Positions 1-34,400 of a DNA stretch of 34,400 nucleotides are shown here, piece by piece. Positions within the stretch are counted from its first letter, which is position 1, and each line of letters begins with the position of its first letter. The DNA is from Methanothrix sp. (GTDB taxonomy: Archaea > Halobacteriota > Methanosarcinia > Methanotrichales > Methanotrichaceae). The position numbers and the translations under genes were made by a program. The notes under the pieces were generated by a model. That model saw nothing but the letters and a program-made list of their open reading frames with translations, searched no databases and had not been told where the DNA came from. The DNA is taken from NCBI GenBank assembly GCA_003857025.1, contig RPOO01000003.1, positions 1 through 34,400 of the forward strand, in the 5' to 3' direction.

Positions 1-84
1 AGGGATCGAGTTTTACCATCAAGGTTTGAAGCATTCCATTGAAGATAATCTTCAATGTATAAATAGTTATCTGTATGCTGCAAC

Positions 85-135
85 AGCGGGGTACGCTCCT
101 CCTATGACTGAAGTCATAGGTCTCCGCTACCCCTG
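85..135. repeat. Hairpin-forming inverted repeat (CCTATGACT-GA-AGTCATAGG, with outer GGGGTA/TACCCC arms); possible IS200/IS605-type element end
   Basis: Perfect 9-bp arms at 101-109/112-120 with a 2-nt loop, flanked by GGGGTA (89-94) and TACCCC. No transposase ORF is visible in the window, so the IS assignment is tentative. Confidence 0.35.
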
Positions 136-390
136 CACCCCGAGACTATCATGAATGAGCACGCTCATAACTAATATAGCTACTCCTTTTGGGGTCTCTT
201 CACGTATGTTCAGGTCCGACATCGTTGTTCTTTCCAATAAACAGCAAGAAATGAAGTGAAAATAACATGAAAAAGTTGCTTCAAATATGGATAGGCTTAT
301 CTCATCACTCAAAGACATAATTCAACGATAGCAATACATGTAAACGCCTTGTGAAACGTACACATTATTACCAGTAAACTCCACATAAAA

Positions 391-724
391 TCATACCACC
401 GACCCAAACCCATGCAGATCATACGCCTCCTTCACCAGCGCCGGGGCCACAGAAGCATAGATCTCCGTCGTGGACAGCCTCTTGCGCCCCACCTGGCTAT
501 CTGAATCATGGGCACCGGCACGCCAGTCATGAGCCATTCACCACATGGCTGTGCCTGAGGATATGGGGCGTTACCTTCCTCCGAGAGAGCTTCTGCCTGC
601 GCGAGATCTCCTGAATCCCGGCCTCTTCCGCCAGCCGGTCTATGGTCCGAAGGAGCGTCTTGGTGCTCAGGTGGCCGGAGCTGCGGCCAGGGAAGAGCCA
701 CTCCTGGCCAGACTCCCGAGTCAT
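391..724 (-). pseudogene. Tyrosine recombinase/integrase C-terminal remnant, frameshifted
   Basis: Minus-strand frame gives ...GQEWLFPGRSSGHLSTKTLLRTIDRLAEEAG...VTPHILRHSHVVNGS (HxLRH motif). The continuation lies in other frames: LMTGVPVPMIQ, then QVGRKRLSTTEIYASVAPALVKEAYDLHGFGSVV-stop (catalytic Tyr motif TTEIYA). Confidence 0.8.
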
Positions 725-967
725 GACTCCGGACTCAGGGAACTATGACACCTTGCATACGAGGCACCAGAGTCGGCCGGATTCGAGCGTAGGCCACACA
801 TCGAGGTGATGTGCTTGAGCGCTGGATCAGGCCCGCAACTTAGGTGATTAGTCCCTGTGCAAAGGGCGCTGTCGATCGACGCGCCCACCGCAGACTCGAT
901 TTATGGTTTTTTCTGATCGTTTCTTTGTTGATACGATGATCTTTGTTGGAAGCGAAGCAGATAACAT

Positions 968-2560
968 TTAGACTTGCTGTGATCCGATTTCACTCATAAA
1001 CTGACCTAACTTCCCATAAAGTTGCCAGCTTTCCCAGTAGGGATCTCCTAATTCATTGCATATAATTGGATAAGTCATGACCATCACTGTGCCGAAAACT
1101 GTATAAGTGCAGTCAATTGTAACTATACAGAATCCAGATTCTTCAAGTCCCAGTGTATCAATCACGCTAAGAGTTCCCTGTTGCTCGACTTCCTGAATGC
1201 CTTTCGAGGCCATATATCTGGAGGCTTCTGCCTTATTCGTGCAAAATTTAGCCCCAGTTATTTCGTAACTAAAACCAAAATCTTTTGCAGCACTTTGTCC
1301 TGAATGCCCGTCATATGATGTAAAAGAAGAGCCGTATGAGTCTATGCTTTTTTTGGTTTTATCTAATACATTATCGATATTTTTTTGGGCTTTCTGCTCG
1401 ATGTCGCTTCTGTCAGCGTTTTGATCCAATTCTGTAGAAACCGCCAACAAGGTTGTTGTGCGTACGCTTTCCTCCGTAGATCTTGTTTTTCTCTCGATAA
1501 TATCGGCGTCAAATGACTTCAGCCCGCTCATAACATTTGAGCCAATATATATAGCAAAATGCAAATGAGTTGCGATCGATGAAGGAGATTTATCAGATAC
1601 ATCTCCTAAAACATCATCTAATCCGACACGATCGCCTTTTAACACCTGAATATTGGCCATATGAAGATACATACTATACCAGACACTTCCTTGGTAGTTA
1701 TGCTCTAGGAGCACTTCTCCGTAATTACCTCCCGCCTCGATTACAATGCCTGGATAGCAGGGCTTGACTGGCACACCATTCTCATCTGATTTGAGATTTG
1801 CATCCCACGCATAGGTATCATCTGCTCTTCGTATGCCACCATCTTCCATATGACCAATCGGCCCATTTCTGTCAACGTACTGGACAAACCTCCAGACATC
1901 CTCACAATTTTCTACGTTTTGGCATTTAGCACATTGTTCGTCTTCTAAGCATGCTGAATTAAGACAATAAAAATTCCCATCAGAGCACTTTTGTTCGTAA
2001 TTCGAAGGGCGAATGACCCTTATATTGCCATCAACAGGGGAAAAGACCTCAGAAGGATGAATCATAGAACTCATCAATCCCTTTTTTAATAGGCCTACAT
2101 TATACACGGCTGCTTTTCCGCAATTATCCGTTGCCGTATTCCTAAATGTAACGGTTAAGTCTTGACAATCAAAGTAATATGCTGGAAAGCCTACTTCATG
2201 TCGCCGTGATTCAACTTTACCCGTACCTTTATTCTTCCCGGTAAAATAATATATTTTTCTATTATTGATCCAGACTTCAAAACTATCATCGCAATTCCCA
2301 TCTTCGGCTTCAAAGACTAACATATATGGAACATTGAATTCCTGGATATGCATATCTACGGAGCAATCTCCACCTATAATCATATAATGCTTAGATTTAT
2401 CGCCCTCAATAGATGTAAGAGGATCGAATTGTGGCAAATCGCCCCAGCCCCTAATATTATGACTGTTTTCGCTGAGCAAGTCGCCAAGGTCTACGAAATC
2501 AACATAACCTTTCTCGGATAATGCAGGTTTTACCAAGAGCATTAGAAGTATTATAGTCAC
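968..2560 (-). CDS. Secreted M23 (LytM)-like metallopeptidase-domain protein
   Basis: N-terminal hydrophobic signal-like segment; GNYGEVLLEHNYQGSVWYSMYLHMANIQVLKGDRVGLDDVLGDVSDKSPSSIATHLHFAIYIG matches the M23 pattern (YxHL, G..V..G, HLHF). Start may be a few codons upstream (CTG/GTG near a GGAGGG SD). Confidence 0.7.
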   Translation of the reverse strand: MTIILLMLLVKPALSEKGYVDFVDLGDLLSENSHNIRGWGDLPQFDPLTSIEGDKSKHYMIIGGDCSVDMHIQEFNVPYMLVFEAEDGNCDDSFEVWINNRKIYYFTGKNKGTGKVESRRHEVGFPAYYFDCQDLTVTFRNTATDNCGKAAVYNVGLLKKGLMSSMIHPSEVFSPVDGNIRVIRPSNYEQKCSDGNFYCLNSACLEDEQCAKCQNVENCEDVWRFVQYVDRNGPIGHMEDGGIRRADDTYAWDANLKSDENGVPVKPCYPGIVIEAGGNYGEVLLEHNYQGSVWYSMYLHMANIQVLKGDRVGLDDVLGDVSDKSPSSIATHLHFAIYIGSNVMSGLKSFDADIIERKTRSTEESVRTTTLLAVSTELDQNADRSDIEQKAQKNIDNVLDKTKKSIDSYGSSFTSYDGHSGQSAAKDFGFSYEITGAKFCTNKAEASRYMASKGIQEVEQQGTLSVIDTLGLEESGFCIVTIDCTYTVFGTVMVMTYPIICNELGDPYWESWQLYGKLGQFMSEIGSQQV

Positions 2561-2838
2561 TACTAACTGTATTTTCAGGAATTATCCCTCCTCTGTGGAC
2601 ACTTAGCGACTTTCACCACTTACTTGCATTTATGAATTTCTATCATATATATTAATTATAACATTTGCAGCGAATCTGCTGCAGTACACCCACGCCGCAA
2701 AGCAGCGGGCCATTCCAAGCACCGATAACTGAGTCGTGACTCTTGACTCCTGACTCATGCATCATGAGCCTTGCATCCTGAAACCGGACACCAGAGTCAA
2801 GCACAACACTTATAGACATTCATGAAGAGTTTACAGTT

Positions 2839-3582
2839 ATGGAGGTAATAGCGGTAGCCAACCAGAAGGGAGGGTGCGGGAAGACCACGACAACCGTGAA
2901 TCTCGCCGCATATCTCGCCCTGCGGGGTTCTCATGTTCTGCTGATAGATCTCGACCCCCAGGGCTCTTCAACCACACATCTTGGCATTGACAAAGACAAC
3001 CTGCCCAAAAACATGAACGAGGTCATGATGGAGAGAGCGAAGCTGGAAGACATCATCATACCCACGACAGTAAATGGGCTTGAAATCGCACCCACAAATA
3101 ACGACCTCGTTGAGGCCGATGCGGTGCTGACGAGCAAAGTGGGCAGAGAGAAACGCCTTAAGAAGAAGGTCCAGGGGCTGAACGGATACGACTACGTTAT
3201 CATCGACACTCCCCCGGCCCTGGGCAACATGACCCTAAACGCACTTGTGGCAAGTGATAAGGTCATCGTCCCTATCCAAGTGGAGTTCTTCGCTGTGGAA
3301 GGTCTGAAGACGCTCATCAGAATGCTGGATGAGCTTGACGAGCTTGGCTATCAGCCTAAGAGAAGATACCTGCTTACCATGTGCGACAACAGACGTAAGA
3401 TAACCGAAGAGGTGTCCACCAAAATAAGGGGCCTATTGGGAGATGCCGTCTTCAAAGTCGTTATTCCTGAAAACGTTCGGCTCGTCGAAGCTCCGGCCCA
3501 GGGCCAGCCGATATGTCTCTATGATCCATTCTGCTCAGGGGCATTGAGCTACAAGGATCTAGCAGATGAGGTGGCGGCATGA
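2839..3582 (+). CDS. parA: ParA/Soj-type partition ATPase
   Basis: MEVIAVANQKGGCGKTTTTVNLAAYLA (deviant Walker A), LLIDLDPQGSS, YVIIDTPPALG; 247 aa. Confidence 0.92.
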   Translation: MEVIAVANQKGGCGKTTTTVNLAAYLALRGSHVLLIDLDPQGSSTTHLGIDKDNLPKNMNEVMMERAKLEDIIIPTTVNGLEIAPTNNDLVEADAVLTSKVGREKRLKKKVQGLNGYDYVIIDTPPALGNMTLNALVASDKVIVPIQVEFFAVEGLKTLIRMLDELDELGYQPKRRYLLTMCDNRRKITEEVSTKIRGLLGDAVFKVVIPENVRLVEAPAQGQPICLYDPFCSGALSYKDLADEVAA

Positions 3583-4400
3583 GCCCAGGAGATCGCATGT
3601 CGAAAGGGCTTGACTTCATGCTGAAAGGAATAGGGCCTAAAGGCAAGAATCAAGAGGCAGGAGGCGAGGCCCCGGAGTCTGGAGTCACGACTCCGGAGTC
3701 AGGGGAGATCATCCGCGAGACAGGAGTCACGAAGGATGAGTCAGATATGCAAGAGTCGAGTGTCGTGACTCATGAGTCAGGAGTAGGGCGTCAGGAAGCA
3801 GGCATCAAGCGTCAGGATGCAAGCATCGCGAGTCAGGAGTCAGGCGTCGGCCTTCCTGAGTCAAGAGTCATGACTCAGGGGCCATGTGAAAGGAGTCAAG
3901 AAACAGGCATCGAGCTTCAAGACTCACGAATCTTGAGTCAAGAGTCACGAGTCACGACCCCAGAGTCAGGAAACATTACCCCCGAAACGGGAGACGCGAC
4001 ACACGAGTCGGTTGTCGGTCTTCAGGAGTCCGGAGTCGTGACTCGTGAGTCGAGTAACCTGACACAAGACTCGGATGTCCAGCTTCACGAAACCAAACCC
4101 CGGAGTAGAGGAGATAAGAAGAGGTCCAGAAACGGGACTCAGGAGTCGGGAGTCGTGACAGATGAAATAGTAGACCAGGCAGTTGCCCAGGCCCTGAAGT
4201 CGCCCAAGATCTCGCTCTACTCCCCCCTACTGCTCGCAGTCTTGGAGAGCCAGCAATTAATACTCCTAAATCGCAAGGAAATGACACTCCTGCAATACCG
4301 TAAGGCTACCAAAGCACGGGAACTTGTAGAGAACGCTCTTAAGGAATCCTACCCGGACCTATGTGATAAGATTCTGAAACGGATAAATGAAAGAAATTGA
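3579..4400 (+). CDS. Putative ParA partner protein: repetitive (E/D)SGV-rich N-terminal region plus helical C-terminal domain
   Basis: Start overlaps the parA stop (ATGA). N-terminal part is dominated by QESGV/ESGVVTHESG repeats; C-terminal DEIVDQAVAQALKSPKISLYSPLLLAVLESQQLILLNRKEMTLLQYRKATKARELVENALKE. Function inferred from position only. Confidence 0.55.
   Translation: MSPGDRMSKGLDFMLKGIGPKGKNQEAGGEAPESGVTTPESGEIIRETGVTKDESDMQESSVVTHESGVGRQEAGIKRQDASIASQESGVGLPESRVMTQGPCERSQETGIELQDSRILSQESRVTTPESGNITPETGDATHESVVGLQESGVVTRESSNLTQDSDVQLHETKPRSRGDKKRSRNGTQESGVVTDEIVDQAVAQALKSPKISLYSPLLLAVLESQQLILLNRKEMTLLQYRKATKARELVENALKESYPDLCDKILKRINERN
3660..4160 (+). repeat. Dense GAGTC/GACTC repeat array embedded in coding sequence
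   Basis: More than 20 GAGTC pentamers in about 500 bp, including GAGTC-N2-GACTC palindromes at 3682-3693, 3865-3876 and 4033-4044, and a perfect 14-bp palindrome TGACTCATGAGTCA at 3766-3779. Confidence 0.9.
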
Positions 4401-4701
4401 CAAATCCTGAAATGACGAGGAAGAGATTCGGCCTCATTCTACAACCGAAATTTTTCTCGTCATTGTCCTTTTTGCAAACGTCGCAGTCAGATCATTGCTA
4501 CCACTTCAACCGTTCCGATGCTAAAGACCTTGTCCAGTGTCTCCGCACCCATCTCAGTTATCCAAGCCATTCTGATCCATCAAAGCTCATAAGTGCTCAG
4601 CTAGGCCTAAACCCTCCTTGAAGCGTTCATTGAAGACCTGGATGATATGAAACTCTAACGCATATTGAAGCTAAACAGCAATCTGGTGAGGTGGCTATAG
4701 A

Positions 4702-4893
4702 ATGGCAAAGATAGAGCTAGATGATCATGAGTCTCTGCGCCTCTGGTGCACTGAGAACAAGATCTCTGACCCAGAGGGCTTGGTAGCTCGGAATAAATAC
4801 GGATCTGTCGTGTTCCGGTCTGCCAATGCCGGGAAGTCGTATCGCCGCATCGAAAAGATGTATCAAGAGGCCAAAAGATCAGAGGTGCCCTGA
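4702..4893 (+). CDS. Small hypothetical protein (63 aa)
   Basis: SD-like GGTGAGGTGG upstream; charged protein-like composition; stop immediately followed by the next ATG. Confidence 0.55.
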   Translation: MAKIELDDHESLRLWCTENKISDPEGLVARNKYGSVVFRSANAGKSYRRIEKMYQEAKRSEVP

Positions 4894-5100
4894 ATGCCCA
4901 ATCCTTTAGAACCCTGCCCGCGCTGTGGAACGCCTGGGCCGCAGTTGGAGAGATGCCACAAGCCGAATGGAACGGTGGCCTGGTTCTGCCGGAGCTGCAC
5001 CTGGATTGGAGACGCGCTGGCTCTCTCAGAAGCCGCTCCGGCTGCTGGCTGCCTGCCAAAGAAGGCCCTGAAGCAAGGAGGCAAGCGAAGTGGACATTAA
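4894..5100 (+). CDS. Small zinc-ribbon-like protein (68 aa)
   Basis: CPRCGTPGPQLERC and CRSC motifs; tandem with flanking small ORFs. Confidence 0.55.
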   Translation: MPNPLEPCPRCGTPGPQLERCHKPNGTVAWFCRSCTWIGDALALSEAAPAAGCLPKKALKQGGKRSGH

Positions 5101-5257
5101 GATCAGGCGAGACAAAAACGGCCACTATCGCGTATTTTTGCCGCCCGGTCGCTCCCTTTTTTACCGGAATAAAAAGGAGCTGCAGGAGGATGCGCCTATT
5201 ACGCATCTATTGGGCCAGGCTACTTTAGATCTGTTCAAGGGCGGCGGCAAAAGATGA
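5090..5257 (+). CDS. Small hypothetical protein (55 aa, GTG start)
   Basis: Own translation: VDIKIRRDKNGHYRVFLPPGRSLFYRNKKELQEDAPITHLLGQATLDLFKGGGKR*. Overlaps the upstream ORF and the downstream ATG (ATGA), consistent with translational coupling. Not in the supplied ORF list as such. Confidence 0.5.
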   Translation: MDIKIRRDKNGHYRVFLPPGRSLFYRNKKELQEDAPITHLLGQATLDLFKGGGKR

Positions 5258-5640
5258 TCGTCTTTTTTGTGGACAGTGACCAGGAAGGTGGCATGTACGG
5301 CCCCTATTCCGAGATGCCTCTGGCCGAAACCGCTCTTAAGATCGTGCGCATGACAAACGATGATGCTGCAGAGCTGGTATCCTATGACATGGACCCTTTC
5401 GGCGAGCAGCTCTTATCCGGCCTGCGGCCCTTCAAGATGGAGATCATGCTCCTCGGCGGCAAGGTTCAAAGCGTGGATGTGTCTGCGCTGGCCACCTCTG
5501 GAGACCGAGGGGCTGGTCACGGGCCGGGAGGACTGCCAGGAGCACTTTGTCTGGGCCAGAACCCAAAACGAGGCGAAGATCAGGGCGGCCAGCCTGGCAT
5601 CGAGGGCACCGCGTGCAGACCCCTGCGAGAGGGACTGTGC
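5254..5640 (+). pseudogene. Hypothetical gene of the mobile segment, apparently frameshifted and cut near 5640
   Basis: MIVFFVDSDQEGGMYGPYSEMPLAETALKIVRMTNDDAAELVSYDMDPFGEQLLSGLRPFKMEIMLLGGKVQSVDVSA is protein-like. After about 5500 the protein-like sequence is in another frame (LETEGLVTGREDCQEHFVWARTQNEAKIRAASLA). Confidence 0.45.
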
Positions 5641-5641
5641 A

Positions 5642-6127
5642 TTTTTCCATCTTGTAGGTGTCCAGCCCTATCACGGCGATGTCCGGGAAGCCCTCCAGAG
5701 CGGGGGCGATCTCGCTGACCGGGTCCATGCCGCTAACGGTGCAGAGGACTATGATATTTGGCACAGTCTTTTCTCCTTCTTTGGCAAGCTCTCCGATCAT
5801 CTCGTAATCATACTCGTGCCATTTGCCCACCGATTGCTTATCCTTCACGCCGGGAAGGTAGCCGCTCCTTGAGACGACATCATCTCCCACGACGATTATC
5901 TTGTCCTGCGCTCCGAGCAAATAGAGGGTTTTCGCAGCGCCGGCATCGAGCGGAATGATCTTTTCCACAGGCATCTTGATAGTGACCTCTCTGCCTGCAT
6001 CATCCACAATGGTCCTGGGATAACTGGCAGAGTCTGCAGCAATTGCCATGCCGCTGATGGCCGCAAGAATAAAGATGGTAATAAAGAGTCTTCGAACTCC
6101 GTTTTTCTGGAATGATCTCTTATCCAT
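5642..6127 (-). pseudogene. 3'-truncated iron-complex/cobalamin-type ABC substrate-binding protein
   Basis: Signal peptide plus YPRTIVDDAGREVTIKMPVEKIIPLDAGAAKTLYLLGAQDKIIVVGDD...DIAVIGLDTYKMEK. Aligns to the paralogue at 31420-32553 up to ITVIGLNFYEPEK, then the sequence becomes unrelated (5642 boundary approximate). Confidence 0.8.
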
Positions 6128-6252
6128 TTAGTATCTCCTTTATAGATTAGGCAATTTATTTTGAGTTAGCCAAAGCTTATTTGATTTAAGTTTTTCCAAA
6201 CATCTAAATGTTGTTCAAGCTGAAGCAGGAGGCAATTTTTTGGGGGCAAGAA

Positions 6253-6488
6253 TCAGGACAAATCGCATATTTTTTCTAAACCGAGCTTTTTGAATCGAAA
6301 CGCATGAGGCAAATAGAAAAAGCAGTAATCTCTGCGCCCCTTGTGCTCCAGGACGATCACTCCGTCGGCGCTTTTCCCACTAATTTGCCCTGTAGCCTCT
6401 CCTCTTCGTCTCCTCCGAAGCAAACCTCTATGTTCTTCCCGTAGAGGTGTTCAGACATGAACTTGTCCAGCATAAAAGTCCTCCGCAT
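6253..6488 (-). pseudogene. Frame-disrupted small protein of unknown family
   Basis: Frame 1: MRRTFMLDKFMSEHLYGKNIEVCFGGDEEERLQGKLVGK; after a 1-nt shift at the A-run near 6370: SADGVIVLEHKGRRDYCFFYLPHAFRFKKLGLEKICDLS-stop. Both parts are protein-like and contiguous. Confidence 0.55.
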
Positions 6489-6749
6489 CTTCTCGTGACC
6501 ACACAATTGGATTCAATTGTGCCGTAATAATTTATATATTTTGTGGCGACATATGGAAAATCATCCTTAATAAATCAAATTGATTGGCATAAATTTAGCT
6601 TGATTAATTTATCTTAAACTTAGTCAATTTTTCTTGAGTATCCCGAAGATTATTTAATGCCCCAAGCAGACAAGCTACATTGCTAAAAAACAAATTAAAT
6701 TGATTAATTGGACGAGAATAGAATAGCGCAATCGAATGATGGTGAATTT

Positions 6750-8144
6750 ATGAAATTCTTGAATTGGCTGATCATCCTGGCCATCCTCTGCATTCCGGTT
6801 TATGCGGATGGCAGCCAGAGCATTGTTCTTGTGGATGAAGACGGGCGCAATATTACCGTCCCCCTGAATCCTGAGCGCATCGTCTGTCTCTCACCCGGAG
6901 CCGCCGAGGTGCTCTGCGCGCTGGATGCGCAAGATCGAATTGTTGCGGTGACAAAAGACTGTAATATCCCTTCCAGCCTGCAGGAAAAGGAGAACGTGGG
7001 CGAGTCCGGGCGCGAGGCCGACATTGAACGAATGCTGGAAATCAAGCCGGACCTGGTAATTGCCAAAACAGGAGCGCTCTTTCCCAAGGACGACGAAAAG
7101 AAGCTAACAGATTATGGGATTCCCGTTTTGAGATACAGAGTGCTGCACATCGATGCCTTGCTTCCCATGATTGAGGATCTGGGAAAGCTGCTGCAAAAGG
7201 ATGAACAGGCTGGGGAGATGAAGGACTGGATCGACGGATACTATCAGACCATCTTGGACCGGGTCGGGAAGCTGCCCGATTCCAAAAAGCCCAGCGTCTA
7301 TTTCATGTCTATGGGCCATACGGACTGGACGGGCAACAGAGCCTCCACTGGCAACACGAGAATTGCAGAGGCGGGAGGCAGAAATATTGCAGCCGACCTT
7401 TCAGTTACCGTCCCACACGTCGAGACGGAATGGATCATTGAGCAGAATCCGGAAATTATGATCTACTCCATGTCCTCCGAGCAGCACCAGGGAACCTATC
7501 CCACAATAGAGGAGATGAAGGCCAAGCAGCGAGAGATCATGTCCCAGCCGGGATTCGAGGTCATCGATGCCGTCAAGACGGGCAGAGTCTACATCACCGA
7601 CATAAACATGGCCAGCGGCCTCTCCGAGATGGTGACCATGCTCTACTACGCCAAGTGGTTCCACCCCGATCTCTTCCAGGATATCGACCCGAGGGCGGTT
7701 CATGCCAAGCTGCTGAAAAAATATGCTCACATGGACATAGGTGATATTCATCAGGTCTATCCCGATGCGCCCGTCGAGGTTCCAGCAGCTTTTGGAAGGC
7801 TGAGCACGACCACGGACGGCAATGGAGCTTTCGTATTCCATGACCTTCCTGCCGGAACCTACACCGTCGAAGCCTACAAAGCTGCTATGGGAGTCTATCC
7901 ATACATGGGAAATGCCACAGTCAGTTTGGCTGGTGATGCGGGGGGGATCAACATCACCCTGAAGAGCGCCGATGATGAAGCTGCGGAAAGGTTTGAGAAA
8001 GCAGCGGCGGATTTGGGGGAGAACGCCGGCAAGGGCACGCTCTCGGGAACCGTCTTTGGGCCTAACCGTCCCGGTGGTGATCCGTCGGTCATCCCTTACG
8101 AGGATGCGGAGGTCAAGCTGACGGAGTATGCGGCAAAAAAGTGA
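6750..8144 (+). CDS. BtuF/FepB-like ABC substrate-binding protein with C-terminal carboxypeptidase-regulatory-like beta domain
   Basis: MKFLNWLIILAILCIPVYADGSQSIVLVDEDGRNITVPLNPERIVCLSPGAAEVLCALDAQDRIVAVT; C-terminal TTTDGNGAFVFHDLPAGTYTVEAYKAA. Start set at 6750 (SD GGTGA) rather than 6708. Confidence 0.85.
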   Translation: MKFLNWLIILAILCIPVYADGSQSIVLVDEDGRNITVPLNPERIVCLSPGAAEVLCALDAQDRIVAVTKDCNIPSSLQEKENVGESGREADIERMLEIKPDLVIAKTGALFPKDDEKKLTDYGIPVLRYRVLHIDALLPMIEDLGKLLQKDEQAGEMKDWIDGYYQTILDRVGKLPDSKKPSVYFMSMGHTDWTGNRASTGNTRIAEAGGRNIAADLSVTVPHVETEWIIEQNPEIMIYSMSSEQHQGTYPTIEEMKAKQREIMSQPGFEVIDAVKTGRVYITDINMASGLSEMVTMLYYAKWFHPDLFQDIDPRAVHAKLLKKYAHMDIGDIHQVYPDAPVEVPAAFGRLSTTTDGNGAFVFHDLPAGTYTVEAYKAAMGVYPYMGNATVSLAGDAGGINITLKSADDEAAERFEKAAADLGENAGKGTLSGTVFGPNRPGGDPSVIPYEDAEVKLTEYAAKK

Positions 8145-8286
8145 AAGGATAAATTCTGGACGAGTGTAAAACTGCAAATCCTGAACGAATCCCCTCTTTT
8201 TTCCCAGGCCAAAAAGATAATGTGAGCACATTGCCATGATTTGCCAAAAAAAAAACAAAAAAAATATTTTGCATTATTTTTTGCTT

Positions 8287-9477
8287 TCAGCTCTCCTCCC
8301 AGTCGGGATAGACGAATACTCCCTGTTTGTCCAGATCCAGGCTCAAGTTCTGGAATCGTGTCAGGTACTCCTGATGAAGCGCCTTCGGGTCCATGTCCTG
8401 GAAGAGATCGGGCAGTATGACTTTAGCCGTGTAGAGGAGGCCGATGAAGTATCTCTTGTTCTGCAGCTCGGATGACATCATGTAAACCCTTTTATTCTTT
8501 ACCGCATCGATGTTGTTCCATCCGGTCAGGTTCAGGGTCTTCTCCCAGTGCAGCTTTATGTCACTGGTGTTTGTGGTGCTGTAGCCTCCGGTCTTGACCT
8601 GGCGAAGGATGATTTTTGGATTCTTGGTTATGATCTTCTCGGGATCAATCTCAGCATACTGCTTATCGATTTCATCGCCAAAGACGTTATTTCCCCCGGC
8701 CATCTCCAGCCTGACGGCAGCCCCAGCCGAATTGCCGTAGGCACCGAATGGCGGGAACTCCCCGTAGCCGAGATAGACATCCGGCCGGTCCTTCCCGGAG
8801 AGCGATGATGTTCTATCGACCACGATATTCACGCAGTCGTTGTAGAATTTCAAGAAATCATCGGCCTCATTTTCCTTTTCCAGAAGGTAGGCGATCTTTC
8901 TGGTTTCGTTATCATAATTTTCCAGGCGATAGCAGTCAAACCGGGCGATCGTCATATCTGGATCGGATTTGCTGAGGGTCTTTTGCAGTTCATCCGCCTG
9001 GGTCTTGTCCCACTGGGCGGACAGGATCATCAGATCAGGATGAAGCTCCAGCATCTTCTCGCTGTCGGGAGCGCGAGTGGACCCGATCGAGGGAAGCTTG
9101 CTCAAATCCGGAAAGAAGAGCGGATCTTCCTTTGTGGAATCGCTCACTGCGATTATCCTGTCCGATGCTCGAATGGAGCGCAAAAGCTCCTCCGCATTGG
9201 AGTTCGGTGCAATGATGCTCTTCACGGGCTTGTAGATAATAACCTCGTTGTCCAGGGAATCCACGACTTTTCGCGGATAGTTCTTGCTGATATGCTCGAT
9301 CTCGGCGTACTCATCCGTGGTGATATTCCCCTCTTTGAGGAGCTTTTCTGCATTCTTCAGCTCTTCTCCAGATACCATCCTGTCCCCATCCTGATCTCCC
9401 GGAACAGCACCCCACGCGGTGGAGGCTGCTGCCAGAAAGACAAGAGAGACCAGAATTGCTCTTAAATACTGCAACAT
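8287..9477 (-). CDS. BtuF/FepB-like substrate-binding protein with N-terminal EF-hand-like segment
   Basis: Signal peptide, AVPGDQDGDRMVSGEEL, then NEVIIYKPVKSIIAPNSNAEELLRSIRASDRIIAVSD...; C-terminal HPDLF-like signature LPDLFQDMDPKALHQEYLTRFQ. Confidence 0.88.
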   Translation of the reverse strand: MLQYLRAILVSLVFLAAASTAWGAVPGDQDGDRMVSGEELKNAEKLLKEGNITTDEYAEIEHISKNYPRKVVDSLDNEVIIYKPVKSIIAPNSNAEELLRSIRASDRIIAVSDSTKEDPLFFPDLSKLPSIGSTRAPDSEKMLELHPDLMILSAQWDKTQADELQKTLSKSDPDMTIARFDCYRLENYDNETRKIAYLLEKENEADDFLKFYNDCVNIVVDRTSSLSGKDRPDVYLGYGEFPPFGAYGNSAGAAVRLEMAGGNNVFGDEIDKQYAEIDPEKIITKNPKIILRQVKTGGYSTTNTSDIKLHWEKTLNLTGWNNIDAVKNKRVYMMSSELQNKRYFIGLLYTAKVILPDLFQDMDPKALHQEYLTRFQNLSLDLDKQGVFVYPDWEES

Positions 9478-9888
9478 GTCTTGCCCTCCATTTCGTCTCT
9501 AGCTTTTGACCAATATCACGTTCTTTCACAGAAGCTTACATACCTGTTGAATAAATTTTTCATCAATTATCTGATTTAGTAAGATAATTCTCTTCATTAT
9601 CTTGAAAGATATAACCGTTTCGGAAATCCCACTGCCACCCACCGCCGGCAGCATCGAAAAATGCAGAATGAATTTGATACATATGGGCAATTTAAACCTC
9701 GCTTTGGCATCTATTCCTTCTGAATTCAACTCATGCGGTTGCATTTGATAAACATGCATTCGATGAACAAGATTACCGGGAATGATTCGCCCTACAAGAA
9801 TCCTAAAATCTCTGAATAAATAGTCAAATTTTATATTCGTTTAGCTCTCGGAAAGATATTTATTGTTATTCATAGCAATAATAATATT

Positions 9889-10731
9889 ACTAACAGCGAT
9901 ATAATCTGGAGTAATGATCCGGATCTGTATCCGCGGCCGGTCAGCAAGACCGACATCGGAACGATCTATGAGCCAAATTATGAGGCCATAGCCGAGGTCA
10001 AGCCCGAGATTATGATCATGACGCCGGGAAGCTACATCGATCCGGTGCTGCCCAATGTCGAGCCTATGGGCGTGAAGGTGATCGGGCTCGCCCTCAATAA
10101 AGCCGATTACGATTCCGAGCTGATGCTGCTTGGATATATGGCAGGAAAATCCGAGAGAGCAAAGGCATTCCTGGATTGGAAGCAAGAGACGCTGGACATG
10201 ATCGCGGAGCGAACCGGGAATCTGGGCGAGGACAAAAGGCAGAAGGTGTTCTCAGCTACCCTTTCGTCCATTCTAAAGGGCGATAAGGAGATCTCGCCAA
10301 GCTTGATCGGACAGCACCAGATCATCGATAAAGCCGGAGCCGAAAACGTTGCAGACGGGATTCCCACCGGCAGCAAAGTGGACGGCGAATGGCTCTTAAA
10401 ACAGAACCCCGACTCCATTGTCCTTGCCTCTTACTATGTTAAGGAAGGACTGGGATACGCCGTTACCAATAAGACGGTAGCTGCAGAGACCCTGAAAACT
10501 GCGCTGGAAACCGATGTGCTCAGCAGGACCAGTGCCGCCAAAGAGGGGCGCGTTTATATTTTGGGCTACTACGGAACGGCATCAGGAGGCCAGGATTCAA
10601 TTGGAGCCGCCTATTTGGCCAAACGCTTTTATCCGGATCTATTCGGGGATCTGGACCCGATCGAGCTTCATAAGGAATATTTCGAAGACTGGCTCAAGAT
10701 ACCATACTCCGGGCTATGGGCATATCCTTAA
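9889..10731 (+). pseudogene. 5'-truncated BtuF/FepB-like substrate-binding protein
   Basis: Protein-like frame begins before the first ATG (WSNDPDLYPRPVSKTDIGTIYEPNYEAIAEVKPEIMIM...) without signal peptide or N-terminal lobe start; ends FYPDLFGDLDPIELHKEYFEDWLKIPYSGLWAYP*. Confidence 0.75.
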
Positions 10732-11052
10732 GGTTAGGCCTCAAATTCAGCCCTCAAGATTATTTCTCAAGCTTGTCCTAAAATGCGTCTCGGAATCGGA
10801 TAAATGATAATCGGGGATGGCACATCTCTCCCTTTTTCTTTTTGATGTGTTTATCCTTTCAGTTTTTATAATTAATAGTCTATTTAGAATTATAATTAGA
10901 CTGAACATAGTCATGTACTAAATCGTTATGTATCATGCAAATTTTTAATATGAAAGATTTAAGTAGTAATATCTTATCTGAAACAAAAACCAAAATTTAG
11001 AGTTTTAAAGCCATATCAGAAATAAAAAGATGGTATAAAGGTGGCTTCAATT

Positions 11053-12282
11053 ATGAATAGATGGTATAAAGTGGCACTAATACTGTGCATCTGTACTTTG
11101 GCGATCTCCCCTACGCTGGGGAGTGATACGCTCAAGGTCTTCGGCAATGCGAATATGGACATGAGAATCGACGAGAACGATCTGACATTTTTGCAGGATA
11201 TCATCAGCGGCAAAGAGAAGAGCACCGAATACGCCGACGCCAATTCGGACGGGACGGTGGATGCAAAGGACAAAGCCCAGGTTGAAGACATCATCAACGA
11301 CAAGGCAAAATCGATAAACATCAACGATTCTGCCGGGAGAGTAGTAACAATAAGCCTGCCGGTCGATAAATTCGTCTCCACTGACTACCGCACGACAGAG
11401 GCACTGCTCTCCATCGGGACCAAAGACATGATCGTCGCCGTGGACAAGACCTTCCATGAGCGCATGCCGGAGTTTGGTTTGGCCGATCGACCCGAGGTTG
11501 CCGTTCATGCCGGCGACATCAATTACGAGCAGATACTGATGCTGGAACCGGATCTCGTTTTGTTGCCCCTCAGCAAATCGACTCTCGCCCAGGATGTCCA
11601 GGACAAGCTCCAGAACATCTCCGTAGTAGTCGTGGGATGCACGGCCAGAGATACGATGATCCCGGAGCTGGAGATGATGGGACTGGCTCTCGGCAAGAGA
11701 TCTGAGGTCGATATGCTGGTGAACTGGATAAACCAGTATGACGATGCCGTCGAGAATCGCACGGAAGGACTGTCTGTGGACAAGATCCCTGCATTCTATT
11801 ATGAATCAAACTCGGATCAGAAGAAATGGACGGCCTACACTTCCCAGACCAGCGGCAGGGTTGCGGAAGGATGCGGCGGCAAGAATATCGCCTCGGAGCT
11901 GCCCGGTGCCTCGGTTGAGGTTGAGCCCGAATGGCTGATCTCCAATAATCCGGACTTTATCATCCTTGATCTGATGAAGGGTTCGGGAAGCGGACCGGAA
12001 AAGACTGAGAAGGATCTGAGCGAGCTTCATGCAAAGCTTGTGGAGGAGAGAAACGTATCCGGATTCAAATCCATCAACGCCGTCAAGAACGACAATGTCT
12101 ACCTGATTGACAGAGACCTCACATCCGGTCCGAGATGGGTTATCGGCCACGCATACATCGCCAAGTGGCTGCATCCGGATCTGTTCGCTGACCTCTCACC
12201 ATCGGACATGAACAAGGAATATCTCAAGAAGTTCTTCGGACTGGAGATCGACGGCACCTGGGCCTATCCCGAGCCCAAGTAA
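11053..12282 (+). CDS. Dockerin-like domain plus BtuF/FepB-like substrate-binding protein
   Basis: Signal peptide MNRWYKVALILCICTLAISPTLG; VFGNANMDMRIDENDLTFLQDIISG...YADANSDGTVDAKDKAQVEDII (two EF-hand-type loops); SBP domain; HPDLFADLSPSDMNKEYLKKFFG. Confidence 0.9.
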   Translation: MNRWYKVALILCICTLAISPTLGSDTLKVFGNANMDMRIDENDLTFLQDIISGKEKSTEYADANSDGTVDAKDKAQVEDIINDKAKSININDSAGRVVTISLPVDKFVSTDYRTTEALLSIGTKDMIVAVDKTFHERMPEFGLADRPEVAVHAGDINYEQILMLEPDLVLLPLSKSTLAQDVQDKLQNISVVVVGCTARDTMIPELEMMGLALGKRSEVDMLVNWINQYDDAVENRTEGLSVDKIPAFYYESNSDQKKWTAYTSQTSGRVAEGCGGKNIASELPGASVEVEPEWLISNNPDFIILDLMKGSGSGPEKTEKDLSELHAKLVEERNVSGFKSINAVKNDNVYLIDRDLTSGPRWVIGHAYIAKWLHPDLFADLSPSDMNKEYLKKFFGLEIDGTWAYPEPK

Positions 12283-12456
12283 TCTTTCGATCGCCTCCGA
12301 TTTTTTCCTTTAAATTTTTTTATTTGATATTAATAGTACTATTTATTCTTCTAATCCACATATATCGTTATCATCCTCCATTGCGATCATCCTCTTTTAT
12401 TTCTTCATCTTCATCCATTTCATTTATCTTTGCCCGAGTAAGATCAAGTGCTTTCT

Positions 12457-13314
12457 CTACACCGGCCTGGCAATCACATCCAGCTTTCCCGGATATCCGC
12501 CGAATTTCTCGATCAGCTCTCGCTTCTTCTCGTTGATGTGGTCCTTATGCCTGCCCTCTACCGAGTCCATCCAGACCTTCTTAGGCAAGATCATGGGCGT
12601 CTCCCGGATAATCTCAAAGCCGCACTTCTGGAAGATCTCATGTAGCTGGTCCCGGTAGTAGGACTTCAGTATCCGGTAAAACGGGACCTTGTTGCCGTTC
12701 ATGTTCACAAATCCCAGAGGCGAGACATCCTGTTGTCTCTCTTCCAGGGGCGGCCTGGTCATGTAAAAGCTGCCGGTCTCCCGGTCGAAGAATTCATCAT
12801 CAATTCTCAGGCTGTCCCGGACCTCTCGATCCGACATGTTGGCCCGCAAGAGGCCGTCTGGCGAGATGATCCTTCGCAGATGGCGCAGGGCCTTCAAAGG
12901 TTGCAGATCCTGAAAGACATTGATCATGATGGCCCGATCAACGGATTGATCTGGGATCGCCGGAAGCGGGTCTTGATCAATATCGGAGCAGATCGGATTC
13001 ACCTCCACGCCGCCACGGTCTCCAAGGCTTGACATCACCTTGTCCAGCATCACACGGGACATATCGACGATGTAGTACCTCTGCATCAATCCTTGCCTGC
13101 GGATAGCCGCCCTGGCGAACTCACCTCTGCCGGGTCCTATCTCCAGACAGACTCTTCCTTCCACAAACCAGGAAGACGCCTGCTCCAGCCAGTCGGGATC
13201 GTTGACGGGACTGGGGAAACGCCGCGGACGGTTCATGGCCGCGGCGGCATCATAGTAATCGGTTTGAACGCTCTTTTCGGCGGCCAGTCTTTCTATGCAC
13301 CAGTTTTGATCCAT
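12457..13314 (-). CDS. Class I SAM-dependent methyltransferase
   Basis: VCLEIGPGRGEFARAAI (motif I), YYIVDMSRVMLDKVM, SVDRAIMINVFQDLQPLKALRHLRRIISPDGLL. Confidence 0.85.
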   Translation of the reverse strand: MDQNWCIERLAAEKSVQTDYYDAAAAMNRPRRFPSPVNDPDWLEQASSWFVEGRVCLEIGPGRGEFARAAIRRQGLMQRYYIVDMSRVMLDKVMSSLGDRGGVEVNPICSDIDQDPLPAIPDQSVDRAIMINVFQDLQPLKALRHLRRIISPDGLLRANMSDREVRDSLRIDDEFFDRETGSFYMTRPPLEERQQDVSPLGFVNMNGNKVPFYRILKSYYRDQLHEIFQKCGFEIIRETPMILPKKVWMDSVEGRHKDHINEKKRELIEKFGGYPGKLDVIARPV

Positions 13315-13424
13315 TTTCTACCTCATTGTCTGAACTATTATCCTTGCTAAAAATGTTTTTGCTATTTGATGCTATCATCCGGTTGCCGGATGGTAAAGAT
13401 AAGGTGCGAAGGAATAGTAGCAGG

Positions 13425-13580
13425 AGATGCGAAACAAGGAAAACATAAGATACGAAGGCGAAAAAATATAAGATGGAAGGCAAAGAAAACATGAGATATG
13501 AAGGCAGAAAGGCACAAAGACGCCGTGGAAAAAGAGCATAAGATGAAGCGAAAAAAATCATAAAAGGCGGAGGCAAAAGA
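13425..13580. repeat. Degenerate purine-rich about 22-25-bp tandem repeats
   Basis: Reiterated GAAAACATAAGATACGAAGGCGAAAA-like units; 13600-13690 then carries CCATCCAATG-like short repeats. Confidence 0.55.
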
Positions 13581-13742
13581 GCCTCCCGAAGCTTATTGCC
13601 CTAGAATGCTCATCCAATGCCCATTCAATGACCATCCATGATCATTCATGTCCATCCAAATCCGATCCAATAATCACCTAATTTCACAATCAATGATTAT
13701 ACATGCCATATTTGTTAGCGGCTTACTTTCGACCGCTGCGCA

Positions 13743-14987
13743 TCATTTCAGCAATGGATAGCCGTATACGCCCTTAAATTCGATTCCCAGGAACTTTTGC
13801 AGCCACTCACTGTGAACGGCTACCGGGTCCACATCCTTGAAGAGATCGGGGTGCAGCCACTTCGCAACATAGGAGTTGAAGATGCTTGGGTGGATTGATG
13901 AGGCGTCGCTGGAGATGATGTAGACCCGTCCATCTTTTACCGCATCCATGTTGCTCCAGCCGGTGCGGTTTTCGATGTCCTTGATCTTGGCCTCCATCTG
14001 GGTTGTGTTCTTTGCATCGTATCCGCTGGCCGGGATGTAGGTATTGAAGGTCATCTTGAGGATTACCTGCGGATTCTCGCTGATGACTTTTTCCGAATCT
14101 ATGTCTTTTGTGCCGTTCAGATCCGCAAAGATGTTGATTCCGCCGCAGGGATCTATGGCGGCGCTGACGGAGCCGGTAGCGCCGTACTGCAGATCCTTGT
14201 AGCTCTCTGCATAAACGCGCGGCTTCTCGCTGTCTTTGAGGCCCTTAACCCTTTCTTCGATCAAAGAAAGGTGCTCATTCTCGAAGTCTATCAGCTCTTC
14301 GACCCTCTCCTTCCTATCCAGCAGCCATCCTAAACTCCTCACTTCGCCTTCGTAGGTCTCGGGCTTGTGGAAATTCATCTGAACAAGCGTGATCCCTGCA
14401 TCTTCCAGGGTCTTCCTCTGTTCTGAGAAATCGTAGGACGCATAGGCCAAAACCACATCGGGTTTGAGTTGCAGGATCTTTTCCATATCCCACTCGAAGG
14501 TAGATCCGACCACCGGCTTATCTTTGATCATGTCCCACATCTCGCCGCGCGTCTTGGCGGAATCGGTAACGGCGATGATCTTGTCCTTCACACCCAGAAC
14601 GCAGAGCATCTCCGGTCCGTAGGTTCCGCTCAGAGCAGCGATGCTCTTTATGGGCAGGTTGATCTTTACCGGCGTTCTTGCGACCTCCGGAGCCGTGGAG
14701 GGCTTGAGGTACTGGATTATGGTGAGATTCTTCTCCACACCCCGCATGATCTCATCGATCTGGGCCACATCCTTCTGATCGATCTTGCCGTCATAGTTGG
14801 CATCGCTGAGTTCTGTCTCCTTGTTTGTTCCATTGATTATTCCTTGAACGAAGACTACGTCGTCTGCATTTATGGCATCATCCATGTTGGCGTTGCCGAA
14901 AATGTCCAGCGTGAAGTCTGCTGCGACGGGTGCCGAACACAGCAAAACGATCCCCAGGACCGCCCTAGCAAGGTTTACTGCACTCAT
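13743..14987 (-). CDS. Dockerin-like domain plus BtuF/FepB-like substrate-binding protein
   Basis: DIFGNANMDDAINADDVVFVQGIINGTNKETELSDANYDGKIDQKDVAQIDEIM; SBP domain; LHPDLFKDVDPVAVHSEWLQKFLGIEFKGVYGYP. Confidence 0.9.
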   Translation of the reverse strand: MSAVNLARAVLGIVLLCSAPVAADFTLDIFGNANMDDAINADDVVFVQGIINGTNKETELSDANYDGKIDQKDVAQIDEIMRGVEKNLTIIQYLKPSTAPEVARTPVKINLPIKSIAALSGTYGPEMLCVLGVKDKIIAVTDSAKTRGEMWDMIKDKPVVGSTFEWDMEKILQLKPDVVLAYASYDFSEQRKTLEDAGITLVQMNFHKPETYEGEVRSLGWLLDRKERVEELIDFENEHLSLIEERVKGLKDSEKPRVYAESYKDLQYGATGSVSAAIDPCGGINIFADLNGTKDIDSEKVISENPQVILKMTFNTYIPASGYDAKNTTQMEAKIKDIENRTGWSNMDAVKDGRVYIISSDASSIHPSIFNSYVAKWLHPDLFKDVDPVAVHSEWLQKFLGIEFKGVYGYPLLK

Positions 14988-15095
14988 GTTTCATCATCCT
15001 TTTTCATACTTAAATTGATAATGATATGATTTGATTGCCTATTTTAATTTAATGCTTAAAACTAAATTGTAAATTTGTTAGCCAGAGTGAGAATA

Positions 15096-15159
15096 TTGTG
15101 CATTTGTCGTTTTGTGCATTTGTCATTTTGTGCATTTGTCATTTTGTGCATTTGTCATT
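15096..15159. repeat. Four tandem copies of a 16-bp unit TTGTGCATTTGTC(G/A)TT
   Basis: Units at 15096-15111, 15112-15127, 15128-15143, 15144-15159; only one base differs (G in the first copy). Located between divergent SBP genes. Confidence 0.97.
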
Positions 15160-15366
15160 TTGGCGCTGATATTTTGAAAAATGGAAGAGATGTCTAAACA
15201 CCCCGAAATCCGCTCGATCACTATCGGCGAACTATTGATTTTATTTTATAATATTGTATGCAAATCAAACCACCCGAAAAGGCTATATTGTGCTACAAAA
15301 TATCTGAATTTATCATATGAATATACCATAAAATATGATAAAATACATAGACAATTTAGAGGTAAT

Positions 15367-16647
15367 ATGATTGCAGGTTTTAGAATCGTGCCGATCATTT
15401 TTTTGATCCTGGCAGTGAACGTCCCGGCATGGAGCGCTTCGGCTGAGGATCTGAAGAGAAATGATGCATCCGGGAACTTCACCCTGGAGATATTCGGAAA
15501 CGCCAATATGGATAATGTCATAGACGAAAAAGATGCCGTTTTCGTTGATGGAATTATTAAAGGTGCAAATTCGCCCACCAACCTCAGTGACGCCAATTAC
15601 GACGGCAAAATAGATCAGTTCGATATCGTGCAGATCGAACTGATCATAAAAGGAGCGGAAAAGAATCTTACCATAATGGACAGCAAGGGAGACATTGTCA
15701 CCATAAAAAAGCCGCTGAAAAGAGTTGTTGCTCTGAGCGATGATGCCGTGGAGATTCTCAGGTCCATTGAGGCAGATGCATCCCTGGTAGGAGCAGAGTC
15801 CAGGGTTATGGATAATAGAGAATTCTTTGGAGCATTGAGCGATCTTCCGACGGTCGGGAAGTGGAACGATCCCGACGTGGAAGCGATCCTCAAGCTCAAT
15901 CCCGATGCCGTCATCTGCTATATGGAATATCCATCTAAAGAAAAATTAGAGGATAAAATTCCATCCACAATTCCCATCTTGCGCTTCGAATGCGATGATC
16001 CCGACAAGATCGACCGGGAGGTATACACCCTTGGATATATCTTCGACAGGCGAAATGAATCTCTGCAGCTCATGGACTTTTATGACCAAGCCGTCTCGCA
16101 GGTTAGCAGGAAGGTTTCAGGCATGAAGGATGCGGATAAGCCCACCGTCTTCATGGAGTGGTCCACTGAGAAGTACAAGAGCTTTTCCAAAGGAATGTCG
16201 TTTGACATAGTCTGCACCATGGCCGGCGGAAAGAACATAGTTGCAGATCTGGGGGGCAAGTATAACACAAAATATCCCACATTGGATGAGGAGTGGGTGA
16301 CGAAGCAGAATCCGCAGTTTTTCATTCACATGAGCGCCAAAACAGATGGCGGTTACGCCTCAGAAGATCCTGCAAAGATGGCTGCCACCTACAATGAGAT
16401 CATGAACAGAACGGCTCTGACCAATGTAGCAGCAATTCAAGACAGGAACGTGTATGTGCTGTCTGCCTGGGAGATTCTCGATACTCCGAGGTTCTTCGTG
16501 GGTCTCGGCTACATGGCAAAGATCCTTCATCCCGATCTCTTCCGGGAGCTTGACCCGAAGATGCTCCAGGAAGAATATTTGCAGCGTTTCCAGAAGATAC
16601 CCTATCAAGGAGTGTACATCTACCCTCAGGATATTTCTGGCCGATGA
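15367..16647 (+). CDS. Dockerin-like domain plus BtuF/FepB-like substrate-binding protein
   Basis: Start at 15367 preferred (AGAGGTAATATG; MIAGFRIVPIIFLILAVNVPAWSASA); FGNANMDNVIDEKDAVFVDGIIKG...SDANYDGKIDQFDIVQIELIIKG; SBP domain. Confidence 0.9.
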   Translation: MIAGFRIVPIIFLILAVNVPAWSASAEDLKRNDASGNFTLEIFGNANMDNVIDEKDAVFVDGIIKGANSPTNLSDANYDGKIDQFDIVQIELIIKGAEKNLTIMDSKGDIVTIKKPLKRVVALSDDAVEILRSIEADASLVGAESRVMDNREFFGALSDLPTVGKWNDPDVEAILKLNPDAVICYMEYPSKEKLEDKIPSTIPILRFECDDPDKIDREVYTLGYIFDRRNESLQLMDFYDQAVSQVSRKVSGMKDADKPTVFMEWSTEKYKSFSKGMSFDIVCTMAGGKNIVADLGGKYNTKYPTLDEEWVTKQNPQFFIHMSAKTDGGYASEDPAKMAATYNEIMNRTALTNVAAIQDRNVYVLSAWEILDTPRFFVGLGYMAKILHPDLFRELDPKMLQEEYLQRFQKIPYQGVYIYPQDISGR

Positions 16648-16731
16648 CGGCGATAAAGCCAGACTGCTTGATGGTTTTTTATTTTTTTTCGATCTGTGAC
16701 ATCATGAAATAACACTGCATGTGGAGGAAAT

Positions 16732-17931
16732 ATGAGAAAACACGTAAAGGAACTGGTGATGCTGGCGATCTTGGGAGTATTTTTATCGCCCTGCTGTGCG
16801 GCAGTCCCCGGAGACCTGGATGGAGACAGGATCGTATCGGACCAGGAGCTTGAAGCGGCCAAACAGGCGAGCCTGAAAGGAGAAATGAATTCGTCCCAGC
16901 TTGCGGAGATCGAGCATATTCATGATTATTATCCGAGAGAAGTCGTTGATGGCAACGGCCAGAATATCACTCTCTATTCGCCGTTGAAGCGAATTGCCTG
17001 CTTCCATGCCCAGGCTGTTGAGGTCTTGCGCACACTGAAATCAGGGGATAAGATTGTCGGCATCAGCCCGCAGGCCCAGAAGGAGCAGGCCGATTTTTTC
17101 CTGGAGCTTTCCAAGCTTCCCGGAATTGGGTCTACCACGGCCCCCGATCTTGAAGCTACTTTGGCCCTTCACCCGGATGCGGCGATCCTGTACAATACAT
17201 ATCAGACCACCGAATGCGAAACACTCCAAAAGGCGATTGAGAAGATCGATCCCGGCATCGTTGTGCTTCACTTCGATTGCTATAAGCCGGAATACCATAT
17301 CAGCGATGTGGAGAAGCTGGGAGCGATCATGGAGAAAGAGAATGAAGCTGAGGAGTATCTTAAATTCTACAAAGACCTGATCGGCAAGATCAATTCGACC
17401 CTGAAGAAGGTGAAGAGTGATGAGCAGCCCAGGGTTTATCTGGAGAGCTCGAACGATTATAATTCCTGCGCAAAAGGCTCGGGCTACCATCAGAAGATCG
17501 CCATGGCTGGTGGGGACAATATCTTCGCAAACCTCGGCGCGCAGTATCCGGTAGTTGATCCGGAAGCGGTATTGGTAAAAGATCCCGAGATTGCAATAAA
17601 GCTGGTCGGGCATTCCAATTCAAGCATCGCAAACGGATACTCGGTGGACGATCCAAGCAGCATGGAGGCAGTCAGGGAGCGCATGATGAACAGATCCGGA
17701 TGGTCAAATCTCACTGCCGTCAAGAACGACCAGGTTTATATTATCTCCAATGAGATCTACGGCGGCTCTCATTTCTTCGTTGGGGTCTCATATCTGGCAA
17801 AAGTCTTCTATCCGGACCTCTTCGAGGATCTTGATCCCAGGGAAATCCACCAGGAATACATAACCCGCTTCCAGGGAATGGATTTGGATCTGGATAAACA
17901 TGGAGTGTTCTTTGTTCCGGAGTTAGACTGA
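16732..17931 (+). CDS. BtuF/FepB-like substrate-binding protein with N-terminal EF-hand-like segment
   Basis: SD GGAGGAAAT before ATG; AVPGDLDGDRIVSDQEL; SBP domain; FYPDLFEDLDPREIHQEYITRFQGMDLDLDKHGVF. Same subfamily as 8287-9477. Confidence 0.9.
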   Translation: MRKHVKELVMLAILGVFLSPCCAAVPGDLDGDRIVSDQELEAAKQASLKGEMNSSQLAEIEHIHDYYPREVVDGNGQNITLYSPLKRIACFHAQAVEVLRTLKSGDKIVGISPQAQKEQADFFLELSKLPGIGSTTAPDLEATLALHPDAAILYNTYQTTECETLQKAIEKIDPGIVVLHFDCYKPEYHISDVEKLGAIMEKENEAEEYLKFYKDLIGKINSTLKKVKSDEQPRVYLESSNDYNSCAKGSGYHQKIAMAGGDNIFANLGAQYPVVDPEAVLVKDPEIAIKLVGHSNSSIANGYSVDDPSSMEAVRERMMNRSGWSNLTAVKNDQVYIISNEIYGGSHFFVGVSYLAKVFYPDLFEDLDPREIHQEYITRFQGMDLDLDKHGVFFVPELD

Positions 17932-18057
17932 AAGAACAGAATAACTTTTTTTCGATTTTTTAAAAAAAATTAGCGGAATTTTCCCATTTTCCCGCTATAT
18001 ATTTCTTCACGCAGCCTTCGACTTAATCGCTATGTGCAGGATTTCTTTTTGGAGGAT

Positions 18058-19314
18058 TCAAGCGGGCCTGGGATAGGCAAATACGCCACGCTCTTTTAAA
18101 TCATAGTCAAGTCTCTGGAATCGCGTCAAGTACTCCTGATGAATCCCTTCCGGGTCCAAATCCTTGAACTGCTCCGGGTAGAAGAATTTGGCGAGATAGG
18201 CAACTCCGATGAAGAAGGAAGGCTTTCCGGCATTGCTATCCGACAGCATGAATACTCTATCGTCCTTCACCGCTTTTATGTTCTGCCATCCGGTTCGGTT
18301 TATGATGGACGCCCTCAGCTCTTTCGCGTCTGTCGCATTGTCTTTTTCGTATCCCATGTATTTATTTCCATGATTCGCGGTCTTTACGATCACTTCAGGA
18401 TTTTCCTTTATCACCCATTCCGGATCTACCGTGGGAGAAGATCCGGCAAGACCGAGGCCGATATTATTTCCACCAGCGATAAAGCACATATCGTTTAGAG
18501 CTGACCCATTGCTGGCAGCGGCAAAATCCTTGTTTTGCTCCAAGTAGACCCTGACCTTCTTCTCGTCCGGAATCTCACTTACCCGTTCCGCTATTTTTTT
18601 CAGGTAAGTTTCATAAAAGCTGATGAAATCGTAGGCTTCCTTTGGTTTTCCCATAAGATATCCCAGCTGCGCCATTTCCTGAGAAATATTTTTGGGCTGG
18701 TACAGGTTGAGTCCGATAACGGTCACATGAGGCTCGAGGCTCTTTGCATATTCTATGGCAACGAATGAAGCTCCATTCCACCCATAGGCAATGGCCACAT
18801 CCGGTTTCATGGATAGGATCTTCTCAAAGTCACAATTTGATCCCGATTTGACAACTGGCAGTTTGGATAGATCGGGGAAGAAGTCCTTTTTGTCCGCTAC
18901 ATACTGTTCGACGCCAATGATTTTTCCTTCCTCTCCCAGGATCTTTATGCATTCGGCAGAATGCTGATTCAGAGAGACCAGGCTCTTTATGGGGTACTTC
19001 ACAGTGACCGTTCTATTGGCCGAATCGATGAGAGTCAGGTTCTCCTCTGTTCCGCTGATGATCCTTTCGACCAGCTTGATATCTTGCTCATCGACCTTTC
19101 CGTCTCCATTGACATCGGAGAACGCCGTCCGTAATTGGCCGCCCTTTATGATTTCATTGATGTAATCGATATCCTTCTCGTCTATTATGCTGTCAAGGTT
19201 AGCATTTCCGTAGATCTTGAGCGTGAAGCTCTCGGCAAAAGCCGGGAAAACAACTAGAGACACGCATAAGACCATTGCCATTAAAGCACATCGTTTTCTA
19301 TTCATGGATCTCAT
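18058..19314 (-). CDS. Dockerin-like domain plus BtuF/FepB-like substrate-binding protein
   Basis: IYGNANLDSIIDEKDIDYINEIIKGGQLRTAFSDVNGDGKVDEQDIKLVERII; SBP domain; FYPEQFKDLDPEGIHQEYLTRFQRLDYDLKERGVFAYP. Confidence 0.9.
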   Translation of the reverse strand: MRSMNRKRCALMAMVLCVSLVVFPAFAESFTLKIYGNANLDSIIDEKDIDYINEIIKGGQLRTAFSDVNGDGKVDEQDIKLVERIISGTEENLTLIDSANRTVTVKYPIKSLVSLNQHSAECIKILGEEGKIIGVEQYVADKKDFFPDLSKLPVVKSGSNCDFEKILSMKPDVAIAYGWNGASFVAIEYAKSLEPHVTVIGLNLYQPKNISQEMAQLGYLMGKPKEAYDFISFYETYLKKIAERVSEIPDEKKVRVYLEQNKDFAAASNGSALNDMCFIAGGNNIGLGLAGSSPTVDPEWVIKENPEVIVKTANHGNKYMGYEKDNATDAKELRASIINRTGWQNIKAVKDDRVFMLSDSNAGKPSFFIGVAYLAKFFYPEQFKDLDPEGIHQEYLTRFQRLDYDLKERGVFAYPRPA

Positions 19315-19584
19315 CTTCCGGCACCAAAATCAGCCATCAGTTGCAGCCAAGGAAAACCGGCCTCAGGCGGACCTCAAGCTTCCTGCCATTCAAGGATGGA
19401 TAGATCATCTCTTACTACGTATAATTTGTGTTTAGCCAATTAATGACTTGTTATTGGTGCATGATTTGTGCTATAATCATACTACTTAGACATTTCGTGC
19501 TATGAAGGCATGAAGCCGTGCCTGCAAGATCTCTTTTGAGATTGTCAAAATTGTTCGGTATTCAAGAAATCAAGACTGTTGAAC

Positions 19585-20529
19585 TCAAGTCATCATCATA
19601 AGCACGCACAATGCAGTCAGCCTCACCGTGATGCTGATGATGGTCGAGATCGCCACCAGTGAAACACCCATGCGCATCCCGAACACAGAGGAATAAGTGG
19701 GTACCTGCGACCTTATGGCAATGAAGGGAAGCATGAACATGCTGCCCAGCATCAGGACGATGAGGGCTTTCACCTCGGAAAGGCTGCCGTTCTGGATCAT
19801 GGGGCCCAGCAGAGACATGCCCGCCTTGGGATTGGCCACATATACCGTCAACGGGATTATGGTCTCCGGTGGAACCTGGAAGAAATGGGCCAGAGGGATC
19901 ACATCCAGAGATGCTAGAATGCCGGTTTCGTTCAGATAGAGGATGGAGAAGGTCATTATGAAGAAGATGCCGGCCATTCGAAGAAATATGGGCATCTCAC
20001 CCTTCAAAGAGCCTTTGACGGCCTGCAAGAGTCCCTTTTTCGGCAGAGACCGAAACGCAGCATCCAGCGAAATTGAGTCCGCCACCAGATATCTTCTGCC
20101 AAGAATCATGACAATGAACAGCTTTGCGATCCCGGTGAAGGAGAATATGATCGCATACATCCCGCCCACAAAAACGCCCAAAACAGGAATCACAAAGGCC
20201 AGTTGATATGTGAAAAGCTCCCGGAAATAGACGGGAACGGTGTTCATCAGAGCGCTGAGGAAGGCCTGCCGCTCCGTCAGATGCCCGTCCGCTTTCAGCC
20301 GGGCGGTCATGGTGTTGGCGGCCAGGAGCGAGCCCAGGCTGACCACAAATGTGGATGCCGAGACCGCAGGCAGGCGCGATACTGAGGCCAGAGGTCTGGC
20401 AATGAATGAAACGCGGTGAAATAGGCCCATCTCCGTCAATATGCCCGTTAAAAAGAGCAATACGAATACGGTCGCCATAGTGGAAACGGTCGATTCCAGC
20501 GCTTCCAGGAGGATAGCGAGCATCGTCAA
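19585..20529 (-). CDS. Polytopic membrane protein, nucleoside-recognition/Gate-domain-like
   Basis: About 8 hydrophobic segments; STFVVSLGSLLAANTMTARLKADGHLTERQAFLSALMNTVPVYFREL and VANPKAGMSLLGPM resemble Gate-domain proteins. Confidence 0.6.
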   Translation of the reverse strand: MTMLAILLEALESTVSTMATVFVLLFLTGILTEMGLFHRVSFIARPLASVSRLPAVSASTFVVSLGSLLAANTMTARLKADGHLTERQAFLSALMNTVPVYFRELFTYQLAFVIPVLGVFVGGMYAIIFSFTGIAKLFIVMILGRRYLVADSISLDAAFRSLPKKGLLQAVKGSLKGEMPIFLRMAGIFFIMTFSILYLNETGILASLDVIPLAHFFQVPPETIIPLTVYVANPKAGMSLLGPMIQNGSLSEVKALIVLMLGSMFMLPFIAIRSQVPTYSSVFGMRMGVSLVAISTIISITVRLTALCVLMMMT

Positions 20530-20687
20530 ATCATCACCAGTCCGGCATTGTCAAATATCTCTAAAAAAATAATGCTCTTCTTCCTGGAAACAAGCACCAG
20601 ATGCGATATCGGATCGACAGGACAGATAGATCTCGCTATCTGCCCGCTTATGTGTGCAGCATATGCAGCTTTGGTATAATTTAAGGC

Positions 20688-21596
20688 TCATGCAACTACC
20701 GGTATCCCGGCCTTTCTTCGGGTCTCCTCTCGAATCTTCTGTGCCATTACGGCAAGGTTCTCCCTGGAAAGGGGCTTGGGAACCACGGTCTCTCCGCTCT
20801 CCAGGATCGACCGGGCCAGAATTCTGAACCGCTCTGCCGCCTGGGAATTGGGTGCGTATTCGATCACCGTCTGGCCATAAAGCTCGCTCTCCGTGATGAT
20901 GGGATCGCTGGGGATCGATCCTGTGACCCTGGAGCCGATGCTTGAAGCAAACTCCTCCACCAGCTCAAGGTTGTCCAGAGATCCGCGAACATTGTAGATG
21001 ATGCCGCCCAGCGCGGAACCGCCCCGCCCTGCGTGGCGCTGTATGCCTTTGCAGATATTGTTGGCGGCATAGATTGCCAGATAATCGGCGGAAGTCACCA
21101 CGAAGACATCATCCGCCAGCCCCTGGCGCAGAGGCATGCCGAAGCCGCCGCAAACGACGTCTCCCAGGACATCGTAGATGACCACATCAAGGCCGCTCTT
21201 GTAGACGCCAAGACGCCTGAGCAGCTCCACTGCTACCTTTATTCCCCTACCGGCGCAGCCCACGGCAGGCTCCGGCCCTCCCGCCTCCACGCACAAAACT
21301 CCCTTGAAGCCGGAGAAGACAACTTCATCCAAATCTATGCTCTTGCCCTTGCCCATCTCGGTTAATTCGAGCTTGTCTCCACCCTTTTCTCTCATCACAT
21401 CCAGTATCGTGGGAATATCTCGGTCGCCCCTCAGGTTCCTGGTGCAGTCCGCTTTGGGATCGCAGCCCACCTGCATGACCTTCTTTCCCATCTCTGCCAG
21501 AGCAGCAGCTACATTGGAGGAGACGGTGGACTTTCCAATGCCCCCCTTTCCATAAAACGCAATTTGTAAAGGCTCTTTTGCCAATGGACCTTTCAT
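20688..21596 (-). CDS. NifH/BchL/CfbC-like ATP-dependent [4Fe-4S] reductase component
   Basis: [18 protein letters not shown] (P-loop), [25 protein letters not shown] and [17 protein letters not shown] (the two cluster-ligand Cys regions). Start overlaps the upstream stop (ATGA). Confidence 0.95.
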
Positions 21597-22858
21597 GCAC
21601 TTACCTCTTCTTTATTCCGATTAAGAATTGAGTTGATGATGCTCTCGCAGATGGGCGCAATTCCGGAAAATCCGGCAAACGGCAGACCGGATAGCGATAT
21701 GTGGTCGAGAACCGGATAGGACACCCTCACAAGCGATGCCTGAAGCTTCGATGCGATCCTCTTCTCGAATGTAGAGCCGAATATCAGGCTGACCCTGGCC
21801 GCTTTCAGGGCCTGGTTCATCTCCCAGCGATCCGGCTCGATCATCAGCGTCTGATAGTGGGGATCGACTGTGTTAATTTTCTCTTGCGTGGCGAAGTTAC
21901 AGGATGATATGGCCAGCAGTTTCACATCCATTCCCAGCTCATCGCTGAGAAACTCGGCCAGGTCAAAAGCTCTTCCGCTCTCCCCAACTACGGCCACTGG
22001 TGTCGAGTAGATCCCCTGAATGAACATGTGGGCATTCTCTACGGTCCGCTTTATCCTCTCCTTCTCCCGCACCAGCACCTGTGAGTCCACCTCTTTTTCC
22101 AGAGCGCCTGCGATCAGTTCGATGAATTTTATGCTCTTCTTGAGGCCGTAAGGATAGGGCACGGATATGTAAGGCGTGCCGAACTCCTCTTGCATGGCCT
22201 TGGCACATTCCAGGCCGTCTCCGCCCAGCAGCACATTCAGCTCTGCCTGAGGTGCCCTTTGCATCTCTTCGTAGGATGAGCCGCAGAGGATGGAGTTTAC
22301 GGAAAGATTCTGATCTTGAAGCATTCTCCTCATCTCGGATAGGTCTGAGCGGCTGCAAAAGTCGTCGGCTTTGAAGCCCAGGAGGTTGATTCCCTGGCGA
22401 GGCTCGTCTTCCGATGCCTGCATTCTGGGAACGAGCCTGGAGAGAGCCTCCTCGTAGCCGAGCCATGCCGGGCCCTCGGGTCCACCGACATCCATAGCTA
22501 TCAGCTCTGCCCCGATCTCGCCCTCCAAAAGCATCTCCAAACCCTCGACGTCCTCGCCCATGATGACGGGTGCGCTGCAGTTCAATACGGAAACGGCCTT
22601 CGGTCGGAAGGTCTGATCTGCCAGGCGGATGGCTGAGGCCAGCCGCTCCTCGCCGCTGTAGACCTCGTCGCTGGCCTTCAGACCGCTGGTGAGGACTCGC
22701 ACACTGTTTTGCTCCGAGCCCAAAGTCTGCAACAAGAGAGCGCCGCAATGGCACCCGTTCCTGCCGTGAATGATAACCATGCAGTCGCTTATGCCGTGCA
22801 TCGCCCGGAGGGCTCCAACCATTTTGCAATCGTGAAGCGGATCATATATTATGCTCAT
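21593..22858 (-). CDS. NifK/NifN-like nitrogenase superfamily subunit
   Basis: [47 protein letters not shown]...[17 protein letters not shown]. Start at 22858 preferred (17-bp overlap with upstream gene) over 22945. Confidence 0.85.
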
Positions 22859-24374
22859 TGAGTGCCACCCCCGCAAGTCCCTGGAAATGGTAGTAGGAGC
22901 CTTGCTTGAATTTTCTGGAACGCAGATGATGGAACGACAACGCAACTCTGGCCCAATGGGGCGAGAGATTGTTGATTCCGCTATCGAATTCCATCAAATC
23001 AAGGAGAGGCGAGCGCACTCTCACCCTTCCCATAGCCTCCCGGAAGACAATGCACAGGTCGATGGAAGGCAGGAAGCCGACGTTCAATTTCGTCTGGGAA
23101 AAATCATTCACATCAACGGTTCGGATGCCCTCTTTGTTGTAGAAGTGAGCGATCTTTGCCGGAGCCATGACCAGATCTATTTGCCGATTTCGGAATGTCT
23201 CCAGCTCTTCCTCCGGCGTGGGATTGACCAGGAGCTGGGGATGGAAACCGTAAATCTCCGCCAGTTTTAGATTTGCTCTCTCGATCTCCTGGATGGCTCT
23301 GTCCGTCACGCCGTGAGTGAGCGTCTGGGTCCTGTAGATGAGAGCTGCGACATCAACGCCGATATCTTTGAGCAGATTGAGGCTGAAGCCGACGGGGACT
23401 GCAACTCTCACTCCTTTCAGCTCCCTGGAGAGAGTTTCAAGCCTGGATTCTGCGGCTGCACGGTTTTTCTTTATGACCGAATCCGCCTCGCCCTCACGAC
23501 CCATGATCCTGGCGATCTCTTCCAGGACGCGGCAGCTTCCGGCGATTCCATAGGGGCTGATCATCTCCGGGTCCTTCTTCTTGTTGTACCTGTCCCAGCC
23601 CGTGATTTTGCAGTATTCCACGTTCATCTTCTTCTTCATCAGCTCGGCCCAGGACATGCGGTAGCCGGTGATGTTGAGGTCCGCCGCAGCCAGGTCCATC
23701 ATATCCCTGGTGGTGGTCTGGTCGAAGCAGATTTTGTTGATCTTGATGCCCATCTGAAGAAGAAGCGAGGCCATCTCCCGGCACTTGAGGGCGTTACGCT
23801 GAGTGGGAGAGTTGATCAGATTGACGGAACCCTCATTCCTGTCCACATCCTCCCGGCAGATCATCTGATCGGCTAGGGCATATAGCGAGTCCTGGATGCC
23901 CACCGGCCTTGATTTGCCCACAAAATCGCCTGTGGAGTAAATGACGCCGCAGCCGACCTTCTCCTTTGCCTTTTGCACGACTGCATTGATGTCGTCTCCT
24001 ATCAGGTCCGTGGTGCAGGTGGTGATCACAATTATCAGCCTGGGTGAATACCTCTCGTATGCCTCGACAATCGCCTTGCCCAGCTTTTCCTCGGCACCGT
24101 AGACCACGTCCACGTTGTTCAGATTGGTGCACGGGCTGTCATAGAAGGTGGAGGAGAGAGTGAAGGGATTGAGCTTTCGCTGAAAGGCGCATCCTACCGG
24201 CCCGTGAATGAGCGGCAGACTATCCACGATCGCATTGGCGACGATCATGGCTCCGGCGATCTTGCCATGAATTGCTCCCAGGTGGTGCATGGGCACGGCG
24301 CTGTAGATGCTTCTCATGGTCTCAAGGATGGGCGCTTCATCTCTTGAAACCAGATCTTGTTCCTCTGGGTCCAT
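22842..24374 (-). CDS. NifD/NifE-like nitrogenase superfamily subunit
   Basis: LPLIHGPVGCAFQRKLNPF...SPCTNLNNVDVVYGAEEKLGKAI...LIIVITTCTTDLIGDDINAVVQKAKEK; 510 aa. Confidence 0.9.
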   Translation of the reverse strand: MDPEEQDLVSRDEAPILETMRSIYSAVPMHHLGAIHGKIAGAMIVANAIVDSLPLIHGPVGCAFQRKLNPFTLSSTFYDSPCTNLNNVDVVYGAEEKLGKAIVEAYERYSPRLIIVITTCTTDLIGDDINAVVQKAKEKVGCGVIYSTGDFVGKSRPVGIQDSLYALADQMICREDVDRNEGSVNLINSPTQRNALKCREMASLLLQMGIKINKICFDQTTTRDMMDLAAADLNITGYRMSWAELMKKKMNVEYCKITGWDRYNKKKDPEMISPYGIAGSCRVLEEIARIMGREGEADSVIKKNRAAAESRLETLSRELKGVRVAVPVGFSLNLLKDIGVDVAALIYRTQTLTHGVTDRAIQEIERANLKLAEIYGFHPQLLVNPTPEEELETFRNRQIDLVMAPAKIAHFYNKEGIRTVDVNDFSQTKLNVGFLPSIDLCIVFREAMGRVRVRSPLLDLMEFDSGINNLSPHWARVALSFHHLRSRKFKQGSYYHFQGLAGVALNEHNI

Positions 24375-24623
24375 TTGGTTAACCTCTACTTACAGTTCAA
24401 TTTTTTGCGAATTCATTTTTGCTGCATGTCATTTCGACGATTTTTCTTACAGGGATTTCATAAGATTAAAGTATTTCCAATTAGCATTAAATAGCTTTTG
24501 GATATTTAATCGTAGCATAATTTGTGTCTTAAAAAACCGATGAGGTGGATCTTGATCCGGTAAACTGAGTCGGCGGGAATATGTTCGGACCACGGCAAAA
24601 GAAATGCTGAAGATATCCTGATA

Positions 24624-24785
24624 ATGTCAAGCCTGTGTTTCACTGCCAAGACTGTGATGCACTATCCAGACTGTGTATTATTACTATCCAGACTGTGTAT
24701 TATTACTATCCAGACTGTGTATCATTGCCAAGACTGTGCTTGATGCTTGTATTTGATACTGCCAGGCCTGTGCTTGATCATACAA
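24624..24785. repeat. Degenerate tandem array of CCARRCTGTG-containing units, including near-perfect 22-bp units
   Basis: CCAGACTGTGTATTATTACTAT at 24666-24687 and 24688-24709, with partial copies at about 24646, 24710, 24728 and 24762. Between the cobN-like and nifD-like genes. Confidence 0.9.
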
Positions 24786-24809
24786 AGCCGCCGCTTGACA
24801 TCCCAATCT

Positions 24810-27800
24810 CTATTTCGCAGCCTCCTCAATCACTCCCTCCAGATCGAGATATGCCTCCTTGATACGCTCCAGCTCGTTTTCGGAAGCATTCCAGTAACCC
24901 CTCCTCTCCGCTTCCAGCAGCCGCTCCATGATCTTTCCGCAAGCAAACTTGTTGTTCTTCTCCAGCCGATCTCGCACCTGCTCATCGAAGATGTAGCGCT
25001 CGGCTATTCCCGACCAGACCCAGTCGGCGATGCTGTGCGTCGTCGCCGCCAACCCCAGGGCGTTTTCCACTCGCTTTGCAATTTGCTGGCCACCGTGGTA
25101 GTCGTGCTGCAACATGGCATCGATCCACTTGGGATTGAGGAGGCGTGTCCTGATGCCCCGGTTCACCGAATCCTGCAAATCTTCGGTTCGGATGGCCTCG
25201 CCCGTGGTGTCGGTGATGAGCATCTGGGGCCGGTCGCCTCCGGCGCTCCTCACGGCATTGGATAGTCCCCCGAAGTATTCGAAGTAGTGATCGAGGTCGA
25301 TGATCTCATGGTCGTGGGTGTCTCTCACCTGGGACACGAGCCTGACCCTGGCCAGATTCTCCCGATAGACGGCCTCCGCCTGGAAGCCGTGCAGATCTCT
25401 GGCGTAAACGTGGCCAACCGACCGGATGAACACCTCGGAAAGCTCCTCTTCCGTCTTCCAAATAGAGTCTTCCACGATTGGGAGAAGCCTTGTTCCGTAC
25501 TCACCCGCCCGAGGGCCGAAGATCCTCCCGTCGGCAATTCTTGCGGCAGTCTTTTCGTCCAAGCCTGTCTCCTTGAGGTGAGAGAGATTTTCCAGTGAGT
25601 GCTTTCGTACATAGTTCATGTGCGGCGGCTCATCCAGACTTGCCGCCAGATGGGAAGCCTGGTCCAGAAACTCCATGATGTTGGGAAACATGTCCCGGAA
25701 AAAGCCGCAGATATTTACCAGGCAGTCGATTCTGGGACGGCCCAGCTCCTGCAGAGGTATCGGCTCAAGCTGCGGGGCCCAGGTTCCTTTGCCCCGATTG
25801 ACCTTCAAGCCGAGATAGCAAAGGATCTGGCCGATGGTCTCGCCTCCCGTCTTGGTGGTCTCAAAGCCCCAGAGCACGACGCCCGTGCTCTCCGGCCATT
25901 CGCCATTCTTTTCCCAGTACGCCGACAGGGTGTTGCGGGCGATCTCCCCCCCGCGCTCGCAGGCGGCAGGCGTGGGCACGCGGGTGGGATCGAACTGGGT
26001 GAGGTTCCTTCCCGACGGCAAAACCTCCGGGCTCCTGATCAGATCGCCTCCATCCCCCTGCTCGATAAACCCGCCCCGCAGGCCACGCATAAGGTTTGCG
26101 ATTTCAAGGCTGTTGTCCGAATAGCACTGCACCAGCTTTAATCCAAAATTAAGAGAGGCTGCCAGCTCTTCTTTATCCTGCAAGGATAGGTGCAAAGAAA
26201 GTTTGGATTTCATAGACGCATCCATAGCTGCTGTATCCATAGCGTCTGTCTCAATATCTGCTGTATCAATGGCCTCTGTTTCCATAGCGGCTAGATCCCT
26301 GACGGCTTCATCCACTGACCTATGCAGGCAATCCGAGGAGAGACGGGCGCACAGCTCATCGATCTTCTCCAGTTGAGGCAGAAAAGCCGACCGATCTTTG
26401 AGGGCTTTGTCATAATCGATTCCCTCACTTTCGGCAATGATGCGGTTGAGCGACTTTATCCCGGATCGGTCGTACCTCAAAATCGAAGTCATGAATGCGG
26501 CCAGGTCATCCTGAGAATAGCTCTCTCCCAGGATGTGCAGGCCTTTGGGCATGATGCTTCTCTTCATCCGGTACAATTCATCGTGAATCTTCTCGACATC
26601 CGTTTCCAAAAAGTTCAGCTTCTCTGCCAGGGCGAGGATCTGCTCCAGAATCCTGGGAGAACGCTGCGGGTCCTGAACCCTCGTCTCGGCAAGTTCGTCG
26701 ATCAGCTTTTGCAGCTCCACATAATCCTCGTACAGATCGGATGTGGTGTAAGGCGGATTGTTGTAGCCGACGAGGGTTGCATAAAGCCTTCTCTTGGCGA
26801 CAACCGCTTCGGAGGTGTTGGTGATGTGATAATAATAAAAATGCGGCATGTCACCTATCAGGAGATCAGGGAAGCACCGGCTGCTCATGCCCACCTCTTT
26901 TCCTTTGGTGAACTCGGCAAGGCCGTGTGTTCCCACATGCACCAACGCATCAGCTTTCCAGATTTTTTCCAGCCAGTGATAAAAAGCAATATACTGATGG
27001 TGCGAAGGAGCGGTCTTATCGTGGGATGCTGCTGCCAGGTCCTGGTCCTTCAAGGGCGGTCGGCAGGGCTGAATTCCTATGAAGATGTTGCCGAGAACGA
27101 TTCCCGGGATCAGGATATCCGCCTCTGCACTGCAATCCGGTCCCTTTCTCGTACTCTTTCCCTGACCTATCCGCTCACCAACTCCCAAATCTATCCGCTC
27201 ATTGATCCCTGAGTCACACCACTGATCAGTCCTGAGATCGCTCTTCCCATTATTCCTCAAATCGGTCTTTGCATCAGTTCGTGCATCTGTTCTTGCATCG
27301 TTTTTTGCAACCATCACTTTCCCCGGCGGCTCTCCCCAGGCGGCGACTACATCCCGGCGCATCTCATCGGGAAGAGTGTCGAAATAGTCACGATATTGCC
27401 TTGCTCCGAGGCGAACGCAGTTTTTTGCTGCCTTATCCGGACCAAACCAGATGCCGGAATTGGAGAAGGATAGCTGCTCAAAGATTCGGCTCAGCTTTCC
27501 TTCGGGAAGAGTCGTCTGATAACCTGAATTCTTCAGATGCCTGAGCAGCACGACCAGGCTCTCAAATACATTCAGAAACGAAGCGCCGCCCAAATTTCCG
27601 TCTCCTGGAGGGTAGCTGTAAATTATCAGGGCTACTCGCTTCTCGGTGTTGAGGAGCCTGCGAAGCCTGATCCGGTTCCTGATGCGGGACGTTATGCGCT
27701 CCATGCGGTCAGGGATGGAGACGACCTCTTGGATGGTGATCCCGCCGTTCTGGATCTCGGCCACTGCAGAGCAGGGGATGGGCTCGATGCTCCCGTCCAG

Positions 27801-28991
27801 CTCCGGCCAGATGACGGACATGATGGTATCCGTGGGCGAGAGGCCCGTGGGCGAATCCATCCATTCCGAGATCCTGCGCCGGTGCATGGAGGCAGGAGTG
27901 AAGACGGGCACATCCAGCTCCCGCAAGAGGTCACGGGTGAGCCGGTGCTCGCCGCCCAGCGGACCGCCGTTGATCCTGAACATGGTCAGATTGACCAGAG
28001 CATCGATTATCGGGCTATCGCCCCGGAAGAAGAATCTCCGCATAGCCTGCAAATTGTTGATGCCGTCGGAGTAGACGGGGATCAGATTAACATGGCCAAG
28101 CCCCTTCGCCAGGGCATGAAGCGTCACCAACCCCTGATCAAAATAGCGACCGCCGTAGAGGAGGACGCCCACCGTCGGCAGACTATCATCGTAGCCCGTC
28201 TTTTGCAGAAAATCCTCCAAACCGGAAAAATGGCCGTGATCGGGATGATAAAGGCCGAACTCCTGCATCTCCACAGGGTCCCCGGCCCTGGGAAGCAAAT
28301 CCGAGCAGCCCAGGTAGTCATGCAGCAGCAGGACGAGCAGGTTTCGATAGTTCTCCTTGCCTCCAAATTTCCAGTATTTGGTGAATTTGATGTAGTTGGC
28401 GGCGTCTTTCATAGGGCCGACGGGAAGCAGCTTTCCGCCCGCTTCCGTCACTTTCAGTGCCGCCTCCATCATCATCTTTGCCTTTTGCATTCTTTTTCGC
28501 AGAGCCTCCGGGTCCTTATCCTGATGGGGGTCCATATTTTGCATCCGGTCGGAGACTGATCCGGTGCTCGATTTGGAGCCGGTCATGGAACCCGTCGTGG
28601 AACCTGTAATAGAGCCGGACATGGAACCGGACAATGAGCCGATCATCTCTGCAATCCTCTTTCCCCGGAAGGAGCCCATGCGCGTCAGGGCCATCATCTC
28701 CTTGAAGGCCCGCCCCATAGGAATCACAAGACTGATCACGACATTGTTCTCATCCTTGAGCTGGCGAAGGAGAATGTCGATGACGCCGCTCCCTGCTCCC
28801 ATCAGGTCGATGAGCACGGCATCGGCGGACTTCAGGCTCCCGGAAAATGCCTGCACATCGATCTCTTCATTGCCGATCTGGCTGGGGTGATATATTTCGA
28901 GGTCGAAGGCTAAATTGAACTCATCCCTGAGATCCTGGGCGGCTTTGACGAGGCTTGGCACCAGAACCGGTGAAATAAAGATAATCTTCAT
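24810..28991 (-). CDS. CobN/BchH-like metal chelatase large subunit
   Basis: 1393 aa; family-typical segments such as DALVHVGTHGLAEFTKGKEVGMSSRCFPDLLIGDMPHFYYYHITNTSEAVVAKRRLYATLVGYNNPP, LWGFETTKTGGETIGQILCYLGLK, RIDCLVNICGFFRDMFPN, FEYFGGLSNAV. Confidence 0.93.
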   Translation of the reverse strand: MKIIFISPVLVPSLVKAAQDLRDEFNLAFDLEIYHPSQIGNEEIDVQAFSGSLKSADAVLIDLMGAGSGVIDILLRQLKDENNVVISLVIPMGRAFKEMMALTRMGSFRGKRIAEMIGSLSGSMSGSITGSTTGSMTGSKSSTGSVSDRMQNMDPHQDKDPEALRKRMQKAKMMMEAALKVTEAGGKLLPVGPMKDAANYIKFTKYWKFGGKENYRNLLVLLLHDYLGCSDLLPRAGDPVEMQEFGLYHPDHGHFSGLEDFLQKTGYDDSLPTVGVLLYGGRYFDQGLVTLHALAKGLGHVNLIPVYSDGINNLQAMRRFFFRGDSPIIDALVNLTMFRINGGPLGGEHRLTRDLLRELDVPVFTPASMHRRRISEWMDSPTGLSPTDTIMSVIWPELDGSIEPIPCSAVAEIQNGGITIQEVVSIPDRMERITSRIRNRIRLRRLLNTEKRVALIIYSYPPGDGNLGGASFLNVFESLVVLLRHLKNSGYQTTLPEGKLSRIFEQLSFSNSGIWFGPDKAAKNCVRLGARQYRDYFDTLPDEMRRDVVAAWGEPPGKVMVAKNDARTDARTDAKTDLRNNGKSDLRTDQWCDSGINERIDLGVGERIGQGKSTRKGPDCSAEADILIPGIVLGNIFIGIQPCRPPLKDQDLAAASHDKTAPSHHQYIAFYHWLEKIWKADALVHVGTHGLAEFTKGKEVGMSSRCFPDLLIGDMPHFYYYHITNTSEAVVAKRRLYATLVGYNNPPYTTSDLYEDYVELQKLIDELAETRVQDPQRSPRILEQILALAEKLNFLETDVEKIHDELYRMKRSIMPKGLHILGESYSQDDLAAFMTSILRYDRSGIKSLNRIIAESEGIDYDKALKDRSAFLPQLEKIDELCARLSSDCLHRSVDEAVRDLAAMETEAIDTADIETDAMDTAAMDASMKSKLSLHLSLQDKEELAASLNFGLKLVQCYSDNSLEIANLMRGLRGGFIEQGDGGDLIRSPEVLPSGRNLTQFDPTRVPTPAACERGGEIARNTLSAYWEKNGEWPESTGVVLWGFETTKTGGETIGQILCYLGLKVNRGKGTWAPQLEPIPLQELGRPRIDCLVNICGFFRDMFPNIMEFLDQASHLAASLDEPPHMNYVRKHSLENLSHLKETGLDEKTAARIADGRIFGPRAGEYGTRLLPIVEDSIWKTEEELSEVFIRSVGHVYARDLHGFQAEAVYRENLARVRLVSQVRDTHDHEIIDLDHYFEYFGGLSNAVRSAGGDRPQMLITDTTGEAIRTEDLQDSVNRGIRTRLLNPKWIDAMLQHDYHGGQQIAKRVENALGLAATTHSIADWVWSGIAERYIFDEQVRDRLEKNNKFACGKIMERLLEAERRGYWNASENELERIKEAYLDLEGVIEEAAK

Positions 28992-29171
28992 GCTGCTTCA
29001 TCCATTTTTTTTATCCATAAACGGCGGCAGTATCCAGATGGATTGCATTTTGCAGTCTTGCCCCGTAATTTCATTATCATTGTTTTATCCTCAGTATTAG
29101 CGCATTACTTTTATTATTAATTTATTTTTTTAAGTTATTTTTCCCATTTTTGCTTCGTTATTTCCTTCTAA

Positions 29172-29375
29172 TTATTTCGTGCATATTGCAGCCAATTCAT
29201 AGATCGATTCCTGAAGGCATACTGCGACAAATCCCCTTGATGATTCCAGGAACAATCCCAGAATTATTCCTGAGAGCAAGCCCAAGAATAGCCCTTGAAG
29301 AATTCCTGAGAACAATCCCAGGAACACGCCAAGGATCAGTCCGTATGCCGCTCCAAAAAATAATCCGAACGTCAT
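29172..29375 (-). CDS. GxxxG-periodic membrane microprotein (67 aa)
   Basis: MTFGLFFGAAYGLILGVFLGLFSGILQGLFLGLLSGIILGLFLE...: Gly at every fourth residue from 4 to 40. Begins 9 nt after the ferredoxin stop with a GGAAT SD-like sequence. Confidence 0.6.
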   Translation of the reverse strand: MTFGLFFGAAYGLILGVFLGLFSGILQGLFLGLLSGIILGLFLESSRGFVAVCLQESIYELAAICTK

Positions 29376-29384
29376 GAAATATTC

Positions 29385-29792
29385 CTAGACGTAATAAACA
29401 TACTTTTGAAAGTCCTTCTTATCCGGAAATGAGATAGCTCCCTCAGGACAGCGCCCCTCGCAGCCGGTGCAGAGCATGACGCACTCGTAGGGATTGGCAA
29501 CGACGATGGACCCGTCTGCTTTTTCGGAATAAACGCCTTTGGGGCAGAAATTCAGACAGACTTTGCATTGCTTGCAGGCCTTTTGATCAATGCTCGGGTG
29601 CCACTTGATTTGATTTCTGGGAAGGGTCAGCCTGCGCCTTTCGCTGACACTATGCATTAACTCTCTGCGTTTCCTCTCATCGCTTCCCGCCAGCAGCATC
29701 TTGAGGGTGATCTCGGCCTTGAGCTTCAGGGGCATGTTGGCCATCATGGCCCAGGCCGCCACTTTCATGGATTTCTTCTTTCCTTCGGACAT
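29385..29792 (-). CDS. 2[4Fe-4S] ferredoxin-domain protein
   Basis: CKQCKVCLNFCPKGVY and CVMLCTGCEGRCPEGAISFP; start at MSEGKKKS (29792, upstream GGAG) preferred over 29846. Confidence 0.88.
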   Translation of the reverse strand: MSEGKKKSMKVAAWAMMANMPLKLKAEITLKMLLAGSDERKRRELMHSVSERRRLTLPRNQIKWHPSIDQKACKQCKVCLNFCPKGVYSEKADGSIVVANPYECVMLCTGCEGRCPEGAISFPDKKDFQKYVYYV

Positions 29793-29846
29793 GTGCGACT
29801 CCAATATTATGCAGCTAATCGAAATGAGCTGCTTTGCTAACACCAA

Positions 29847-30104
29847 TTATTTATAATTTAATCTATATTTTTTACGTCTCAGAATCTCTGCATCTGATCC
29901 AGGATAGAAGAGCGCCATCCACTGACATTGCATAAAGAGCTTGCAGGCTTCCGTTTCAGGAAATCCTGCATCTTCTTCGATCCCTTCGATGCAGCCAAAG
30001 CTGTCGCCCCTGCTCGATAATTCCACACAGCCCCGCCTCTCCTCTGCTTGCGCTCTTCTCACGGGATGGCCGGAGAAGAGCCTCTCAATAATGCTCTTCA
30101 GCAT
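29847..30104 (-). CDS. Small Cys-containing protein of unknown function (85 aa)
   Basis: MLKSIIERLFSGHPVRRAQAEERRGCVELSSRGDSFGCIEGIEEDAGFPETEACKLFMQCQWMALFYPGSDAEILRRKKYRLNYK; overlaps the btuC-like stop by 7 nt. The longer supplied ORF (to 30473) is antisense-frame noise upstream of this start. Confidence 0.65.
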   Translation of the reverse strand: MLKSIIERLFSGHPVRRAQAEERRGCVELSSRGDSFGCIEGIEEDAGFPETEACKLFMQCQWMALFYPGSDAEILRRKKYRLNYK

Positions 30105-31213
30105 GATTTCTTCCTCCGTTTCATGAAGAGATAAACGAAAAGCGGCACCCCGAGAAGGGATGTCATCAGGCCCACCGGCAGGACTGCCGGAGCGAAGACC
30201 GTCTTGCCCACGGCATCGGCTCCCAGGAGCAGCAAGGCCCCCATCAGGGCTGACGTCAGCAAGAGAAAACGATGATCTCCGCCGATGACTATGCGGGCCA
30301 TGTGAGGAGCCACGAGGCCGATGAAGCCGATGGTTCCAGTGAACGATATGATGGCAGCCGTGATGAGCGAGGCGATAGTCATGGTGGCCATTCGGGTTTT
30401 GTTGATATCGACGCCGAGGCTGGTGGCAATCTCGTCTCCCGACTCCAGGGCATTTATGTCCCAGGATTTCCACAAGAGCCAGGGAAGGCAGAGGGCCACG
30501 ACGACGAAGACCAGGCCGACGCTGTGCCAGGTCGATCTGCCCAGGCTTCCCATAGTCCAGAAGACCAGGGCGTGCACATCCTCAGAGCGGCCTACGTACT
30601 GCAGAACGGAGGTCAGGGCCGAGAAGAAGTACATGATGGCAATTCCCGCCAAAACCATTGATTCGGATGAGATGCCTTTGATCTCGGCCAGGACAAAGAC
30701 GGCTGCTGCTGCTATCAGAGAGAATATGAAGGCATTCAGGACGATGAGGTACTCGCCGCCCGCCAGCCCGGCCCCGAGAATGATGGCCAGGGCCGCCCCA
30801 AAGCTCGCTGCAGACGATATGCCGAGCGTGAAGGGACTGGCCAGGGGATTTCGCAATATGCCCTGCATGGCTGCACCGGCTGCGGCCAGCCCCATGCCGG
30901 CCAGGATGCCCATGATGATCGGAGGCAGCCTCAACTCCCAGACGACCATCTCACCCAGCCATGAGGCCTGAAAGTAGCCTGGAAATGCTCTGGCCAGCAC
31001 GGCGGCGTAAACATCGGCAAGCGTCAATCCTGATGAGCCCAGGGTTGCCGATAGTCCCGCCAGCAAAATGAGTGAGAGGAAGAGGACGGCGGCCAAAAGC
31101 AGCTTTCGTTTTACGAATCCTTTATAAACCAGCCCGATGCTGTCGGCATCTCTTTTGCCGACGGCTGCATCGGAGAGATTCGCCCCCTGCGAAACAACAT
31201 CAGATGATGCCAT
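30098..31213 (-). CDS. btuC: BtuC/FecCD-family ABC transporter permease
   Basis: Multi-TM; AMQGILRNPLASPFTLGISSAASFGAALAIILG, GSLGRSTW, FTGTIGFIGLVAPHMARIVIGGDHRFLLLTSALMGALLLLGADAVGKTVFAPAVLPVGLMTSLLGVPLFVYLF. Start at MASSDVV preferred over 31402. Confidence 0.93.
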   Translation of the reverse strand: MASSDVVSQGANLSDAAVGKRDADSIGLVYKGFVKRKLLLAAVLFLSLILLAGLSATLGSSGLTLADVYAAVLARAFPGYFQASWLGEMVVWELRLPPIIMGILAGMGLAAAGAAMQGILRNPLASPFTLGISSAASFGAALAIILGAGLAGGEYLIVLNAFIFSLIAAAAVFVLAEIKGISSESMVLAGIAIMYFFSALTSVLQYVGRSEDVHALVFWTMGSLGRSTWHSVGLVFVVVALCLPWLLWKSWDINALESGDEIATSLGVDINKTRMATMTIASLITAAIISFTGTIGFIGLVAPHMARIVIGGDHRFLLLTSALMGALLLLGADAVGKTVFAPAVLPVGLMTSLLGVPLFVYLFMKRRKKSC

Positions 31214-31419
31214 TTTCTCTATTGCCCCAGATTCTTTATTTTGCCATTTTGCCAACGACACGATACAGCGAATGGATGCAGCGAATGGATACCGCAAAGG
31301 ACAGAGCAAAAGGACTGGGCGTAAGGAAAAGCGAAAGAATACGGCGATTGTTGGCCGCCCGCCTCCGACAGCTTGACCCAAATCGCTAACCTCTGCCGCC
31401 AAATCCCATCCCGCAAATT

Positions 31420-32553
31420 CTATCCAACCTCCGGATAAACGAAGCTTCGTCCTTCCTGCCAGGAGACATCCAGGAATGCCAGATATTCCCTGTAGACCTG
31501 AGCGGGATCGATATCGATCTTTGGATGAAGTATCTTGGCAAGACTGGCAATTCCCACCGGCAGGTCGGGCCCAACGGTCGCATCCACGCTGAGCACGTAA
31601 ACCCGATCATTGCTGATGGCCGGGATCTTCGTTCCGCCGGGGCGGCTGAGGATATTGTTTCGGATCTCTTTTAGTTTCGTTGCAGAAACGGAATCTTCCA
31701 TCGACCAGCCGGGCATCCCGTCCTTCGAGGTTAAGGGCTGGTGCTTTATGATCACATCCGGGCTTTTCGCCGCCACCCACTCCCAGGCAACCTTGGCCGA
31801 TTCGGTCCCTTCCTGGAAGATGCAAACGCCGCCTGCCTCGTTCACCATCCGGCTCATGGCCGAATGGCCGCCGTAAGTGGAGAGATCGCTTAAGGCTCCC
31901 GAGGAGCCCATGCTCTCGAAAAAGACCGTCGCCGGTGCAAGTCCCTGCACGGCCTTCTCGGCCTTCTCGACCTCGCCGTCATACCATTGCAGATACTCCT
32001 TTGCCTCGCTCTCCTTTCCCAAAATTTCTCCGAGCTTGGTCATCTCTTCCCGGATCTTCTCCGGCTCATAAAAGTTCAGGCCGATAACAGTTATGTTCTT
32101 GAAGGCGGAGAGCTTCATCGAGACCGTATCCGCTCCCATTCCGTAAGCTCTGTCAGGCGCGGTGTAGCAGAGGACTATGATGTCGGGAGTGATTTTGTCA
32201 CCCTGTTCTGCGACCTTGACAATCTTCTCATAGTCAACCTCCGTCCTGGACCCCACGCCGACTGCATCCTTTATGCTCGGATAGTAGCCGCCCTTGCCCA
32301 GAACCTGATCGACAGCCCCCACAATCTTGTCGCCGGAGCCGAGGATGACGACGGCCTCGGCTGCGTTCTCATTCAGTACTACTATCCTTTGCACCGGGGC
32401 CTGAATGACAACCGGCCTGTTCTCCGAATCGATGAATGTCATCGGGTACCCTGATCCGGTGCTTTCGGATGCTTGAGAAGGATTCGCAAAAAGACTCAGA
32501 AGAATTATTGATAGGATTGATATGATTGAAGCTCTTGCTCTTCTTTTTTTCAT
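31420..32553 (-). CDS. BtuF/FepB-like ABC substrate-binding protein (no dockerin)
   Basis: MKKRRARASIISILSIILLSLFANPSQASES signal; YPMTFIDSENRPVVIQAPVQRIVVLNENAAEAVVILGSGDKIVGAVDQV; directly upstream of the btuC-like gene on the same strand. Confidence 0.88.
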   Translation of the reverse strand: MKKRRARASIISILSIILLSLFANPSQASESTGSGYPMTFIDSENRPVVIQAPVQRIVVLNENAAEAVVILGSGDKIVGAVDQVLGKGGYYPSIKDAVGVGSRTEVDYEKIVKVAEQGDKITPDIIVLCYTAPDRAYGMGADTVSMKLSAFKNITVIGLNFYEPEKIREEMTKLGEILGKESEAKEYLQWYDGEVEKAEKAVQGLAPATVFFESMGSSGALSDLSTYGGHSAMSRMVNEAGGVCIFQEGTESAKVAWEWVAAKSPDVIIKHQPLTSKDGMPGWSMEDSVSATKLKEIRNNILSRPGGTKIPAISNDRVYVLSVDATVGPDLPVGIASLAKILHPKIDIDPAQVYREYLAFLDVSWQEGRSFVYPEVG

Positions 32554-32608
32554 CTCGTTTCTCATCCCTGTTTTCATCCCGGCCCAACTAATCAATTTTG
32601 TTGGACTA

Positions 32609-32640
32609 AGATCAATTAATATTGATTTAAGGCTTTCGGG
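32609..32640. promoter_or_regulatory. AT-rich inverted-repeat motif (ATCAAT-TAAT-ATTGAT) upstream of the SBP/permease genes; possible operator
   Basis: GATCAATTAATATTGATTTAAGG, with related AATTGAT(TAATT) motifs at about 6577, 6697, 15013 and 34262 near other genes of the set. Role inferred. Confidence 0.3.
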
Positions 32641-32809
32641 CGGAGACGAGATTGGAGCCGAATTGAGATCGTTAAATCGGATTGAAGCCGAAGAGAAATC
32701 GGATAGATACCAGAATGAAATCGGATGGAAGAAGGATAGAAGTCTATCGAGTGGTTATCATAATTATAATAAATAAAAAAATGATTGCAGGTTTTTGCCT
32801 GCTGCCGAC

Positions 32810-33295
32810 CTACTTGTTTGGCATTCCCGGCGTCGGAACTGTGCTGTTCCCCCATTCTCCGCCATCCGGAATCCTGGCAAATGAGACATCCTTCGTTGCA
32901 GTTCCATACTCCTTCTCATCCACCGGGTTTCCCGCAGCGTCAAACAGCTTTATGCAGTCGCCGTCATTCCCCTGAAACACACCGCTGCTGGACACGAATA
33001 TGGCCAGGAACTCGCCCGGTTTTATTGTTGTGCCGTTTGGTATCGAGTATTCCCCCGGCGTGGATCTGAACACGGTGTCCTTCAGCGTGTATCCGCTTAT
33101 GTCAACCGGCTCCTTGCCGGAGTTGAACAACTCAATGAATTCGTCATCCATCCCGCTGATATCTCCGTTTTTATTCCAGTCGGATGCGGGATTGGCGAGC
33201 ATTTCGTTGATCACGATACTGGCACCGGCGGCATTGACCGCCATGATCACCGAAAACAGGCATATCAGATATTTTGCCATGCACCTAAGACTCAT
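32810..33295 (-). CDS. Secreted lamin-tail-domain (LTD) protein
   Basis: ASIVINEMLANPASDWNKNGDISGMDDEFIELFNSGKEPVDISGYTLKDT...NGTTIKPGEFLAIF...SFARIPDGG; start ATG at 33295 with GGGAGG SD. Confidence 0.88.
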   Translation of the reverse strand: MSLRCMAKYLICLFSVIMAVNAAGASIVINEMLANPASDWNKNGDISGMDDEFIELFNSGKEPVDISGYTLKDTVFRSTPGEYSIPNGTTIKPGEFLAIFVSSSGVFQGNDGDCIKLFDAAGNPVDEKEYGTATKDVSFARIPDGGEWGNSTVPTPGMPNK

Positions 33296-33318
33296 CAAAT
33301 AAAATTCCTCCCTTTGAT

Positions 33319-34242
33319 TCAATGAAATTTCTCGAATGCGTCCTTTGTGTGCCGGACGAAGATCTTCGTAATATCGTCGTTCTCGCCCATACCCATCAGG
33401 TTGAAATCGACCTTGAAACCCTCTTTCTCAAGCATGCTCTTCCAGGAATCGCTCTCGTTGCCGGTGAGGTCATTTAAAGCATGGTCTCCCGCCACTACCA
33501 TGAAGGGCATCAGTCTTACATTCTTGACCTTGGCTTCTTTCAGCTCGGCCAGCACTTCATCATAAGTCGGATATCCTTCTACCGTGCCCAGGAATACGTT
33601 CTTGTAGTCCGCCGCCAGAATATTCGCCATTTGAGAATAGGCGCTGTTGGCTGGGTGCTCGGTCCCGTGCCCCATGAAGACGATGGCAGTCTCATCGGCG
33701 TTCCTTGGGTTCTTATGCGATATCCTTTCCGTTCCAGTGGTATATTCGTCAAACTGCTTGGACAGTGCTGCTGAGACATTGAGATAGTCGTCTCGGCTTG
33801 TGAGAAGCGACGCACCGATGATGAGATTTTTGAAGCCGAACTTTCCGTCTATGCTCTTGATACTTTCCACAATGTTGGCCATATCATGGAACTCCTCTCC
33901 GGGTATTACGTGCAAAGACTGAACCACAACATTGGCATAGCCCTCATCGTTGAGACGGGCAAGAGCCGTTAAGGGATTGTCAATGGAAATGTTGTCTCTT
34001 TCCTGGATCTTGCGCTTGATGTAGTCGGATGTAAAGGCGATCTGAATCTTTGCGTCAGGAAATTCCGTTTTGTAAATTCTCTCGATGTTCTCATAGGCTG
34101 CCTGAGCCTCCGGGTAGCTTGTGCCGAACATTACCAGCAGGATGGCCGGGCTCTCCTTGGCGGGCCTGTCCATTGCCCCATTAACAGGAGCGAGGAAAGC
34201 CAGAGCAAGCATAGCCGCCATTCCAACCAACAATCGTTTCAT
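33319..34242 (-). CDS. cbiK: CbiK-like (anaerobic cobaltochelatase family) protein with signal peptide
   Basis: MKRLLVGMAAMLALAFLAPVNGAMD signal-like; ILLVMFGTSYPEAQAAYENIERIYKTEFPDAKIQIAFTSDYIKRKI, VQSLHVIPGEEFHDM, IVFMGHGTEHPANSAYSQM, VRLMPFMVVAGDHALNDLTG. SD GGGGGA before ATG 34242. Confidence 0.9.
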   Translation of the reverse strand: MKRLLVGMAAMLALAFLAPVNGAMDRPAKESPAILLVMFGTSYPEAQAAYENIERIYKTEFPDAKIQIAFTSDYIKRKIQERDNISIDNPLTALARLNDEGYANVVVQSLHVIPGEEFHDMANIVESIKSIDGKFGFKNLIIGASLLTSRDDYLNVSAALSKQFDEYTTGTERISHKNPRNADETAIVFMGHGTEHPANSAYSQMANILAADYKNVFLGTVEGYPTYDEVLAELKEAKVKNVRLMPFMVVAGDHALNDLTGNESDSWKSMLEKEGFKVDFNLMGMGENDDITKIFVRHTKDAFEKFH

Positions 34243-34311
34243 TTGATCCCCCATATAAACTTAAATTGAATTAAAACAAGTGAAGTAGATTTTATATAAA
34301 AACTTACCGCT

Positions 34312-34400
34312 ATGATTACCGTTCAAATCGATCTAATAGGCTTATCCAGAATTAAGGGGCTTAGTCCAAGAGCAATTACAGCAATTCTGCAAAAAAGAGG
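34312..34400 (+). CDS. Possible start of an ORF running off the window end
   Basis: Own translation MITVQIDLIGLSRIKGLSPRAITAILQKR..., open to the window edge; too short to assign. Confidence 0.25.
   Translation, partial: MITVQIDLIGLSRIKGLSPRAITAILQKR

Follow-up and report, generated by a model that had tools for sequence, protein, structure and literature searches.

The segAB locus of the window, the 34,400-nucleotide stretch of Methanothrix sp. DNA analysed here, is quite probably a SegAB-type partition cassette on an integrated element, in which NNGASTC heptads are the predicted SegB units, the block upstream of segA serves as centromere and operator, and an array within segB enlarges the centromere. 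The coding sequence of segB carries a long array of 7-base sites that its own protein probably binds, and thus one stretch of DNA seems to be both gene and candidate centromere. The 3.16-Mb Methanothrix-group genome was searched whole, and the locus, with segA and segB, lies in a mobile element; the best reading of the host element is an integrated, partly decayed, virus- or plasmid-like one from a Methanothrix-group archaeon. The features are as follows (strand given where assigned).

397–742, −, frameshifted tyrosine-integrase remnant, an element marker (PF00589, E 1.5e-5 for one frame, just under the curated cut-off)
711–736, four heptads that duplicate the upstream array, adjoining the integrase remnant
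737–2730, stretch of about 2 kb with an M23-peptidase gene (968–2560, −; Peptidase_M23, E 1.4e-10), between the two array copies
2731–2756, four contiguous heptads, GAGTCGTGACTCTTGACTCCTGACTC, upstream of segA, with 7/14/21/28-bp periodicity
2794–2798, +, additional heptad core at −45 relative to the segA ATG, kept in the relatives L036 and L037
2839–3582, +, segA/parA, ParA-type Walker ATPase, 247 aa (AAA_31, E 7e-56; phrog_164, ParA-like, E 4e-64)
3579–4400, +, segB homologue, 273 aa, by the SegB match of its C-terminal family profile and the overlapping segA–segB order
3579–3641, +, short N-terminal motif MSPGDRMSKGLDFMLKGIGPK, GLDxLIK-like in relatives, kept with variation across the family
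3642–4157, +, linker-coding region, disordered repeat protein (AF2) whose DNA holds the heptad array (29 GASTC)
3675–3742, in-gene block 1, lattice phase 0 by heptad scoring, including the palindrome 3682–3693
3753–4072, in-gene block 2, phase +1, including the palindromes 3865–3876 and 4033–4044 and TGACTCATGAGTCA at 3766–3779
4136–4154, in-gene block 3, three contiguous heptads just 5′ of the C-terminal domain, kept in L036 and L037
4158–4397, +, C-terminal SegB-type (ribbon-helix-helix, RHH) DNA-binding domain by homology, with an 8-aa insertion peculiar to the subgroup of the window

The integrase remnant matches positions 6112–6417 of L036 at 85%, and in L036 this segment directly adjoins the array and segA. 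The array copy at 711–736 matches the single upstream array of L036 at 96% over 28 bp, and comparison of the window with L036 showed that the M23-bearing stretch is not present at the corresponding place there. Since the integrase is frameshifted, it may be that the copy in the window has ceased to act on a free replicon. An Rfam scan gave no match; a search of phage records found no SegB-type domain, and that of plasmid records found one, on pMETEV01.

The features of a SegAB system were found together at the locus. The product of segA matched ParA/Soj 8ray (E 1e-55) in the PDB and, at E 4e-18, 7dut, titled 'SOJ protein', which we take to be Sulfolobus SegA; the window ParA is closer to bacterial Soj/ParA. 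This Walker ATPase gene lies directly upstream of the partner gene, the two overlapping by 4 bp (3579–3582) at the segA stop and the partner's ATG, an arrangement already described (PMC12284271). The C-terminal domain of the partner matched an 11-member family profile (hhalign probability 97.8, E 1.1e-12), and the family profile of the relatives without the window group matched the Sulfolobus SegB structures 7dv2 (E 2.5e-14) and 7duv (E 5.4e-14); the SegB-type RHH assignment of the window domain is linked through the family profile. At the expected DNA-reading strand the window has LLQYRKAT, as against PRYSMG or PEFSIS in the family, and the AF2 model of this domain alone is weak (pLDDT 66, no strand visible). 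Pfam and NCBIfam scans of the partner protein gave nothing useful, and its sole PHROG match, phrog_30105, lies within the repeat/linker. The N-terminal part is predicted to be unstructured, with pLDDT below 50 over most of residues 40–190 and no regular fold. Its leading motif MSPGDRMSKGLDFMLKGIGPK may be a ParA-contact tail, judging from other RHH partition partners.

Palindromic predicted SegB sites also lie upstream of segA, in the window (2731–2756 and 2794–2798) and in two relatives. The SegB motif obtained by ChIP-seq is TCTAGASTCTAGA, with the core AGASTCT (PMC12284271). The exact 13-mer occurs 5 times in 50 family genomes, 4 of the 5 at SegAB loci: in L038 at −76, −22 and +856 (inside segB), and in L039 at −31. 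The consensus core is exact in L038 and L039; the window keeps GASTC only, with varying flanks. Because the C-terminal profile matches SegB, the gene overlaps the ParA gene and two relatives carry TCTAGASTCTAGA upstream, we conclude from sequence comparison that the partner is a SegB homologue. The sequence-only reading had suggested that the gene may encode the ParA partner; that partner proves to be SegB-like, and the experimentally known SegB site has a GASTC core (PMC12284271).

That reading had also listed five strict GAGTCNNGACTC palindromes. Exactly five were counted in the window, at 718–729 (AT), 2731–2742 (GT), 3682–3693 (AC), 3865–3876 (AT) and 4033–4044 (GT); four of the listed positions stand, and the one given as 2732–2743 was 1 bp off. 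The presence of TGACTCATGAGTCA and of more than 20 GAGTC within 3660–4160 was borne out, the latter by a count of 29 over both strands, most of them on the + strand. Dinucleotide shuffles of the window gave an expectation of 0.04 GAGTCNNGACTC (largest value 1), and all 5 occurrences in the 3.16-Mb genome lie at the segAB locus (a reversed control pattern occurred 4 times), so that the refuting case named in that reading, a motif just as common across the genome, does not hold. The 67 GAGTC of the whole window are no more than shuffles give, so that the feature is one of clustering, not of a window-wide excess.

The underlying unit is the 7-bp NNGASTC heptad, set on a lattice, rather than isolated 12-bp palindromes. 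The partner gene holds 29 exact heptads, blocks of four stand at 2731–2756 and 711–736, and 26 of the 28 successive spacings are multiples of 7. GASTC is matched at at least 4 of 5 bases by 7 of 11 heptads in block 1 (0 of 64 in the other phases) and by 30 of 47 in block 2 (3 of 277). Three heptads in either orientation, GASTCNNGASTCNNGASTC, occur in 5 of the 50 family genomes, all 37 places listed there being at parA-partner loci, and runs of four or five contiguous heptads recur at SegAB loci. The segAB locus has the contiguous 7-bp repeats, direct as well as inverted, that characterize type Ib RHH systems. The δ–ω–parS system of pSM19035 likewise pairs ParA and an RHH partner with contiguous upstream 7-bp repeats in both orientations, in blocks of at least four, and its RHH ParB needs at least four contiguous heptads (PMC9499535). 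It differs in that the ω heptad, WATCACW, is non-palindromic and that parS overlaps promoters, not coding sequence (PMC9499535). No Pfam match indicating ω/ParG homology was obtained among 14 family members.

We propose that the SegB-like protein recognizes NNGASTC heptads as its units, each of which would, by analogy, take one RHH dimer. The segA-upstream block would be both centromere and operator, and the SegB-binding array would have been extended into the disordered linker of segB, giving a larger centromere. Dimers along the array, their flexible tails pointing outward, would make up a partition complex, which would engage and activate SegA-ATP to move or tether the element. Autoregulation by the upstream block, through autorepression, is equally likely as a second role. 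We consider it unlikely that the sites are an operator only, with segAB repressed by SegB bound both at the upstream block and within segB, and the in-gene array acting as a roadblock or in titration, with no role in segregation. The heptads do flank a TATA-like TTATAG at 2811–2816, neighbouring the core at 2794–2798 and possibly a promoter element, and the −45 site is kept. Moreover, upstream copies are general in the family and in-gene copies are not, the Methanobacteriales relatives having heptads upstream only. However, an operator needs fewer than the 29 sites spread over 480 bp, and the operator and centromere roles are not exclusive: the upstream sites of other SegAB and RHH ParAB systems are taken as possibly serving for both at once (PMC5120986, PMC9499535).

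The enlarged-centromere reading was further examined in relatives, whose loci were gathered via a ParA search of genomes and viral contigs. Most of them have, in the linker-coding DNA, the motif that stands upstream of their own parA, even where this has changed to the CTTAA type. Upstream DNA shares 7-mers with its own linker 5.1-fold over uniform, compared with 1.7-fold for other linkers, and 0 of 100,000 permutations was as good. Against synonymous shuffles, the linker scores higher at P ~0.001 in the majority of Methanothrix loci; DNA of parA and of the C-terminal domain scores lower. The sharing is weakly supported in L042, L043, L046, L047 and L149 (P 0.03–0.10), and the in-gene repeat of L042, L148 and L067 is at 15 bp, not 7. 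The repeat is absent elsewhere in the genome, is common to the upstream non-coding DNA and co-varies with it across relatives, which argues against a neutral minisatellite, in which slippage in a tolerant linker would have expanded a heptanucleotide repeat, (GACTCCT)n for example, with no binding function. Such repeats exist: a four-heptad scan of viral contigs for more SegAB elements returned unrelated minisatellites only, and 83 stretches there carry at least four GASTC heptads but have neither ParA nor a SegB-type domain nearby, showing that outside its own genome the array pattern is not diagnostic by itself. They resemble the array in the 7-bp period, in similar words and in sometimes being coding; phrog_30105 also matches the linker, and an 84-bp length difference between relatives suggests some slippage. 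They differ in having one orientation, identical units and no SegAB nearby. Viral-contig runs are one-orientation in 85 of 90 cases with repeated linkers, whereas 10 of 11 runs of four at SegAB loci are of mixed orientation, as against 5 of 90 elsewhere (Fisher P 1.6e-9), and the linker dinucleotides between heptads are 0.97 distinct at SegAB loci and 0.44 in viral-contig runs. The head-to-tail, single-orientation arrangement of a minisatellite does not describe the SegAB loci, and we regard this explanation as very improbable.

The computational analysis showed that the linker-coding array is constrained at the DNA level. The in-gene heptads are found in each of the three reading frames and in either orientation. 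The gene has 29 sites against a mean of 11.5 (maximum 21) in synonymous shuffles that keep the protein and its codons, and 14 adjacent heptad pairs against 1.6 (maximum 8). Identity among relatives is 0.88–0.94 inside sites and 0.57–0.73 outside, and at third codon positions 0.81–0.89 and 0.51–0.67, respectively. Together with the motif sharing, these results support the earlier suggestion that the protein repeat arose as a by-product of selection for DNA sites. The converse, that the ESGV/QDSR repeat is a functional multivalent linker selected as protein and the DNA regularity follows, is hardly credible. Its 21-bp period does equal 7 codons, and repeats are known in large SegB proteins; yet the same heptad read in three frames gives different residues, AF2 predicts no structure for the linker, and relatives' linker proteins differ while their own upstream DNA motif is mostly kept. 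Metallosphaera SegB is also enlarged, with 14-aa tandem repeats between the N-tail and the RHH domain, which differ in being read as a protein β-helix (PMC12284271). The length of that repeat, 14 codons, is 42 bp or 6 heptads. Recognition by a GANTC adenine methylase or restriction system, of whose target GASTC is a subset, was rejected as next to impossible, the centre being nearly always G or C (32 GASTC and 0 GAWTC upstream of segA in seven loci, 132 and 25 in linkers, as against 0.85 and 2.8 per kb outside the locus) and other relatives using CTTAA-type heptads.

To our knowledge, the segregation of archaeal mobile elements is largely unknown. The nature of archaeal centromeres and the variation of SegAB in Euryarchaea have been named as open questions (PMC5120986). 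The system at the locus is small and self-contained and has a predicted site code, and the family changes the code and keeps the architecture, so that SegB specificity, the site number for SegA activation and the incompatibility of related elements can be tested directly. The locus is also an example of DNA-level selection shaping a disordered protein linker; repeats in partition proteins such as Metallosphaera SegB are therefore worth checking as DNA sites. We are inclined to think that Methanothrix-group viruses and plasmids write the centromere into the gene of the centromere-binding protein. Linker amino acids would then be largely dictated by SegB-site selection, and the site code would change jointly in protein, operator and coding array, which would make the SegAB systems orthogonal to one another (GASTC, AGASTCT, CTTAA, GWASTWC and CTGAA types).

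Isolated intragenic SegB sites are already known in Sulfolobales; a dense array that is embedded in coding sequence and varies along with its operator seems not to have been described. PMC12284271 and PMC5120986 describe for Saccharolobus solfataricus and Sulfolobus acidocaldarius SegAB a ParA-type gene overlapped by its downstream partner, a homologous C-terminal DNA-binding domain with a disordered N-terminus, and palindromic sites with a GASTC core just upstream of segA and inside genes, all as in the window. Of the sites described there, 84% are intragenic, and in S. acidocaldarius some lie within segAB. The Sulfolobales sites described there differ in being isolated 13-bp sites spread over the chromosome, whereas those of the window form a contiguous 7-bp lattice confined to the cassette, mostly in the segB linker and on a mobile element. 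The window sites are without the A/T flanks of the Sulfolobus motif.

The sequence-only reading had taken GAGTC-N2-GACTC palindromes around parA and inside its partner gene as a candidate centromere embedded in coding DNA. All five strict GAGTCNNGACTC sites that it claimed were found in the window, one of them starting 1 bp away, and the exact genome count (5 in 3.16 Mb on 379 contigs) consists of these same five; 0.04 were expected in shuffles of the window. GAGTC alone showed no enrichment over the whole window (67 observed, 68 expected), and its signal is one of clustering and spacing. The sites are built from 7-bp heptads, each having GASTC (S = G or C) at its core, and the features concerned are as follows.

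Features of the cassette
2839..3582 (+): segA (parA)
3579..4400 (+): segB homologue, the partner gene
3642..4157 (+): linker-coding DNA, with heptad blocks at 3675..3742, 3753..4072 and 4136..4154
4158..4397 (+): C-terminal domain

The partner gene contains 29 exact GASTC cores, spaced from one to the next by a multiple of 7 in 26 of 28 cases. Within the three blocks of the gene, 40 lattice positions out of 61 agree with the core in at least four of its five bases; in the remaining six phases, 3 positions out of 359 do so.

Heptads inside the gene fall in each of the three reading frames and in either orientation, which is not accounted for by any single peptide. Synonymous shuffles, which hold the protein and codon composition fixed, gave 11.5 GASTC sites (maximum 21) against the 29 observed, and 1.6 adjacent site pairs (maximum 8) against 14; the closely related loci L036 and L037 (L-numbers denote relative loci) likewise exceeded every shuffle. 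Among these three loci, base identity is 88–94% in sites and 57–73% outside, and at third codon positions 81–89% and 51–67%, respectively. Across relatives, moreover, the linker-coding DNA carries the motif seen upstream of the same relative's parA.

Motifs found both upstream of parA and in the linker
GASTC: window group (window, L036, L037)
AGASTCT: L038, L039
CATGASTC: L044
CTTAA: L040, L041
CCTTAAG: L148
CCTTTAG and GGCTTA types: L165

In nine representatives, 7-mer sharing was 5.1-fold over uniform for the own linker and 1.7-fold for other linkers, and none of 100,000 permutations beat the diagonal. Linkers stood above synonymous shuffles at P ~0.001 in the window, L036–L041, L044, L148, and L165, and more weakly (P 0.01–0.05) in L042, L043, L047, and L048; the excess was not significant in L046 (P 0.07) and L149 (P 0.10). 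In every case scored, linker DNA came out higher than the DNA of parA and of the C-terminal domain at that locus. The reading frames and orientations, shuffle excess, site conservation, and motif sharing led us to conclude that the coding array is a DNA-level feature. In the L042, L148, and L067 linkers, TTAAG words recur every 15 bp (5 codons), near-identically in L067, and upstream words of this subgroup lie at 7 or 14 bp instead.

The gene upstream of the partner encodes a ParA-type ATPase, and the partner itself had no useful match in Pfam or NCBIfam. Relatives with an identifiable partner of the window type (ParA identity 94% to 40%) share a layout of short N-terminal motif, variable linker, and C-terminal domain of ~70 residues, the last doubled in tandem in L040, L041, and L046; in L045, the ParA relative is followed by a canonical ParB instead. 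Searched against the PDB, the C-terminal domain profile matched Sulfolobus SegB with an E-value of 7e-14 with the window group included and 2.5e-14 without it, and the window's own domain joined the latter profile (E 1.1e-12). Because of this match and the layout shared alongside a ParA-type ATPase, the cassette is, as judged from sequence, SegAB-like. Against this, the window domain differs from its relatives in the strand presumed to read DNA, and confidence in its structure model is low. Just before the second S of an SxS context, that strand has Met in systems of the GASTC type (L038, L039, L044, L149, and Sulfolobus SegB, 7dv2) and Ile in those of the CTTAA type (L041, L042, L043, L148, L165, and Methanobacteriales), the exceptions being the window group and one of L040's two domains; this is possibly a specificity residue. 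The L041 partner gene has a frame break inside a ~99-bp linker repeat; this copy may have decayed, or the assembly may be wrong there.

By ChIP-seq in Saccharolobus solfataricus, the SegB motif is TCTAGASTCTAGA, with a nearly invariant AGASTCT core (PMC12284271), and earlier work placed SegB sites just upstream of segA, centred at -59 (PMC12284271, PMC5120986). The exact 13-mer TCTAGASTCTAGA occurs five times in 50 Methanotrichaceae genomes, four of them at SegAB loci. L038 has three of these four (-76 and -22 relative to the ATPase start, and +856, which falls within segB), and L039 has one (-31). The window sites share the GASTC core, whereas their flanks are freer. Since the Sulfolobus motif lies at relatives' SegAB loci and its core recurs here, we infer that the window heptads are predicted SegB sites.

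A heptad array alone is no proof of a SegB system, because 83 stretches of viral contigs contain at least four GASTC heptads with neither SegB nor ParA. Of 90 viral-contig runs, 85 keep to one orientation, and the linkers between their heptads are repeated, whereas 10 of 11 runs at SegAB loci are mixed (Fisher P 1.6e-9), these 11 coming from three closely related loci and not being fully independent. For runs of three or more, the mixed fraction was 20/25 over all seven GASTC loci and 5/113 elsewhere. One-orientation heptanucleotide minisatellites, e.g. (GACTCCT)n, are widespread in IMG/VR (L207–L286); some of them are coding, and their surroundings hold no partition genes.

Most Methanobacteriales and related loci (L073–L125) carry AACTTAT/ATAAGTT-type heptads upstream of parA, with 7/14/21-bp periodicity; linker excess was absent in 12 of 13 (P 0.13 or more), the exception being L092 (P 0.011). 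This suggests that the upstream array came first and that it was later extended into coding DNA on elements of the Methanotrichaceae. In seven of these SegAB loci (L073, L090, L100, L102, L110, L092, and L106; Methanobacteriales and one Euryarchaeota MAG, several on large contigs), the AT-rich heptads are confined to the upstream side of parA, at ~200 bp, and they are predicted SegB sites of Methanobrevibacter and Methanosphaera.

In pSM19035, each 7-bp repeat is bound by one RHH dimer, and full ParA activation needs four or more contiguous repeats (PMC9499535). By analogy, a short SegB filament would form on each four-heptad block, and its N-terminal tails would stimulate SegA. Sulfolobus SegB both compacts DNA and forms bridges between sites far apart (PMC12284271), and in this way the blocks in the gene and upstream of parA could come together in a single complex. 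The predicted site at -45 adjoins a TATA-like box, which suggests autorepression of segAB. Sites within genes, even inside segAB, are already known for chromosomal SegB (PMC12284271). The literature searched contained neither Methanothrix together with SegB nor a dense tandem centromere array in a partner-gene linker changing along with the operator. Metallosphaera SegB has 14-aa protein repeats (PMC12284271), equal to 42 bp or six heptads, which may be a place for SegB sites too.

The SegB-type C-terminal domain is present in 10 of 50 family genomes. Among the named relatives are Methanothrix sp. from Lac Pavin (JAPKYA010000045.1), Methanotrichaceae archaeon Ch14, and Methanosaeta sp. PtaU1.Bin112. 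The cassette lies on three IMG/VR viral contigs (L148, L149, and L165), terminase genes occur on the contigs of L037 and L048, and a frameshifted tyrosine-integrase remnant adjoins the array in the window and L036, all of which point to virus- or plasmid-like carriers. The window copy may be a remnant, since its integrase is frameshifted, despite which segA and segB are intact. Its upstream array is doubled (711-736 and 2731-2756, each corresponding to L036's single array), and the copies now flank ~2 kb carrying an M23-peptidase gene.

Beyond the cassette, 5444-6127 (-) and 6708-32595 hold a row of paralogous ABC-transporter-type substrate-binding proteins, several of which contain GNANxDxxID-like repeats similar to the calcium motifs of dockerins, adjoining CobN-like and nitrogenase-like genes (all named by reading the sequence); the first of the row, 5444-6127 (-), seems to be cut short, perhaps where the element ends. 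The Methanohalobium evestigatum plasmid pMETEV01 (L206, 162935-163468) encodes a SegB-type protein, WP_013195750.1, which is preceded by an AAA-type ATPase in the place of ParA, possibly a different motor pairing.

Follow-up and report, generated by a model that had tools for sequence, protein, structure and literature searches.

Type I dockerins (PF00404), such as those of C. thermocellum CelS and Xyn10B/XynY, are built from two F-hand calcium loops with helices and are normally taken as a sign that a cohesin partner is present. In the cellulosomal pattern, a flexible linker lies between the dockerin and its cargo. Class III substrate-binding proteins (SBPs), including BtuF, YiuA, FhuD and CeuE, are characterized by the Peripla_BP_2 fold and two permease-docking Glu residues, and are usually encoded alongside a permease of their own. 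That dockerins can be fused to SBPs is already known from archaea related to the Methanothrix-type organisms considered here: in ANME archaea, dockerin domains occur on periplasmic SBPs of ABC transporters (Chadwick et al. 2022, PMC9012536). The ANME SBPs named are of the NikA/OppA and TroA types and are accompanied by cohesin scaffoldin-like proteins, whereas the fusions we describe involve Peripla_BP_2 proteins only and no cohesin. A pattern of dockerins without cohesin like the one we observed can be read from the entries for Methanosaeta concilii GP6, which list 17 dockerin and 0 cohesin domains in a table that gives counts only (Timmers et al. 2017, PMC5244752, Table 2). Among open-licence papers, we found none that treats SBP-only dockerins without cohesin as such, nor any on dockerins together with periplasmic binding proteins and calcium or on Methanothrix SBPs and the sheath, and PDB searches returned no solved SBP structure with such a module.

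The module described below resembles type I dockerins in its calcium loops and fold, but it sits at the N-terminus of an SBP, has no flexible linker to its cargo, and belongs to a genome without a detectable cohesin. It also differs from a cellulosome-like cohesin-dockerin system in carrying a single kind of cargo through a fixed junction. We class the module as a dockerin-fold domain but, since the search for a cohesin was negative, do not assign the system to the cohesin-dockerin type.

A dockerin-fold module on class III SBPs

The window of 34,400 nucleotides takes up all of contig C17. It comes from a draft genome of 3.16 Mb, about 91% complete and assembled in 379 contigs, whose nearest named relatives are Methanothrix/Methanosaeta. 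The original prediction held that four SBPs in the window begin with duplicated dockerin-like calcium loops, and Pfam matches, a module profile, loop spacing and fold comparison all bear this out. All four lie where stated, and each has Peripla_BP_2 (PF01497, E 1e-21 to 1e-26), with weaker Dockerin_1 (PF00404) matches at the N-terminus (E 9.6e-5, 5.7e-4, 0.032 and 0.057). Only the 18058 protein among them reaches the PF00404 cut-off (23.0 vs 22.9 bits), which is passed at 7 of the 13 places matched genome-wide. Using a custom profile built from this genome’s own genes (A1), we recovered the four modules in a whole-genome search at E-values of about 1e-33 to 1e-38, far beyond chance; window genes contributed to the profile, and relatives in other genomes reach equal scores. 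Two further SBPs in the window, at 8287 and 16732, were missed by the original prediction and encode a degenerate module that keeps the first loop only (PGDxDGDRxVS).

Features of the window, with coordinates, strand and supporting evidence
Feature	Coordinates	Strand	Evidence and remarks
Class III SBP, one-loop (degenerate) module at about 9289-9405, PGDQDGDRMVSGEEL	8287..9477	-	Sequence, Pfam, alignment
Class III SBP (Peripla_BP_2), N-terminal two-loop dockerin-like module	11041..12282	+	Annotatable start ATG 11053
Dockerin-like module of 11041 SBP, loops NANMDMRIDEND and DANSDGTVDAKD	11128..11301	+	A1 match 11128-11379, E 2.3e-34; module end set at alignment A1 position 59
Class III SBP, two-loop module	13743..14987	-	Pfam matches
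Dockerin-like module of 13743 SBP	14739..14915	-	A1 match 14664-14915, E 9.9e-34
Class III SBP, two-loop module	15367..16647	+	ORF opens 15181; signal peptide after ATG 15367
Dockerin-like module of 15367 SBP	15478..15654	+	A1 match 15478-15732, E 4.2e-38
Class III SBP, one-loop (degenerate) module at about 16804-16920, PGDLDGDRIVSDQEL	16732..17931	+	Sequence, Pfam, alignment
Class III SBP, two-loop module; basis of structure model	18058..19314	-	Pfam matches and model
Dockerin-like module of 18058 SBP	19051..19227	-	A1 match 18973-19227, E 3.9e-37; PF00404 over cut-off
FecCD/BtuC-type permease, the window’s only one	30098..31402	-	PF01032 at C17:30119-31072, 292 bits
Permease-linked SBP without module (contrast case)	31420..32595	-	Pfam matches

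The module forms the N-terminal part of the mature protein, and its two loops follow the patterns N-x-N-x-D-x-x-I-D/N-x-x-D and D-A-N-x-D-G-x-I/V-D-x-x-D. Compared with type I dockerins, loop 1 has a distinct GNAN(M/L)D signature, and loop positions 10-11 are mostly E/Q followed by a variable residue. Across 61 non-redundant Methanotrichaceae proteins, the loop-to-loop distance is 30 residues in every case, and the ten calcium-ligand positions are each occupied by one residue at 87-100%. Conservation extends beyond the ligands to a Met/Leu at loop-1 position 4 (84/16%), Tyr/Phe22 and Gln52. When A1 was compared with PDB sequences, the top match was the CelS dockerin (1daq, E 0.001). Modeled by itself with AlphaFold2, the module reaches moderate confidence (pLDDT 77.7, pTM 0.65), and the PDB fold matches of this model at ranks 1-21 are all dockerins, with a best probability of 1.00 and rmsd of 1.5-2.8 Å; the small size of the domain keeps the E-values of these matches at 0.1 or worse. 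Together, these results support a predicted dockerin-fold domain with two calcium loops, fused to class III SBPs and likely to bind calcium. A chance EF-hand-like stretch is ruled out by the exact spacing, the ligand conservation and the fold match, and that the segment is just a strand-helix within the SBP lobe is ruled out by the existence of module-less SBPs and by its own fold.

Distribution of the module and its junction with the SBP

Among the 13 PF00404 matches in the genome are two on contigs (C106 and C220) whose ends carry identical sequence; we read these as a single gene apparently broken across two contigs, which leaves 12 genes. Each of the 12 has the same type of SBP-fused module and 11 can be traced into a class III SBP, while the PF00404 gene on contig C48 is cut off by the contig end within the module. 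The same holds for five further Methanotrichaceae genomes, where 25 of 25 PF00404 matches are SBP-type modules, and class III SBPs are the only module carriers found in this family. The fusion had been called unusual, yet it is not rare: of 240 genomes in the class, A1 has a match in 68, including 34 of the 50 from Methanotrichaceae, with up to 48 module matches in a single genome (G203). Among the matches listed for seven genomes, at least 75 of 79 modules stand directly before PF01497, and of the four exceptions, L142 and L147 score as SBPs with our own SBP profile.

The attachment of the module to the SBP is close to invariant. In 57 of the 61 Methanotrichaceae proteins, the conserved aspartate that comes first in the SBP lies exactly 19 residues past the last loop residue, a stretch with room for one helix and a short turn. 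With the loop spacing invariant and this junction nearly so, the module lacks a flexible linker to the SBP. The full-length, calcium-free model of the 18058 protein has a pLDDT of 94.1 and a pTM of 0.92, with module blocks at 89-98, better values than those of the module modeled by itself. The module makes up 62 of the 391 residues (16% of the chain), and if it tumbled freely it would be expected to hold pTM to about 0.84 or less. The model is therefore suggestive of a module placed firmly on the SBP. Whether the segment is integral to the SBP lobe, as the original prediction had asked, has a two-sided answer: it has a separable and recognizable dockerin fold, but the missing linker, the near-invariant junction, the firm predicted placement and its repetition together with the SBP all bind it closely to the lobe.

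Relatives differ in what lies on the module’s far side. Those of Bathyarchaeota and Methanosarcina have a flexible, P/S/T-rich stalk there (67-82% S, T, P, Q, G, N), and in Thermoplasmata an N-terminal membrane-helix-like segment precedes the module. In Thermoplasmata-type proteins, we also observed the [module-SBP] unit in tandem within a single chain, three times in L055 and twice in L053. A lipobox motif, too loose to decide whether the module substitutes for a lipid anchor, was found in 12 of 68 SBPs with a module and 10 of 43 without (p = 0.48), with no difference between the two groups.

Probable sharing of permeases, and a possible mount in cis or plug in trans

The best PDB match of the 18058 SBP part is the siderophore-binding YiuA of Yersinia ruckeri (E 6e-23). 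Matches to family models of siderophore, heme and B12 binders all fall far below the curated cut-offs, and neighboring chelatase genes point to a corrinoid, heme, or another tetrapyrrole or metal chelate as the ligand. In alignment with E. coli BtuF, 71 of 74 module SBPs keep the permease-docking Glu that corresponds to E72 and 70 of 74 the one that corresponds to E202; the role of these two Glu in docking class III SBPs on the permease has been described, with the first numbered Glu74 (PMC3741162). Binding proteins greatly outnumber permeases, with 27 Peripla_BP_2 vs 4 FecCD matches above cut-off in this genome and 69 vs 12 in the genome richest in modules (G203, weak matches included). Module SBPs are also depleted near permeases, with a permease within 800 bp in 1/75 of them vs 20/102 (p = 9e-5, a value that is too small because paralogues are not independent). 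From this excess and depletion, we infer that module SBPs serve as extra receptors sharing a few permeases, which points to an unusual uptake design in major acetate-using methanogens.

The module and the SBP have diverged to different degrees. Mean identity is 58% for the module and 33% for the SBP, and the module retains 48% when calcium ligands and loop glycines are left out and 41% when core-like positions are also removed. Stronger conservation of the module than of the SBP is what a shared partner in trans would lead one to expect. On the SBP tree, module presence changes 11 times, with at least 6 changes forced by well-supported branches. Close paralogues without a module exist, and the 11041 protein clusters with SBPs of this genome that have no module; together with the supported changes, this indicates that the SBP fold is independent of the module. 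One-loop SBPs are scattered at several places among the two-loop SBPs. A Mantel test shows weak co-inheritance of module and SBP (rho 0.26 within Methanotrichaceae), which does not separate cis from trans.

Given that no cohesin is detectable, this dockerin-like plug has probably been turned into a mount that is part of the protein itself, or else it fits a partner other than a cohesin. The reading we prefer, which we consider to have an even chance of being right, is that the dockerin domain has been reused in cis as a calcium-stabilized mount on the SBP. In this model, the two calcium loops would lock an N-terminal segment of about 60 residues into a compact cap, which would pack on the SBP or join it rigidly. 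The cap could then set the distance and orientation of the ligand-binding body from an N-terminal signal peptide, membrane helix or P/S/T-rich stalk, and would need no partner in trans. SBPs of Methanotrichaceae would have multiplied as extra receptors, probably sharing few FecCD-type permeases, with the SBP part diversifying while the cap stayed unchanged. The fixed junction, the firm predicted placement, the tandem repeats, the anchored relatives that keep the module and the absence of cohesin all argue for a mount in cis. We also count in its favor that all PF00404 matches in this and five further family genomes are of the SBP type, that the docking Glu are kept, that SBPs are in excess and that module SBPs are depleted near permeases. 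Against it stand the higher conservation of the module than of the SBP, its repeated gain and loss, and the association of module and cohesin outside the family.

The difference in conservation is better accommodated if the module is an orphan dockerin, through which the SBPs dock in a calcium-dependent manner on one common protein, not recognizable as a cohesin, that belongs to the surface or the sheath or is associated with a permease, forming a shared capture array. We regard this as possible, though clearly less probable than the mount. The conserved non-ligand positions (Met/Leu, Tyr/Phe22 and Gln52), the retention of the dockerin fold on as many as 48 modules per genome, and the fact that most module SBPs have no lipobox-like motif under the loose test are all in line with such a receptor. 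However, no candidate receptor was found, the short rigid junction and the tandem [module-SBP] chains favor a unit in cis, the loose lipobox test showed no difference with and without the module, and relatives with a membrane-helix-like N-terminus keep the module although they are already anchored. More speculatively, and doubtfully in our view, Methanotrichaceae may have exchanged cohesins for a new dockerin receptor, unrelated to them and calcium-dependent, that holds tens of diversified SBPs as a shared nutrient-capture array feeding a few permeases.

Cohesins in Methanotrichaceae and their relatives

No cohesin had been recognized in the window, and this absence extends to the genome and to nearly all Methanotrichaceae. 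Neither the Pfam cohesin model (PF00963) nor a profile built from 11 archaeal cohesins (A4) has a match in this genome at E<=10. The search itself works, since PF00963 gives cohesins in 118 of the 240 genomes of the class at E<=0.001. At the same threshold only one of the 50 Methanotrichaceae genomes has a cohesin (G237), and this genome is itself without the module. Detection was at the HMM level and in draft genomes, with no overlap of module and cohesin in the 34 module-bearing genomes of the family, among them the near-closed G206, G201 and G236. The archaeal profile likewise gave a convincing match only in G237 (E 6.5e-7), with short partial matches in five other Methanotrichaceae genomes (E 0.003-0.03). 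A dockerin fold found on up to 48 receptors in one genome, in a family whose module-bearing members have no cohesin that we could detect, provides a clean natural test of what a dockerin does when it has no socket.

The C-terminal beta-sandwich found, for example, in the 6708 SBP was considered as a cohesin and ruled out, as it matches carboxypeptidase-regulatory-type models.

Outside Methanotrichaceae, cohesins are found in 24 of the 28 genomes that match the module strongly and in 93 of the 162 others (p = 0.005), which suggests that cohesin docking may be ancestral or may operate elsewhere. Among relatives, the cohesin proteins we inspected come from Methanosarcina and Thermoplasmata. None of them is an SBP, and of the three from Thermoplasmata two bear their own GDxNGDG-type dockerin repeats; for these reasons they name no partner for the module.

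This association, together with dockerin-cohesin binding in archaea as reported in literature cited by PMC9012536 and the ANME fusions that coexist with scaffoldin-like proteins, could be explained by ordinary docking on a cohesin that is missing from our incomplete draft or too divergent for the models. The original prediction had suggested that the modules could dock on a cohesin-bearing surface, and in this lineage we find this unsupported: the genome-wide search produced no partner under either model, which is the first of the outcomes that the prediction had named as counting against it, none of the 34 module-bearing genomes of the family adds one, and the M. concilii counts fit the same pattern. 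We therefore consider cohesin docking unlikely here. Least likely of all, and in our view quite improbable, is that the modules are relics without a function of their own, left from an ancestral docking system whose cohesins were lost, as could be proposed from the cohesins that are common in sister families and nearly absent in Methanotrichaceae, from the scattered one-loop versions and from the repeated gain and loss of the module; decay would be expected of a relic, but the ligand positions have been kept across 61 divergent proteins, and the SBPs have diverged further than the modules they carry.

Receptor numbers and predicted multi-receptor chains

In the comparison genome G203 (Methanotrichaceae), we found 69 matches to Peripla_BP_2, weak matches counted, and 48 matches to the dockerin-like module within 2.6 Mb. 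Many of these lie in tandem arrays, on contigs C78 and C23. Thermoplasmata-type archaea encode predicted multi-receptor polyproteins, in which an N-terminal membrane-helix-like segment precedes either three consecutive module-SBP units in a single chain (L055, 1421 aa) or two (L053, 1054 aa).

Within the window, two SBP genes are incomplete (Table), likely reflecting pseudogenes or sequencing frameshifts. Another SBP carries a C-terminal beta-sandwich (E 2.5e-6, below cut-off), an unusual extension for this type of protein.

Features of the window
Position	Strand	Feature	Match
968-2560	-	Secreted-looking protein, peptidase M23 domain	PF01551, E 1.4e-10
2839-3582		ParA-like ATPase
3579-4400	+	Repeat protein, after ParA-like ATPase
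5254-6127		SBP remnant region
5444-6127	-	N-terminal SBP piece, frame lost
6708-8144	+	SBP, C-terminal carboxypeptidase-regulatory-like domain	PF13620
9841-10731		SBP remnant region
9898-10731	+	SBP without recognisable signal peptide or N-terminus
20688-28991	-	Nitrogenase-like/chelatase gene group	BchH, 885 bits (chelatase)
33319-34254	-	CbiK-type cobalt chelatase	PF06180, E 6e-81

Putative tetrapyrrole-related genes

In this methanogen, the gene for a CobN/BchH-like chelatase of 1393 aa is grouped with genes for one NifH-like and two nitrogenase-component-1-like proteins, and we regard the group as a putative tetrapyrrole-modifying cluster. The chelatase scores 885 bits against the curated magnesium chelatase BchH model (cut-off 829), while the nearest models for the component-1-like proteins, NifE and protochlorophyllide reductase BchB, give scores far below their cut-offs. 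Close to the SBP and FecCD permease genes lies the CbiK-type chelatase gene, whose product is probably extracytoplasmic because it bears an apparent signal peptide.

Other proteins

The repeat protein contains imperfect (T/S)xESGV-type repeats over a long stretch and had no match in a Pfam search. The peptidase M23 domain occurs here in an archaeal genome, and archaea are expected to be without murein.
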